NCBI RefSeq assembly: GCF_002163585.1
Contig: NZ_CP015579.1
Location: 1,736,001 to 1,800,000, forward strand
Direction: 5' to 3'
Source: Tatumella citrea
GTDB lineage: Bacteria > Pseudomonadota > Gammaproteobacteria > Enterobacterales > Enterobacteriaceae
DNA length: 64,000 nucleotides
Part shown: positions 1 to 64,000 of the stretch, in pieces
Numbering within the stretch: the first letter of the stretch is position 1
Layout of the letters: each line of letters starts with the position of its first letter
Program-made: the position numbers and the translations under genes
Notes under the pieces: model-generated
What the model was told of the DNA's origin: nothing
The model's input: the letters and a program-made list of their open reading frames with translations, nothing else
The model's database searches: none

Positions 1-1512
1 GCTATCCATTTTTAGCATTCCAACGGAATAATGGTCTGGTTTTAGATGTTCAGCGATACCAACCATTTTCTCGCGCATAAATTGCAGCATGCGTAAATCA
101 TTTTGCACATAGTCATAAGTGACGCGTAGCAAAGGCATACCGAATTTATCTTTATAGTTAGGATCCAGATCAAGATAATTGGTCTGAGTGGCCATATTGG
201 AGCCTTCCAGCTTAATGGCCATTGAATGTCCGTAGCTTTGTTTCAGGCCTTTCTTCCAGCGACTTCCCCACTTAGCGGCGGAATCAATCACCGGCGCGCC
301 CATCGGGGTTCCCGTCGGCTGCGAACTATAGATTTTGGCACCACCGATAAAACCAAGGTCTGCAGTATTGATGTTTCCGGTACCAAAATCGGTAATAACG
401 ACTCCGGTCGGTCCTGCAGTTGCAAATGGATTAAATTCAAGTTGATTAAAGTAAAGCGTGATACCACCACCATACTGGTGGGTATAGTTACGTCCAACCA
501 CCCCTTCTTCGGTCACTGGATTGTACGGCTGACCAATTTTAGAATTTAGCAGCAAACGTACGTTGTTCAGCCCAAAACTGGCCAGAATGACGATTTTTGC
601 TGGCTGAAAAACTTCATTATCGTTTTCATCGATATAGGTTACCCCTGTTGCAGTTTTGCCATCTGCATGTTTTTCTACACGGATAACGTTGGCATGAGTT
701 TTGTAGTCAAAATTATCATACTGCTTCAGGCGATCCAGAATTGCCGTCTGAGGTGAGGCCTTTGAGTAATTAAGGCAGGAATAAAACTGACAGTAACCAC
801 AGTAGTTACAAGGAGCAATCTGCTGGCCATAGGGGTTAGTGAATGCCTGAGAAACGGCAGCGGAAGGGATTGAATAGGGATGATATCCCATTTCAGTGGC
901 CGCCTGGCGAAACATACTGCTATTCAGTGTATCGATCAGTGGTGGATTTGGAAATGGACTGGAGCGAGGACCTTCAAAAGGGTCACCCCCTGGCAGGATT
1001 TGGCCGCGGACATTGCCTGCCTGACCTGATGATCCGCAAACCTGATCAAAAAAGTCCATATGAGGTTCAATCTCAGACCAACTTACCGGAAAGTCATAAA
1101 TCCTCAGTTCTTTATCCAGCTGAGATTTTTCAAATTTTTCTCGGGCATAGGTTGCCAGTTTCAGGTCAACCGGAGTTGGCCGGGTAATCATGGCTGTCCA
1201 GTGTAAACCTGCGCCTCCGACACCATCTCCAAGCCTAAAAGAACCCAGTTCTCGCATTGGCAACGCAACTTCATTCAGATTATGTCGTGTGGTGAATGCG
1301 GCAACCGCCGGGCTTTGCATTATTTTGTGGCGCTTGGTGTAAGCCAGTTCATCTGCCGGAACCGGGTATGCAAATTCGGCGCTGGTACGATCGGCCCCAC
1401 GCTCAAGTGCTCGTATCTTTAATCCTGTCCTGGCTAACTCAATACCCTGAATAGCACCGGTCCAACCCAGACCGACGATGACCACATCAACAGGTTCATT
1501 GGTAATTTTCAT
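1..1512 (-). CDS. GMC-type FAD dehydrogenase large subunit (gluconate 2-dehydrogenase-like), partial
   Basis: Catalytic flavoprotein of a membrane-bound sugar or sugar-acid dehydrogenase that would pass electrons to a cytochrome c subunit and the quinone pool. The frame is open from an ATG at 1512 to the window edge, so 504 residues are visible and the C-terminus is missing. The N-terminus has a dinucleotide-binding GLGWTG (residues 14-19). A cluster of four Cys (CxxCxxCxxxxC, about residues 232-246) resembles the Fe-S motif of fructose and glucose dehydrogenase large subunits. It starts 24 bp after the small-subunit gene, so the two form one operon. A cytochrome subunit would be expected beyond the left edge. 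Gluconate is the best guess for substrate; 2-ketogluconate or another polyol is equally possible. Confidence 0.85.
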   Translation of the reverse strand, partial: MKITNEPVDVVIVGLGWTGAIQGIELARTGLKIRALERGADRTSAEFAYPVPADELAYTKRHKIMQSPAVAAFTTRHNLNEVALPMRELGSFRLGDGVGGAGLHWTAMITRPTPVDLKLATYAREKFEKSQLDKELRIYDFPVSWSEIEPHMDFFDQVCGSSGQAGNVRGQILPGGDPFEGPRSSPFPNPPLIDTLNSSMFRQAATEMGYHPYSIPSAAVSQAFTNPYGQQIAPCNYCGYCQFYSCLNYSKASPQTAILDRLKQYDNFDYKTHANVIRVEKHADGKTATGVTYIDENDNEVFQPAKIVILASFGLNNVRLLLNSKIGQPYNPVTEEGVVGRNYTHQYGGGITLYFNQLEFNPFATAGPTGVVITDFGTGNINTADLGFIGGAKIYSSQPTGTPMGAPVIDSAAKWGSRWKKGLKQSYGHSMAIKLEGSNMATQTNYLDLDPNYKDKFGMPLLRVTYDYVQNDLRMLQFMREKMVGIAEHLKPDHYSVGMLKMDS

Positions 1513-1536
1513 TATTTTTCTGCTTAAAAAAGATAA

Positions 1537-2268
1537 TTAAGAGGATTGGGCAACATCACCATTCAAAGCTACCGGTCCTAATGGATATTTGACGTTGTGA
1601 ATTTTTATCCATGTAGGGAAACTGGCGCGGGCACCAGGGAAGTTGATCATTACCCAGGCTGCCATGCCTTTATTTCCACCATATTTAGGATCAGACAGAT
1701 AACCTTCTTTGGTATTTTCCAGCAACCGGGTAAAGAAATATGAGGCTGATAAGTCAGGCTCTGAAAACTCTGAGAAAGTGATCTTATTTTCTTCCAGTGC
1801 TGATAAGACAGCATCCTGCTGTGCCGCAGTTAATGCTGCAAAATCCTGATTGAAATGGAGGCGGGTATAGCTGTTGGTGGCTTTAATTCCTCTTTGATAC
1901 ATAACCTGCAATGGAAAAGGTAACTGGTAGCCAAATAATGTGCTGGCATGCGCATTAAAAGGGCCTTCCATATACCAGTCCTCACCTTTCCCGTAAGGTG
2001 TTAGCATCTGTTTATCAATAAAAACAGGTACATGTGTTTCAAGTGCGCCAGGCCCTTCCTCATCCTGTGGGATGAGACGATCGCAGGCAGCCATGATGAA
2101 TTGCCACTCTTCGGGTTTAAAAAAAACGGGCTGATAACTGTTAAGTTCATCCAGTGGGGAGGTGACAGCTGCAAAAACACTACTTACACCACACTTCATG
2201 CCTAATGAAGCAATACCAATCAGAGATCCGATAATAAACGGACGCCTCCCGATACCACTTTGTTTCAT
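1537..2268 (-). CDS. Gluconate 2-dehydrogenase subunit 3 family protein (Tat-exported small subunit)
   Basis: Small subunit of the membrane dehydrogenase encoded with the following flavoprotein gene. The 243-residue protein opens with a twin-arginine motif (GRRPFIIG, residues 7-14) and a hydrophobic stretch, so it is probably folded in the cytoplasm and carried, together with the cofactor-bearing large subunit, through Tat to the periplasm. The remainder fits the Gluconate_2-dh3 family in length and in its conserved FFKPEEW and NFPGA segments. This family has no catalytic centre of its own and acts in maturation and export of the flavoprotein. It is first in the operon, facing a LysR gene across 443 bp. 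Confidence 0.85.
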   Translation of the reverse strand: MKQSGIGRRPFIIGSLIGIASLGMKCGVSSVFAAVTSPLDELNSYQPVFFKPEEWQFIMAACDRLIPQDEEGPGALETHVPVFIDKQMLTPYGKGEDWYMEGPFNAHASTLFGYQLPFPLQVMYQRGIKATNSYTRLHFNQDFAALTAAQQDAVLSALEENKITFSEFSEPDLSASYFFTRLLENTKEGYLSDPKYGGNKGMAAWVMINFPGARASFPTWIKIHNVKYPLGPVALNGDVAQSS

Positions 2269-2711
2269 TATGTATTACCTATACATGTGTTTTATATTTA
2301 TCAATTGGCAGGGGTTGGTTAACCTGTTTTTTTGATGGTTCTTTGGTCACAAATTATTCTGTCGGCACTACTGATGAATACGAATACACCGGGGTTTGAC
2401 AGTACTGAGCACAGAGGGGGAATGTTTATAATTTCAACCCAATGTTGTTTTTTTGTGAGCTTTTATGATATTTCAGGTTGTTATTGTCCTTCAATATGGA
2501 TTTTTTATATAAATAAATGATATAATCAAATCTGGCACATCAGATAGCATTCTGTACCAAAAAATACAAAAGGATCACCGGGTTAAATTAATGGTCAGCC
2601 ACAGGCTCATTAATTGACTTAGTAGAGTAATTAGCATGTTTTTTTCGGATGAACTGATTAAAATCATGTTACGGCTGTCGGAAAGTAGCGTTGTTGCTGA
2701 ACAGAGGTTGT
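2269..2711. promoter_or_regulatory. AT-rich divergent intergenic region between the dehydrogenase operon and a LysR gene
   Basis: These 443 bp hold no convincing gene. Short open frames on the plus strand (2332-2520, 2636-2821) have no ribosome binding site or recognisable content. The stretch 2490-2540 is very AT-rich and is a likely promoter zone. A divergent layout with a LysR gene usually means the LysR protein binds here and controls both directions; I could not single out one operator. Confidence 0.45.
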
Positions 2712-3620
2712 ATGGAGTTAAACCAGCTAAGATGTTTTATTGCAGTAGCGGAAGAATTGCATTTCGGGAAAGCTGCTGCAAAAATGAATATGATGCCGGC
2801 GTCTTTTGGTCGGTTTATTAAGCTGTTGGAAAAAGAGTTCGGCCAGAGGTTACTTAATCGCTCAACCCGGAATGTTTCGCTGACACAGAACGGAATTATC
2901 TTTCTTGAAGAGGCAATTAAAATAGTCTCATTGGCAGATCAGCTAACTCTTCGGTTTAAAACTATCGGGAACAATATAAACCACCCGATGCGTATCGGCG
3001 CTATTGACAGTGCAGCTGCAGGGTTGTTACCAAATATTCTAAATATTTACAGGAAATTTCACCCTGATCTGGATATCCATTTACAGGAAGATAAAAGTAT
3101 TAATCTTATTCCCCGGCTTAAATCAGGCTGGTTGGATATTATATTTGTCAGGCCACCGGAACGGTATGATTCAGCAATAGAATTCAGGCATCTTACCTTC
3201 GAAAACTTTGTCCTGGCGGTTCCGGTATCTCATCCGCTGGCCACCAGAGAATCAGTCACTGTTGATGAAATTGCTCAGCAGTCACTTATCCTGCCTGAAA
3301 GGAGGTTACGGCCTCATAGCCATGATTTGTCAATGAGTATTTTCCGTAGTGCTGGTTATCAGCCGCGAATATCCCAGTACGCAGACGAGAAATATACGAT
3401 TGTTAACCTGGTTTCTGCCGGATTAGGGATAGCCGTTGTGCCCGCTTATCTCAGGCAACAGCACTTCCCTGGCGTCACCTACATCAGATTAGAGCTATCC
3501 CAAAATATCGTAGGTTTGCCACTGAGCGTGGCATGGATGAAAGGGAATGAAGATTATAATCTTAACGATTTTTTGCAATTGCTGGAAGAACATATCCAGT
3601 CACTGATAAAAGATTTGTAG
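2712..3620 (+). CDS. LysR-family transcriptional regulator (BenM/CatR-like)
   Basis: A 302-residue LysR-type regulator. The first 60 residues form the winged HTH (MELNQLRCFIAVAEELHFGK), and the rest is the periplasmic-binding-protein-like effector domain. The opening words match the BenM/CatR/CynR branch, which often senses aromatic or organic acids. I chose the ATG at 2712, preceded by AGAGG, over a start seven codons upstream because family members begin at MELxQLR. It faces the membrane dehydrogenase operon, so control of that operon is the natural inference. Its stop codon lies inside a perfect 12-bp hairpin. Confidence 0.85.
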   Translation: MELNQLRCFIAVAEELHFGKAAAKMNMMPASFGRFIKLLEKEFGQRLLNRSTRNVSLTQNGIIFLEEAIKIVSLADQLTLRFKTIGNNINHPMRIGAIDSAAAGLLPNILNIYRKFHPDLDIHLQEDKSINLIPRLKSGWLDIIFVRPPERYDSAIEFRHLTFENFVLAVPVSHPLATRESVTVDEIAQQSLILPERRLRPHSHDLSMSIFRSAGYQPRISQYADEKYTIVNLVSAGLGIAVVPAYLRQQHFPGVTYIRLELSQNIVGLPLSVAWMKGNEDYNLNDFLQLLEEHIQSLIKDL

Positions 3621-3647
3621 CTGCAGGGTTCACGACCCTGCAGCTAC
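3617..3647. terminator. 12-bp perfect hairpin between convergent genes
   Basis: GTAGCTGCAGGG (3617-3628) and CCCTGCAGCTAC (3636-3647) form a perfect 12-bp stem with a 7-nt loop. The stem includes the LysR stop codon and ends 5 bp before the convergent MFS stop. Neither side has a clean U-run, so termination efficiency is uncertain. Confidence 0.6.
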
Positions 3648-3651
3648 AGGC

Positions 3652-4827
3652 TTAGCGACGTAACCTGGTAATAAGCCCCAGGCCCACCACACAACAGGCA
3701 GCACCCACCGCAAACACCGAAGAGTAACCCAGCTGAGTCGCCAGGACCCCGGTCAGCGGTCCGGTTGCCGCATATGAGACATCCTGAAACGCGGCGAAAG
3801 TCCCCATTGCGGTCCCTCTGACCTGTGGTTCGACACGTTTTACCACTTCGACCCCTAATGCCGGGAAGATCAGCGAACAACCGAAACCAGTCAGTGCTGT
3901 TCCTGCCAGCGCCAGTGCAGGTTGCGAGGCAAAAAAGATTAACAACAGACCCAGCGTTTCAATCACAAACGAAACCAGCGCCACCGGTAATCCACCCATT
4001 TTATCTGGCAGGTGACCAAAGAAAATTCGCATACAGACAAAGGCACCGCCAAAACAGGTGAGTGCCAGCCCGGCATGCGGCCAGCCCTGAGAGGTAAAGA
4101 GCAGCGAAACAAAAGTACCGATCACCGCAAACCCGACGCCCTGCAAAAATAGCGCAATGCCCAGTGGCCAGATATGACCGAGCATTTTCCACATTGATAC
4201 CGGTTGTCCGTGATGCGGGGCGACCCCCGGAATCCGCAGATTATTCAGTAACCCCAGCAGCGGTAAAATAATCACCGATGCCCCGAGCGCCAGAAAGCCC
4301 CAATGCTGGCTGATGGCCATACCCAGAGGTGCACCAACTGCCAGTGCTCCGTACATCGCCATACCGGCCAGTGACATGACTTTTCCGGATTGTTGCTTGC
4401 TGACCAGACCCAGCCCCCAGGTCAGGTGACCGGTAATCAGCTGACTCTCACCAAACCCGAGTACCAGTCGCCCGGCCACCAGAATCCCGAATTTAACCAT
4501 GTTATCCACCGGTAGCAGGTCGGCAATGATATAAGTGGCTCCGGCCAGAATGCAGGCACTGATTCCCTGGAGATTAGAACGTTTTCCTCCGCGGCTGTCG
4601 GCCAGACGACCGGCATACGCACGGGTCAACACGGTCGCCAGAAACTGAATGCCTACTGCAATACCAACCATGGTATTACTCAGACCAAGCTGGTGGTGGA
4701 CATACAGCGGGACCACCGGTAACGGCAGCCCGACACACAGATATGAGAGAAACAGTGAAACAGAAATAGGTAACAAATGGCGGCTGCTGGCAGTCGTTGG
4801 CGGAAGAGTGGTAGTTTCAGATGACAT
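3652..4827 (-). CDS. MFS transporter, YhhS/YfcJ-type
   Basis: Inner-membrane major facilitator of about 391 residues with 12 predicted hydrophobic helices. It resembles the UPF0226 proteins YhhS and YfcJ of E. coli: the opening [17 protein letters not shown] segment, the [11 protein letters not shown] motif A between helices 2 and 3, and the VLGFGES segment line up. These transporters are poorly characterised, and overexpressed YhhS has been linked to arabinose or drug efflux. Two starts are possible: GTG at 4839 or ATG at 4827, neither with a strong ribosome binding site. The 260-bp upstream region carries repeated TAACG palindromes. Confidence 0.8.
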
Positions 4828-4910
4828 TACATTACTCACTGTGCCGGGGAGGCACTACAGGTACGCGACATTCTTCCACCGAAAAATCTCTGTGGAAGCC
4901 GTGCGTTGGG

Positions 4911-4948
4911 TAACGTTAACGCTTACGCGTAACGGAAAGACCGTTACG
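4911..4948. promoter_or_regulatory. Iterated TAACG palindromes upstream of an MFS gene
   Basis: TAACGTTA (4911-4918) is a perfect palindrome. It is followed by an 8-bp inverted repeat CGTAACGG-N5-CCGTTACG (4928-4948). The repeated half-site GTAACG suggests an operator for a dimeric repressor about 85-120 bp before the MFS start. No regulator gene lies immediately beside it, so the binding protein is unknown. Confidence 0.45.
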
Positions 4949-5086
4949 TATACAAGAAGACTAGCCGGGCAACACCATTTGCCAAACTGATTAATTGCAA
5001 GAAAATGCAACAATTCAGCCAGTATCGCTGTCAGCGATGCGCCGCCTGACAGAAACGCAGCAGCGCATCACCGGGGCTGAAACATA

Positions 5087-6577
5087 TTATCCGGCGGAAA
5101 CGTCCGCAGGATTTGCAGCGCGGAAGAGTCGGGAGCAGAGCAGCACCAAACCAGCCGCCATCAGCAGGCTAACCAGACCCGCGCAAAATACTGCCAGTGA
5201 AAACCCGCTGGCATAGGCGTGACGTGTCAGAGTCACCAGCCCGTCGTGATCAGTTATTACCGGACGGGAACTCACGCTGATGTTCAGAGGCTGCTGATAA
5301 ATGGGGGGAGCGGTCAGCAGGTGCCTGGCATGTAAACTCATCACACTGCCGAGTAATGCAATGCCGAGAGTCATTCCTGCCTGACGTACCGCATTCATGG
5401 TTGCAGATGCCATTCCGGCCCGGGGGGCATCGGCACTCCGCATTACCAGCCCACTGACTGCAGGGATAGCCACGCCCATACCGGCTCCCAGAATCATCAG
5501 CCACAGGGCCATGCTGCTGTAATGACTGTCAGCCTGTAACAGTGACAGCAGTAATAAACCTGCGCCCGTCAGAATAAAACCGCTGATCGCCAGCGATTCA
5601 CTACGAAACCAGGCAGAAATTCGGCTAAATAGCGATGAAGCGAGCGCCATTGCAATAAACTGAGGAGCCATTTTCCAGCCGGTATCATAGGCAGTCTGTC
5701 CCTGAGCCTGTTGCAGAAACAGAGAAACTAAAAAAATGCTGCTGTAGGTGGAAAACCCGAGAACTGCCGATGCCAGGGTATAACCCGAGAAATGAATATT
5801 ACGGAACAGACTGAGTGGTAGCAGGGGGCGGGCAACCCGCTGTTCAGTCCAAATCAGGGCGACAAACATCAGCGCAGACAACAGTAATGAGCCACAGGCC
5901 GCAATGCTTAACCAGCCATATTCGCCAGCCACAATCAGTCCGTAGGTCAGGCTTCCCAGGCCCAAAATGCTCAGTAATTGTCCCAGCGGGTCAAGTGCAG
6001 CATGCTCCGGATGTGAGTCTTCCTGTAAACCCCAGGCACCCAGCAACAGAGCAATTATCCCCAGCGGAAGGTTGATCACAAAGATCGACGGCCATCCTGA
6101 GCTGTTGACCAGCCAGCCGCCGAGTAGTGGTCCCAGAGCCAGTGAAACAGCACTGACGGAGGACCAAATTCCAATCACCTTTAACCGGGCTTTCTGTTCA
6201 GGAAACGCATGCGCCAGCAATGTCAGTGCCCCCGGAATCACTGCCGCCCCGGCAATGCCCTGTATCACCCGACCTGTCAGCAGAACCGGCAATGAACCGG
6301 ACAGAGCACAGACCGCAGACCCAATGGTAAACAATGCAATACCTGCCATCCAGATACGTTTACGTCCGTAACGGTCCCCCAGTGGGCCGGAGGAGAGGAT
6401 CAGTGCGGACAGACATAACGCATAAGCATCGACCACCCACTGTAATCCCGCCATGTTGGTGTTCAGAGAGGACTGCATTGTATCGAGTGCTACATTGACA
6501 ATACTGATATCCAGTGAAGCCATAAAAGTGCCGAGGCAAACGGCAATCACCAGCGCCGGACGCTGAAACTGTTGCAT
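5087..6577 (-). CDS. DHA2-family (14-TMS) MFS efflux transporter, EmrB/QacA-like
   Basis: Proton-driven multidrug or metabolite exporter of about 496 residues, the length expected for 14-helix DHA2 proteins. Diagnostic motifs are LDISIVNVAL in helix 1, GDRYGRKR (motif A) after helix 2, and a Pro/Gly-rich helix 5 (GPLLGG, motif C) typical of antiporters. I chose the ATG at 6577, which has CAGG nine bases upstream, over a TTG at 6598. It faces a TetR gene, and its promoter carries both a TetR-type palindrome and a Fur-box-like sequence. That suggests export of an iron-linked compound such as a siderophore. The substrate is inference. Confidence 0.88.
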   Translation of the reverse strand: MQQFQRPALVIAVCLGTFMASLDISIVNVALDTMQSSLNTNMAGLQWVVDAYALCLSALILSSGPLGDRYGRKRIWMAGIALFTIGSAVCALSGSLPVLLTGRVIQGIAGAAVIPGALTLLAHAFPEQKARLKVIGIWSSVSAVSLALGPLLGGWLVNSSGWPSIFVINLPLGIIALLLGAWGLQEDSHPEHAALDPLGQLLSILGLGSLTYGLIVAGEYGWLSIAACGSLLLSALMFVALIWTEQRVARPLLPLSLFRNIHFSGYTLASAVLGFSTYSSIFLVSLFLQQAQGQTAYDTGWKMAPQFIAMALASSLFSRISAWFRSESLAISGFILTGAGLLLLSLLQADSHYSSMALWLMILGAGMGVAIPAVSGLVMRSADAPRAGMASATMNAVRQAGMTLGIALLGSVMSLHARHLLTAPPIYQQPLNISVSSRPVITDHDGLVTLTRHAYASGFSLAVFCAGLVSLLMAAGLVLLCSRLFRAANPADVSAG

Positions 6578-6605
6578 AACGGATGACCTGATTATCAAAA
6601 GTTAG

Positions 6606-6620
6606 TGAGAATGATTATCA
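6606..6620. promoter_or_regulatory. Fur-box-like site on the DHA2 exporter promoter
   Basis: TGAGAATGATTATCA matches the 7-1-7 Fur motif TGATAATNATTATCA at all but one defined position. It lies directly after the predicted -10 element (6620-6625) of the minus-strand promoter and 29 bp before the exporter ATG, a position where Fur-Fe(II) would block transcription. Confidence 0.65.
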
Positions 6621-6648
6621 ACATAGATTATGACTGACCGTCGGTCAA
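6620..6648 (-). promoter_or_regulatory. Sigma-70 promoter and TetR-type operator of the DHA2 exporter
   Basis: On the minus strand a -35 TTGACC (6643-6648) and a -10 TATGTT (6620-6625) are separated by exactly 17 bp. The perfect palindrome TGACCG-T-CGGTCA (6635-6647) covers the -35 and spacer, the classic place for repression by the divergently encoded TetR protein. Confidence 0.6.
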
Positions 6649-6742
6649 TGGAATTTTAACTGTGGAGTGAAAGCAGGGCGGCTGGTCAATCTCTGTAACA
6701 TCCGCTACGATGACCGCGAACTGCTTGTCCCGGGAAGATGAC

Positions 6743-7381
6743 ATGAAAAACACCGCATTACCTGAACACCCTCAGCCCAGAACTAAGCCCGCCGAGGTCC
6801 GGCTGGATGAGCTGATGGATGCGGCACAACAGTTATTTGTCAGTAAAGGATTTGAAGCCACCACAGTGAGTGACATTGTGCGTGATGCAGGCGTTGCCAA
6901 AGGCACCTTTTATCACTATTTTGCCTCGAAGAACGAAATGCTGGATGCGTTACGTGAACGTTTTACCCGCCAGTTTATTGCCACGATCCAGCAGGCCGTG
7001 GATAGCTGCGCGGCCGGAGACAGTATCGGACGGCTGCGGGCCTGGTGCCATGCGGGAGTTGCTGCCTATCTGCAAGGAATGGATCTGCACGACATGTTGT
7101 ATCACGACCACCATTATCATACCCGTGGTAACCGGGATCGCGATGCCGTGCTCAGTCAGATTCTGGCAATCCTTAGCGCCGGGCAGGAGGCGGGAAGCTG
7201 GAAATCTGATGACCTGCAACTGACCGCCATACTGATGTATCACGGTATGCATGGTGCGGTGGATAATATTGTGGTGAGTGACCCGTTACAAGCAGAACGA
7301 CTGGGTGAAGCGCTGACACGTCAGTTTATGCAGTTGCTCAGTTGCCAGCCGGACCAGGCCATTAATGTGTCTGTCAGTTAG
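6743..7381 (+). CDS. TetR/AcrR-family transcriptional repressor
   Basis: A 212-residue one-component repressor. The N-terminal HTH lies at about residues 25-65, with the signature TTVSDIVRDAGVAKGTFYHY and FASKNEML; the remaining helices form the ligand-binding and dimerisation domain. The ATG at 6743 has GGGAAG upstream and is preferred over an ATG 11 codons earlier. It is divergent from the DHA2 exporter, and the 165 bp between them contain a perfect 13-bp palindrome of the kind TetR proteins bind. It probably represses the exporter, and itself, until an exported ligand binds. Confidence 0.9.
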   Translation: MKNTALPEHPQPRTKPAEVRLDELMDAAQQLFVSKGFEATTVSDIVRDAGVAKGTFYHYFASKNEMLDALRERFTRQFIATIQQAVDSCAAGDSIGRLRAWCHAGVAAYLQGMDLHDMLYHDHHYHTRGNRDRDAVLSQILAILSAGQEAGSWKSDDLQLTAILMYHGMHGAVDNIVVSDPLQAERLGEALTRQFMQLLSCQPDQAINVSVS

Positions 7382-7415
7382 TGCCAGCGGGCCAACCGGT
7401 GTTCTGACGGCTAAC

Positions 7416-8144
7416 TTATAAGGTAATAATCTCCAGCATTATGCCCTGTTGCTGCCATTGTCCGGCCTGCCGGGCCATGCTCTGAGTCGGTGCACCGTGG
7501 GTGACCAGTAGCCAGCGTCGTGCGGAGATCACCTCCGGCGCCAGCATATCCGGTATCCCCGGCAGTACATCCAGCCGACAACCCCCGCCGCTGCGTTTTA
7601 GCGCTTCCAGCCATATTTCACAGGAGTCGGCCAGTTGCCAGCCACAGATCAGATAATTCTCGCCACGGCTCTTGCGGTCTTTATCCAGACAGAACGTGGT
7701 ATAACCGATGATAATTCCATCAAGAATTTCGCGCAGCATCATCATTGCCGGGAGCCGGGCTGAAAATTTACTGCGCAACGGGCGCAATAGTTCAGTGACC
7801 AGTTCTGAACGTGGATAATCCCGCCCCGCAGCAAAAATTTGCTGACGCAATGCATCGGTTTTGCCCGCTTTCAGCAGTTCCAGCAAATTCTCCTGTAACT
7901 GTAACCAGTTATTGGACTGGCCGTGTTCCGGCCGCTCAAGCAACGGTCTGACCTGGCTAACCGGTACCCCTTTTCTTATCCAGTCGAGAATTTTCAGCGC
8001 CAGCTCAACATCGTCATCACTGTACAGACGATGGCCTCCTTCGGTGCGCTGCGGAGTTAACAGCCCGTAACGCCGCTGCCAGGCACGCAGAGTCGTCGCA
8101 TTGATACCGCAACGTTTAGAAAATTCACCAATCGGATAAGCCAT
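7416..8144 (-). CDS. mlrA: MerR-family regulator, MlrA-like
   Basis: A 242-residue DNA-binding regulator. The N-terminal MerR helix-turn-helix (residues 1-70) contains NATTLRAWQRRYGLL followed by PQRTEGGHRLYSDDD, nearly the same as MlrA. The C-terminal half keeps MlrA-like landmarks, including an ILDGIIIGY segment and a GW-Q segment, and lacks metal-binding cysteines. MlrA in E. coli activates csgD and so curli and biofilm formation. BluR, the other close relative, controls similar processes, so the exact orthology is not certain. The gene stands alone, convergent with the TetR gene 35 bp away. Confidence 0.75.
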   Translation of the reverse strand: MAYPIGEFSKRCGINATTLRAWQRRYGLLTPQRTEGGHRLYSDDDVELALKILDWIRKGVPVSQVRPLLERPEHGQSNNWLQLQENLLELLKAGKTDALRQQIFAAGRDYPRSELVTELLRPLRSKFSARLPAMMMLREILDGIIIGYTTFCLDKDRKSRGENYLICGWQLADSCEIWLEALKRSGGGCRLDVLPGIPDMLAPEVISARRWLLVTHGAPTQSMARQAGQWQQQGIMLEIITL

Positions 8145-8377
8145 GCCATACGCCTGAAATTTAAAGTGACGCTAATATACTACGTCTGTATCCGACGGAG
8201 GAAATGCAACTCAGGGTTATTCAGGAAACAGGCAGCAGATAAGTGTATTTTTAGGGGATAAGCGGAAAATAACGGTGAGCCGGGGGGAATGGTTGCAGAG
8301 TATTATGAACCCGCCTGGTTTGTTATAAATTCCGGGGCGCAGAGCGGGTTCGGGCGATTTACAGCCTTGCAGGATAA

Positions 8378-9145
8378 TCAGCCTGCTGATAATGCAAAGT
8401 GATTTTTCATCACGGCAGCAATATCCTGCTCATCAATCTGCTGTTTTTCAGAACCTTCGGCGGTAATGGTTTTTAGGGTATTACCCAGTAAAATCAGCCG
8501 CTGTGAAAGGTTATGCATCATGATTAATCGCTTCTGTACGAAAATGGTCTCCGGATGGGTGGAGTTCAGATAATTCGCGGGCAAAAAATCAATCCATTCT
8601 GTCGGGGACAGATCAAAACTGTACTGGTTCGCCCATACTCCTTCCGCCTTTGCCTGTAACAGATAAACTCCCTGATCATCCCTGGTTAGCCTGAAGGTAT
8701 CGAAGTCCTGACTAATTTCGCAGTCAGTCATATCCAGTGCCAGTGGGGCCCGGATACCGTAGCTGCCAAATCCAAGGTCACACAGCCACTGGCGACCTTC
8801 GGTTTCCGCAACCAGCGCCATATGAGTTTTAGGACGACGGGCAGGGTAGAACATCGGCCGTGCGGCCACAAACTGGTAACGGATACCTGTTGCCTGTAAT
8901 GCCATGGCGAACAGTCCGTTCAGTTCATAACAATATCCGCCGCGACGTTGATAGAGAAGTTTTTCGGTGATCTCTTCCGGAACCAGTGACACTATTTTAC
9001 CGGCCTGTACATCCAGATTTTCAAACGGAATGGCAAACAGTTGATGGCGCATCAGTGCATGCAGGGTCGCGGTATCCGCAGCGGCCGGGCCGGTGTAGTG
9101 AATACGTCGAAAATAAGCTGAAAGATCAAAGTTATTGCTATGCAT
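8378..9145 (-). CDS. Arylamine N-acetyltransferase (NAT)
   Basis: Cytoplasmic enzyme that transfers acetyl from acetyl-CoA to arylamines, hydroxylamines and hydrazines. The 255-residue length is near the family norm. The Cys-His-Asp triad is visible: Cys72 in RGGYCYELN, His108 in KTHMALV, Asp123 in WLCDLGFG. The start at 9145 has an AGGAGG-like sequence upstream. It faces a MocR regulator across 90 bp that contain direct repeats typical of MocR binding sites, so MocR control is plausible. It is homologous to E. coli NhoA. Confidence 0.92.
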   Translation of the reverse strand: MHSNNFDLSAYFRRIHYTGPAAADTATLHALMRHQLFAIPFENLDVQAGKIVSLVPEEITEKLLYQRRGGYCYELNGLFAMALQATGIRYQFVAARPMFYPARRPKTHMALVAETEGRQWLCDLGFGSYGIRAPLALDMTDCEISQDFDTFRLTRDDQGVYLLQAKAEGVWANQYSFDLSPTEWIDFLPANYLNSTHPETIFVQKRLIMMHNLSQRLILLGNTLKTITAEGSEKQQIDEQDIAAVMKNHFALSAG

Positions 9146-9175
9146 AATGCCTCCTTATCTGGTTGATGTTCATCA

Positions 9176-9239
9176 CTATAGATGGCTCTACAGATTGGCT
9201 GTATAGTCAGATTTATCGAAAATTAACCTGTACAGATGG
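9176..9239. promoter_or_regulatory. Direct repeats in the nat/MocR divergent promoter
   Basis: Three related words occur in the 90-bp spacer: CTATAGATGGCT (9176-9187), CTACAGATTGGCT (9188-9200) and CTGTACAGATGG (9228-9239), the last overlapping the MocR start codon. Head-to-tail repeats of this size are typical of MocR/PdxR operators. The third copy could mediate autorepression. Confidence 0.5.
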
Positions 9240-10687
9240 TTATGTCAGTTGTGACTCATTTACCTCCGCAGTATCGCCGGATTGCGGATATGTTGCGCCA
9301 GACGTTGTCCTCGGGTGCTTTAAGGGCCGGAGACCGGATGATCTCTGCCCGTAAACTGGCGGAGCGCGAACAGGTCAGCCTGCCGACAGCGCTGGAAGCG
9401 CTGCGTTGTCTGGAAGCCGACGGGCTTATCGAAGCCCGGCCTCGTTCCGGTTACTTTGTCAGCCAGCAGAGTCCTCGCACCCAACTTACTCAGACGCGGC
9501 ATTCTGACGGCCCTGTGCCGGTAACACTTTCGGCGGTGGCCCGCTCGCTGTTCAGCAGTTCTGAAGCGCGGCTGGTGCCTTTAGGTGCAGCACTGCCTGA
9601 TCCTGACTGGTTGCCGACAGACCTGCTACAGCGAGCGTTGCAATCAGCATCAAGACGACTGGAAGCCCACGGGCAGAGCTACAGCCTGCCTCCGGGCCGT
9701 GCCGATCTGCGCAACAGGATTGCCGTGCGTGCGGCGCAGTGGGGGGCGAGCTTTAGCGCTGATGAAGTGATTATTACCGCCGGGGCAACTCAGGGACTGC
9801 GGCTGGCCCTGAGAGCCGTTTGTCAGCCCGGAGATGTGGTAGCTGTTGAGCAACCCGCCTATTTTGGCAGTTTGCTATTGCTGGAGGATTTGGGGCTGCA
9901 GGCTTTGCAAATCCCGACGGATCCGGAACAGGGGATGCTGCCGGAAGCGCTAACCGGGGCGATTCAGCGCTACCGCCCTGCGGCAATACTGATTTCACCC
10001 TGCGTACAAAACCCGCTGGGGGCCAGTATGCCACTAGCTCATAAGCAACAACTGGTGGCAGTGGCTGAAAGTGCCGGTATTCCACTGATAGAAGATGATG
10101 TCTATGGTGATCTGGCCGGTGAAGGGCAACGACCTCCGGCCTGTAAGGCATTCGACCACTCCGGTAATGTCATTTATTGCAGCTCGCTATCAAAAACTCT
10201 CGCTCCGGGCTGGCGCATCGGCTGGATTGTCGCCGGCCGTTATTTTGACCGGGTATTACAGGCGCGAATGGCCGGTGACTGGGCTGGGATACCACTGCTG
10301 GAAGCTGCTACCAGTGATATTCTTGGCAGTGGCGACTATGAACGACACCTGAAACGTCTTAAACAACGGATCCATAAGGGGATTCAGGCGGTAATCCGTC
10401 AGATCAAAACCAGTTTCCCGCCAGCTACGCGGATGAATATACCCACCGCTGGCTTCCTGTTATGGGTAGAACTGCCGTCGCAGGTCAGTGCACTGGAAGT
10501 TCACCGTCAGGCACTGCTGCTGGGCATCGGCGTTAGCCCCGGCCCGCTGTTTTCGCCCGGGGCTGAATTGCATAACTATCTGAGACTCAATTGTGCCAAT
10601 GAACCGACACCGCAATTACTGGAAGCCGTAGCTCAGATTGGTGAAATCTGCTGCCAACTGGCAGCATTGACACCAGAAAGTCGCTAA
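9236..10687 (+). CDS. MocR-family regulator (GntR HTH fused to aminotransferase-like domain)
   Basis: A 483-residue PLP-dependent transcription factor. Residues 10-75 are a GntR winged HTH (LAEREQVSLPTALEALRCLE). Residues 110-475 are a fold-type I aminotransferase domain with an SLSKTLAPGWRIGW segment in which Lys320 should hold PLP, and an IEDDVY Asp motif. Members sense PLP or an amino-acid-derived ligand rather than catalysing transamination. An ATG six bases downstream is an alternative start. It is divergent from the N-acetyltransferase gene, with a PhzF-like gene 56 bp downstream, so either or both may be targets. Confidence 0.9.
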   Translation: MVMSVVTHLPPQYRRIADMLRQTLSSGALRAGDRMISARKLAEREQVSLPTALEALRCLEADGLIEARPRSGYFVSQQSPRTQLTQTRHSDGPVPVTLSAVARSLFSSSEARLVPLGAALPDPDWLPTDLLQRALQSASRRLEAHGQSYSLPPGRADLRNRIAVRAAQWGASFSADEVIITAGATQGLRLALRAVCQPGDVVAVEQPAYFGSLLLLEDLGLQALQIPTDPEQGMLPEALTGAIQRYRPAAILISPCVQNPLGASMPLAHKQQLVAVAESAGIPLIEDDVYGDLAGEGQRPPACKAFDHSGNVIYCSSLSKTLAPGWRIGWIVAGRYFDRVLQARMAGDWAGIPLLEAATSDILGSGDYERHLKRLKQRIHKGIQAVIRQIKTSFPPATRMNIPTAGFLLWVELPSQVSALEVHRQALLLGIGVSPGPLFSPGAELHNYLRLNCANEPTPQLLEAVAQIGEICCQLAALTPESR

Positions 10688-10743
10688 CCGGTGAAGTAGT
10701 TTATTAAAAAGACCACAGCCGAAGTAACACAGAGGATAACCAG

Positions 10744-11535
10744 ATGCAGCAAATTGATTTTTATATGATAGATGCTTTTACTTCCGCGACCTTTGGCGGC
10801 AATCCGGCTGCGGTTTGCCCGCTTGACCAATGGCTGCCCGATGAACTGATGCTGAAGATGGCAAAACAACACAACCAGTCAGAGACAGCATTTTTTGTCG
10901 CCAGTGACGATGGTTTTGAACTGCGCTGGTTTACTACTCAGAGTGAAATCAACCTTTGCGGGCATGCCACTCTGGCGGCGGCACATGTGATTTTCGAATA
11001 TCTGAATTACCCCCACGACACTATTAACTTTGCCACGCGGTTTGTCGGCCCGCTGAAGGTGACCCGTGATAATTCGTGGCTGACTCTGGATTTCCCGGCT
11101 TGGCTCAGTGAACCGGTACAGCCACCGGCACTACTGACAGAGTGCTTAGGCATCACCGGTTATCAGGAAGTGCGGGCAGCGCGGGACTATATGGTAGTGC
11201 TGGAAAATCAGCAGCAAGTGGAAGCTATCCGCCCGGATATTTTTGCCATGAAACCGCTGGGGAAAATGGTCTGCGTTACAGCCCCGGGAGACGGTGAATA
11301 TGATTTTGTCAGCCGTTTCTTTTGCCCGGGCGAAGGCGTACCGGAAGACCCGGTCACTGGTTCCGCCCACAGTATGCTTATTCCGTTCTGGGCCGAAAAA
11401 CTGGGTAAAACAAAACTACTGGCTTATCAGAAATCAGAACGCGGAGGTGAGCTTCGTTGTCAGCTTAGCGGCGACCGTGTACTGATCGGCGGTCAGGCAA
11501 AAACCTATCTGGTAGGGAAGGTGTGGCTGGAGTGA
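10744..11535 (+). CDS. PhzF-family isomerase-like protein (YddE-type)
   Basis: A 263-residue protein with the two-lobed diaminopimelate-epimerase-like fold of the PhzF family. The start has GAGG upstream. Family landmarks are AFTSATFGGNPAAV (residues 11-24), the catalytic-type Glu47 in QSETAFF, GHATLAAAH, and the C-terminal EDPVTGSAH glycine loop. No other phenazine genes are present, so phenazine synthesis is not implied. Such stand-alone PhzF proteins are of unknown substrate. It lies just downstream of the MocR regulator on the same strand and may be co-transcribed with it. Confidence 0.88.
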   Translation: MQQIDFYMIDAFTSATFGGNPAAVCPLDQWLPDELMLKMAKQHNQSETAFFVASDDGFELRWFTTQSEINLCGHATLAAAHVIFEYLNYPHDTINFATRFVGPLKVTRDNSWLTLDFPAWLSEPVQPPALLTECLGITGYQEVRAARDYMVVLENQQQVEAIRPDIFAMKPLGKMVCVTAPGDGEYDFVSRFFCPGEGVPEDPVTGSAHSMLIPFWAEKLGKTKLLAYQKSERGGELRCQLSGDRVLIGGQAKTYLVGKVWLE

Positions 11536-11711
11536 GGGGAGAGGGAATGGCGGTGGTAACCAGCCGCGATATTTATACAGGGAAGGGCCCACAGCTAATG
11601 TTAAAACTAAGCTTTTGCATAGTTACACTTGTTATTAGTAATATTCTTATCAGTTATTATTAGATAAGCGTGTATTTTTTATGTTCTCAGATGAAAAGGA
11701 GGCAATACAAG

Positions 11712-12350
11712 ATGGAATTGATAAAATACATAATTGGTATTCCACTATTTTCGACACTTATTATTAGCATCATTGGACCCCTTGTAAAAAAGTATGCCCA
11801 GTTTCAACGCTGGGACTTTTTTTCACGCTCATCTTCTGAGCAGATTAAAGCAGTCAAATGGATCAAAGAAACTACCGCGTCGACGCCCGATTTGTTAGCC
11901 AGGGTTGAGCAACAGCTAAGGCTACAATCGTTCGGTTTACACAGAGATTTTTATTTTTCATTTAAAATAATTTGCTTTCAATCAGTTCACCCGCAATCAT
12001 TAATACCATTCCTGAAAACAGTGTTACGTTATCAGGGCTTGTACAGACTAGCCGACGGGAATATATACCCTCGTAGGAATAATGGTTGGTTTATCACCAT
12101 GTTATCGGTTTTTTTGTTTTTCTTCACAGGCTCTGAAATATACAGAGGATATGTACAGCATAATATTATAAAATTCTGGATGTCGTTGAGTCTCTTCATA
12201 TTTGCTTTCATGGCCTGTTTTTGGATGGCTTTCCGCGTCTGGGAGATATACTATATAAGCAAAAAACTCAATACCTATGTTCCACCCTCTAACGAGTTTA
12301 AATCTAAATCAGATGACTTCTGTACCATACTCAATAATACATACCCGTAG
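11712..12350 (+). CDS. Unrecognised membrane protein, AT-rich orphan
   Basis: A 212-residue protein I cannot assign. A very strong AAGGAGG at 11696-11702 fixes the ATG at 11712 rather than upstream starts. It has one hydrophobic helix at the N-terminus (IIGIPLFSTLIISIIGPLV), a soluble middle of about 100 residues, then two hydrophobic helices (about residues 130-175), suggesting an inner-membrane protein. The gene and its flanks are visibly richer in A and T than its neighbours, pointing to recent acquisition. It stands alone, with no evident operon partner. Confidence 0.7.
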   Translation: MELIKYIIGIPLFSTLIISIIGPLVKKYAQFQRWDFFSRSSSEQIKAVKWIKETTASTPDLLARVEQQLRLQSFGLHRDFYFSFKIICFQSVHPQSLIPFLKTVLRYQGLYRLADGNIYPRRNNGWFITMLSVFLFFFTGSEIYRGYVQHNIIKFWMSLSLFIFAFMACFWMAFRVWEIYYISKKLNTYVPPSNEFKSKSDDFCTILNNTYP

Positions 12351-12466
12351 TTGGAATATATGCGAAAGAATATAGTGGCGGGATTAAAACGTTATAATAT
12401 GAGAGGGTCTGTTATCTTCTTTTACGAGCTTAACAAACCACAAACAACCAGGGGACAAACTAGCTT

Positions 12467-13033
12467 TTGAAGATTATTTTGATGCGTCACGGAAAACCGG
12501 CATTAACCGGTGCAAAAACAATCTCTGTATCAGCGATGACGGAATGGATAAAACAGTACGATCTTTCAGATACTGGTGATGATAAGCCTACGGAATCCTG
12601 CCGGCAAAGGGTGAACAGGCCACTAAAGATTTTTAGCAGTCCGTTACCCCGGGCGCTTTCCTCTGTCGCTGCGTTAAAACTGGTACCTGAAATAACAGAT
12701 GAACTGTTCAGGGAGGCTGAGTTACCCGTTTTTCATGTCCCAATGCTTAGATTATCTCCCTTCCAGTGGGCGGCACTCTTCCGTGTGCTCTGGCTTTGTG
12801 GCTTATCTCCGAAGACTGAATCATTGGCTATGGCAAAGTTGCGTGCACGGCAGGCTGCTAAGTTGCTGATGCAATCTGCGGCAGAGCACAACCAGTCAGT
12901 GCTGCTGGCAGGGCACGGTATTATCAACCGGTTGATTGCCAGAGAGCTGATATCACAAGGCTGGACTGAGAGTTCCCGGCCAGCTAAAGGCTACTGGGGT
13001 GTGGGAATTTTTGAGTCTCCTGCAGACAAGTAG
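12467..13033 (+). CDS. Histidine phosphatase superfamily protein
   Basis: A 188-residue phosphoglycerate-mutase-like phosphatase. The phospho-acceptor histidine lies in LMRHGKP (residues 5-11), and a second histidine lies in LLAGHGIINRL (about residue 149), as expected for the fold. The frame begins at TTG (12467), with GGGG about 12 bases upstream; no better ATG gives the usual MKIILMRHG opening. An ATG at 12482 would cut into the motif. The substrate is unknown. It is a single gene after the AT-rich orphan. Confidence 0.8.
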   Translation: MKIILMRHGKPALTGAKTISVSAMTEWIKQYDLSDTGDDKPTESCRQRVNRPLKIFSSPLPRALSSVAALKLVPEITDELFREAELPVFHVPMLRLSPFQWAALFRVLWLCGLSPKTESLAMAKLRARQAAKLLMQSAAEHNQSVLLAGHGIINRLIARELISQGWTESSRPAKGYWGVGIFESPADK

Positions 13034-13153
13034 CTGACCATACTTTGTTGATCTGCTGGCATTATTTACCCAGCGAACTGTTTAAGTCAGTTATTCCCGC
13101 GATACGGTGCCTGCATAGTTGAGTTATTACTACCTGCTGTAAGGAAGCTACTG

Positions 13154-13582
13154 ATGAAAATAACAGAGTTATCGATTGAAGACTGTCTGGATCTCCGGCA
13201 TCAGGTTTTATGGCCAGATTTACCCCGCGATGAAAGTCGGGTTGCAGGCGATGAAACTGCCCGCCATTTAGGCATCATCAGAGATGGCATCGTGATTAGC
13301 TGCCTGTCGGTTTTCCCGGACGGTAAAGATCGGGTGCAAATCAGAAAGTTTGCCACCAGACAGGCACTGCAGGGCCAGGGGATTGGAACGCTGCTATTGA
13401 CCGGGGTGTTAAGCATGTTGCAGCAGGAAGGTGTGGATCAGGTATTTCTTGATGCCCGACAGACTGCGCTGTCTTTCTATCTTCGTGCAGGCTTTATCAC
13501 CGAAGGCTCACCCTTTATCCGTAAAGGACTGATGTATATCCGGATGATCAATCAGCTGCAGGGCACCGCAGCGTCGGTTTGA
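13154..13582 (+). CDS. GNAT-family N-acetyltransferase
   Basis: A 142-residue acetyl-CoA-dependent acetyltransferase. The start codon follows AAGGAAG. The acetyl-CoA pyrophosphate loop is seen as QALQGQGIGTLLL (about residues 73-85), followed by the typical YLRAGF segment where the fold's last strands sit. Small GNATs of this type modify amines or small molecules, and the substrate cannot be told from sequence. It is a single-gene unit. Confidence 0.85.
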   Translation: MKITELSIEDCLDLRHQVLWPDLPRDESRVAGDETARHLGIIRDGIVISCLSVFPDGKDRVQIRKFATRQALQGQGIGTLLLTGVLSMLQQEGVDQVFLDARQTALSFYLRAGFITEGSPFIRKGLMYIRMINQLQGTAASV

Positions 13583-13923
13583 CCGGGTGTGAAAAAAACC
13601 GGTATGCGCTAACCGCCCGGAGAACGGTAAGCGGGTTAAAGGTTCGTTCAAGCTTTTCGGCAAAAAAACTCAGGTTTATAGCCGGGGAACAATATTTTAG
13701 ATTCAGGACACCCTTATTATTCTCCTTATTCTGTGGGACCAAAATTCGGCGTGATAAATATCATATTCAGTGCCTTTGACGCTGTTCAAGTCACTGGCAC
13801 GAACTGTATTTATATCTGAATTTTTCAAGGGTCGGGCTGTGTTTAAAAATAATCATCCCCTCGGATATATTTAAATAATCCGGGTTAGGGGATTAAAATT
13901 CTGGCTGTTAAATAACAAAATTG
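13583..13923. other. 341-bp intergenic region without a gene
   Basis: Two short frames here (plus 13579-13779, minus 13548-13742) overlap each other and neighbouring genes, and lack ribosome binding sites. Apart from a hairpin near 13855-13893 I see no feature. The sequence becomes AT-rich after 13,680. Confidence 0.5.
13855..13893. terminator. Putative terminator hairpin after the NmrA-like gene
   Basis: ATCCCCT (13855-13861) pairs with AGGGGAT (13887-13893), and an internal CGGAT/ATCCG pairing extends the stem. It lies downstream of the minus-strand gene ending at 13924. There is no clean U-run, so confidence is moderate. Confidence 0.45.
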
Positions 13924-14715
13924 TCAGGAGTTTTGATGGCTGGCTACTCCTGCATAGAGGTTTAGTTCATTAATAATGCTCTCTGGTTCTTTGCTGAAGG
14001 GCATATTATCTATATCTAAAATTCCGTCATTTTTGTCAGGACTGTCACTCTGCAGGGCCGAAAACAGTGGGGTAAGGTCCTGTTGTGCTTCACCGCGGAT
14101 TGCTATCAGCTCAAAGGTTTTATTTTTTGCCGCATCGTTACTCAGAGCATCAACCAGCACCCGGGCGATTTGCTGTCGTGATATCACTCCATCTTCCGGT
14201 GTGCCGGTATGGCGTTTGTCTCCCTGGAGCATAACGATTTTCTGCTCATCCTGATTGTTGTAATCGAACCAGCCAGGCCTGACGATGGTATAAGGCAGAC
14301 CACTTGCACGGACCAGACGTTCGGCACGTCTTTTCCAGTCATGGACTTCAGTGTTTTGGTTCCAGGAACTGAGCCGTTCTGTCACGCCAATGGTGGTCAT
14401 GAGGCTGATGCGAACAGAACTGTCTCTGAAAATTCGTAAAATGTTTCGTACACCACCGTAATCTATCGCTCTGGCACCAATACGACCCTGACCATCGGAA
14501 CCCAGAGTGAAAATAACGGCATCAATATCTTTCGGTAAACCAGTGAGTGTTTCCAGCATTGAAACATCCCCGTGGAAAATATCAGTTCCACGAGGGAGTA
14601 ATTTTATTTTTCGCCGATTTCTTACCAGGGCCATCGGCTGGTGTCCCATTTCAGTCGCAATTCTCACGACATGAAGGCCAATGCTTCCTGTCGCTCCGGC
14701 AATGAGTATTTTCAT
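13924..14715 (-). CDS. NAD(P)-binding atypical SDR (NmrA-like) protein
   Basis: A 263-residue Rossmann-fold protein of the atypical SDR5 or NmrA-like type. The glycine motif GATGSIG is at residues 7-13, and a PYTIVRPGWFD segment in the middle is typical of these oxidoreductases and redox sensors. No canonical YxxxK is obvious, so it may be a regulator or have unusual catalysis. It is divergent from a LysR gene across a spacer with an inverted repeat, the usual arrangement for a LysR protein and its target. Confidence 0.8.
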   Translation of the reverse strand: MKILIAGATGSIGLHVVRIATEMGHQPMALVRNRRKIKLLPRGTDIFHGDVSMLETLTGLPKDIDAVIFTLGSDGQGRIGARAIDYGGVRNILRIFRDSSVRISLMTTIGVTERLSSWNQNTEVHDWKRRAERLVRASGLPYTIVRPGWFDYNNQDEQKIVMLQGDKRHTGTPEDGVISRQQIARVLVDALSNDAAKNKTFELIAIRGEAQQDLTPLFSALQSDSPDKNDGILDIDNMPFSKEPESIINELNLYAGVASHQNS

Positions 14716-14738
14716 AAAAAACCTTTAGATGGTCTGAA

Positions 14739-14757
14739 CTTATTTCTAAAAAATAAG
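14739..14757. promoter_or_regulatory. Inverted repeat in SDR/LysR divergent promoter
   Basis: CTTATTT (14739-14745) and AAATAAG (14751-14757) are a perfect inverted repeat with a 5-bp centre. It lies 24 bp upstream of the minus-strand SDR start and is an AT-rich palindrome of LysR-operator type. Confidence 0.45.
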
Positions 14758-14827
14758 AATATCAATTAACATTATTATGAGTAATAGGGATAAAATAATT
14801 GTGCCTATTAACGCCCTTCATAAATGA

Positions 14828-15757
<930 letters not shown>

Positions 15758-15786
15758 AAACACTTAACTGACTCTCAGGATAAAAA

Positions 15787-15812
15787 GGCCTTTCCGTTTT
15801 ACCAGAAAGGCC
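15787..15812 (-). terminator. Rho-independent terminator of the AKR-SDR operon
   Basis: GGCCTTTC (15787-15794) pairs with GAAAGGCC (15805-15812). On the minus strand the stem is followed by a run of five T, so it ends the operon that stops at 15851. It may also work from the LysR side. Confidence 0.75.
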
Positions 15813-15850
15813 GGATTAATTTGACGGATGGTTAAGTGATAACTGAAATC

Positions 15851-16585
15851 TTAAGGAGCCAGCTGTTTCACAGGGCGGACCAGTATTTCCTGCACCAGAA
15901 CCCGCGGATGCTGTGCAAAAGCATAAACTAACGACTGAGCAACATCTTCTGGTGTCAGAGCATCCAGACTTTCCCGACGGGAATCCAGATCTGTTTTGGA
16001 CACATTATGGCCAAACTCAGTCCATACAGCACCAGGCTCTATCAGCGTGATGCGGATTCCCTCAGCCCCGACTTCTTTACGTAATGCTTCATGAAAACCG
16101 ACGACCGCATATTTGGTAGCGCAGTAAACAGACCAGCCCTCAACACCATAACGGCCACCGGTACTCGAGACAGAGGCAATCATCGCCCCGGTACGACCGC
16201 TCATTAAGGGGAGTGCAGCAGCGGTACAATCCATCAGGCCAAGTACGTTGGTTTCCACCATGGTACGCCAGTCATCAGGCTGACTTTCCACAAACGGACT
16301 AAAGATACCCAGACCCGCATTATTAAACAGCAGGTCCAAACCGCCGAAACGGTTTTTTATCTCAGAAAACAGGGCAGCAACCTGCGAACGGTCAGTGATA
16401 TCGCAGGCTATCGCGATTGAACCATTGCCTAACTCAGAAGCAAGCATTTCAATCGCGTCAATCCGACGCGCAGCAAGTATTACCTGAACGCCTTCACTTG
16501 CCAGTAGACTCGCTGTTGCAGCACCAATCCCACTGGAAGCACCGGTGATTAATGCAACCTTGCCTGTCAAATCCTGCATTTTCAT
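15851..16585 (-). CDS. Short-chain dehydrogenase/reductase
   Basis: A classical SDR of 244 residues. TGASSGIG (residues 14-21) binds NAD(P), NNAG lies near residue 88, and YCATK holds the Tyr-Lys pair, with the active-site Ser in the preceding SVSSTGG. An AAGGTGA five bases upstream supports the ATG at 16585 over an upstream GTG. It is last in a three-gene operon with two aldo/keto reductases, so it probably handles a related carbonyl compound. The substrate is unknown. Confidence 0.88.
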   Translation of the reverse strand: MKMQDLTGKVALITGASSGIGAATASLLASEGVQVILAARRIDAIEMLASELGNGSIAIACDITDRSQVAALFSEIKNRFGGLDLLFNNAGLGIFSPFVESQPDDWRTMVETNVLGLMDCTAAALPLMSGRTGAMIASVSSTGGRYGVEGWSVYCATKYAVVGFHEALRKEVGAEGIRITLIEPGAVWTEFGHNVSKTDLDSRRESLDALTPEDVAQSLVYAFAQHPRVLVQEILVRPVKQLAP

Positions 16586-16624
16586 CTTTGTCACCTTATC
16601 ATTCCGGGGAACCGCTGCCAGTGA

Positions 16625-18540
<1,916 letters not shown>

Positions 18541-18704
18541 TTAGTTGATTAGACGGGGTAATTAGCTAGGGTTTATTAAAGGGGTTCATTAATAGAGGGT
18601 GGGGGATGGTCGGCTTTGTGCCGGGAGCGGACGTTTAATATGAACTCTTATGCTAGATTAATCAGGTTCTGACACGATAAATCTGGGACTGCAAGGAGTC
18701 ATGG

Positions 18705-19199
18705 GTGGAAACATTTACAGTACGGCACTTAGTTGAGAGTGATCTGGACGATTTCAGGAAATTGAGGTTGGAGGCTTTACGGCTTCATCCTGATGCCTTT
18801 GGCGCATCTTATGAAGAATGCAACCAGAAACCACTGCAGTTCTTTGCCGAACAACTACGAACCAGTCATATCTTCGGCGGTTTTGATGTTCACAACACCT
18901 TGCAGGGTATGATTGGCGTGAACAGGAGCCCACTACCAAAGATGAGTCATATCGCGAATATCTGGGGGATGTATGTTCGTGCCGGGAAGAGAGGTTCTGG
19001 CCTTGCAGCCAGACTCATGGATACGGCGCTGGAAGCAGCCAGTTCAGCTAAAACAATAAAACTGTCAGTAGTTACAACTAACCGGGCTGCATATGCGCTT
19101 TATCGTTCCTTCGGATTCACAAAGTGGGGGACTGATATTTCTGCGCTATGTGTTGATGGGGAGTTTTATGACGAATTTCTGATGAGACGTGACTCATAG
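18705..19199 (+). CDS. GNAT-family N-acetyltransferase
   Basis: A 164-residue GNAT acetyltransferase. AAGGAG (18693-18698) lies six bases before a GTG at 18705, which keeps the frame; the ATG at 18701 is out of frame. The acetyl-CoA loop is VRAGKRGSGLAARLM (about residues 87-101), and the fold ends with the ALYRSFGF segment. The substrate is unknown. It is a single gene facing the AKR operon across a 210-bp spacer. Confidence 0.85.
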   Translation: METFTVRHLVESDLDDFRKLRLEALRLHPDAFGASYEECNQKPLQFFAEQLRTSHIFGGFDVHNTLQGMIGVNRSPLPKMSHIANIWGMYVRAGKRGSGLAARLMDTALEAASSAKTIKLSVVTTNRAAYALYRSFGFTKWGTDISALCVDGEFYDEFLMRRDS

Positions 19200-19315
19200 A
19201 GGGCTAATGTCCGCTTTTTGCTTTAAACAGACCATCACACCCCCATTTTATTTTTTTTGATAAAACTGATGGTTGTCTTGTGCCTTTACTGATGAAGGCT
19301 CAATACTCGCTATTC

Positions 19316-19669
19316 CTACTCCAAATTTTTCTCTTTCAGGAACTGCGTCACTAAATCAGCAATCTGCACATTATTTAAATCAGAGAACGGAAAGTGGGTA
19401 TTACCTTTGATCCCAACCTCAGGCAGATGCGTTACTGTGACATCCCCACCATGTTTATTGGCTACATCAAGCCATTGACGAGCCATCGCCAGGCGCCCCC
19501 GCCAACTGTCCTGCGCAGGCATGGTGACAGGTTTATCTGGTATGTTATCGCCGTATATAATCAGAATCGGGATTTTGGTCAGCGCCATAAACTGCTTTAT
19601 CCCAACAGGTTCACCCTCCAGCGTATCAAATGCGCCGGGCATAGGAGCGGGAGGTAATCCCCAACCAGA
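19316..19669 (-). pseudogene. C-terminal remnant of an alpha/beta hydrolase (esterase)
   Basis: About 118 codons read like the last third of an alpha/beta-hydrolase-fold esterase: a strand with PILIIYGDNIP, and a late GNTHFPF segment that would carry the catalytic His. The part with the nucleophile Ser is missing. An in-frame TAG at 19670-19672 and no ribosome binding site before the first ATG (19642) show that this is not an intact gene. The neighbouring intact hydrolase at 19876 belongs to a different subfamily, so this is not a simple duplication of it. Confidence 0.7.
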
Positions 19670-19875
19670 CTAACCAGGGGCTTTTAGATATCTGACGTGC
19701 CTTTACTTTCACAATGTCCACTCCTGGCACAGGGCTGCAGTTGCAGCCCTGACATACTCAGATACGCTATTTCCTTTTAATGGCAGGGTAACGAACAGTA
19801 CTGCTGCATTTCTTATGACTGGTAAAAGCTGAATTACCTTTATTTTTATATCAGGTCATTGCCCCGGGCTGATCT

Positions 19876-20859
19876 TTAACTCCTGGCGAAAGACAGTAAA
19901 TCAGGGTTAATTTTTTCAGGATTGGTCGCGAACATTCCATGCGGCAAACCCGGATAGGTTTTTAGGGTGCCATGCTTCAATAATTTGACTGATTTATGGG
20001 CGGAGTCGTCAATTGGCACTATCTGATCATCTTCGCCATGCATCACCAATACCGGCACAGTGATAGCTTTCAGGTCTTCAGTAAAGTCAGTTTCTGAGAA
20101 TGCAGCAATACAGTCGTACTGCGCTTTAGCACCGCCAGCCATTCCCTGACGCCACCAGTTGTTTATCAATCCCTGGATGACTTTTGCGCCAGGGCGGTTG
20201 AAGCCATAAAATGGTCCTGCTGGCACGTCGATATAAAACTGCGCACGATTAGTTGCCAAAGCAGAACGGAAACCGTCAAATACTGTCAGCGGTAAGCCTT
20301 GCGGATTGGCGGGGGTTTTAAGCATTATTGGGGGTACTGCACCCATTAAAACAGCCTTAGCGACCCTGCCTTTCTCAGCATGAGCGACATAACGCGCCAC
20401 TTCGCCACCGCCGGTAGAGTGGCCAATGTGAATGGCGTTCTTCAAATTCAGCACTCTGGCAAGTTCGGCCACGTCCGCCGCATAAGTCGTCATATCGTTA
20501 CCGGTATCTGTTTGATCGGAACGTCCGTGACCGCGGCGGTCATGGGCAATAACGCGATAACCTTCAGATAAAAAGAACAGCATCTGATTGTCCCAGTCGT
20601 CAGCACTTAACGGCCAGCCATGGTGGAAGACGACAGGCTGTGCACTTTTTGGACCCCAGTCTTTGTAAAAAATACGGGTGCCATCTTTGGTAGTAATGAT
20701 GCCGTTACTCATAGGAATATCTCCTGAAGTTAATGATAATAAGGTTATACCCTGGGCGAGGGATGTGTGAGAGAGCCCAATACTTGCCGACAGTGTGCTG
20801 CCAAGGATCAACAGTTCACGCCTTGATATAGGTAACTTTTCAATTTCTGCGCCTGACAT
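19876..20859 (-). CDS. Tat-exported alpha/beta hydrolase (non-heme chloroperoxidase/arylesterase type)
   Basis: A 327-residue hydrolase with an N-terminal SRRELLILG twin-arginine signal (Arg13-Arg14) and a hydrophobic stretch, implying periplasmic location. The mature domain has an oxyanion HGWP loop, nucleophile Ser148 in GHSTGG, Asp278 in GEDDQIVP and His307 in PHGMF. That is the triad of the cofactor-free haloperoxidase and aryl esterase family. AAAGGAG precedes the start. An internal ATG at residue 50, preceded by AGGAG, matches the usual cytoplasmic start of this family, so two forms are possible. It is divergent from a GlxA-type regulator. Confidence 0.85.
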   Translation of the reverse strand: MSGAEIEKLPISRRELLILGSTLSASIGLSHTSLAQGITLLSLTSGDIPMSNGIITTKDGTRIFYKDWGPKSAQPVVFHHGWPLSADDWDNQMLFFLSEGYRVIAHDRRGHGRSDQTDTGNDMTTYAADVAELARVLNLKNAIHIGHSTGGGEVARYVAHAEKGRVAKAVLMGAVPPIMLKTPANPQGLPLTVFDGFRSALATNRAQFYIDVPAGPFYGFNRPGAKVIQGLINNWWRQGMAGGAKAQYDCIAAFSETDFTEDLKAITVPVLVMHGEDDQIVPIDDSAHKSVKLLKHGTLKTYPGLPHGMFATNPEKINPDLLSFARS

Positions 20860-20942
20860 ATGCGCTCCTTTACTATTTTTAAGGTCATCTTAGTGATGGC
20901 TTGTTGAACACATTGTCAGGCAATACGTAAGCGGATACACTT

Positions 20943-20954
20943 GTCATATATGAC
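20943..20954. promoter_or_regulatory. Perfect palindrome in hydrolase/GlxA-type promoter
   Basis: GTCATATATGAC is a perfect 12-bp palindrome, flanked by ACACTT on the left (20936-20941) and AAGTGT on the right (about 20960-20965). The nested symmetry suggests a dimer operator 26 bp before the regulator ATG, and so probably autoregulation. Confidence 0.5.
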
Positions 20955-20979
20955 ATTATAAGTGTTAAAAGTGACAAAA

Positions 20980-21966
20980 ATGAATTCTGTAAAAAGTACG
21001 GTAGTCGCCGAAATTGGGCTGTTAATTTACCGGGACTGTCAGCTCGCAGCCGTGTACGGACTAACCGACATGTTCAGGATAGCCGCTGAGTGGGCTGAGA
21101 GCATTTCTGGAGAGGATCGCAAACTGGCGATACGCGTTTCGCATTGGCAGGTAAATGAAGGGATTGATACGGTGGAATGTGTCTGGGACAGCCATCCGGA
21201 TGAACCTCACCGCATAAGCTATCTGGTTGTACCGCCAAGTCTGGTGATGCCCGCGCGGATGACATCAATGAAGGTGCCTGCTGACTGGATGAGCATACTC
21301 TATGATCAAGGTGTTGTTCTGTGTTCCGTTTGTGCAGGTGCATTTGTTCTGGCAGAAACCGGGTTAATTAATCACCGCCGGGCAACAACGCACTGGGCCT
21401 TTGCGCAAACATTAGCCGACCGTTTTCCAGCGATAGACGTTGTTGCGGAGAAAATGGTTATCGACGATGGCGATATAATTACCGCTGGCGGCATTCTTGC
21501 CTGGATAGATCTGGGGCTAACGTTGATTGAGAAAATATCAGGAACCAGCACAATGATTGCCACTGCCCGATTTTTGCTGGTCGATCCCCCAAGACGTGAA
21601 CAAAGTCCTTATAGCGTATTTATCCCTAATTTTGAGCATGGCGACAGCAAGATTTTGCTTGTCCAGCATCACTTACATGCCTGCTATTCCGAGCAGCACA
21701 GCATTGAAACGCTAGCCGCACGGGTGTCCTTGTCACCCCGGACCTTTCTCCGCCATTTCCAGAAAGCGACGGGATTAAGGCCGACGGATTATTTACAACA
21801 GGTCAGGATAATGAAAGCGCGGGACGCGCTGGAGCTTACAGGGCGTCCTGTTGATGTGATTGCGTGGGAAGTGGGATACACCGACTCTTCAGCCTTCCGC
21901 AAGATCTTCCGCAAAATTGTGGGCGTGACGCCTGGCCAGCATCGGCAACGTTTTAGCACTGATTGA
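20980..21966 (+). CDS. GlxA-type transcriptional regulator (DJ-1/PfpI domain plus AraC HTH)
   Basis: A 328-residue regulator. The N-terminal 190 residues form a class-I glutamine amidotransferase-like (DJ-1/PfpI) domain, with a Cys in VVLCSVCAGAFVLAETG at the usual nucleophile elbow. The last 100 residues are a double AraC/XylS HTH containing LSPRTFLRHFQKATG and VAWEVGY-like words. A GTG six codons upstream is an alternative start. It faces the Tat-exported hydrolase and a palindrome lies between them, so it probably controls that enzyme. The ligand is unknown. Confidence 0.9.
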   Translation: MNSVKSTVVAEIGLLIYRDCQLAAVYGLTDMFRIAAEWAESISGEDRKLAIRVSHWQVNEGIDTVECVWDSHPDEPHRISYLVVPPSLVMPARMTSMKVPADWMSILYDQGVVLCSVCAGAFVLAETGLINHRRATTHWAFAQTLADRFPAIDVVAEKMVIDDGDIITAGGILAWIDLGLTLIEKISGTSTMIATARFLLVDPPRREQSPYSVFIPNFEHGDSKILLVQHHLHACYSEQHSIETLAARVSLSPRTFLRHFQKATGLRPTDYLQQVRIMKARDALELTGRPVDVIAWEVGYTDSSAFRKIFRKIVGVTPGQHRQRFSTD

Positions 21967-22340
21967 TTTGTTGCTATTGTTTTAAACCAGGGTGGCCAGC
22001 CTGATAAGGTTAGGCGAGGAGCGCTTATCGTTTATCGGGGTTTCCCAGCCATCCTGTGTGCAAAGCACTGTAATATTGCGCTAGTTCAGAATCGCCTGTT
22101 CTTATGACTACCCAAAACGCTCACGTTGTAAGCTTCACCTTTGAGTGATGTCGGCTCATGGCACATAGCGGACGCTAAGGAATCCGTTTTGTCCCCGGTG
22201 TACTTTCCAGTTTTGGTTGTATTCAGCCTTCGCGTGCCGGTTTTCTATGCAACACCCAACAAAAAATCCACGCCTGAGCGTGGATTTTCGTAATTCAGCC
22301 TGACTGCGCAAAAAGCTATCCTTTCGCGCAGCTTTGGAAA
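21967..22340. other. 374-bp intergenic region without a gene
   Basis: Between the GlxA-type regulator and convergent ychF. Only the ychF terminator at its right end is recognisable. A short GC-rich stretch around 22145-22180 contains AGCGGACG, whose complement GTCCGCT also appears just after the GNAT gene at 19208; it could be a decayed shared non-coding element. Confidence 0.4.
22261..22288 (-). terminator. Rho-independent terminator of ychF
   Basis: ATCCACGC and GCGTGGAT pair around a CTGA loop (22266-22285). On the minus strand the stem is followed by a run of T, as expected after the ychF stop at 22341. Confidence 0.88.
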
Positions 22341-23432
22341 TCAGACATTAAACAGGAAGTTCATAATATCGCCGTCTTTGACGATATACTCTTTTCCTTC
22401 GGCGCGCATTTTGCCGGCTTCTTTGGCACCTTGTTCACCTTTGCAGGCTACAAAGTCATCAAAGGCGATGGTCTGGGCGCGGATAAAGCCTTTTTCGAAG
22501 TCGGTGTGGATTTTACCGGCAGCCTGTGGGGCGGTAGCGCCGACAGGGATGGTCCAGGCACGGACTTCTTTAACACCGGCAGTGAAGTAGGTCTGCAGGT
22601 TAAGCAGGGCATAACCGGCGCGGATGACGCGGTTCAGACCAGGTTCTTCCAGACCCAGTTCGGCCATAAACTCTTCACGGTCAGCGTCGTCCAGTTCAGC
22701 GATATCAGATTCAACCGCCGCACATACCGGAACGACTACAGAACCTTCCTGATCGGCAATCTCACGTACTTTATCGAGGAACGGGTTGTTCTCGAAACCA
22801 TCTTCGGTGACGTTGGCAATGTACATGGTCGGTTTCAGGGTCAGGAAACTCAGGTAGCGAATCAGCGCTTTTTCGTCTTCATCCAGGCCCAGGGAACGCA
22901 GCATACCGGCGTTTTCCAGTTGTGGCAGACATTTTTCCAGAACTTCCAGCTCAGCTTTAGCGTCTTTATCGCCGCCTTTAGCTTTCTTCTGTAAACGGTG
23001 AATCGCACGCTCACAAGTGTCCAGGTCAGACAGGGCGAGTTCGGTGTTAATCACTTCGATATCGTCGGCAGGGCTGACTTTGCCGGCAACGTGAATGATA
23101 TTGTCATCTTCAAAACAACGAACCACGTGACCGATAGCTTCGGTTTCACGGATGTTGGTCAGGAACTGGTTACCCAGGCCTTCACCTTTGGAAGCGCCTT
23201 TCACCAGACCGGCGATATCGACAAATTCCATGGTGGTGGCGATGGTGCGCTGCGGTTTTACGATTTCTGCCAGCTTGTCCAGACGCGGGTCAGGCATGGG
23301 AACCACACCGGTATTGGGTTCGATGGTACAGAACGGAAAGTTAGCCGCCTCGATACCTGCTTTGGTCAGCGCGTTAAACAGGGTGGATTTACCAACATTT
23401 GGCAGGCCCACGATACCGCATTTAAATCCCAT
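22341..23432 (-). CDS. ychF: Redox-responsive P-loop ATPase YchF
   Basis: A 363-residue Obg/OLA1-family protein that binds ribosomes and hydrolyses ATP, although it carries GTPase-like motifs. P-loop GLPNVGKST begins at residue 9, G3 DIAGL lies near residue 68, and NVTED occurs where Ras-like proteins have NKxD, the change that gives ATP preference. The C-terminal TGS domain is the last ~85 residues. It pairs with pth, 115 bp upstream on the same strand, as in E. coli. Confidence 0.97.
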
Positions 23433-23547
23433 GCTTGAGTTACCTTATAACGTTTTGGCGGCTGCATATCAGGCAGCCGTCGGATCTGTAAAATTTCGCC
23501 GCATTATACACACAACCGGCCATGAAGGCGCGGATTTCCGGCAGGGT

Positions 23548-24135
23548 TCAGCCGGCTTTAAATGCGTGCAGGCGATTCATCGCTTTCAGGAGATCGTGTT
23601 TTAGCCACACTTCGGTACAACGTGCCGCTTCATCAATCGCCTCATCAATGAGTTTCTGTTCACTCTGCGGTGGCTTGCCGAGGACAAAACCGGTGACTTT
23701 ATTACGATCGCCCGGATGACCAATACCGATGCGCAGGCGGTGAAAGTTAGGGTTGTTGCCCAGTTTACTGATGATATCTTTCAGCCCGTTATGGCCACCG
23801 TGTCCGCCACCCAGCTTAAATTTTGCGACGCCTGGTGGCATATCCAGTTCATCATGAGCCACCAGAATCTCTTCGGGGGCAATACGATAAAAGGTAGCCA
23901 TCGCAGCAACAGCTTTACCACTCAGGTTCATAAAGGTGGTGGGTACCAGCAGACGGACGTCATTACCGGCCAGGTTCAGCCGCGCGGTATAGCCATAAAA
24001 TTTAGGCTCTTCCTTTAATGACTGATTATGCCGTTCTGCCAAAAGATCCAGGTACCAGGCCCCTGCATTGTGCCGTGTAGCGGCATATTCCGCACCAGGG
24101 TTTGCCAGTCCCACAATCAGTTTAATGCTGCTCAC
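23548..24135 (-). CDS. pth: Peptidyl-tRNA hydrolase
   Basis: Cytoplasmic enzyme that frees tRNA from prematurely released peptidyl-tRNA. The 195 residues match the bacterial norm. The catalytic His22 is in ATRHNAG, preceded by [14 protein letters not shown], the DELD segment and [10 protein letters not shown] are all conserved. A GTG at 24135 is the start, preceded by GGAA, with a stop codon just upstream in frame. It lies in the conserved pth-ychF pair. Confidence 0.97.
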
Positions 24136-24325
24136 TATGTCGTTCCTGCCGTGATTACAAAACGCTATTTTACTGTGTGACTGTCAGAAGCACAAAGGGC
24201 TGTGACGATCGCATGAAATGTTCATTAACTTCCCGGTTTGTGATCTGTGTAGCAGTGTGTTGTAAAGTTGTTAATTAAAATTTTATTTAATTGTTCAACT
24301 GTTTCGCAGTGTGGGGAGAGACATC

Positions 24326-24592
24326 ATGAAACATAAACAGTGTCTGATGTACGGAAATACATTAATGGGTGCAGGACTGGTGGTCATTCTTGCCGGAATC
24401 GTGGTGGCGGTACTGAATCAGCTGCCATCCATTCACTTGCCGGATTTGGTGGTAGGACTGGCTATTTTTGCTATTTTCCTTGGGGCTTTGTTGTGGCTGA
24501 CCGGTGCACAGTTAGGCGGTCGCGAAAAAGTCTGCGACCGCTATTTTCTGTTACGCTACAACGGCTGTAAGTTACATCCTCGCCATAAATAA
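24326..24592 (+). CDS. ychH: YchH stress-induced inner-membrane protein
   Basis: An 88-residue protein matching E. coli YchH, with two hydrophobic helices, conserved NxLMGxGLVV and LNQLP words, and the C-terminal VCDRY motif. In E. coli it is CRP-activated and responds to stress. GGGGAGAG upstream supports the ATG at 24326. TGTGA at 24239 could be half of a CRP site, but the other half is poor. The 3' end overlaps the convergent diguanylate cyclase gene by 21 bp. Confidence 0.9.
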   Translation: MKHKQCLMYGNTLMGAGLVVILAGIVVAVLNQLPSIHLPDLVVGLAIFAIFLGALLWLTGAQLGGREKVCDRYFLLRYNGCKLHPRHK

Positions 24593-25723
24593 TTGGAAAC
24601 ACACACGGTTACGTCCGCTGGTTTTCGCCTTGTACAGAGCAAAATCAGCGGTTTCCAGCAGGCTGTTGACTGCAGGTTTCTGATGATCGACGATCGAACC
24701 GGTGGTAAATCCAATACTTACTGTATATGGGATCTGGCTACTGAGTGACTGTTCTGCCGCCTGACGAATTTGTTCACATAGCTCACCAGCCTGTTCCTGG
24801 CTGAGTAACCCGATTGCCGCAAATTCCTCGCCACCGAGACGTGCAAAGCACAGGTGCGGAGGGATTTTCTCACTGACTCGCTGACAAAAATCCAGCAGTA
24901 TTTCGTCGCCTTTGAAATGACCGTGGGTGTCATTAATTGATTTAAAATGGTCCAGGTCAAAAATAATGGCAGTGCAGGGCCGTTGCTGGCTGCGTCTGAT
25001 AATTTCAGCAGCCACCAGATATAACCCTCGCCGGTTTAAAGTATTAGTCAACGGATCAATCTGCGACATCCGATCCAGTTTCAACTGGCTGCGTTCATTC
25101 ACCATTGCCAGCAGAGTAAAGGATAACCCGATAATAAATAAAATAGACTCAAGAATAACGTATAAAGAAAAATGGCTGCCGGCAATAGCTCCGTTACGGT
25201 TGTCTGGCGCGAACTGATCAAACAACAGACGGGCGAACTGAAATAACAGATGAATAGAGACCAGTATAATCGCTGGCCAGAAAGTGGTTTTAATTATCTG
25301 CCTCAGGCGGCACAGCTCAAAAAAGAAGGCAGCACTGTACAGACCGCAAAGCAGTGTAATAGTGACAATGCGTGACGGCAAATTATGATAAAAAGCGGGG
25401 TACAGACAGAATACCGGCCAGAGCAGGCAACTGCTTAGCCACAAATAGCCGACCGGGCGTTCCCCCAGCGAACGCAGGATGTTAACCATCAGGCCATAGC
25501 TTAGTAACAGTAAGCTGTTGGAAACAACTACTGGCAGAAAATGGTAACCTTTGTTGCGCAGGCTGCTGAGAAATACTGCACTCATAGTAATAGCCAGAAT
25601 TAATGCCATATGTCCCAGCTCTCGTTGGCGTTTTCCGCCAAGCCAGGCAAAAATATAAATAATAGTCAGAAAGCCCAGAATATATAATTCACAAACAAAC
25701 AGTGTATAAATATCGAGTAACAT
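24572..25723 (-). CDS. Membrane diguanylate cyclase (GGDEF)
   Basis: A 383-residue enzyme predicted to make c-di-GMP from two GTP. Residues 1-210 contain about seven hydrophobic segments forming a membrane sensor. The GGDEF domain spans about residues 222-380, with RLGGEEF (GGEEF at 297-301) and FDLDHFKSIND, consistent with an active cyclase. The RxxD inhibitory site normally found just before the signature is absent, so product feedback may be weak. GGGGA spacing favours the ATG at 25723 over 25729. It sits where E. coli has dauA, between ychH and prs. Confidence 0.92.
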   Translation of the reverse strand: MLLDIYTLFVCELYILGFLTIIYIFAWLGGKRQRELGHMALILAITMSAVFLSSLRNKGYHFLPVVVSNSLLLLSYGLMVNILRSLGERPVGYLWLSSCLLWPVFCLYPAFYHNLPSRIVTITLLCGLYSAAFFFELCRLRQIIKTTFWPAIILVSIHLLFQFARLLFDQFAPDNRNGAIAGSHFSLYVILESILFIIGLSFTLLAMVNERSQLKLDRMSQIDPLTNTLNRRGLYLVAAEIIRRSQQRPCTAIIFDLDHFKSINDTHGHFKGDEILLDFCQRVSEKIPPHLCFARLGGEEFAAIGLLSQEQAGELCEQIRQAAEQSLSSQIPYTVSIGFTTGSIVDHQKPAVNSLLETADFALYKAKTSGRNRVCFQLFMARM

Positions 25724-25907
25724 ATACATTCCCCGAATAAAGCGCTAAATAAAACCGTACGCTAATATAAGTAAATCATCTGACTTAATATCTGACAGAT
25801 GGATTCTTTAGTTATTCCCGGCAAGACATTACAATAGAATATTAAAATATATGCATCGGAAGAGATTTTTTATTATTAACAGACAGGTAACACAGTCATT
25901 TGCAATC

Positions 25908-25933
25908 AAAAAGACCGGGCACGAAGCCCGGTC
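25908..25933 (-). terminator. Rho-independent terminator of prs
   Basis: GACCGGGC (25913-25920) and GCCCGGTC (25926-25933) form a GC-rich stem around ACGAA. On the minus strand it is followed by five T. It lies 28 bp after the prs stop. Confidence 0.9.
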
Positions 25934-25960
25934 CTTTACTCGTCAATGAATAAGCAGTAA

Positions 25961-27019
<1,059 letters not shown>

Positions 27020-27034
27020 TCACGCACACGCTGA

Positions 27035-27889
27035 TCACTCAGATAACATTGTTTGTAGCGGTGAAGTATTCACTCCACGCGCAACAAAAGCCGTTATCCA
27101 CTCAGGAGCGAGTTCAAGAACCTGCCGGGCAGCTTCCTCGGTGTCGAACTCGGCAAACACACAGGCGCCGGTCCCGGTCAGGCGTGATGGCGCGTATTCT
27201 AACAGCCAGACGAGCAATTCATCAACCTTACGAAAACGTTTTCTTACGACTGGCTCACAATCATTCAGCCAGTTGCTATTCATTAGCTGGTTTAATGTCC
27301 GGTGCGGGCTGTCACGGGTCAGCTGTGGATCACCAAATACCAGCGGGGTAGGGATACTTACCCCGGGATGTGCAACCAGATACCATTTCTCCGGAGGAGT
27401 CGCCGGGTGAAGTTGTTCACCGACACCTTCGGCAAAAGCGGCAAATCCGTGGACAAACACCGGCACATCGGCGCCGAGCTGCAGCCCCAGTTTTGCCAGA
27501 AATTCCGCGGAGTATCCGCATTGCCATAGGTGGTTGAGTGCTACCAGCACCGTGGCCGCATTCGATGACCCCCCCCCCAGACCACCGCCCATCGGAATTT
27601 TTTTCTGCACCGCAAATACAGCACCGGCACTTTCGGCCACCCGGTTTTCCGACAGCGCAGCAGCTTTGAGTAAACGTGCTGCACGAATAATTAAATTATC
27701 CTCATCGGCCACCGAGTCAACCGGTTGTGCCATTACCAACTGACCGTTGCTGGTAACTTCAATCTCAAGGCTGTCACCATAATCCAGAAACTGAAACAGA
27801 GTTTGCAGGTTGTGGTAGCCATCACTGCGTTGCCCGGTAATATAAAGGAACAGATTAAGTTTTGCCGGGCTGGGCCAGGTCGTCATCAT
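27035..27889 (-). CDS. ispE: 4-diphosphocytidyl-2-C-methyl-D-erythritol kinase
   Basis: Fourth step of the MEP isoprenoid pathway: ATP-dependent phosphorylation of CDP-methylerythritol. The GHMP kinase fold is clear, with [16 protein letters not shown] at the N-terminus and the ATP loop [15 protein letters not shown] (about residues 97-111). The 284-residue length fits. The ATG overlaps the lolB stop by 4 bp, implying translational coupling; a second ATG immediately follows. Confidence 0.97.
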
Positions 27890-28512
27890 GGCAATTTCCA
27901 GCTATCCATACGCAGTTTGATGGTTAAATCTCCGGTGGTGACTTCCAGATCTGCTGGCAGAGCTGGTTTCACATCCTGACGATACGCATTTATCGTCACA
28001 TTCCAGGTCTGACCGTCCTGAGTATAAGTGGCAGTGCGCAGCTGGTAATTATCGTTCAGGGTATAGCTGCTGGCTGAACCTGGCAGACCCAGCATCCACT
28101 GACGCAGGTTCTCCAGTGGGATTTTCATCCCGGTCAGCTCAGAAATCATTTTGGTCGCATCATGGCTGAAATAGCGTTTACCGGTGTTATCCACCAGTTG
28201 TACGGTCCCGCCCTGAGTATCCAGCTGCATTTCGGTACTGCCCAGCGGGTTAGTTAACAGCAAGCGGTAGCGATCACCGGCGGTTTGCTGCCAGTTATAA
28301 CGGGCATAGACTTTTTGCTGTGCAGACAGATAAGCAAATGCGCCTCTGGTCTGGAACGCGGTTACCTGTCTGACTTCACTGACATGTTGCTTCCATTGTG
28401 CGGAATCCGGGCTTTTACCAGGGCCCTGCGGGGCGGTTGTTACACAGGCGGTTAACAGCAGGCTGGCAAAAGGTAACAGCCGAACCAACCGGCGGGTATT
28501 AGTTAATCTCAC
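27886..28512 (-). CDS. lolB: Outer-membrane lipoprotein insertion factor LolB
   Basis: Receives lipoproteins from LolA and inserts them in the outer membrane. The 208-residue precursor has a basic start, a hydrophobic signal and lipobox LLTAC, with Cys22 as the lipidated residue. Conserved [27 protein letters not shown] and RQWMLGLPG segments match E. coli LolB. A GTG start is preceded by GAGGAG. It is divergent from hemA, as in related bacteria, and coupled to ispE. Confidence 0.96.
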
Positions 28513-28723
28513 GTAGTCATCTCCTCAGACCCGGATTTTACTGCAGATGGGCTAAACGCTACCGTCCCGGCATTTAACCGTCAATGCTATTCAGGGATTA
28601 TTGTGTGGCATCAGGTTAATCTTATTACAGTCATAGCTTTTGTATGGCTTTTCTTGATCTGACTCATCTTGTAGAATGGTTGTATAACCCTGACATTATT
28701 GGGACAACCCAACCACAATCGCC

Positions 28724-29980
28724 ATGACGCTTCTAGCACTCGGAATCAATCACAAAACGGCACCTGTCGCGTTGCGCGAACGGGTATCTTTTGGGCCGGA
28801 CACACTTGATAAAGCGCTGGACAGCCTGTTATCACAGCCAAAAGTACAAAGTGGCGTGGTACTCTCAACCTGCAACCGCACTGAGTTATACCTGAGTGTG
28901 GATGAAAATGATGATATTCAGGAACAGCTGGTGCGCTGGCTGTGCAGTTATCATCAGCTGAAAGAGGAAGATGTCAGGCAGAGCCTGTACTGGCATGAAA
29001 ATAATGCCGCAGTCAGCCATCTTATGCGGGTGGCCAGTGGCCTCGATTCGCTGGTGTTAGGTGAGCCGCAAATCCTCGGGCAGGTTAAAAAAGCCTTTGC
29101 TGAGTCACAACGCGGCCATGTGCTGAACAGCGAACTGGAACGGATGTTCCAGAAAACTTTCTCGGTAGCCAAGCGGGTTCGTACTGAAACTGAGATCGGT
29201 GCCAGTGCAGTGTCAGTGGCGTTTGCTGCCTGTACGCTGGCGCGGCAGATTTTCGAATCACTGTCTAAAGTTACGGTATTACTGGTTGGGGCAGGGGAAA
29301 CAATTGAGCTGGTGGCTCGTCATCTGCGTGAGCACCAGGTTAAAAAACTGATTATTGCTAACCGCACCCGTGAGCGTGCGCAACGGCTGGCAGAAGAAGT
29401 GGATGCCGAGGTGATCGAAATCGGCGACATTACGTCACGCTTACAGGATGCCGATATTATTATTTCTTCCACCGCCAGCCCGCTGCCTATCATCGGTAAA
29501 GGCATGGTGGAAAGCGCACTGAAAGCCCGGCGCAACCAGCCGATGCTGCTGGTGGATATTGCGGTACCACGCGATGTGGAACCGGAAGCGGGTAAGCTGG
29601 CGAATGCCTATTTATATACCGTAGATGACTTACAGGCGATTATTCAGCAGAATATGGCCCAGCGTGAAGCTGCGGCCGTTGAAGCCGAAAGTATTGTGGT
29701 CTACGAAAGTGGTGAGTTTATGTCCTGGCTGCGCGCGCAGTCAGCGGTAACTACCATTCGTGATTATCGTTCTCATGCGGATCAAATCCGTGAAGAACTG
29801 GAATCACGCGCGATGCTGGCTCTGGAACAAGGACAGGACGCTAAAAAAGTCCTGCAGGATCTGGCCCATAAACTGACCAATCGCCTGATTCACGCCCCGA
29901 CGAAATCCCTTCAGCAGGCTGCCCGCGACGGGGACGATGAACGTCTGCAAATTTTACGTGACGGTCTCGGCATTGAATAA
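28724..29980 (+). CDS. hemA: Glutamyl-tRNA reductase
   Basis: First committed step of C5 heme synthesis: NADPH reduction of glutamyl-tRNA to glutamate-1-semialdehyde. The 418 residues equal the E. coli length. The catalytic Cys50 lies in STCNRTELY. The NADPH domain has [13 protein letters not shown], and the C-terminal helical dimerisation domain closes the protein. It heads the conserved hemA-prfA-prmC operon. Its abundance in enterobacteria is set by proteolysis and heme. Confidence 0.98.
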
Positions 29981-30022
29981 TGCCGGGCCGCCCTTTTCTG
30001 TGAATGGATAAACCTCAAATAC

Positions 30023-31105
30023 ATGAAGACATCAATTGTTGCCAAACTCGAAGCGCTGCAGGAACGCCATGAAGAAGTAGAAGCGTTATTGGGGGATGCC
30101 GGGGTTATTGCCGACCAGGAGCGTTTTCGGGCACTGTCCCGTGAGTACGCTCAGTTAACCGACGTGACCCAATGCTTTCGCCACTGGCAGCAGGTTCAGG
30201 AAGATATTGAAACCGCAACACTGATGCTCGATGACCCGGAAATGCGCGATATGGCGCATGATGAACTGCAGGAAGCCAAAAGTCGCAGTGAGAGCCTGGA
30301 ACAGGAATTACAGGTTCTGTTGCTGCCAAAAGACCCGGACGATGAACGTCCTTGTTTCGTAGAAGTTCGTGCCGGTACCGGTGGTGACGAAGCCGCGCTG
30401 TTTGCCGGTGATCTGTTCCGCATGTACAGCCGTTATGCCGAAACCAACCGCTGGCGGGTTGAAATTGTCAGCGCCAACGAAGGTGAGCATGGCGGTTATA
30501 AAGAGGTGATTGCCAAAATTGCCGGTGATGGTGCCTATGGCCGGCTGAAATTTGAGTCTGGCGGACATCGCGTACAACGTGTCCCGGAAACCGAGTCACA
30601 GGGGCGAATTCACACCTCGGCTTGTACTGTCGCGGTTATGCCGGAGATTCCGGAAGCAGAACTGCCGGAAATTAACCCGTCAGACCTGAAAATTGATACT
30701 TTCCGTTCTTCAGGAGCGGGTGGTCAGCACGTTAACACCACCGATTCAGCCATCCGTATTACCCACCTGCCAACCGGCATTGTGGTGGAATGTCAGGATG
30801 AACGCTCGCAGCATAAGAACAAGGCCAAAGCACTGTCAGTGTTAGGGGCGCGTATCCATGCCGCTGAAATGGCACGCCGTCACGAAGCAGAAGCTTCAGC
30901 ACGACGTAACCTGCTGGGCAGCGGCGACCGTTCTGACCGCATTCGTACTTATAACTTCCCACAGGGCCGTGTAACCGATCACCGGATTAACCTGACGATT
31001 TATCGTCTGGATGAAACGATGGAAGGCAAACTGGACAGCCTGATTGAACCTATTGTTCAGGAGTATCAGGCGGATCAGTTAGCTGCACTGGCAGGCCAGG
31101 ATTAA
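30023..31105 (+). CDS. prfA: Peptide chain release factor 1
   Basis: Recognises UAG and UAA stop codons and triggers peptide release. The 360 residues match the RF1 length. The universal GGQ (233-235, in [10 protein letters not shown]) enters the peptidyl-transferase centre; its Gln is methylated by the next gene's product. The N-terminal coiled region and the decoding domain are intact. The stop codon overlaps the prmC start (TAATG), so the two are coupled. Confidence 0.98.
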
Positions 31106-31953
31106 TGCGCATTCGCGACTGGCTGGCACACAGCCGTGTGGTTTTGCAACACAGTGAAAGCCCGAAACGGGATGGCGAAATCCTGCTCGGTTATGTGCTG
31201 GAAAAGTCCCGCAGCTGGCTAATCGCGTTTGATGATACCATCTTAACCGCCTCCCAGTTGGCGCAGCTGGATGAGCTGTTGAACCGCCGGCAGCAGGGCG
31301 AGCCGGTGGCTCATTTATTAGGTGAGCGTGAATTCTGGTCACTGCCGTTAAAGGTCAATAACAGCACCCTGATCCCTCGTCCGGATACCGAAGTACTGGT
31401 CGAAGTCGCGCTGGAATTACTGCCGGAAACACCCTGTGAAGTGCTGGACCTGGGGACCGGCAGCGGCGCGATTGCTCTGGCGCTCGGTTCAGAACGTCCG
31501 GACTGTGTGGTTACCGGTGTGGACCGGGTCGCAGAGGCGGTGGAACTGGCACAACAAAATGCGGCACAGCTGGCATTAAACCATTGCCATTTCAGGCAAA
31601 GTAACTGGTTCAGCCAACTACCCGCCAGCCGCTATCAGCTGATTGTCAGCAACCCTCCCTATATCGACGCTGATGATTACCACCTGCAACAGGGCGATGT
31701 GCGTTTTGAACCCCTGAGTGCGCTGGTGGCTGAAGAAGGGGGGCTGGCAGATTTACGACACATTATTGAACAAAGCCGCGACTGGCTGCACTCTGACGGC
31801 TGGCTGGTCCTTGAGCATGGCTGGCAGCAAGGTGAGGCAGTGCGCCAGTTGTTGCAGCACAGTGGCTACCGGCAGGTCGCAACCCGTAATGATTATGCAG
31901 GTAACCCGAGGGTTAGCTATGGTCAGTTTATTTCCGAACCGATGGCAGGATAA
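31105..31953 (+). CDS. prmC: Release factor glutamine methyltransferase
   Basis: Methylates the GGQ glutamine of RF1 and RF2 using S-adenosylmethionine. The SAM loop LDLGTGSGAI (residues 114-123) and the substrate-binding NPPY (183-186) are both present. The 282-residue length is typical. Translationally coupled to prfA (TAATG), and sirB2 follows at once. Confidence 0.97.
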   Translation: MRIRDWLAHSRVVLQHSESPKRDGEILLGYVLEKSRSWLIAFDDTILTASQLAQLDELLNRRQQGEPVAHLLGEREFWSLPLKVNNSTLIPRPDTEVLVEVALELLPETPCEVLDLGTGSGAIALALGSERPDCVVTGVDRVAEAVELAQQNAAQLALNHCHFRQSNWFSQLPASRYQLIVSNPPYIDADDYHLQQGDVRFEPLSALVAEEGGLADLRHIIEQSRDWLHSDGWLVLEHGWQQGEAVRQLLQHSGYRQVATRNDYAGNPRVSYGQFISEPMAG

Positions 31954-32352
31954 ATGAGCTCTCTTTATACGCCGGTACTGACATTGCATATGATCACCGT
32001 TTTTCTGACGGTGATTTTGTTCGTCAGCCGTTTTTACTGGAAAACCGTCAATTCTGCGATGATGCAGCGTCGCTGGGTGAAAATCACCCCACATATTAAT
32101 GATACGTTGCTGCTGCTGAGCGGGGTGTCACTGATTTTTATCACCCACTATTTTCCGTTTACTGAAGATGGTGGCTGGCTGACCGAAAAAATATTTGCGG
32201 TAGTTCTGTATATCGGCTTAGGATTTATCGCCTTTGGCGGTCGTGATTTTTCGCAGTTTACCCGCGGAATTGCATTTTGCGCCGCTCTGTTAATGCTGGG
32301 GATCATTCTCTGGCTGGCGATAAACAGAGTGCCGCTACTGGGGATGTTATGA
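31954..32352 (+). CDS. sirB2: SirB2 family inner-membrane protein
   Basis: A 132-residue protein with four hydrophobic helices belonging to the SirB family (E. coli YchQ). Salmonella sirB was first described as affecting invasion-gene expression; the molecular role is unknown. The ATG begins right after the prmC stop, and the end overlaps sirB1 by 4 bp, showing tight operon membership. Confidence 0.92.
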   Translation: MSSLYTPVLTLHMITVFLTVILFVSRFYWKTVNSAMMQRRWVKITPHINDTLLLLSGVSLIFITHYFPFTEDGGWLTEKIFAVVLYIGLGFIAFGGRDFSQFTRGIAFCAALLMLGIILWLAINRVPLLGML

Positions 32353-33158
32353 GTTCCGCAACCGATTTTGATTTTACCGACTGCTCACTGTGTGAAGCGA
32401 TGATCAGGGTGATGCAGCAGATACGCACTGATTTTCCGTCAGAAAGCGTGCGGCAGCAGCTGGCGCAGATGGTGGATGAAGCCCGTGTTCATCTGGCGCA
32501 GGAAACCGACGCAGAAAAACAGCTCGAACAACTGATGGAACTGTTCTACGGGCCGTGGGGCTTTGGCGGCGCCAGCGGGATTTACCGGTTATCTGATGTG
32601 CTGTGGCTGGATAATGTGCTAAAAACCCGTCAGGGCACGGCAGTGTCGCTGGGTGCATTGTTGCTCTATATTGCCGGTGAATTATCACTGCCGTTGTTAC
32701 CGGTGATTTTTCCGACGCAACTGATTGTGCGCGCAGACTGGGTGGACGGTGAGATGTGGTTAATCAATCCATTCAACGGCGATACTCTGGATGAACATAC
32801 TCTGGATGTCTGGGTCAAAGGCAGTATGGGGCCGACCTCCGCGTTGTATGACGAGGATCTCGATGAATCGGAAGTCTCTCTGGTGATCCGTAAAATGCTC
32901 GATACCCTGAAGGCCTCCCTGATGGATGAGCAGCAGCTTGAACTGGCGTTAAATGTCAGTGGAGTGTTACTGCAACTGGACCCCGAAGACCCTTACGAAA
33001 TACGTGACCGTGGACTGATTTACGCACAGCTTGAGTGTGAACATATCGCACTGAGTGATTTGAATTATTTTATTGAACAGTGTCCTGAAGATCCTGTCAG
33101 TGAAATGATTAAGGTGCAGATCCACGCCATTGAAAATAAACAAATCACGCTGCACTAA
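32349..33158 (+). CDS. sirB1: SirB1 (YchA) transglutaminase-like/TPR protein
   Basis: A 269-residue cytoplasmic protein, the E. coli YchA length. The central part (YGPWGFGG through LYIAGELSLPLLPV) is the transglutaminase-like SirB1 domain, and the C-terminus carries TPR-like helices (LDPEDPYEIRDRGLIYAQLE). The function is unproven. I chose the ATG at 32349 overlapping the sirB2 stop rather than upstream starts. It comes directly before kdsA. Confidence 0.93.
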   Translation: MSSATDFDFTDCSLCEAMIRVMQQIRTDFPSESVRQQLAQMVDEARVHLAQETDAEKQLEQLMELFYGPWGFGGASGIYRLSDVLWLDNVLKTRQGTAVSLGALLLYIAGELSLPLLPVIFPTQLIVRADWVDGEMWLINPFNGDTLDEHTLDVWVKGSMGPTSALYDEDLDESEVSLVIRKMLDTLKASLMDEQQLELALNVSGVLLQLDPEDPYEIRDRGLIYAQLECEHIALSDLNYFIEQCPEDPVSEMIKVQIHAIENKQITLH

Positions 33159-33181
33159 GCCGTGTTGATATCAGTAACTAA

Positions 33182-34048
<867 letters not shown>

Positions 34049-34077
34049 TTTCGCTGGCTGACTGATTTTATAGTTAA

Positions 34078-34114
34078 ATTGTTCAACTCAATTGTTTAAC
34101 TATATTGTTTAACT
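34078..34114. repeat. Three 13-nt-spaced copies of ATTGTTyAACT
   Basis: Copies start at 34078, 34091 and 34104 (ATTGTTCAACT, ATTGTTTAACT, ATTGTTTAACT). The first word is identical to one in the ychH leader (24290-24300). They lie between the kdsA stop and its terminator. A binding site for a regulator or RNA is possible; the role is unknown. Confidence 0.6.
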
Positions 34115-34147
34115 ACAGCGACAGCCTGTCTGTCGCTGTAGTCTTTT
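34113..34147 (+). terminator. Rho-independent terminator of kdsA
   Basis: A perfect 12-bp stem, CTACAGCGACAG with CTGTCGCTGTAG around a 5-nt loop (34113-34141), is followed by TCTTTT. It closes the core operon at the edge of the accessory island. Confidence 0.88.
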
Positions 34148-34281
34148 CTGAGCCTCTTCGCTGATCTTTGTTCACATCGTCCTGAAAATGTCAGGCAGAT
34201 TCCCGTATTCAGTCTTCAATCATTAGCACAGCATTTGAGCAATGACGGCTGAGGGAGGGCAACTGCGTTAACCATTACTGA

Positions 34282-35115
34282 CTAATGACCGATGGATTTA
34301 GCCGCCGCCTCTTTGACTAGTTTATCGATATTGCCGGAAGTCCGTTGCTGGTCGACAAATTTATCCAGTAATGCCAGGTCGGCAGCAGAGATATCTTTGC
34401 GCAGACCAAAGCCAGCTGGTAACGGAGACAGCGCCGGTTTAGGTTCATAGACAGCCAGATTTGCCGGATGCGCCGCCACTACAATCATATTGGTGCCTAT
34501 ATCATCGGCATAAACATCAGCACGGTGCGACAGAAGTGCCATTGTGGCTTCCTGGGCTCCTGGCAAACGCATAATATGTGCTTTTTTCAATGTCTGAGTG
34601 ACAGTTGAGTCGGCAATCGACCCTGACATTACTGCAACTGTCAGATCAGGGCGGTCAAAATCTGCGACGCTATCGGGCTTCGATAATTTTGAATTATGTT
34701 TGTCATACGAGAAGGTGACGCTGGAATAGATAACCGGAGAAGAGAATTCGATACTTTTCTCACGTTCAGGGGTCTGCGACAGAGACATCCCCATATCCCA
34801 GCGATTGGCCTGAATACCCGCGACCATGGTATCCCAGGTGGTGTTGACCATCTCAGCCTTTACATGCAACACGTTAGTGGCAAATTCCTGACAAAGCTGA
34901 ACAAAAGGGCCGCCCCATTGCTGCGTCAGCGGGTCATGAATGATATACGGTGGTGTTACGGCTGTGGCACATTTCAGTACCCCGCGCGCTTTTACCTCCT
35001 TCCATAAATCATAGTTACCCTGCGCCTGTGCCGGAGCAGCAATCAGATAACCGGCCATCAAAGTAGTGCATAGCAGTGAACCGTACTTCAGAATGCGGGT
35101 GAAATGAGTTTTCAT
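34282..35115 (-). CDS. Polar-amino-acid-type ABC transporter substrate-binding protein
   Basis: A 277-residue periplasmic binding protein of the SBP_bac_3 family. The signal peptide ends near AQA-QG (residue 32). The mature part has a VLKCATAVTPPYI opening strand, NRWDMGMSLSQTPEREKS in lobe 1, and DIGTNMIV in lobe 2. It would capture an amino acid, opine or amine-like compound for the two permeases and ATPase encoded 5 kb upstream in the same direction. It is last in the minus-strand series of the island, 113 bp after the His/Cys-rich gene. Confidence 0.88.
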   Translation of the reverse strand: MKTHFTRILKYGSLLCTTLMAGYLIAAPAQAQGNYDLWKEVKARGVLKCATAVTPPYIIHDPLTQQWGGPFVQLCQEFATNVLHVKAEMVNTTWDTMVAGIQANRWDMGMSLSQTPEREKSIEFSSPVIYSSVTFSYDKHNSKLSKPDSVADFDRPDLTVAVMSGSIADSTVTQTLKKAHIMRLPGAQEATMALLSHRADVYADDIGTNMIVVAAHPANLAVYEPKPALSPLPAGFGLRKDISAADLALLDKFVDQQRTSGNIDKLVKEAAAKSIGH

Positions 35116-35228
35116 TGTTTTTCCTCGGCGTTAACGTGATGACGGATGATAGTTTTTCGGGCTATGTTTGCTGAGTCAGCGCGCTGGCAGCAGGCTTTCG
35201 TCGGCACAATCTCTGTAGTGTGAAAATG

Positions 35229-35759
35229 TCAGGTGCTTTGTTCCAGATTGCGGAAATAGAGCACCTCCAGCTGTCTGAGAATCTCTTTAGGTTCCCCCGG
35301 ATACTCTTCCTGAAATACTCCCGCATCAGATTCAACAGTGATCATCCATTGCTGCGTCTGCCGGGTCATTAAACAGTGCGGGAAATTCATATGGTGATGC
35401 CAGGCAACACCCTGTTCGTTGAGTTGACGGACTCGTTGTAACAATTCTGACTCGATGTCCTGTTCACTCTGCGTAAAGCGGATATCCGGGTTAAGAATGT
35501 CGTCACCATGCAGCAGCCTGACCAGCTGCTTATCAGCCTCAGGAAAACTGACCGAGGGGGATATATACGCAATATTGTGCTGGTTATCTTCGACAACCAC
35601 GGCATACAAATCCGGGTAGGGATTGAAATGGCAGCCTGGTGAGATGGCATGGGAATGCCACGGCCTTCCGTCAGCAATAAATGACATTGCCAGCGGAATA
35701 ACTTCGTCCATTTCAATTTCATGGTACGTCAGTAATGAGTGGCTAATGATCTTAGGCAT
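35229..35759 (-). CDS. Unrecognised His/Cys-rich protein, island paralogue A
   Basis: A 176-residue cytoplasmic protein (no signal peptide, no membrane helix) that I do not recognise. It is clearly paralogous to the 178-residue protein at 44704. Shared words in order: WHxH (34-37), SPGC (40-43), NPY (46-48), VVEDN (55-59), FPEADK (72-77), LLHGDDIL (82-89), WHHHM (120-124), FPxCL (126-130) and VES (142-144). The invariant His, Cys, Asp and Glu look like a metal site or catalytic centre. It lies 14 bp after the DAO oxidoreductase gene, so it is probably an operon partner in the same pathway. Confidence 0.75.
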   Translation of the reverse strand: MPKIISHSLLTYHEIEMDEVIPLAMSFIADGRPWHSHAISPGCHFNPYPDLYAVVVEDNQHNIAYISPSVSFPEADKQLVRLLHGDDILNPDIRFTQSEQDIESELLQRVRQLNEQGVAWHHHMNFPHCLMTRQTQQWMITVESDAGVFQEEYPGEPKEILRQLEVLYFRNLEQST

Positions 35760-35773
35760 GGTATTCCTTATTC

Positions 35774-37075
35774 TCAGGAGAGTTTCAGCCGGTCTTTCGC
35801 TTTGTATAACGGGAAAATCAGCCCGCTGGCGTACTGTTTAACTGACTGGAAAAGGATGTCCCGTTGTTGTTTCACGAACAGCGGAGATTCTGCCGCAGTG
35901 ATCTGCTCACTGAGGATGTCAGCAATAATTTTTCCGGCAGCGACACTCATCGCCACACCGCGGGTAGAAAAACCGATACAGGAATAAAAACCCTGATCAT
36001 GAATCTGCAACGACGGGATCCATTCATCTGCAATGGCGCAATAGCCTTCCCAGTAATATTCCAGCTCAATTCCGGCCAGTGACGGAAACAGAGTTTTCAT
36101 CCGCAGCTTTGCGTGCTCCATACCGTAATTTTTGCCACCGGGAGTAAAAACTGCGCCACCTGACTGTAAGCGTCCTAAAGAGTCGAGCCGGCCAAAACCG
36201 CCAGATTTCCTCAGGTCGGTAAAGGTAATCCCTTCGGGTAACACTGTGCGCCGCTCCTGTTCTGTTAGCGGGCGGGTCATGGTGTGATAGAGGCGGACAG
36301 GAATGACTGACTTGCCCAAAGGCGCTGCCAGATGGCGGGTATAGGCATTAGTAGCAATCAGTACTTTAGTGGCATTGAACTGACCGCGTTCGGTGGTCAC
36401 CCTGTACTGGGCCTGCTGTTTGTCTATGGCAGTCACCTGATGATTTTCCAGAATTTCGCAGCCGGCAGTCAGAGCTGCCCTGGCCAGCCCCTGGGCTAAT
36501 GCAAATGGCTCGACCGTGCCACCGGTTTTCTGAAACCAGCCACCGAGATAGCCATGAGCGCCGGTAGATTGTTTAACCTCGTCGCCTGACAGCCATTGAA
36601 TATCAATTCCGCGTTGCTGCCATGACTGATAAACACGTTTCACTCTGGCCAGTGATTTTTCTGAGTGTCCCGGCTGGATAAATCCCCGCTGAACCGGATG
36701 GCACTGAATCTGATGCTGTTCAATTAAGCGGAACAGATATTCAGGCGCTGCCACCACCTGAGCTGCATACTGTTCACCTTTGGCATTGCCAATACGCAGC
36801 TTAATATCATCTGCGGTCAGGGCGCCCGGAAACGTGGGTACCACCGCGCCACCATTTCTTCCGGAGGCGCCTGAGCCAACGGTGGCCGCTTCCAGAAGTA
36901 ATACCGACATTCCCTGATTTGCCGCGTGAAGTGCGACAGACAGCCCACAGTAACCGGCACCGATCACTACCAGGTCGTAGCTATCACGGCTCGCCCGGTC
37001 AGTGGGTTGTATTCTCTCTTTACTGACTACCGACCAGTAAACGTCGTTTATGTCACCATCACGTCGGCTGAACAT
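35774..37075 (-). CDS. FAD-dependent oxidoreductase (DAO family, PuuB-like)
   Basis: A 433-residue flavoenzyme of the D-amino-acid-oxidase/glycine-oxidase superfamily. The FAD-binding GAGYCG lies at residues 39-44, and SGASGRNGG follows around residue 68. The C-terminal YWEGYCAIADEWIPS and GFYSCIGFSTRGVAMS segments are typical of gamma-glutamylputrescine oxidase-like and related amine oxidases. It would oxidise a C-N bond of an amine or N-substituted amino acid. GGAG precedes the ATG. It lies within the minus-strand island operon, between the racemase-like and His/Cys-rich genes. Confidence 0.85.
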   Translation of the reverse strand: MFSRRDGDINDVYWSVVSKERIQPTDRASRDSYDLVVIGAGYCGLSVALHAANQGMSVLLLEAATVGSGASGRNGGAVVPTFPGALTADDIKLRIGNAKGEQYAAQVVAAPEYLFRLIEQHQIQCHPVQRGFIQPGHSEKSLARVKRVYQSWQQRGIDIQWLSGDEVKQSTGAHGYLGGWFQKTGGTVEPFALAQGLARAALTAGCEILENHQVTAIDKQQAQYRVTTERGQFNATKVLIATNAYTRHLAAPLGKSVIPVRLYHTMTRPLTEQERRTVLPEGITFTDLRKSGGFGRLDSLGRLQSGGAVFTPGGKNYGMEHAKLRMKTLFPSLAGIELEYYWEGYCAIADEWIPSLQIHDQGFYSCIGFSTRGVAMSVAAGKIIADILSEQITAAESPLFVKQQRDILFQSVKQYASGLIFPLYKAKDRLKLS

Positions 37076-37153
37076 AGTAAACTCCGGAAACCATTAAAAT
37101 TTACATTAGCTACGGGCTGTACTCCCGGAATTTAACTTCCGGCAGGAAACGGG

Positions 37154-37939
37154 TTAACTGCTGAATAAGCTGCGAATTTTATTCAGATATTCGCCCGGAG
37201 GCGGGGCAAAGGTCAGCGCCTGACTTTTTGCCAGCCCAATGTTCTGATGGATGCCAATCATGGCTTCCAGATACTTGATGGCGACTGCCGACGAGTCCAT
37301 CACAGGAACCGTCGTCCCGGAGACCAACTGATAACCTGCTTTACGTAGTAACGGGCCGTAGTAGGCACATCCCACCAGAATGATTTCAGCGCCATCGGCA
37401 ATACACTCACGGGCGGCCTCTTCAAACAGTGGGATAAACTGCTGATGGGGTGACGTCACTGCGCTTTTCAGCATGTCGGCGGTGGAGAAGGGGTTAATAG
37501 TCCGGACCGGATCCTCAATACCCCGGGCGGATAAGCCGTAAGCCATGATGTCGCGTTCGATGGCTACACGGGTTTTATCAGAGACGGTGATCACGGCAAA
37601 TTTGCGGGCCATGGCCAGCGAGGCCAGCAGAGATTGCTCCCCGACTGATGCAACAGGAATATCGAGAATTTCCCTGGCTTCCCAGAGCGCATCATTCCAG
37701 CAACCGAGAAAAATGCCGTCATAGCCTGCATCCCGTGCCTGCAGGGCTTCTTCAAGTATCAGTACCGAATTCATATGTTCGGCATACAAAGAACGGGTAA
37801 ACCCGACACTTGATGCCGGAAAGCGGAAGTCAACAGTGGTGCCCGGGGCCATCACCGAACGGATACTTTGTTCCAGTGTGGGCCATAAATCATTAAGCGA
37901 TTCTGAGCGGGCAGTCGGGTGAATCCAGCAAATTTTCAT
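37154..37939 (-). CDS. Asp/Glu/hydantoin racemase-family protein
   Basis: A 261-residue cofactor-independent racemase or isomerase fold. Two catalytic-type cysteines sit in FLGCWND (Cys80) and LVGCAYYG (Cys191), one in each half. The family includes aspartate, glutamate, hydantoin and allantoin racemases and maleate isomerase. AGGGG upstream supports the ATG at 37939; an upstream start 13 codons earlier lacks support. In the island it could invert or isomerise the imported substrate before oxidation. Confidence 0.82.
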   Translation of the reverse strand: MKICWIHPTARSESLNDLWPTLEQSIRSVMAPGTTVDFRFPASSVGFTRSLYAEHMNSVLILEEALQARDAGYDGIFLGCWNDALWEAREILDIPVASVGEQSLLASLAMARKFAVITVSDKTRVAIERDIMAYGLSARGIEDPVRTINPFSTADMLKSAVTSPHQQFIPLFEEAARECIADGAEIILVGCAYYGPLLRKAGYQLVSGTTVPVMDSSAVAIKYLEAMIGIHQNIGLAKSQALTFAPPPGEYLNKIRSLFSS

Positions 37940-38004
37940 ATAACCCCTGAACGGAACAATAAGTATGTGTAGTGACACGGTGGCCGTCTGTCGGCCACCA
38001 CCGC

Positions 38005-38706
38005 TTAGCGCATGCAGACACCACCGGAAATCACCAGGGTCTCACCGGTGACATACCCCGGGGCTTCACACAATTTCCAGACCCACTGTGCAATCTCTTC
38101 AACTCTGGCTGCTCGTTTCATCGGTACTTCCATGACACCAGCTTCCAGCCTGCCACCCGCCAGTGTGCCTTCGGTTTCCACCCAGCCGGGTGCAATGGCA
38201 TTCACTACGATTCCCCGGTCAACCAGCTCAATCGCCAGAGATTTAGTCAGTGCGACCACGGCGGCTTTCGAGGCGCAGTACAGTAACTGATTGCGTGATA
38301 CCGCAAAGGCATCGACTGAGGCAAAAAACAGCATGCAACCGCCAGACTCCGCCATGAAATCACGGCCGGTGCGGGCCACATTTAAGGTGCCAAGCACATT
38401 GATATCGAAAATGCGGCGATAAATAGCACTGGTATAGCTTTCGAGACTGGATACGGGGAAAATCCCCGCTGCGTTGATCACTGCCGATAATTTTCTACCT
38501 GCCAGCGCATCAGCAATTGCGGCGTTCAGTGCTTCCTGATCGGTAATGTCAGCCTGAACCGCAGTAAAATATTCGCTGCTCTCCTGCACCGTCAGATCGA
38601 CCCCGATAACCTGCCAGCCTGAGTGCATAAAATGGGTGGCTACGGCCTTGCCCATGCCCGATGCGGTGCCGGTAACCAGTGCTACAGGATGAGTACGTTC
38701 AGTCAT
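38005..38706 (-). CDS. Short-chain dehydrogenase/reductase (island)
   Basis: A 233-residue classical SDR. The nucleotide loop is TGTASGMG (residues 12-19), NAAG lies at 78-81, and the active-site residues are Ser130, Tyr143 and Lys147 in YCASK. The fold resembles the 2,3-dihydroxybenzoate dehydrogenase/3-oxoacyl reductase group. It starts 9 bp after the flavin monooxygenase gene, and the racemase gene follows 65 bp on. Substrate unknown; a hydroxyl or carbonyl intermediate of the same pathway is likely. Confidence 0.87.
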   Translation of the reverse strand: MTERTHPVALVTGTASGMGKAVATHFMHSGWQVIGVDLTVQESSEYFTAVQADITDQEALNAAIADALAGRKLSAVINAAGIFPVSSLESYTSAIYRRIFDINVLGTLNVARTGRDFMAESGGCMLFFASVDAFAVSRNQLLYCASKAAVVALTKSLAIELVDRGIVVNAIAPGWVETEGTLAGGRLEAGVMEVPMKRAARVEEIAQWVWKLCEAPGYVTGETLVISGGVCMR

Positions 38707-38715
38707 GATGGTTCC

Positions 38716-40008
38716 TTATAAAGAAGCGAAATCAGAAGAGGGGACTGCAGCTAACCCGGGATGCACTTTTTCCAGCAAATCCAGGGTTTTTACCGTGTCA
38801 TCAAAATTTTGTTGCCAGAGGCGGCGTACAATATCGATTCGAGTGTCCGGTTGTTGGTGCTCTGCCATCAGCGCGGCAATATTGCTCACGCCCCGCTGCT
38901 GTAACTTAATCATTCGCGCAATTAACGTGGTCTGCTGGCAGTAGACCGGCCACTGTGCACCGCGTGGCGCTGCCAGTCCGACAAAATAGAGATTTTCACT
39001 GCGGGTAGGCAGAGTCATTGCAGCGGTGCGTAAAGGAACGCCTTCCTGCCAGTCAAGCTGCGACTGATCGAGAAATGGCAGGCTGACATTAAAGCCGGTA
39101 GCCCACAGGACTGAGTTATATTCGGCAGTGCTGCCATCGGTGAAGGTCACGACCTTACCGCAAATATCAGCGATGCCGGGCCGTACTTTGATGCGCCCAT
39201 GCTGAATCCAGTAGAGCAGCAGGTTGTTCACTACCGGTGGTTGCTTTTCAAGATCCCAGGTTTCCGGTTCCGGCATGCCCGGATAATTCTTCCAGTTACC
39301 CAATGACACCAGGGTCAGAGCCTGAGCCAGTGAGTTTTGCAATTCCGGCGGCAGTTGATTAATAAACGGAAGTTCGGCCCGTGGCAGGCCAAACAAGGCT
39401 TTGGGCTGAAATACCTGACCACGACGGATAACAACATCGGTCTCAAACCGGTGTTGTGCAGCATCCACAGCCAGGTCACAGCCTGAATTTCCACATCCCA
39501 CAACCAGCACTTTACCTGCCAGCTGTCCGGTATTGTTGTACTGGCAGGAGTGTAATGAAATACCGGTGTAATTTTCAGCACCGTCCGGAAAAGCAGGGTC
39601 CCATAAATGGCCGTTGGCAACGATAACTCCGGCAAAGTGATGGCTTTCGCCATTCACCGTTACCGTCCAGCCATCTTCTCCCTGTTTGCCTGCCGGCACT
39701 ATCTGTTCGACACAGGAATTAAAGCGAATCAGCGGATATAAATTAAAATGAGTGGCATAACTTTCAATATAGGCTTTGACCTGATCCCGGCCCGGATAGA
39801 GCGGATAATCATCAGGCATTGGAAAACCGTCAAAACAGGAAGTACTTTTTGGCGTAATTAAATGCAGTGCCTGATAGTCATCGTGCCAGTGTCCGCCAAC
39901 CTGTTGTGATTTTTCGAAACAGACAGCTTCAATATTCTGGTCCCGCAGTGTTTTCAGGGCTGCAAGCCCTGCAGCGCCGGCACCAATAATACAATATTGC
40001 AATACCAT
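38716..40008 (-). CDS. Flavin-containing monooxygenase (FMO family)
   Basis: A 430-residue class B flavoprotein monooxygenase. FAD-binding GAGAAG lies at residues 9-14 and NADPH-binding GCGNSG at 171-176. Between them is YTGISLHSCQY (147-157), the FMO fingerprint with Tyr in place of the first Phe. WATGF occurs near residue 320. KSTSCFDGFPMPDDYP also fits the family. Such enzymes oxygenate nitrogen or sulfur in small molecules (trimethylamine, cysteine derivatives). It heads the second block of minus-strand island genes, 247 bp after the permease gene. Confidence 0.88.
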   Translation of the reverse strand: MVLQYCIIGAGAAGLAALKTLRDQNIEAVCFEKSQQVGGHWHDDYQALHLITPKSTSCFDGFPMPDDYPLYPGRDQVKAYIESYATHFNLYPLIRFNSCVEQIVPAGKQGEDGWTVTVNGESHHFAGVIVANGHLWDPAFPDGAENYTGISLHSCQYNNTGQLAGKVLVVGCGNSGCDLAVDAAQHRFETDVVIRRGQVFQPKALFGLPRAELPFINQLPPELQNSLAQALTLVSLGNWKNYPGMPEPETWDLEKQPPVVNNLLLYWIQHGRIKVRPGIADICGKVVTFTDGSTAEYNSVLWATGFNVSLPFLDQSQLDWQEGVPLRTAAMTLPTRSENLYFVGLAAPRGAQWPVYCQQTTLIARMIKLQQRGVSNIAALMAEHQQPDTRIDIVRRLWQQNFDDTVKTLDLLEKVHPGLAAVPSSDFASL

Positions 40009-40198
40009 AGTAATTTCTCCTGATATAAAACTTAATATTCACCAAGCTGTGCTTATATAAATAAGCTGATTATTTTCTGTGGTGAAGAGCGAAAAACTAT
40101 TGCGTTGTATAGCTGTTGCCTATGCCTGTTTTATTGACGTGATAATACCCATTCCGCCGCCTGTGCGGGTGTGTTTATTTTGTGGTTAATCAGAATCA

Positions 40199-40213
40199 CT
40201 GAAAAGTTTTCAG
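40199..40213. promoter_or_regulatory. Palindrome between ABC permease and monooxygenase genes
   Basis: CTGAAAA-G-TTTTCAG is a perfect 15-bp palindrome in the 247-bp gap between the two minus-strand gene blocks. It may be an operator or a weak terminator. A TGCCTATGCC word nearby (40111-40120) resembles the other island motifs. Confidence 0.4.
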
Positions 40214-40255
40214 ATATATATAACTCGCCGTAAATAATATTTAATCCGGCATGGG

Positions 40256-40930
40256 TTATAGTTTTATTTTGTTTAATAAAATTTTTTCATAATAAGTCAC
40301 CGCGCGGGTGAGCGTGAAGGCAATAATAAAATAGATCAGTGCTACGGTGGTCAGTATCTCAACCGGTCGGGCGGTGGAATCAGCAATCATTTGTCCCTGA
40401 TACATCAGATCGCCCATACCAACCGCTGATATCAACGCGCTCTCTTTAAACAGAGTGACGCTGTTGGAAAGCAATGTTGGTACTGAGCGAATCAGCATTT
40501 GTGGCAGGAAAACAAATAACAACATGACCGGAAGTGACATTCCCAGTGAGACACAGGCATCTTTTTGTTCTTCTCCCACCGACTTAAGGGCTGAACGGAA
40601 ACTTTCACTGGAGATAGCTCCCATATATAAGGTCATGGTCAGAATGGTCGATACCTGATTCCCCAGATTAATACCCAAAATCGCCGGGAGACAAAAAAAG
40701 AACCAGAACAGCTGGACCAGAATAGGGGTGCCGCGAAATACTTCCACATAAGTGCCGGAGATTGTTTTGAGTAATATATTTCCAGACTGGCGCAGCATGC
40801 TGACAATAAAGCCTAATGCCAGGCCGAGAACCAGACTAATTGCGGTATAATAGAGGGTATTTAATAATCCTGAAAGCAGTGCGTTTTTATAGGCAAAGAT
40901 AAAACTGAATGCGGTTGAGAAATCGACCAT
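40256..40930 (-). CDS. Polar-amino-acid ABC transporter permease (second)
   Basis: A 224-residue inner-membrane permease of the HisM/GlnP type with five hydrophobic helices. The cytoplasmic EAA-like loop that contacts the ATPase appears around ACVSLGMSLPVMLLFVFLPQ. TLYYTAISLVLGLALGF at the N-terminus is also typical. It starts 9 bp after the first permease gene. Two different permeases imply a heterodimeric channel. Confidence 0.9.
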   Translation of the reverse strand: MVDFSTAFSFIFAYKNALLSGLLNTLYYTAISLVLGLALGFIVSMLRQSGNILLKTISGTYVEVFRGTPILVQLFWFFFCLPAILGINLGNQVSTILTMTLYMGAISSESFRSALKSVGEEQKDACVSLGMSLPVMLLFVFLPQMLIRSVPTLLSNSVTLFKESALISAVGMGDLMYQGQMIADSTARPVEILTTVALIYFIIAFTLTRAVTYYEKILLNKIKL

Positions 40931-40939
40931 TATGCTCTC

Positions 40940-41611
40940 CTACCTGCTCATTTTACGCAGACGTTTTTCAAACATTCCGACAATTTGTGATAATGGCAAT
41001 GACACCACAAAGTAAATAATAGCGACGGTGGTGTAGACCTCTATCGGACGATAATATTGTGTCGCCAGAGTTTTCCCCTGATACATCAGATCGGCAATCG
41101 CCACGATAGCCACCAGGGATGTCTGCTGTAATAAACCAATGGTATTAGTGAGCAGCACCGGAATCGCAATCATAAATGCTTGTGGAAAAATAACGTACAA
41201 CGTCTTTTTCAGTGGACTGAGACCGAGAGCAACACAGGCATCATGATGCGACTGCGGGATAGTTTGAATTGCCGCCCGGTAAGCCTCAGCATTAAACGCT
41301 GATACATTCATGCTCAGTGCCAGAATTGCCATGGTAAAGGCATCCCAGTAAACATTGAAAAAGATAGGCACGCAGTAAAATATCCAGACAATCTGCACCA
41401 GAGCAGGGGTACAACGAAATATCTCGATAAAAACCACCGCCGGCCAGCGGACGATCCGCCAGCGACACAGCGTCAGCAGGCACAGTAAAAAGCCTGCAAC
41501 GATGCCGATGGAGGCAGAAATCAGGGTCAGTTTAATTGTCATGATAAGACCGCTGAGTAACTGCGGCCAGCCGTTGATAATAACGCTCATATCCCATGAA
41601 AATGATGTCAT
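40940..41611 (-). CDS. Polar-amino-acid ABC transporter permease (first)
   Basis: A 223-residue permease homologous to the next gene, with the same five-helix layout and an EAA-like loop (ACVALGLSPLKKTLYVIFPQ). TIKLTLISASIGIVAGFLL at the N-terminus and FRCTPALVQIVWIFY are family landmarks. It follows the ATPase gene by 9 bp in a compact three-gene importer operon. Confidence 0.9.
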   Translation of the reverse strand: MTSFSWDMSVIINGWPQLLSGLIMTIKLTLISASIGIVAGFLLCLLTLCRWRIVRWPAVVFIEIFRCTPALVQIVWIFYCVPIFFNVYWDAFTMAILALSMNVSAFNAEAYRAAIQTIPQSHHDACVALGLSPLKKTLYVIFPQAFMIAIPVLLTNTIGLLQQTSLVAIVAIADLMYQGKTLATQYYRPIEVYTTVAIIYFVVSLPLSQIVGMFEKRLRKMSR

Positions 41612-41620
41612 AACCGGGCC

Positions 41621-42400
41621 TCAGGATATTGATTCAACATGGAGTATTTTTTTCAGGAAATTTGCGGTTCGGGGTTCTGCCGGGCGGGTAAAAATTACCT
41701 CAGGAGGTGCGTCTTCCACCACCTGACCGTCAGCGCAAAATACCACCCGGGTAGCGATACGTTTGGCAAACCCCATGTCATGAGTGACTATCATCATTGA
41801 CATATTTTGTGCCGCCAGCTCCATCATCACTCCTTCAACTTCAGAAACCAGTTCCGGGTCCAGTGCCGAGGTGACCTCATCGAACAGAATAATTCCGGGG
41901 TCTAGCATTAAAGCTCTGGCAATGGCGACCCGCTGTTTCTGGCCTCCGGACAACATTCCCGGATAGGCTTCTGCGCGATTTTGCAGGCCAAGACGCGCCA
42001 GTAGCTGCATTGCACGCTGAGTCGCCAGTGCCTTATTTTCGCCACGGGATCTCACCGGGGTAAGGATCAGGTTTCCGAGTACCGTCAGATGAGGAAACAG
42101 AGTGTAATGCTGGAAAACCATACCGATTTTCCGCTGGGATTCTTTGTGGATTTTGTTCGGCATTTGCAGATTGACGTCTGCAGAGATATAGCGCTGACCG
42201 GAAAAGTCGATAGTGCCGGAGTCGATTTTTTCCAGTCCCATAATACACCGCAACAGGGTACTTTTGCCGCTACCGCTGGGACCGATAACCACCACCCGCT
42301 CACCGGGTTCCATGTGAAAATTCATTCCATTCAGTATCGGTAATACGCCGTTGTTAAAAGATTTAACTAAGTTTTGTACAGACAGAAATGACGATGTCAT
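41621..42400 (-). CDS. Polar-amino-acid ABC transporter ATPase
   Basis: A 259-residue ATPase of the GlnQ/HisP group that powers the island importer. Walker A GPSGSGKST (residues 40-48), Q-loop FQHYTLFPH (97-105), signature LSGGQ (150-154), and Walker B IILFDE (170-175) followed by TSALD are all intact. GGAG seven bases upstream supports the ATG at 42400 rather than a start 14 codons earlier. It is the first gene of the importer operon, facing the LysR gene across a 597-bp spacer. Confidence 0.93.
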   Translation of the reverse strand: MTSSFLSVQNLVKSFNNGVLPILNGMNFHMEPGERVVVIGPSGSGKSTLLRCIMGLEKIDSGTIDFSGQRYISADVNLQMPNKIHKESQRKIGMVFQHYTLFPHLTVLGNLILTPVRSRGENKALATQRAMQLLARLGLQNRAEAYPGMLSGGQKQRVAIARALMLDPGIILFDEVTSALDPELVSEVEGVMMELAAQNMSMMIVTHDMGFAKRIATRVVFCADGQVVEDAPPEVIFTRPAEPRTANFLKKILHVESIS

Positions 42401-42997
42401 CAGCACTCTCCAGAATTCATTGTTATTCCCGGAAACGGGCACGTAATACTTACGCCAGCGAATAAACGGGTATCACCCGGTATATAACTGGCAGAAAGAA
42501 TGCAGTTATCCGATATTGCGGGAATTAATGGTTAAGAATACCCTGCCAGGTCATTTCCCCGAATAACCAGTGCTTCACAATACAATTACATTAATAGGGT
42601 TTATCAGGAAAACAATGAAGCAGGTGATGCCTTTCCTTTTTACAGGATCTGGCTATACCTGCAAAGCTTTATCAGACATTCCTATGGCAAAAAAGGGCGT
42701 TTAACCCTCATTTTAATATGTGCCATTACTTAATATTCATTAGGAATCATAGGTATGTATTTTTACTGCAGGCAGGAAATGAACAGAAACAGCCTATACA
42801 CACTATGCCTTACCACTCATCATTCATATTTCCTATATGACAACCCTATGGAAATATCAGATGCTAAGTTTAATCGCAGCACCGTAGTAAAAGACGGTGC
42901 CTGTCAGATTATTTTATGAAATAACATGATAAATGTTCTGTGCGCTAACGGCACCCGGTTGAATAAGGGTTTTCATCTATTCGGAGATGTTGGTTCT
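42401..42997. promoter_or_regulatory. 597-bp divergent control region of the island (importer/LysR)
   Basis: No gene is supported here. The spacer is AT-rich and holds several CCTATG or CATAGG words: CCTATGG at 42681, CATAGG at 42748, TCCTATA at 42831 and CCCTATGG at 42844. A perfect inverted repeat ATTTCC-N16-GGAAAT spans 42828-42855. This is the most likely LysR binding zone for importer control. Confidence 0.6.
42828..42855. promoter_or_regulatory. Candidate LysR operator of the island
   Basis: ATTTCC (42828-42833) and GGAAAT (42850-42855) form a perfect inverted repeat that encloses TATA and CCCTATGG words. A related CCCTATAGGG-GAAT occurs upstream of the other island operon at 46001. 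Confidence 0.5.
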
Positions 42998-43921
42998 ATG
43001 ACTTTACAGCAACTGCAATATTTTCTTTCTGCCGTAGAGTACGGCACATTATCGAAAGCAGCAGAGCATCTCAATATTGCTCAGCCTTCATTATCTGATC
43101 AGATTCTGCGACTCGAAAACTCTTTAGGAACACATCTGTTTATTCGTACTAACCGTAAACTGATTCTGACTGAGGCGGGGCATTGTCTGCTGCCACATGC
43201 CAGAATTTCGGTGAATGCGGCTCAGGAAGCGCACAATGTGGTGCAGTCGGTACGAAAGTTAAAAGGCGGAGCCGTTAGTTTTGGGACTTTTGGTAGCTCT
43301 TATCTCTATTTTCTGACAGACCTGATTGAAGAATTTCACCAGGCGTTCCCTGATGTAAAACTTAAAGTTGCCGGTCTTAATTCCAGTGAAGTGGCGGATG
43401 CTGTGATGGATGGCCAAATAGAGGCCGGATTAGTAATGTTACCGGTGAATAATAAAAGCTTAATTGCCAGTGAACCGGTCTGGTCGTCACAGGTCGGTTA
43501 TATCAGTGCCAGTGAAAAACGCCTGGAAGGGGAGAAAACTATTGAAGCACTGCTGGATGCTCCGCTTATTCTGAGTGAAGTTAAATGGCGAAATACTGAT
43601 CCCATCAGAAAACTACTGGCAAAACGTGCCAGCAGTATCGGTAAACAGCTCGAACCTATTATTGAAGTTGAATATCAGCAGACCGCATTTGAACTTGCCG
43701 CCAGAGGAATAGGCGATGTCATTGCCACCCGGCCTATAATGCATCAGTTAGGCTACGAAAAGAAATTAAAATGGGTGCCAATAACACCACCGGTGTATGA
43801 AGTATTTGGCTTTATTTATCGCTCAGATACTGCAATATCCAGCGGTACCCGGGAAATAATATCCATGATGAGAAAATACCTGGCAAAAATACAGTCTATT
43901 TACGATCATATTGAACAGTAA
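42998..43921 (+). CDS. LysR-family regulator of the catabolic island
   Basis: A 307-residue LysR-type regulator. The N-terminus MTLQQLQYFLSAVEYGTLSK leads into the HTH (AAEHLNIAQPSLSDQILRLE), followed by the effector domain. I chose the ATG at 42998 because the family opens with this word; the extended frame from 42926 adds 24 unsupported residues. It is divergent from the importer operon and convergent with the last gene of the second island operon, placing it at the centre. It probably senses the imported compound or a pathway intermediate. Confidence 0.9.
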   Translation: MTLQQLQYFLSAVEYGTLSKAAEHLNIAQPSLSDQILRLENSLGTHLFIRTNRKLILTEAGHCLLPHARISVNAAQEAHNVVQSVRKLKGGAVSFGTFGSSYLYFLTDLIEEFHQAFPDVKLKVAGLNSSEVADAVMDGQIEAGLVMLPVNNKSLIASEPVWSSQVGYISASEKRLEGEKTIEALLDAPLILSEVKWRNTDPIRKLLAKRASSIGKQLEPIIEVEYQQTAFELAARGIGDVIATRPIMHQLGYEKKLKWVPITPPVYEVFGFIYRSDTAISSGTREIISMMRKYLAKIQSIYDHIEQ

Positions 43922-43937
43922 TATGTCGACTGACTGA

Positions 43938-44678
43938 CTAGATAATATATCCGTTCGCCAGCCATCCACCGTCAACCGGTAATATATGTCCGGTAATCAT
44001 TGCCGCCTGATCACTGGAAAGAAAATAACAGGCATTCGCTACTTCTTCAGGCTCAGCCAGCCTGCCTAACGGGGTTCTGGCTTCGACACCACGCAGATTA
44101 TACTGGCCTTGTTCGATGAGTGACTGCACCATCCGGCTGCGGATACCGGTCGGGGCCACAGCATTCACCCGGATACCATATCTGCCCCATTCAACGGACA
44201 GACTCTCGGTGAGCGTATGCAATGCTCCCTTCGAGGCGCAGTATGCGGCCCTTTGTGGCGCTCCGGACTCTCCATATACAGAACTGATAAAAGTAATACT
44301 CCCACCGCCGTGGGTGGCCATTTGCCTGCCTGCGGCCTGAGCGACGAGAAAACTCCCTAACACATTGACCTCCAGAATATGACTGAAAGTCTGTGCACTG
44401 ACCTCAAGAGAAGGGCCAACAACATTAATTCCCGCGCAGGAGATTGCGCAATCGATGCCGCCAAAAGCATCACACATTCTCTGTATTGCATGCTCAATAT
44501 CTTCACTTCGGGTCACGGAACCCGTGACCCCGATAGCCGCGGGCCCTGTAGATTCAAGCGCGCTCTGTATCGAGGCTTCACTCTGGCTAAGCAGGCAGAC
44601 CTGGTCTCCGGCATTAAGATAACGTCTGGCAATCTCCAGCCCAAGTCCGCTGGCCCCGGTCACAAGCACTCTTTTCAT
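43938..44678 (-). CDS. Short-chain dehydrogenase/reductase (second island SDR)
   Basis: A 246-residue SDR with TGASGLGL near the N-terminus, a Ser pair (132-133), and Tyr146-Lys150 in YCASK. The C-terminal MITGHILPVDGGW is the usual cofactor and tetramer segment. The ATG at 44678 is chosen because MKRVLVTGASG is the natural opening; a TTG three codons earlier is too close to AGGAG. It is last in a three-gene operon with the His/Cys-rich paralogue and the flavodoxin-fold reductase. Substrate unknown. Confidence 0.88.
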   Translation of the reverse strand: MKRVLVTGASGLGLEIARRYLNAGDQVCLLSQSEASIQSALESTGPAAIGVTGSVTRSEDIEHAIQRMCDAFGGIDCAISCAGINVVGPSLEVSAQTFSHILEVNVLGSFLVAQAAGRQMATHGGGSITFISSVYGESGAPQRAAYCASKGALHTLTESLSVEWGRYGIRVNAVAPTGIRSRMVQSLIEQGQYNLRGVEARTPLGRLAEPEEVANACYFLSSDQAAMITGHILPVDGGWLANGYII

Positions 44679-44703
44679 TTCCGCCAATACTCCTGTCTGT
44701 AGT

Positions 44704-45240
44704 TTACTGGTGTTCCGGCGCCGAAAAATAGAGTGACTCGATCACCGATAACTGACTTACGGGTTCCGCTTCATAGACTTCACAGAGCCGGGTTGAAGCC
44801 GATTCCACGCTAATTGCCCACTGTCCGGGTTGCGGGTTAAGCAGGCAGTCAGGGAAATGCATATGATGGTGCCAGGCGTGATGGTGATTATGAAGCTGCT
44901 GAACTACAGCCACTGCACTGCTGTCTGCCTCTGATGACTCATGGCAATCGCAGGAAGCGTCCAGAATATCGTCACCATGCAGCAGTTTTACCAGGACTTT
45001 ATCTGCTTCAGGAAATGCTGCGGACTTGCCAAGATATGCAACTCCGTGGGTGTTATCTTCGACCACCATACAGAACAGATCGCCATACGGATTGTACTGA
45101 CAGCCTGGTGACAGCACATGAATATGCCAGTTGCACTGGCTGTTGTGCAGGTGCCGGCCAATGTCGACACAGCTTTCTGCAGGGACAATGCTGTATTCAA
45201 TTCCGCCAACATTGATTGTTTCCAGAATCGTGATTTCCAT
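44704..45240 (-). CDS. Unrecognised His/Cys-rich protein, island paralogue B
   Basis: A 178-residue soluble protein of unknown family, paralogous to the one at 35229. It keeps WHxH (38-41), SPGC (44-47), NPYGDL (50-55), VVEDN (59-63), FPEADK (76-81), LLHGDDIL (86-93), WHHHM (123-127), FPDCL (129-133) and VES (145-147). It has extra His and Cys not found in paralogue A (CDCH near residue 97; HNHHHAWHHHMH, 117-128), compatible with metal binding. It lies 20 bp after the quinone-reductase-like gene and 25 bp before the second SDR. Each island operon carries one copy, which suggests two related but distinct steps. Confidence 0.75.
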   Translation of the reverse strand: MEITILETINVGGIEYSIVPAESCVDIGRHLHNSQCNWHIHVLSPGCQYNPYGDLFCMVVEDNTHGVAYLGKSAAFPEADKVLVKLLHGDDILDASCDCHESSEADSSAVAVVQQLHNHHHAWHHHMHFPDCLLNPQPGQWAISVESASTRLCEVYEAEPVSQLSVIESLYFSAPEHQ

Positions 45241-45260
45241 AAATGTCTCCTCACAGAAAA

Positions 45261-45794
45261 TTAATTTCTAAGAAATTCCATATATTGCCGGGTGTTCAAT
45301 GCGATTTTGTCCTGATATTCAGGATCATCAGCATCGTCCTGAGTGCCGTAAAACGCGTGGAATCCGTCGTAGTGCGCATCAATAAACTTGCATACGCATT
45401 CAAAAGGGAGCAGCAGCCCGGCCAGAGTGCAGGCCATCCGGCCCTGAACTGAATAGGACTGTTCCCTCATCCCGGCGGATACCGCCAGACGGACTCGTTT
45501 ACCGCGCATTGCTGTCCCGCCACCAAATGCCCAGCCTCTGCGGATAACATCATCCTGCCATTGTTTGAGGAGAGGGGGAGTACTGAACCAGAAGCAGGGA
45601 AACTGGATAATCAGCTCATCGTGATTTTCGATCAGTTGCTGCTCACTGAGGATATCGATATTGCCATCGGGGTAGGCTGTGCAGATATTATGCAGCGTAT
45701 AATTTTCAGGTTGTTTAGCTGCTTCGGCCATCCATTGTTTATGCACTACCGATTCATCGGGTCGGGGGTGCGCAATCAGAATTAATTTTTTCAT
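45261..45794 (-). CDS. Flavodoxin-fold NAD(P)H oxidoreductase (KefF/YwrO-like)
   Basis: A 177-residue Flavodoxin_2-family protein. It begins with LILIAHPRPDESVVHK, has the FMN-contacting QFPCFWFSTPPLLKQW segment (about residues 69-84), and a GGGTAMRGKRVRLAVSAG loop. Family members reduce quinones or similar electrophiles by two electrons. It is first in the second island operon, with the palindromic CCCTATAGGG upstream. It could supply reduced flavin or remove quinones formed by the island monooxygenase; that is inference. Confidence 0.86.
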   Translation of the reverse strand: MKKLILIAHPRPDESVVHKQWMAEAAKQPENYTLHNICTAYPDGNIDILSEQQLIENHDELIIQFPCFWFSTPPLLKQWQDDVIRRGWAFGGGTAMRGKRVRLAVSAGMREQSYSVQGRMACTLAGLLLPFECVCKFIDAHYDGFHAFYGTQDDADDPEYQDKIALNTRQYMEFLRN

Positions 45795-46000
45795 CTGACA
45801 CCTTAGTTAAATTGCAGTTAAACTCTGTGCTCTGTGAAACAGGAATGCTGACCCCGGTCGTTTCAGGCCGGTATATTTACTGTGTAATGGCCCGCGGTTC
45901 GGTTGTGCTGAAAGGCATCTTCCTTACCGGAGATAAAGTTATTCTGCACATTCATGCCAAAAGGATGAATAACCGATGCGCTATAGCGAAGATAGGTTGT

Positions 46001-46010
46001 CCCTATAGGG
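46001..46010. promoter_or_regulatory. CCCTATAGGG palindrome upstream of the second island operon
   Basis: A perfect 10-bp palindrome in the context TTGT-CCCTATAGGG-GAAT, about 207 bp upstream of the flavodoxin-fold gene. It resembles ACCCTATGG-AAAT in the importer/LysR spacer, suggesting one shared regulator. Confidence 0.45.
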
Positions 46011-46126
46011 GAATGCAGACTCAGCAATAATTCAGAGAGATATCCAACCGCAATCAACGGTGATCTGGTGTGGGGCTATGGTGAGTCCGCGACTGAGGAA
46101 CGATGAAAAATATGTGGCAGGAAGTG

Positions 46127-46153
46127 TTCAGCCCGGCGGGGTTCCGGGCTGAA
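46127..46153 (-). terminator. Terminator hairpin of chaA
   Basis: TTCAGCCCGG (46127-46136) pairs perfectly with CCGGGCTGAA (46144-46153) around a 7-nt loop, 8 bp after the chaA stop. The U-run is weak. Confidence 0.65.
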
Positions 46154-46160
46154 ATCGGTT

Positions 46161-47252
46161 TTACAGCATGATAGTAATCAGATAGCCGACAAACAATGCC
46201 AGGTGTGCCGCGCCATTGAGTACATTGGTACGGCCGGTTGAGAAGGAGATTTGGCACAGTAATAACACGCTGCCCATGATCACCATCTGAGGCGCTTCCA
46301 GCCCGAAAATAAGTGGCTGTCCGGTAAAGACCGCAATCAGTGTTACCACCGGGACAGTTAATGAAATCGTCGCCAGTACTGAGCCAAAGAACAGATTCAT
46401 TGCCCGTTGGACCTGGTTGGCCAGCACCGCCTTTATCGCACCTAACCCTTCAGGGGATAAAATTAACAGCGCAATCAGGAAACCAGTAAACTGCTCTGGT
46501 GCATTCAGGTCTCCCAGCAATTGTTCCAGCACCGGGGCATTCATTTTGGTCACGCTGATAACTGCCAGCAGGTGAATGATCAGCCAGACGGCATGCCAGC
46601 CACTACTGTGGGCCGAAGGCTTACCATGATGCGGGTCACCGTCATCGCTTTCATCCTCGTGCTCGTAGATAAACAGACTCTGATGGGTTTTGGTCTGAAT
46701 AAGCAGAAATACCCCATACATGGCAGCAGAGACCGCGGCGATTAACAATGCCTGCCCGGTGGTAAAATTGCCGCCGGGTAATGCATCCGGGAACACCAGA
46801 ACCAGAATCGCTAACGGGAAAATAGCAATCAGATATTGTTTGACCCCAGCCAGGTTGACGTACTGAGTGGCAAATTTTCGGCCTCCCAGCAGCAAGGCAA
46901 AACCGACCAGACCGCCGGTCACAATCATAATGATCGAATACAGGGTGTCACGCATAAGTCCGGGGGTGGCGTTGCCGGTGGCCATCAGCGCAGAAATCAG
47001 GCTGACTTCCAGAATCACTACCGACAGTGTCAGTATCAGTGATCCGAAGGGCTCACCCAACCGGTGAGCCAACACATCGGCATGGCGTACGACACTGAAC
47101 GCACTGCACAAAATGGCGACCAGCGTAAGAATATTAATGGCAATAACGACGGGCATTGAGGTCTGATGGCTGAAAAACCATAAGACGATCAGAGCAACGA
47201 TCGGGAAAATGAGCGAGTATTCCGTATGACGGGTTTTTTCATGCGCTGGCAT
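46161..47252 (-). CDS. chaA: Ca2+/Na+(K+):H+ antiporter ChaA
   Basis: A 363-residue inner-membrane cation/proton antiporter of the CaCA family with about eleven hydrophobic helices. Both alpha-repeat segments appear: SVVILEVSLISALM near residue 100 and ILSPEGLGAIKAVLANQVQRAMN near residue 265. A cytoplasmic loop rich in acidic and His residues (EHEDESDDGDPHHG, about 196-209) is typical of ChaA. In E. coli the gene is followed by chaB and chaC; here chaB is absent and chaC is divergent. Confidence 0.94.
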   Translation of the reverse strand: MPAHEKTRHTEYSLIFPIVALIVLWFFSHQTSMPVVIAINILTLVAILCSAFSVVRHADVLAHRLGEPFGSLILTLSVVILEVSLISALMATGNATPGLMRDTLYSIIMIVTGGLVGFALLLGGRKFATQYVNLAGVKQYLIAIFPLAILVLVFPDALPGGNFTTGQALLIAAVSAAMYGVFLLIQTKTHQSLFIYEHEDESDDGDPHHGKPSAHSSGWHAVWLIIHLLAVISVTKMNAPVLEQLLGDLNAPEQFTGFLIALLILSPEGLGAIKAVLANQVQRAMNLFFGSVLATISLTVPVVTLIAVFTGQPLIFGLEAPQMVIMGSVLLLCQISFSTGRTNVLNGAAHLALFVGYLITIML

Positions 47253-47735
47253 TCTGCTTCCTCACGCGTTATATAATGGGCTGCTTGCGGTTTTGTTCTG
47301 CCTCAGGATAGAGATACACAATACAGTTGACACTGTATCATTAAATTCTGATTTTGATACATTTATTTACTTTCATTTACCACAGAATTGTAATGCCGTT
47401 AATTAAGCATCTTCCCACCTATCACTCTGTTTTATTGTGATTTTCATGATTCATTTATGCTAACAATCCTGGCGTTGTCGTGGCGTTATCGTTATTTATC
47501 ATGCAATTTTAACGATGAAATCCTGATTTCTATTGTTTTAACCTATTTGCGATTTTTATCGTTACAGTTCATTGTTTTTCTGAGGGTTATCAGATATTCG
47601 TTTTCGCTGGTCATCGTTGGATGCAGTAAAAGATTATCAATTTTTGGGATTGTGAGGCTCTTCACATAATTAACTGTTTGCTGTAATGATAGCAGTGTTC
47701 ACCATCAGTATTGCTTAGCGGTTGAGGAGGGCGGT
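47253..47735. other. 483-bp AT-rich divergent spacer between chaA and chaC
   Basis: No gene is supported. A 70-codon plus-strand frame (47457-47669) lacks a ribosome binding site and reads as low-complexity hydrophobic residues. Words of the TATCGTTA type recur (around 47487, 47557 and 47610). It presumably carries both promoters. Confidence 0.45.
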
Positions 47736-48404
47736 GTGCTGACACGGGATTTTTTAATTAATGCGGACTGCCAGTCATCGTTTGGCCGAATCGATCATGA
47801 GCTGTTATTAACTCCGGAACAACGTAAGGCAAACCTGACTGAGTTTCTGGCGTTACTGCCCGCAGGCTTACCTGTCTGGGTGTTTGGCTATGGCTCACTG
47901 ATGTGGAACCCTGCGCTTGATTACAGCGATGTACAGCCGGCGATCCTCGATGGCTGGCATCGGGCATTTTGCATTCGTCTGGTAGCGGGGCGCGGTACGG
48001 AGTGTCGGCCTGGCAGGATGCTGGCATTGCAGGCGGGTGGTAAAACCCGCGGGCTGGTCTTTCGTCTGAGCGAAGCTAATAAAGCTGAAGAGCTTGAGTT
48101 GCTGTGGAAAAGAGAAATGCTCACCGGCTGTTACTGCCCTCGCTGGCAACAGGTGACTCTGGACTGCGGGCAACAGATCATTGCACTGGTATTCACCATT
48201 AATACGCTACATCCGTTATTTGAAGCCGATGAATGCCCGACAGTAGTCGCTCCTCTGATTGCTGCGGCTCAGGGGCCGCTCGGGTCTAATGCTCAGTATT
48301 TGTTCGAACTGGTCAAAAGCCTGGCCGCGCTGGGCGAACAGGATGAAAAACTGCTGTCACTGGCAAGCCAGGTCAGACAACTACAACAATCGCCTCAGAA
48401 GTAA
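47736..48404 (+). CDS. chaC: Glutathione-specific gamma-glutamylcyclotransferase ChaC
   Basis: Cleaves glutathione to 5-oxoproline and Cys-Gly in the cytosol. The 222-residue protein has the family substrate loop VFGYGSLMW (residues 49-57) and the catalytic Glu in LLWKREM (about residue 127). GTG at 47736 is preceded by GAGGAGG. It is divergent from chaA; E. coli has them in the same operon. Confidence 0.93.
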   Translation: MLTRDFLINADCQSSFGRIDHELLLTPEQRKANLTEFLALLPAGLPVWVFGYGSLMWNPALDYSDVQPAILDGWHRAFCIRLVAGRGTECRPGRMLALQAGGKTRGLVFRLSEANKAEELELLWKREMLTGCYCPRWQQVTLDCGQQIIALVFTINTLHPLFEADECPTVVAPLIAAAQGPLGSNAQYLFELVKSLAALGEQDEKLLSLASQVRQLQQSPQK

Positions 48405-48584
48405 TCTGTTGATCTCTGATGTGATTTGTCCCATCCATTAACATACATTTAGTGAATACTTCTGCTATCGTCACCTGGTCTGCGATTTAGTTCCGGACAT
48501 GCTATACTGAGTGACACGTGTTTCCATTTAACTACAGGCCCCTGACGTCGTATAAAATTGCACTGAAACGGTTAAACTGAACTT

Positions 48585-50012
48585 ATGCCTTTAAACCGCT
48601 CCCGTCTTTACTGTTGTTCTGCGTTGTTGATTTCTGCTTGCTGGTGGCTGCCTTCAGCACTGGCGGATATCACCGACACAATTTCGCAAACTCCGTTCAC
48701 TGATGCCGGGCAGTCTGTTTCTGATGACAGTGAATTGCCTGATCTTGGCAGTTCTGCCAGTCAGAGTAATTTCTCCCAGCAGTTAGCAGAGATAGCGAAA
48801 TCTATCGCAGAACAAAACGACACCGATACCGACACCAGCCTCGGGCACAGCGCCGGTTTATGGGCATTCAACCACTTCCGGGATAAATTATCCGATAAAC
48901 TCAATCAGGAAAGTCAGAGCCTGCTGTCACCTTATGGCAGGGCTAACGTTAACCTGGATGTGGATGTCGATGGCAATTTCGACGGAACTTCAGCCAGGCT
49001 CCTGAGCCCACTGGAAGATAATAAGCGTTATCTGTTATTCAGCCAGGTAGGTATCAGTCGTAGCGTTCCCGGCACCACCGGCAGCTTTGGTCTGGGACAA
49101 CGCTGGAATGCCGGTAGCTGGATGTTCGGTTATAACTCGTTTCTTGACCATCTGTTTGAACAGCATCTGGACCGTGCTTCCTTTGGTACTGAAGCGTGGG
49201 GTGATTTTCTGCGTTTTTCCGCCAACTATTATCTGCCGGTCTCCGGCTGGAGAGACAGCGACAGCACGACGATGACGCGGATGGCCCATGGTTATGACAT
49301 TACCAGTCAGGGCTATTTGCCATTTTATCGTCAGCTGGGAGTTACGGTCAGTTGGGAGCAGTACCTGGGTGACAATATTGATGCGTTTAACAGCGGGAAT
49401 TATTACCACAACCCTTCAGCACTCTCACTGGGGTTCACTTATACCCCGATACCGTTAATCACACTCTCTGCCAGCCATAAAACCGGGACCGGGGGTGAAA
49501 GCCAGGATCTGTTTGGTCTGAATTTTAATTACCATTTTGGTGAGTCACTGGCAAAACAACTCTCTCCGGATGAAGTGGCATCTGCTCACTCGCTTCGCGG
49601 CAGCCGTTATGACGCGGTAACCCGCAGCAGTACTCCGGTATTAGCCAGACGAACCAAAACACAGCTCAGCGTGTTCCTGGCAACGCCGCCGTGGCAGTTA
49701 ACCGGCGGGGAAACACTCATGTTAAAATTACAGGTGAGTCCGTCGGGCGATATCCGCAGTGTTCACTGGCTGGGGGATACCCGTGAACTGAGCCTGACAG
49801 CCCCGGCGAATCCTACTGATTTACAGGGCTGGAGTATCATTTTGCCAGCGTGGGATAACGATCCTCAGGCATCGAACGAATACCATCTGGCGGTCACTGT
49901 AGAAAACAGTCAGCACCAGGCCACTTCAAACTGGATCACCCTGAAAATAGACCAGCCGTTTATTCTGCCTGAAATCTCTGATACCCCGCAGTTTGATCTG
50001 ATGGCACCCTGA
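48585..50012 (+). CDS. ychO: YchO inverse autotransporter (intimin/invasin-like outer-membrane protein)
   Basis: A 475-residue outer-membrane protein. The signal peptide ends near SALA-DI (residue 27). An alpha-helical linker and a 12-stranded inverse-autotransporter beta-domain (about residues 90-310) follow, with FGLGQRWNAGSWMFGYNSFLDH-like strands. The C-terminus is a single Ig-like passenger domain (SVFLATPPWQLTGGETL onward). The position after chaC matches E. coli ychO, which is next to narL there. YchO is implicated in adhesion or invasion in pathogenic E. coli. There is no LysM domain. Confidence 0.88.
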   Translation: MPLNRSRLYCCSALLISACWWLPSALADITDTISQTPFTDAGQSVSDDSELPDLGSSASQSNFSQQLAEIAKSIAEQNDTDTDTSLGHSAGLWAFNHFRDKLSDKLNQESQSLLSPYGRANVNLDVDVDGNFDGTSARLLSPLEDNKRYLLFSQVGISRSVPGTTGSFGLGQRWNAGSWMFGYNSFLDHLFEQHLDRASFGTEAWGDFLRFSANYYLPVSGWRDSDSTTMTRMAHGYDITSQGYLPFYRQLGVTVSWEQYLGDNIDAFNSGNYYHNPSALSLGFTYTPIPLITLSASHKTGTGGESQDLFGLNFNYHFGESLAKQLSPDEVASAHSLRGSRYDAVTRSSTPVLARRTKTQLSVFLATPPWQLTGGETLMLKLQVSPSGDIRSVHWLGDTRELSLTAPANPTDLQGWSIILPAWDNDPQASNEYHLAVTVENSQHQATSNWITLKIDQPFILPEISDTPQFDLMAP

Positions 50013-50081
50013 GCTCTGATTCACGGCCTTTAATAACCTCGCCCTGTTTCAGGGCGCGTGTTGCACCATGATGTGACATTA

Positions 50082-50102
50082 AGCACCTTTATGGTGCTTT
50101 TT
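50082..50102 (+). terminator. Rho-independent terminator of ychO
   Basis: AGCACC-TTTAT-GGTGCT followed by TTTTTGTG. A second, weaker hairpin GCCCT-N5-AGGGC lies just upstream at 50041-50055. Confidence 0.8.
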
Positions 50103-50306
50103 GTGTTTGATGAACGGAACAGATTTGTGAGTTATCACAAAAATAAAATATTTATCTGTTTCTGCATAATTGTTCTCTTCTGCACCCTCCCTCGCCAGCC
50201 CACCTTAGAGTGCCATTCACTACTTATGCAAAATAAGTGAATAGTGTAAAGATGTAACCTATTGATTTATTTTGCTATGCATTTTTTTATGCAATATTTT
50301 TCTTGG

Positions 50307-50323
50307 CTGGCACGTTGTCTGCA
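50307..50323 (+). promoter_or_regulatory. Sigma-54 promoter of the ast operon
   Basis: CTGGCACG-N4-CTGCA matches the sigma-54 consensus YTGGCACGNNNNTTGCW with one difference (C for T before TGC). GG at 50309-50310 and GC at 50321-50322 have the required spacing. The astC ATG is 88 bp further on. E. coli astC is likewise transcribed by sigma-54 with NtrC and ArgR. Confidence 0.82.
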
Positions 50324-50371
50324 ATCTACAGTAGCTGCCAGCACTGCTGTGCATGCCTATTTTAAAAATAA

Positions 50372-51627
<1,256 letters not shown>

Positions 51628-51628
<1 letters not shown>

Positions 51629-52671
51629 TGTCAGTGATTCGTCCGGTGAGCCATGATGACCTGCCGGGGCTGATGGCGCTTGCCGGAAAAACCGGCGGCG
51701 GTCTGACATCTCTGCCGCAGGATGAGCGTACTTTATCGGAGCGGATAGAGCGTTCACTGAAAACCTGGCGCGGGGAGTGCCCGCCAGCACATCAGGGTTA
51801 CGTTTTTGTACTGGAGCAGCCAGGCAGCCACCAAATCGCGGGTATTTGTGCGATTGAGGTTGCGGTGGGTCTGGAAGAGCCCTGGTACAATTATCGGGTG
51901 GGTTCACAGGTTCATGCTTCCCGCCAGTTAGAGGTCTATAACCATCTGGCTACGCTGTCACTAAGTAATGACCATACCGGTGCCAGTGAGCTATGCACCT
52001 TGTTCCTCGATCCCGACCGCAGAGAAAATAAAAATGGCCAGTTGCTGTCAAAATCGCGGCTGTTATTTATGGCGAATTTTCCAAAACTGTTCTCACCCCG
52101 TGTAGTTGCCGAGATGCGTGGAGTGAGCGACGAACAGGAACACTCTCCCTTCTGGGACAGTGTAGGCAGACATTTTTTCTCAATGGAATTTAGCCGTGCT
52201 GATTTTCTTAGCGGCACTGGTCACAAGGCATTTATCGCCGAGCTGATGCCAAAACATCCGCTATATGTTCATTACCTGTCACCGGAAGCCCGTGCGGTTA
52301 TCGGCCAGGTACATCCTAATACTGCACCCGCCCGGGCGATGCTGGAAGCGGAAGGTTTTCGCTATCGTAATTATGTCGATATTTTTGACGGCGGGCCGAC
52401 GCTGGAATGCGATCTTAATGAGATCCGTTCGGTCCGCGACAGCCGGTTAGTTACCACCACTCTTGATAAAGCCAATACTGACGGGCCATTGTGCCTGGTT
52501 GCAAATCAGGATTATCAGAATTTCAGGGCGATGCTGATACCGGCTGATCCAACGGCTGAGTCCGTCTCACTTACCACGGCTCAGGCCGAATATTTACAGA
52601 CAGGCGCTGGTGAACCGTTGCGTATTGTCAGCCTCAGTGCAAAGGAAAACAGTGATGACACTATTAATTAA
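51628..52671 (+). CDS. astA: Arginine N-succinyltransferase
   Basis: First step of the AST pathway: succinyl-CoA plus arginine to N2-succinylarginine. The 347 residues match the family. [11 protein letters not shown] near the N-terminus and [29 protein letters not shown] segments (kept as separate short words here) are diagnostic. The ATG overlaps the astC stop (TAATG), and AGGAGG lies upstream inside astC. It overlaps astD by 17 bp. Confidence 0.96.
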
Positions 52672-54118
52672 TGGTCAGTGGCAGGAAGGACATGGACCGC
52701 TGCTGAGCAAGAATGACCCTGTCAGCGGGCAACCTGTCTGGCAAGGAACGACTGCCCTGCAACAGGATGTGACTGCCGCTTGTCAGGCAGCCACGGCTGC
52801 GCTTCGTGACTGGTCGCGCCGCAGTTTTTCTGACCGTCTGGTACTGGTGACAGAGTTTGGCCGACAACTGACAGAAAACAAAGCTGCTCTGGCAGAAGTG
52901 ATTAGCCGTGAAACGGGAAAACCTCTGTGGGAATCACTCACCGAAGTGACCTCAATGATCAATAAGATCACTATTTCTGAGCAGTCATGGCATCAGCGTA
53001 CCGGCAACTCGCAACAAGGGGATAACAGCCTGCGTCACCGGCCTCACGGTGTTATGGCAGTTTTTGGGCCATATAATTTTCCCGGACATTTGCCGAACGG
53101 GCATATTGTCCCTGCGCTGCTGGCCGGAAATACCGTGGTATTTAAACCCAGCGAACTCACCCCGGCGACAGCACAGCTGACCACAGAGTTGTGGCAGAAA
53201 GCGGGCCTGCCTGCCGGGGTCATTAACCTGCTACAGGGAGGAAAGGAGACTGGTCAGGCATTACTGGCAGATCCTTTACTGGCAGGGGTGTTATTTACCG
53301 GCAGTGCAGCCACGGGCTACCACATTCATCGCCAGTTTGCCGGTCGTCCGGAAGTGATGCTGGCACTGGAAATGGGTGGTAACAATGCATTGATTGTTGA
53401 CGATCAAGAACAAACGGACGCGGCCGTAAATCTGACCATCCAGTCGGCCTTTATTAGTGCGGGGCAGCGTTGTACCTGTGCACGCCGTTTACTGGTCAGA
53501 CGCGGAGAAGCCGGTGACAGATTCCTGGAACGGCTGGCCGAAGTGGCGGGGAAAATTGTCCCTGCGCCGTGGGATGCTACTCCGGCGCCATTTATGGGGG
53601 GAGTGATTTCTCCGCATGCTGCTGAGCTTATCTGGCAGCACTGGAACAAATTAACCGCGGAGGGAGCGAAAGTACTGCTGGAAATGCGCTGGCCGGACAA
53701 GTCATCTGCGCTGCTTACTCCCGGAATTATTGATATTACAGATCTGCCACCTCAGCCTGACGAGGAAGTCTTTGGCCCATTGCTGAACGTGATTCGTTAT
53801 GACGATTTTGATCAGGCGATTGTTATGGCAAATCAGACCCGTTACGGCCTGTCCTGCGGGTTGATCTCCCGTGATCGTCAGAAATTCGATCAACTACTGA
53901 ATGAAGCTCATGCAGGAATCGTTAACTGGAATAAACCCCTGACCGGGGCGGCCAGTAACGCGCCGTTTGGTGGCGTGGGTGCTTCCGGAAACCACCGCCC
54001 GGGCGCCTGGTATGCAGCTGACTATTGCGCCTGGCCTATGGCCTCGATGGAAAGCGAGCAACTGGTTCTGCCGGAACAACTCTCTCCCGGCCTTGATTTC
54101 TCCACGTCAGATGAATGA
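52655..54118 (+). CDS. astD: Succinylglutamate semialdehyde dehydrogenase
   Basis: Fourth step of the AST pathway: NAD-dependent oxidation to succinylglutamate. The 487-residue aldehyde dehydrogenase has general-base Glu239 in LEMGGNN and nucleophile Cys273 in [11 protein letters not shown], plus [15 protein letters not shown] near residue 140. AAGGAAAA before the ATG at 52655 supports this start over an upstream frame extension. The gene begins inside the end of astA. Confidence 0.96.
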
Positions 54119-54131
54119 GACCTGTATCAGT

Positions 54132-55466
54132 ATGGATATTCAGAAAGCAGAAGCGAATTTTGATGGTCTGGTTGGCCTGACTCACCATTACGCCGGGCTC
54201 TCGTTTGGTAATGAAGCCTCGGCACGCAATCAGTTTCAGCCCTCGAACCCGCTTAAAGCGGTGAAACAGGGGCTGGCAAAAATGAAAGCGCTGGCGGACC
54301 AGGGATTTGTTCAGGGAGTGATCCCGCCACTTTCCCGGCCGAATGTCGGATTATTGCGGCAACTCGGTTTTTCCGGTAACGACCAACAGGTACTACAAAA
54401 AGCATTACAACAGGCGCCGGATTTACTGTCTGCTGCCTGCTCGGCGTCGTCAATGTGGGTGGCAAACTCTTCCACTGTCAGCCCTTCAACAGATACGGCG
54501 GACGGAAAGGTACATTTCACGGTTGCCAATCTGAACAATAAACTGCACCGGATGAGCGAAGCCGACGGAACCACCCGGCTGCTGCGGGCAATTTTCTCTG
54601 ACCCTCAGCACTTTACCGTTCATGAGGCGTTACCGCAGATTGCCTGTTTCGGTGATGAAGGTGCGGCGAACCATAACCGGTTGTGTGCCAGGGACGGTAC
54701 TTCACCACTGGAACTGTTTGTTTACGGCCGTGATGAGCGTTATCCGGGACAGGGACCGGTTCGTTATCCGGCCAGACAGACATTACAGGCCAGCCAGGCA
54801 GTGGCCCGTCTGCATCAGTTGGAGGAGGACAGAACACTGTTTGTGCAACAGACCCCGGCTGTGATCGACCAGGGAGTGTTTCATAATGATGTGATAGCGG
54901 TCAGTCATCGTCAGGTGCTGTTTTGTCATGAACTGGCATTTGTTGACCAGCAACAGTTGTTCGGGAAAATTCGTGAACGATTAGCGGATTTTGTTCCGGT
55001 GGTGGTTCCGGATAATCGTGTCTCTGTAAGTGATGCAGTAAATACCTACCTGTTTAACAGCCAGTTACTGAGCCGCAGCGATGGCAGCATGACACTGATT
55101 TTACCTCAGGAAACAGAGCAGCATCCGGAAGTCTGGCGTTATCTGCAGCAGGTTCTGGCCGAAGATAACCCGATAGCAGAGTTGCAGGTATTTGACCTGC
55201 GGGAAAGTATGCGCAACGGTGGTGGTCCTGCCTGCCTGCGTTTAAGAGTGGCGCTTAATGCGCAGGAGTTGCAGGCGGTTAACCCTGCGGTACTGATGAA
55301 CGACCAGCTGTTTACACGGCTAAACCAGTGGGCCGAAAAGTATTATCGTGATCGGCTGACGGTGGAAGATCTGGCGGATCCTCAGCTACTGAGCGAAAAT
55401 AACCATGCACTGGATGATTTAACGAAACTGTTAAATCTTGGCAGTGTCTATGAGTTTCAGCGCTAA
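54132..55466 (+). CDS. astB: N-succinylarginine dihydrolase
   Basis: Second step of the AST pathway: hydrolysis of succinylarginine to succinylornithine, two ammonia and CO2. The 444 residues are close to E. coli's 447. Cys368 in [12 protein letters not shown] is the nucleophile of this amidinotransferase-fold enzyme; [19 protein letters not shown] opens the protein. Starts at 54132 or 54111 are possible; the first gives the family length. It begins 13 bp after the astD stop. Confidence 0.96.
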
Positions 55467-55493
55467 GTCTCTTGGAATGGAAACAGCCAAATT

Positions 55494-56474
55494 ATGAATG
55501 ATTATCTGCAACATGTTTTGTCCGGCCAGTCGTCGGATTTATCAGAGGGTAAAAACAAGTTTCTCAGCTGGCGCGAAACCGGCGAGGGTATTCTGGAACT
55601 GACGCCGTCCGGCCCTGTTGCAGGTAATTCATTAGTTATTTCGGCAGGGATTCATGGTAACGAAACCGCCCCGGTAGAAATTATTAATCCGATTGTCAGC
55701 CAGCTACTGGCAGGAGAACGCCCGCTGACCAGCCGGTTACTGATAATTTATGGTAATCCTGCAGCTCTGCGGGCGGGCAGTCGTTTCACCGACTATGATC
55801 TTAACCGGTTGTTTTCCAGTGGCTGGAAGACCATAGCGCCTTGCTACGAGTCACGGCGTGCCAGTGAGTTAGAACAGGCTGTGCAACGTTTTATGGACGG
55901 GGCCACAGAGAGCGGCATTTGCTGGCATCTTGATTTGCATACAGCAATTCGTGGATCGTTGTATCAGAAATTTGGAATGCTGCCGGTCAGCCCGCGTCCC
56001 TGGAGTGAACCATTTATTGACTGGCTGAATCGTGCCGGTGCCGGGGCTCTGGTTTTTCACCGTTCACCTGGCGGTACATTTACGCATTTCAGCTGCAATA
56101 CGCTGCAGGCAGAAAGCTGCACGCTGGAGCTCGGCAAGGCACTGCCATTTGGTCGTAATAGCTTGTCGGACTTCACCAGCACGCAACAGGCGCTGTTGGC
56201 ATTGATTTGCGGTGATACCGCACTGCCAGATGCACCGGCGGTGCCGGCTAAACATTTCCGGGTTGCGCAACAAATCACACGGCTTAGTGATGAGTTCCGG
56301 TTGCATATGGCTGACAGTACTCTGAACTTCACTGAGTTTGCTGCCGGAACCCTACTGGCAGAAGACGGTGAACAACAATACCTGGTGGAAAACCCCGGTG
56401 GAGAAAGGGTGTTGTTCCCTAATCCGCGGGTGGCCCACGGCCTGCGTGCGGGGCTGATGCTGGTCGAACAGTAA
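55494..56474 (+). CDS. astE: Succinylglutamate desuccinylase
   Basis: Final step of the AST pathway: Zn-dependent hydrolysis to glutamate and succinate. The 326-residue M14-like enzyme has HGNE (His54, Glu57) as zinc ligands and a third His in DLHTAIRG near residue 147. CTLELGKALPFG carries the likely catalytic Glu. It follows astB by 27 bp and ends the operon. Confidence 0.96.
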   Translation: MNDYLQHVLSGQSSDLSEGKNKFLSWRETGEGILELTPSGPVAGNSLVISAGIHGNETAPVEIINPIVSQLLAGERPLTSRLLIIYGNPAALRAGSRFTDYDLNRLFSSGWKTIAPCYESRRASELEQAVQRFMDGATESGICWHLDLHTAIRGSLYQKFGMLPVSPRPWSEPFIDWLNRAGAGALVFHRSPGGTFTHFSCNTLQAESCTLELGKALPFGRNSLSDFTSTQQALLALICGDTALPDAPAVPAKHFRVAQQITRLSDEFRLHMADSTLNFTEFAAGTLLAEDGEQQYLVENPGGERVLFPNPRVAHGLRAGLMLVEQ

Positions 56475-56489
56475 TAAGCGTATTATCAT

Positions 56490-56517
56490 GACGTTCCTGC
56501 TGCCAGGCCGGAACGTC
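56490..56517 (+). terminator. Hairpin after astE
   Basis: GACGTTCC pairs with GGAACGTC around a 12-nt loop, 15 bp after the astE stop. It lacks a strong U-run, so it is a candidate terminator. Confidence 0.5.
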
Positions 56518-56728
56518 GTCTTCACATTGCGTACATTATCTGACTACAGGTAACCGCTCTTATCACCTCAGTGTGACTTCATCCATGATTTCTCCATGAT
56601 CGCTGTGATTTTAGCTTTTTCGTTTTCAGTCATTTACGCAGTTACTGAGTAATTGACGTTGTTGCGGGTAGACTTTATCTCAACGGCGACAGTGTCGTCA
56701 GACAATTAAAAACAGTAAGGATAAAGAT

Positions 56729-57220
56729 ATGCGTAAACTCACTTCACTGATTCTGGCTTCATCTCTGGCTTTCGGAGCCGCGTCTGTTGTTCATGCCGAA
56801 GCCGACAATTTAACACCACTACCGGCAGCCGCGGAGCAACACAAACATCCTCATCATGAAAAAGGCCACCACGGGCCAATGATGTTTAAAGGTCTGAACC
56901 TGACAGAGGCTCAGAAACAGCAGATTCGTGAAATTATGAAAGCCAGCCATGATCAGATGCATCGTCCGACCGTTGAACAACGCCGTGCTGCACATGCGAT
57001 TATTGCATCAGACAGCTTTGACCGTAGTAAAGCCGAAGCTGAAGCAGCTCAGATGACCGCAAATGCGAAAGACAGAGCGCTGCAGAGACTGGAAACGGAA
57101 AACAAACTGTATAACGTGTTGACTGCCGATCAGAAAAAGCAATATAACGCCAATTTTGAGAAGCATCTGACAGACAAACCAGGTAAGGGCGAGCATCATC
57201 AGCCTCGTAACGCTGACTAA
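56729..57220 (+). CDS. spy: Periplasmic chaperone Spy
   Basis: ATP-independent chaperone that binds unfolded proteins in the periplasm. The 163-residue precursor has a signal peptide ending near VHA-EA (residue 24), a His-rich stretch (HKHPHHEKGHHG, about residues 39-50) and the two LTxxQ-type motifs, LTEAQKQQIREIM and LTADQKKQYN. The middle is strongly helical. In E. coli it is induced by Cpx and Bae; I could not find a convincing CpxR box here. Confidence 0.92.
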   Translation: MRKLTSLILASSLAFGAASVVHAEADNLTPLPAAAEQHKHPHHEKGHHGPMMFKGLNLTEAQKQQIREIMKASHDQMHRPTVEQRRAAHAIIASDSFDRSKAEAEAAQMTANAKDRALQRLETENKLYNVLTADQKKQYNANFEKHLTDKPGKGEHHQPRNAD

Positions 57221-57248
57221 GTTTTAATTCTGCGTTAAACCTATTGAG

Positions 57249-57301
57249 ACCGCCGTTGCGGCTGACGAGTGATAGTACCCGTCAGCCGCTCCGGCGGTTT
57301 T
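57249..57301. terminator. Long hairpin terminator between spy and nadE
   Basis: ACCGCCG-TT-GCGGCTGACG pairs with CGTCAGCCGC-TC-CGGCGGT (stem of 17 pairs with a 2-nt internal loop), followed by TTTTA on the plus strand. It probably stops spy and may also serve convergent nadE. Confidence 0.85.
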
Positions 57302-57333
57302 ACCTTACAGGCATTTTGTCGCCGCTATTTCGG

Positions 57334-58164
57334 TCAGGCCTTTTTCCAGAAATCATCAAAAACAGTGATAGGTGGCTGACGTTTATGTTCCGTCTTCAGG
57401 TACCATCCTTCGATAATCTTAGCGGCTGCCGGGTCGATACTCTGACCTTCAAGATAATCATCAATCTGCTGGTAGGTGACGCCCAGTGCAACTTCATCCT
57501 GTAATCCCGGACGGCCATCTTCCAGATCGGCGGTAGGGTGTTTCAGATACAGATGTTCCGGACAGCCCATAGCCTTGAGTAATTGTTTACCCTGACGTTT
57601 ATTCAGACGGAAAATGGGATTGATATCCGTACCACCATCCCCGTATTTGGTAAAGAATCCGGTGACGGCCTCAGCAGCGTGATCGGTTCCCACCACAACT
57701 CCGGCTGTCATGCCGGCAATGCTGTATTGGGTTTTCATTCGTTCGCGGGCTTTATCATTACCCCGCACAAAATCAGACAACACAATACCGGCATCTTTTA
57801 ACGCCGCTTCGCTGGCTAATACCGCCTGACGAATATTCACTGTCAGAGACCGGTCGGGTTGAATGAACGCCAGTGCATCCTGACAATCCTGTTCATCAGC
57901 CTGATTACCGTAGGGCAGGCGCACAGCGATAAAACAGTAATGGTTATTACCTGTCTCTGCGCGCAATTCAGAAATTGCAGTCTGGCAGAGTTTACCTGTC
58001 AGTGTTGAGTCCTGCCCGCCGCTAATGCCTAACACCAGACTTTTTAGTCCCGGATAGGTTTTCATATAGGCTTTGAGGAAATCTACACTGGTGCGGATTT
58101 CCTGCTGAACATCAATCACCGGTTTGACACCCAGTGCCCGGATAATTTCCTGTTGTAATGCCAT
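57334..58164 (-). CDS. nadE: NH3-dependent NAD+ synthetase
   Basis: Last step of NAD synthesis: amidation of deamido-NAD with ammonia and ATP. The 276 residues match E. coli. The PP-loop SGGQDS (48-53) and [11 protein letters not shown] are conserved, and the C-terminal [14 protein letters not shown] completes the fold. It stands next to spy and a Bcr-type exporter. Confidence 0.97.
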
Positions 58165-58267
58165 ACAAGTTTCCTCAGCTCAAAAGCGGCCTTTCAGACC
58201 GCCGTGTCACAACATCAAAAATTCAGATAAGTTTACTCTGCCAGGCTGGCCGACGCAGCAACGGCAA

Positions 58268-59464
58268 TTATTTTGTCTGCGGTACAGGTCTCTTAGCCAC
58301 AAAGATAAACATCAGTATGGCCAGCACAAAACAACCAAAGATAGTGGCGGTCATACTAAACACCGATGTTCCGCCAATACCGGTTACCGGAACACTTAGC
58401 GATCCTAAGGTAAACATAGTTACACCAATCACGGCAGAAGCACTCCCGGCCCGTTTCCCCTGGCTTTGCATGGCCAGCGATGATGCAGTGGTAGAGATAA
58501 CTGCGTTACTGGCAATACTAAAGAACAGGGCCAGCAGGACAATCGCTAAAGGCGCGTGGCTAAGCCCGGCAATAAACAGGCACAGAGATGCCACAAAAGC
58601 CAGTATCAGACCACCTTTCAGAACGGAGTATTCCCCAAAATGGCGGCTTAGCCGGGCACTGGTTTGTGATGCAATAATCAGTCCAAGACCATTAAGCGCA
58701 AAACACAGGCTGAATGTTTGTGGAGTCATTCCGTAGAGCTGTTGCAGAACAAAAGGTGAGGACCCGATATAGGCAAACATACCCGCCATCATAAAGCCCT
58801 GGGTAAGACAGAAACCCATAAATGACCGATGGGTAATGACCTGACCTAACGCCGCCCAGGCTGAGAGTATAGACCCCTGGCTGCGGCGCTCGTGGGCCAG
58901 AGATTCATGAATTCGTAACCGGGAAAGAATGAACAGCAGTACCGAAACACCTGCCAGCACCATAAAAATACCTCTCCAGTTCATGATGCTCATCAGTGAG
59001 CCACCAATTACCGGCGCTGCGATTGGCGCTACACCATTCACCAGCATCAGCAGTGCAAAGAATTTTGTCAGTTCATGTCCCTGATACATGTCACGGGCAA
59101 TGGCGCGCGATAACACGGCACCACCAGCACCTCCCAGCCCCTGCAGCAGCCTTGCCACCAGTAACTGATCGATATTCTGTGCCAGTGAGCAGCCAATGGA
59201 AGCCAGAAAAAGTACCAGCAGTGACAGGGCAAGCGGACCGGTACGTCCATATTTATCGCTCATCGGACCGAACAGTAATTGTCCGAGGCCGAGCCCGAGC
59301 AGACCGGCAGTGAGGCTTAGCTGAGCGATAGCGGTGCTGATATGTAAGGATCCTGCGAGCTGTGGTAAAGCCGGAAGATACAAATCAATGCACAGTGGAC
59401 CCAGACCAGCCATCAGGCCGAGGGTAATAGCAAATGCGATGCGATGGGGGGGAGCTTTGGACAT
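58268..59464 (-). CDS. Bcr/CflA-family MFS drug efflux protein
   Basis: A 398-residue 12-helix exporter. LCIDLYLPALPQLA in helix 1, LLFGPMSDKYGRTGPL (motif A), and RLLQGLGGAGGAVLSRAIARD (as separate short words) are hallmarks of the Bcr/CflA/CmlA family. These pump sulfonamides, bicyclomycin, chloramphenicol or dipeptides; substrate unknown. It sits 103 bp upstream of nadE on the same strand, with no regulator beside it. Confidence 0.9.
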   Translation of the reverse strand: MSKAPPHRIAFAITLGLMAGLGPLCIDLYLPALPQLAGSLHISTAIAQLSLTAGLLGLGLGQLLFGPMSDKYGRTGPLALSLLVLFLASIGCSLAQNIDQLLVARLLQGLGGAGGAVLSRAIARDMYQGHELTKFFALLMLVNGVAPIAAPVIGGSLMSIMNWRGIFMVLAGVSVLLFILSRLRIHESLAHERRSQGSILSAWAALGQVITHRSFMGFCLTQGFMMAGMFAYIGSSPFVLQQLYGMTPQTFSLCFALNGLGLIIASQTSARLSRHFGEYSVLKGGLILAFVASLCLFIAGLSHAPLAIVLLALFFSIASNAVISTTASSLAMQSQGKRAGSASAVIGVTMFTLGSLSVPVTGIGGTSVFSMTATIFGCFVLAILMFIFVAKRPVPQTK

Positions 59465-59715
59465 TTTTCCTCTGAAAGTAAACCCGCTAATAATAACGTG
59501 AGAAAGTTATAAGGTTGAAAACTAATATGTTTATTCTTTTTTGTAGCACCGGAGCCTTCACCACCGGGCTTTACAGGCTGTGAGAATATCGGTTTATAAA
59601 TCATCCGTCCATTCTAACCATTTGTTTTATCATGATTAGCGGCTACACTTAAAGGATATCCACTGAAGATTACAGAGGATATTTCTTGTGTATTACAATT
59701 ACAGTGAGGTAAATA

Positions 59716-60054
59716 ATGCATAAAATCACCGGATTTCTGGCTGCCGGTCTGGCTCTGGCGGTGCTTTCTGGCTGTACTACCTATCACCAGGCAGAAAGTT
59801 ATGTCACCCAGCCTGTCGTAAAAGATGTAAAAAAAGGCATGACCCGTGAACAGGTTCGTCAGATAGGCGGCCGTCCGGCGTCTCAGATCACGATGATCCA
59901 TGCCCGTGGTACCTGTGATACCTACATTATTGGTGAAAGTAACGGCAAGCCACTGACTTATTTTGTCAGCTTTAATGATACCGGACACGTTATGAACTAC
60001 GGTTTCCAGAGCTGCGCCGAATATGATACAGACCCACAGGCCCCTCAGAGCTGA
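59716..60054 (+). CDS. osmE: Osmotically inducible lipoprotein OsmE
   Basis: A 112-residue outer-membrane lipoprotein with lipobox LSGC (Cys20) and a SmpA/OmlA (BamE-like) domain, with [18 protein letters not shown] as its signature helix. In E. coli, osmE is induced by high osmolarity and entry into stationary phase. The location near nadE is conserved. An intrinsic terminator follows. Confidence 0.94.
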
Positions 60055-60078
60055 TTATCTGTAACAAATGCGCGTAAC

Positions 60079-60104
60079 AAAAAGGCCAGCATTGCTGGCC
60101 TTTT
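60079..60104. terminator. Bidirectional terminator between osmE and the Gly-rich gene
   Basis: AAAAAGGCCAGC-ATT-GCTGGCCTTTT is a perfect stem with A/T tracts on both sides, 25 bp after the osmE stop and directly before the stop of the convergent gene. Confidence 0.9.
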
Positions 60105-60109
60105 CTGTT

Positions 60110-60505
60110 TTACAGTCCGGCAGGGCGCGGAACCTCAATGTATTCGCCATTAATATCGCGCTGATAGTAATGACCGGCCTGCACATAATAACGTTTGCCG
60201 CCGTAATCCAGTACCCGGGTACTTTGTGGTGAGCTCTGTGGAGGCGGATTCACTGCCACATATTCGTTCCCCTGACGCTGGTAGTACTGCCCGTTCAGCA
60301 GGTAATAGGTGAGGCCACCAATCAGAACACCCGTGGCAAGGTCAGGCAGGAAACTACCGCGACCACCCCATCCCGGGCCACCACCACCCCAACCCGGACC
60401 ACCGCCACCCCAGCCCGGACCACCGCCACCCCAGCCCGGATGGGCCATGGCAACACCGGGAAGAACCAGGCTTAATGCCAGCAAAGGCGCGATAACTTTT
60501 TTCAT
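60110..60505 (-). CDS. Gly-rich repeat exported protein of unknown function
   Basis: A 131-residue secreted protein. The signal peptide ends at VAMA-HP (residue 21). Residues 23-50 are four copies of PGWGGGG (the last PGWGGRG). A short hydrophobic segment (TGVLIGGLTYYLLNG) and a Tyr-rich C-terminal part with two related GxxYxxxxGxYYQR-like repeats follow. It resembles small periplasmic or outer-membrane-associated RcnB/DUF6515-like proteins, but I cannot name a family. It is a single gene. Confidence 0.8.
   Translation of the reverse strand: MKKVIAPLLALSLVLPGVAMAHPGWGGGGPGWGGGGPGWGGGGPGWGGRGSFLPDLATGVLIGGLTYYLLNGQYYQRQGNEYVAVNPPPQSSPQSTRVLDYGGKRYYVQAGHYYQRDINGEYIEVPRPAGL
60356..60439 (-). 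repeat. Four 21-bp tandem repeats inside the Gly-rich gene
   Basis: Four in-frame 21-bp units encode PGWGGGG. Units two and three from the left share GGACCACCGCCACCCC-type words exactly, so the copy number may vary by slippage. Confidence 0.85.
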
Positions 60506-60731
60506 CTTTCATCTCCAACTATTGCATGGTGAAGTTATAGCGTTGCCGTGTAAAAACTCAAGTGCCGGGGCTCTGAATTTTCCTCCAATTACACTACTTA
60601 ACGCTTTCTTAACGGCCCGTCACGCTCTGTTAAAGCTGAACTTATAACTGCTGGTTTAAACAGCGATGAATAACGCCTGTACTTGCTTTCGGCAGGCTGG
60701 AGACTGGTCAGTCAGAGACGCCAGACTACGG

Positions 60732-61316
60732 TTACTGCAAGGACAGACTGATTTGTTTTTGCCATGATACGGCCGTCGTATAGAGTTGCCTGCCGGTAGT
60801 ATTGATAAACTGTTTAGTCAGCTGACCTGGTAAGCAAACTGCGCACATTACCAGTGATATGCAGAATAGCCGTTCCAGTTGGTTATTTTTTTGAGAGTAG
60901 AGCAGCGGCAGGCAGAAGCGCCAGCGACAAGGCCATAGCAAGGGCACACCGGCTGGCGTCAGCATATCGGCCACAATATGACTCAGGTAGCCGAGAATCA
61001 TCCCTTGCATCACATCGGCCGGTAGCCACAATACTTCCGGAAATTTAATCCGCAGCAGCCAGATGCCACCAACAATCGCAATCAGGCTATGGGTAAATCC
61101 CCGATGGCCAAATGCTCTGGCAATCGGTTTAGAAATCCAGCGTAATCGTTGGCCGAGCAAAGAACCCGGGTGATCGATATCCGGCAGCAGACAGGTCAGT
61201 AATGTGGCCGGAATCAGATGCCACCAGTCAGCCGCAGCGATCACCGGAGTTAATGCGCTACGTTTGGCGATGATTGCGCTGGCAAACGCGAAAAGGATGT
61301 GGCCTTCGGCCGTCAT
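60732..61316 (-). CDS. ydjM: YdjM inner-membrane metal-dependent hydrolase-like protein
   Basis: A 194-residue membrane protein of the YbcI/YdjM (DUF457) family. It shares LTCLLPDIDHP, GHRGFTHSL and GYLSHIVADMLTPAGVPLLWP words with E. coli YdjM; the His and Asp residues form a putative metal site. GCAGG precedes the ATG at 61316. A LexA box lies 25 bp upstream, so the gene should be SOS-induced, as in E. coli. Confidence 0.93.
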   Translation of the reverse strand: MTAEGHILFAFASAIIAKRSALTPVIAAADWWHLIPATLLTCLLPDIDHPGSLLGQRLRWISKPIARAFGHRGFTHSLIAIVGGIWLLRIKFPEVLWLPADVMQGMILGYLSHIVADMLTPAGVPLLWPCRWRFCLPLLYSQKNNQLERLFCISLVMCAVCLPGQLTKQFINTTGRQLYTTAVSWQKQISLSLQ

Positions 61317-61340
61317 GATATACCTGCAACTACCCATAAA

Positions 61341-61356
61341 CTGTCAATGCATACAG
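61341..61356. promoter_or_regulatory. LexA box upstream of ydjM
   Basis: CTGTCAATGCATACAG fits CTGT-N8-ACAG exactly. It lies 25 bp upstream of the ydjM ATG. E. coli ydjM is a known LexA target. Confidence 0.78.
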
Positions 61357-61457
61357 TATAGGTATTTATACAGTTAAAGTATATGTGACGCTGTAACAAT
61401 TATTATCGCAGACAGGCAGAGGAATGCAGCGGGAAGAGCTATCTTCCCGCCCGGGGA

Positions 61458-62138
61458 TTATGGCTGAGTCGGAACTCCAAGTAAGGCAGGGGTCAAATTG
61501 TTAAGCGAATCGAGACGAGCTGTAGCCAGGCTCCATACCGGCAGTGCAGCTTCACTGGCGGCAGGCACTACCAGTACCCGCATTCTGGCCGCTTTAGCAG
61601 CGACCATCCCATTCAGAGAATCCTCCAGTGCGACACAGTGCAACGGGTTGACGTTGAGTTCGCTGGCGGCATTTAGGTAAACCTGAGGATGAGGTTTGCT
61701 GTAAGGTAAGTCTTCAGCAGATACCACCACGTTGAAAAAGTGACGGATTGAGAACAACTCCAGCACCATTTCAATCAGAGATAAGGGCGAAGCGGACGCC
61801 AGACCTATTTTCAGGCCCAGGGAATGGCAAAGCGTAAGCGCTTCACGAACTCCCGGCATCAGTGGCTTTTGCTGTTCGATAAGCTCTGCAACCCGTGCAA
61901 AAATTTGATCCGCGACCTGTTGCTCCGAAAGATGGGTCACCTGGCAGGCTTCGAACCACATGCTGACAACCTGATCGATACGAAGTCCGGTGGTTTCAGG
62001 AAAACTGTCCCGCAGGCTGATATCCAGTCCGGCGGTAGAAAAAATCTCTAATTCAGCTTGCTGCCAGAACGGCTCGGTATCAATCAGCAGTCCGTCCATA
62101 TCAAATATTGCTGCTTTTACCGGGCGTTGATAAGCCAT
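61458..62138 (-). CDS. hxpB: HAD-type hexitol/2-deoxyglucose-6-phosphate phosphatase
   Basis: A 226-residue HAD phosphatase (E. coli YniC/HxpB). Nucleophile Asp13 and acid/base Asp15 lie in FDMDGLLIDTEP, motif II SASP follows near residue 115, and motif III/IV ALEDSLNGMVAAKAA near residue 176. The enzyme dephosphorylates sugar phosphates such as 2-deoxyglucose 6-phosphate. GGAGGATAT precedes the ATG. It is divergent from yniB. Confidence 0.94.
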   Translation of the reverse strand: MAYQRPVKAAIFDMDGLLIDTEPFWQQAELEIFSTAGLDISLRDSFPETTGLRIDQVVSMWFEACQVTHLSEQQVADQIFARVAELIEQQKPLMPGVREALTLCHSLGLKIGLASASPLSLIEMVLELFSIRHFFNVVVSAEDLPYSKPHPQVYLNAASELNVNPLHCVALEDSLNGMVAAKAARMRVLVVPAASEAALPVWSLATARLDSLNNLTPALLGVPTQP

Positions 62139-62303
62139 ATATCCTCCATTAGATTAAATCAGCACGTGAGGCCGCGACACCCTATTATAAGTGTCCGGGT
62201 TGAGGAAAAATTCGTCAGCGACAGCTATTGTAACAGGATAAAACAGGAAAAATAGTCAAGGCACAGGTAGACTTGTACCATAAAACCCGCTTCAGGAGAG
62301 AGC

Positions 62304-62846
62304 ATGAATTACCAACAGACAGGCCGGATAGCGATAGCCAAAAAAATTGCCGGCTGGGTACTCTTTATTCCGGCTGTAATATCCACCGTGGTATCGGTGC
62401 TTAATTTTCTGTTCATTCACAGTGACAAGCAGCCGGGTATTGATGCCGTACTATCCGATTTCCTGCATGTCATGATTGATATGATTAAATTTAATACTCA
62501 TTTCCTGGATATGTTCTGGAACAACTCTCCGGTACCGGAGTTCCATACCCAGCCAAATGTGATGTTCTGGATAATTTATGCGGTGATTTTTATTGGTCTG
62601 GCATTGCAGGCATCCGGAGCACGGATGTGGCGTCAGTCGCGTTTCCTGAAGGAGAATATTGAAGATCAGTTAATCATTGAACAGGCTAAGGAGACTGGCG
62701 GCCTGACGCGTCAACAATTGACTGAAAAGTATCAGGCTCATAACCACTCCATTTTCCGTCAGTATTTCCCGTTGTATGTGCTGCCGATCATTATTATTGT
62801 GATTGGCTATTTTATCCTGCGAATCACAGGCTTGCTCTACGTTTAA
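62304..62846 (+). CDS. yniB: YniB inner-membrane protein
   Basis: A 180-residue membrane protein matching E. coli YniB, with three hydrophobic helices (about residues 12-35, 88-105 and 157-175). QTGRIAIAKKIAGWVLFIPA and LKENIEDQLIIEQAKE are conserved. The function is unknown. CAGGAGAG precedes the ATG. It ends 3 bp before the convergent yniA stop. Confidence 0.93.
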   Translation: MNYQQTGRIAIAKKIAGWVLFIPAVISTVVSVLNFLFIHSDKQPGIDAVLSDFLHVMIDMIKFNTHFLDMFWNNSPVPEFHTQPNVMFWIIYAVIFIGLALQASGARMWRQSRFLKENIEDQLIIEQAKETGGLTRQQLTEKYQAHNHSIFRQYFPLYVLPIIIIVIGYFILRITGLLYV

Positions 62847-62849
62847 GCC

Positions 62850-63719
62850 TTATACGTATCTGCGCAACAGAGCATTGATCGTCTGTTGTGCAGCTTCCCG
62901 CCAGGGGTCACCAAAGGCACAGGCCCGGTTCAAAAGGTAGTAAAGGCGATAGGCAGGTTGTCGCTGCTGATAGCCTTCCGGAAAAGGCGTTTCCGCCTGA
63001 TAACTGCTAATCAGTTCCTGAGTCAGCAAATTATCGGGTTCCCACAATGCCAGATCACACTCTCTGTCTCCCCAGTAACAGGCCGGATTAAACAACCACG
63101 GACTGCTATGTGCTTCGGCGCAGTGCCCTGGCCACAAATCTCCGTGGAGCAATGAAGGCGCAGGGTGGTGATTCTCCAGACAGCGCTCAATACAGGCGAC
63201 GATTTTCTCCGTATCCCCAAAATGAAGTCCTTTCTCTGCGGCAATCTGTAACTGCCAGCCAATACGCTGTTCAGAAAAGAACGATGCCCAGCGTTGCTGC
63301 CAGTTATTTGGCTGAGGTGACAGTGTCACAGAGTTGTCAAAATCCAGACCGAATTTGGGCTGTTCACTCCATTGATGCAGCTGAGAAAGTTGCTTACCCA
63401 GCAGCACAGCGGAGTTGACTGATAAGGGGGCGGGGGGAAGATATTCAAGGATCAGGAAGCTCTGGTGCCTGGAAGTGCCGGTACCATACACTTTGGGTAC
63501 CCTGACACAATCGGTTCGTTGCAGGAGCTCCAGCTGGTCAGCTTCTTCGATAAAAGCGGTGAGCATCGCCTCGTGATTCGATTTCACAAAGTAATGTTTA
63601 TCACCGCATATCAGCTGCCAGGACTGGTTAACTTCGCCACCATGACACTGATGATAGTGGGATATTCCTGCAAAATCCTGTTGTTGCTGTTCTAACAGTC
63701 GAGTAATGGCTGACCACAT
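62850..63719 (-). CDS. yniA: Fructosamine kinase-family protein YniA
   Basis: A 289-residue kinase of the fructosamine-3-kinase family that probably phosphorylates protein-bound ribulosamine or fructosamine, starting deglycation. The nucleotide-binding opening has FVKSNHEAML, and the catalytic loop is LLHGDLWPGHC (about residues 191-201), followed by the Mg2+ Asp in WGDRECDLALWEP. It sits beside yniB as in E. coli. Confidence 0.94.
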   Translation of the reverse strand: MWSAITRLLEQQQQDFAGISHYHQCHGGEVNQSWQLICGDKHYFVKSNHEAMLTAFIEEADQLELLQRTDCVRVPKVYGTGTSRHQSFLILEYLPPAPLSVNSAVLLGKQLSQLHQWSEQPKFGLDFDNSVTLSPQPNNWQQRWASFFSEQRIGWQLQIAAEKGLHFGDTEKIVACIERCLENHHPAPSLLHGDLWPGHCAEAHSSPWLFNPACYWGDRECDLALWEPDNLLTQELISSYQAETPFPEGYQQRQPAYRLYYLLNRACAFGDPWREAAQQTINALLRRYV

Positions 63720-63930
63720 GGAGTTGTCCTCACTTTTCGCTGTGTGGTCAAATTGTAACCTGTGTCAGGCAATGAATTCCAGCCGTAATAACCTGATTTG
63801 CGATCTACCGTAGGTAACAGGGATTTTATTGCATTGCGGCCACCTGAAATCATTCGCCGGCTATGATTAAAACTCATTAATTCCGGCTAAAAGATAAGCA
63901 TTACGACTGAAATTAACAAAGCCCTTACCG

Positions 63931-64000
63931 ATGAAATATTTAGAAACATTCCGCTGGCTGTTTTATGTAATTTTTCTTCCTATTTTTTTTTTCGGGCATA
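63931..64000 (+). CDS. Possible start of a small membrane protein, cut by the window edge
   Basis: An ATG at 63931 opens 23 codons to the window end with a hydrophobic stretch (WLFYVIFLPIFFFG). There is no clear ribosome binding site. In E. coli, pfkB lies beyond yniA, and this is not its N-terminus. Too little is visible for assignment. Confidence 0.25.
   Translation, partial: MKYLETFRWLFYVIFLPIFFFGH

Follow-up and report, generated by a model that had tools for sequence, protein, structure and literature searches.

We propose that the genes lying between kdsA and chaA in the window (the whole stretch of Tatumella citrea DNA analysed, 64 kb) form a catabolic regulon, probably acquired horizontally and equipped with its own LysR-type regulator, that acts on a zwitterionic amino-acid-type substrate and whose core metalloenzyme would be the protein pair hypA/hypB; we give this reading a probability of about 0.6. 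The ORFs are present where the first-pass annotation had placed them, with the correction that 13 genes, and not 14, are counted between the two flanking genes:

33194..34048, plus strand: left flank, outside the island, kdsA, 95-99% identical in five sister species
34282..35115, minus strand: sbp, periplasmic amino-acid-type binding protein (PF00497, 59.5 bits)
35229..35759, minus strand: hypA, orphan family, 176 aa, no Pfam or NCBIfam match
35774..37075, minus strand: dao, FAD oxidase of the DAO family (PF01266, 208.6 bits)
37154..37978, minus strand: race, hydantoin/allantoin-racemase-like, both Cys kept (PF01177, 77.1 bits)
38005..38706, minus strand: sdr1, short-chain dehydrogenase (PF13561, 132.2 bits)
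38716..40008, minus strand: fmo, flavin-containing monooxygenase (PF00743, 152.3 bits)
40256..40930, minus strand: perm1, ABC permease (PF00528; best NCBIfam match EhuC, below cut-off)
40940..41611, minus strand: perm2, ABC permease (PF00528; best NCBIfam match EhuC, below cut-off)
41621..42442, minus strand: atp, ABC ATPase (PF00005; best NCBIfam match EhuA, below cut-off)
42926..43921, plus strand: lysR, LysR-type regulator (PF00126 and PF03466)
43938..44687, minus strand: sdr2, short-chain dehydrogenase (PF13561, 192.3 bits)
44704..45240, minus strand: hypB, second member of the orphan family (178 aa), forming its own clade
45261..45794, minus strand: qor, flavodoxin-fold NAD(P)H oxidoreductase, KefF-like (PF02525, Flavodoxin_2, 129.3 bits)
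46161..47252, minus strand: right flank, outside the island, chaA, 89-99% identical in five sister species

Comparison with related loci suggests that two starts probably lie further inside: that of race at 37939, the internal Met of MKICW (compared with locus L033), and that of lysR at 42998, at MTLQQL (compared with locus L069). The tight spacing claimed earlier holds for 8 of the 12 gaps (9-26 bp); the others measure 78, 113, 247 and 483 bp, the last two each containing a probable operator (see below). Pfam and NCBIfam matches bore out the families that had been recognised (SBP_bac_3, DAO, Asp_Glu_race, two SDRs, FMO-like, two BPD_transp_1, ABC ATPase, LysR and Flavodoxin_2), and the Pfam matches likewise place an importer and flavin enzymes in one block.

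The importer is nearest to the ectoine system EhuABCD while falling below every curated cut-off of it. Indeed, for both permeases and the ATPase, i.e. three of the four importer parts, an Ehu model is the best NCBIfam match, and EhuB is the second best match of sbp; the scores and cut-offs are 275.2/345.4 for EhuA, 157.4 and 135.8/196.95 for EhuC, 115.1 and 107.7/205.2 for EhuD and 56/190.9 for EhuB. No Eut model is among the NCBIfam matches listed for the island proteins, and the single match of race at E<=0.01 is not EutA. Ectoine/hydroxyectoine import and utilisation (EhuABCD, Eut) was rejected on the curated cut-offs. The nearest solved relatives of sbp are AncCDT-1 and similar proteins, with which the Arg of TPER and the Asp of RADxxxxD are aligned.

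The oxidase dao clearly belongs to the DAO family (PF01266, 208.6 bits against 27.9). Its best NCBIfam model, aligned over the full length, is that of the L-pipecolate oxidase AmaA (NF050086), which with related DAO amine oxidases is its closest known counterpart, yet its score is far below the cut-off (239.1 against 600 bits). At E<=1e-90, 10 of 72,556 plasmid records matched it, among them all 6 with an orphan-family gene; four Rhizobium plasmids outside these six have a DAO 39-40% identical, and the two of them that were inspected show a different neighbourhood. As for race, it falls in the Asp/Glu/hydantoin racemase superfamily (PF01177, 77.1 bits against 31), and its Cys93 and Cys204 align with the Cys of 3qvj, which are presumably catalytic. 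It shares this superfamily with the hydantoin/allantoin racemases 3qvj and 5lfd, at E values of only 6e-13 and 4e-9; in contrast to 3qvj, it lacks the DPG that follows the first Cys, and it has no NCBIfam equivalog. At E<=1e-40, race was found in 1 of 398 genomes of the phylum, the window's own, and had no match in plasmid records.

The pair hypA/hypB had been described as unrecognised, and it is: neither protein has a Pfam match at E<=0.1 or an NCBIfam match at E<=0.01. The two are 40-41% identical over their length and belong to a rare family (138 proteins found), the 120 listed members of which carry no Pfam domain and no functional name; among the 12 members of set A1, three Pfam matches appeared, in one member each, with E values of 0.066-0.31. 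No solved structure is clearly related to the family. Two motifs stand out in hypA:

35619..35660, minus strand: first motif, WHxHxxSPGCxxNP, residues 34-47, homologous to the second half of the protein
35373..35402, minus strand: second motif, WHHHMxFPxC, residues 120-129

Across the family, the motifs take the forms WHxH-x5-C and WHHH-x5-C. H35, H37 and C43 of the first are kept in 140 of 140 sequences; in the second, H121 to H123 are kept in 140 of 140 and C129 in 139. These conserved His/Cys motifs probably form a metal site, as judged from their pattern in the sequences. The internal duplication is well marked, with a profile score of 63.2 compared to at most 19.3 in column shuffles (n=40). 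The AF2 model of hypA has a mean pLDDT of 91.8, and neither the whole model nor its first half found a PDB match at E<=0.001 with Foldseek, which does not by itself prove a new fold; SRP9/14-like alpha-beta-beta-beta-alpha units may be among the closest known systems, an SRP9/14 or dsRBD-like fold being a candidate for hypA. A match in the viral library (E 6.4e-4, TM 0.2) was taken as chance.

The proteins might instead carry metal, or act as chaperones or scaffolds, in supplying or assembling a partner such as the DAO oxidase, the enzymes being otherwise catabolic. Their small size (176-178 aa), their many His and Cys, the absence of a significant PDB fold match and the two paralogues in this type of locus would fit such a role. 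We nevertheless regard it as unlikely, given that conserved residues extend beyond both motifs over the protein (E57, F72, P73, D76, H84 and E165), as in an active site, and that each alphaproteobacterial locus examined contains one copy. A metalloenzyme with two pseudo-symmetric His/Cys sites stays our preferred reading of hypA and hypB. A more specific version of it we advance tentatively, at somewhat less than even odds: the family may be a new metalloenzyme class in which two halves, each with a WH(x)H-x5-C site, are fused into a pseudo-dimer of unassigned alpha-beta fold. It would catalyse the key reaction by which enterobacteria and alphaproteobacteria degrade a natural zwitterionic amino acid or betaine along an undescribed route, and in the window it would be joined to a separate lysR-FMO-SDR module via one shared operator. 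If the family is a metalloenzyme, it would be a new one; in any case, the family is now tied to a defined metabolic neighbourhood.

In alphaproteobacteria, the orphan gene usually lies with a related oxidase, an amino-acid-type importer of its own, SDRs and an acetoin-dehydrogenase-like complex; this separate importer and the continuation into the complex had escaped the first-pass annotation. We counted partner genes in 23 orphan-family loci, after leaving out L025 as a duplicate of L016. With 5 Ancylobacter, 3 Shinella and 1 Sinorhizobium among others, these loci are not independent of one another. The counts were made by tblastn and not from ORF clusters because high-GC loci yield shadow ORFs. 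E1-alpha, E1-beta and GntR genes occur in 20 of the 23 loci, a DAO at least 41% identical in 18 (L024 and L027, whose best match is 31%, are outside these, and L028 has no DAO within its flank), sdr2 in 12 (44-68% identical), the racemase in 9 and Rid genes in 8. By contrast, sbp and lysR were found in a single locus (L018, which belongs to G278, a genome of the same family as the window's but of another genus) and qor in none, L018 ending before its position; sdr1 is at most 35% identical outside L018, and the permeases 26-35%. L034 has none of the partner genes, and L038, in which half of the protein was matched, has only a 28% identical ATPase. The alphaproteobacterial loci share just part of the island. 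Co-occurrence outside this locus, by which the earlier proposal was to be judged, is therefore real for the DAO, the racemase, sdr2 and the orphan family, which are found together in other bacteria, but thin for the FMO (2 of 23 loci).

The E2 protein of the alphaproteobacterial complex consists of a lipoyl domain and an alpha/beta hydrolase, and scores 306.7 bits with the acetoin E2 model, 0.3 bits below its cut-off of 307. Unlike the acetoin dehydrogenase complex itself, the complex adjoins an amino-acid importer and an amine oxidase. It is absent from the window, the genome of which has no real E1-beta homologue (best match 25%, in a 633-aa frame).

The membership of fmo in the flavin-containing monooxygenases is supported by PF00743 (152.3 against 22), by two GxGxx(G/A) Rossmann sites (GAGAAG and GCGNSG) and by the motif YTGISLHSCQY, i.e. 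an FMO fingerprint (FxGxxxHxxxY/F type) with Y for the first F. The Baeyer-Villiger monooxygenase fingerprint, FxGxxxHxxxW, is not matched, the last position being Y and not W, although the protein may still have such an activity. The nearest solved relatives, 8z12-8z17 (E about 1e-58), have PF00743, the Rossmann motifs and the FMO-type fingerprint in common with it; neither their entry names nor the open-access papers searched state their role. At E<=1e-80, the FMO was detected in 1 of 369 genomes of the class, again the window's own, and in no plasmid record. In all five genomes of the bacterial family that have it, sdr1 adjoins fmo, and in three other genera a lysR 65-66% identical stands beside fmo. 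In these three, lysR-fmo-sdr1 is accompanied by a symporter (nearest to ProP, with a score below the curated cut-off) and by no other island gene. FMO, sdr1 and lysR are hence a separable module, a point missed by the first-pass annotation.

In the pathway that we infer, in its catabolic direction, its substrate class and the order of its steps, the binding protein and the ABC importer would take up a zwitterion of amino-acid type, perhaps a betaine or a cyclic amino acid. The Ehu matches of the importer and the ProP-like symporter of the FMO loci are hints from transport towards such a substrate, and the aligned Arg and Asp of sbp fit it. Oxidation at nitrogen or C-N and at hydroxyl/carbonyl positions would fall to two enzyme pairs, FMO with sdr1 and DAO oxidase with sdr2, the racemase presenting the right stereoisomer, qor recycling electrons or flavin, and hypA and hypB acting as the core metalloenzyme. 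That a single nitrogenous compound is the substrate, and which steps are N- or C-N oxidations, is suggested by the enzyme families. In alphaproteobacteria, a related core would feed the acetoin-dehydrogenase-like complex to give an acyl-CoA, and the FMO/sdr1 module may replace this acyl-CoA-forming part, which is missing in the window's version. The pathway, mostly made of known enzyme families with one orphan family, could be undescribed: the portion of the open-access literature consulted, including that on tropinone, homarine and stachydrine, held no pathway with the island's gene set.

The island could also serve detoxification or nitrogen scavenging, a plant or microbial alkaloid-like amine being removed by N-oxidation (FMO) and C-N oxidation without its carbon reaching central metabolism. 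The FMO-type fingerprint, the lack of an E1-beta homologue beyond 25% in the genome and the three genera in which lysR-fmo-sdr1 stands alone with a symporter are all compatible with this; we consider it improbable, however, as a dedicated importer and a racemase would be odd for such a role and the related alphaproteobacterial loci run on into a complex expected to form acyl-CoA. More doubtful still is a biosynthetic or tailoring cluster that would turn an imported amino acid into an antibiotic or a signalling molecule: enzymes of the FMO and SDR families commonly serve in tailoring and the role of 8z12-8z17 is unstated, but no synthetase, ligase or exporter family is found among the 13 genes, and the LysR regulator, the importer and the oxidase, together with the ProC, Rid and E1/E2 complex of the relatives, point to breakdown. 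On the catabolic reading, the island is a bounded, testable regulon whose substrate a handful of standard experiments could identify; the conserved partner genes indicate which substrates to try first.

The unity of the island is best seen by comparison with G278, which contains 13 of the 13 genes in the same order and orientation at a different locus with different flanks (its qor, in place, is 67% identical). In 5 of 5 sister species searched, kdsA and chaA are adjacent and the interval between them is empty, so that this interval can gain or lose genes; E. coli genomes gave no match (megablast). Collinearity in G278 while the sisters have kdsA next to chaA makes the island more than a chance assembly, and it was probably acquired by horizontal transfer. 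The inverted repeat ATAGG-N5-CCTAT, probably the LysR operator as judged from its sequence and position, occurs in three promoter regions of the island and in their counterparts in G278:

40109..40123, no strand: probable LysR operator upstream of fmo, 1 mismatch
42835..42849, no strand: probable LysR operator between lysR and atp, 1 mismatch
45992..46006, no strand: probable LysR operator upstream of qor-hypB-sdr2, perfect match

A perfect copy is also present between lysR and fmo in the three FMO loci without the other island genes, where it is the sole site with at most 1 mismatch per 19.9 kb. In the window (64 kb), 3 of the 4 sites with at most 1 mismatch fall in the island's three promoter regions; with at most 2 mismatches, the pattern is not enriched there (16 against 21.3 expected), and genome-wide a relaxed pattern is no commoner than its reversed control (4+5 against 8+7). 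The pattern is short. Since the same repeat recurs in both genomes and with the lysR-FMO-SDR module, the island behaves as one regulon; the functional unit originally proposed is thus upheld by the 13-gene synteny and the sites shared by three promoter regions. The empty interval in five sisters would also suit a chance gathering of unrelated genes in a variable spot, which is scarcely credible given the identical 13-gene order in another genus with different flanks, the shared operator-like sites and the co-occurrence repeated in alphaproteobacteria.

Note that a Rid-family gene was not adopted as a regulon member because its identity to the Rids of the orphan-family loci is low (31-36%, little above ordinary RidA, with 5 of 20 sequences left out of the comparison) and because, by our own estimate, chance would give about four perfect sites in a genome this large. 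This gene (L071, 3310-3690) has 232 bp upstream of it the only other perfect ATAGG-N5-CCTAT of the window's genome (L071, 3922-3936).

The island lies between two genes that we take to be kdsA and chaA:

33194-34048, left flank, kdsA
46161-47252, right flank, chaA

From kdsA to chaA it consists of sbp (binding protein), hypA, dao (DAO-family oxidase), race (racemase-like), sdr1, fmo (flavin-containing monooxygenase), perm1, perm2, atp, lysR, sdr2, hypB and qor, i.e. thirteen genes on recount and not the fourteen of the first-pass annotation. Only lysR is on the + strand (1/13), and gaps of 9-26 bp separate the genes at 8 of the 12 joints. Pfam and NCBIfam assigned 11 of the 13 proteins to families, the exceptions being HypA and HypB (the orphan family); the enzymes besides these belong to known families, several with scores too low for the cut-off set for their closest named relative. 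A published description of this gene set was not found among titles and abstract beginnings of the open-access literature, which is weak evidence. The island reads as a probable catabolic gene island, a known kind; its one orphan family could be more.

In all five other genomes of the genus, kdsA adjoins chaA without the island. Of the 6 genus genomes, only the window's own carries the orphan family, and a sample of 295 genomes from the window's family gave 2 carriers, the second being G278. There, all 13 island genes are conserved in order and orientation (47-89% identity), and the flanking genes differ from those of the window: the island is a mobile block. The simplest reading of the sister comparison is acquisition by the window's species, the alternative being loss in the sisters. 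The G278 record, public as Martelella alba BGMRC 2031 (loci L018, L062 and L063; contig NZ_SZPQ01000009; Alphaproteobacteria according to NCBI), looks mislabelled: the genome was placed in the window's own family. A passage of PMC10434624 names the type strain of Martelella alba BGMRC 2036.

The Fmo protein was detected at E<=1e-90 in 5 of 392 family genomes: the window's own, G278, G1105, G130 and G214. In the last three, fmo (69-74%) is grouped with lysR (65-66%), sdr1 (61-66%) and a symporter gene (top model ProP, score under cut-off), and the other island genes had no match in the 19.9 kb around each fmo. In all three modules, a perfect inverted repeat, ATAGG-N5-CCTAT, lies between lysR and fmo and is the sole site with <=1 mismatch in each 19.9 kb; mononucleotide shuffles of the three gaps contained a perfect repeat 1, 3 and 4 times per 20,000. 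Scored on the window, this consensus, derived from other species, gave four sites with <=1 mismatch in 64 kb:

634, operator-like site, <=1 mismatch
40109, operator-like site upstream of fmo, <=1 mismatch
42835, operator-like site between lysR and atp, <=1 mismatch
45992, operator-like site upstream of qor, perfect

For the regions around the last three sites, 15, 64 and 20 of 2000 dinucleotide shuffles, respectively, contained such a site. Allowing up to 2 mismatches gives no enrichment in the window (16 observed vs 21.3 expected), and genome-wide the relaxed repeat showed no excess (4+5 vs 8+7 in the reversed control). A scan of 13.7 + 11.5 kb of G278 gave four sites with <=1 mismatch, all of them within the same three promoter regions as in the window. 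From sequence, the island is probably one regulon, a single LysR protein acting over predicted operators, and reads as three transcription units under putative LysR control: fmo-sdr1-race-dao-hypA-sbp, atp-perm2-perm1 and qor-hypB-sdr2. The lysR-atp gap of G278 (L018:2582-3280) has two operator-like sites (2754 and 2947), that of the window one. The only other perfect copy in the window's genome (L071:3922-3936) lies upstream of a Rid-family gene (3310-3690). In G004, a sister species without the island, the homologous Rid gene is reduced to broken pieces (L073, L085), near which no site with <=2 mismatches was found.

Beyond the window, we counted 23 orphan-family loci after removal of a duplicate, several of them closely related, and partner counts are lower bounds since some flanks are incomplete. 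E1-alpha, E1-beta and a GntR regulator occur at 20 of the 23, DAO (at least 41% identity) at 18, ProC and another SDR at 16 each, sdr2 and an E2 with an alpha/beta-hydrolase domain at 12 each, the racemase at 9, Rid and an OYE-type flavoenzyme at 8 each, an ornithine-cyclodeaminase family protein and a DadA-type oxidase at 7, and fmo at 2. As background, the racemase (E<=1e-40) was found in 1 of 398 phylum genomes, and DAO (E<=1e-90) in 10 of 72,556 plasmid records, including all six with the orphan family. LysR and sbp occur at L018 only, and sdr1 elsewhere reaches at most 35% identity. The alphaproteobacterial importer differs, with permeases 26-35% identical to the window's and another binding protein. 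A single locus, L033 of Alloyangia pacifica, unites most partner genes, fmo included.

Hints point to a zwitterionic substrate, e.g. a cyclic amino acid or a betaine: three importer parts out of four come closest to the ectoine system (all under its cut-offs), the stand-alone modules carry the ProP-like carrier, and Sbp keeps one Arg and one Asp when aligned with amino-acid binding proteins, in which such residues hold the carboxylate and amino groups of the ligand. DAO, Rid and ProC families make, hydrolyse or reduce imines; Race has both superfamily Cys in the alignment, and the His/Cys pattern of HypA/HypB suggests a putative metal site. In alphaproteobacteria, E1/E2 would convert a keto or acyloin product to acyl-CoA. 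In the window's genome, E1-beta homologues do not exceed 25% identity, so the end of the route would differ there, and may be supplied by the fmo/sdr1 module. We infer the direction of the reactions, their order and the substrate.

A second little-known family (286 aa; L016:23293-24153 and relatives) occurs at 10 of the 23 loci and weakly matches Cyclophil_like2 (21.5 bits, cut-off 22.7). One orphan-family gene (L034:5198-5719), on a 10.7-kb MAG contig, lacks the usual partners and has a histidine-specific methyltransferase gene nearby. Finally, similar ORFs, presumably encoding a dehydrogenase subunit, occur in the window (1537-2268) and at an FMO locus (L068:2959-3684), with a common stretch around FFxPxEWQF, possibly by coincidence.
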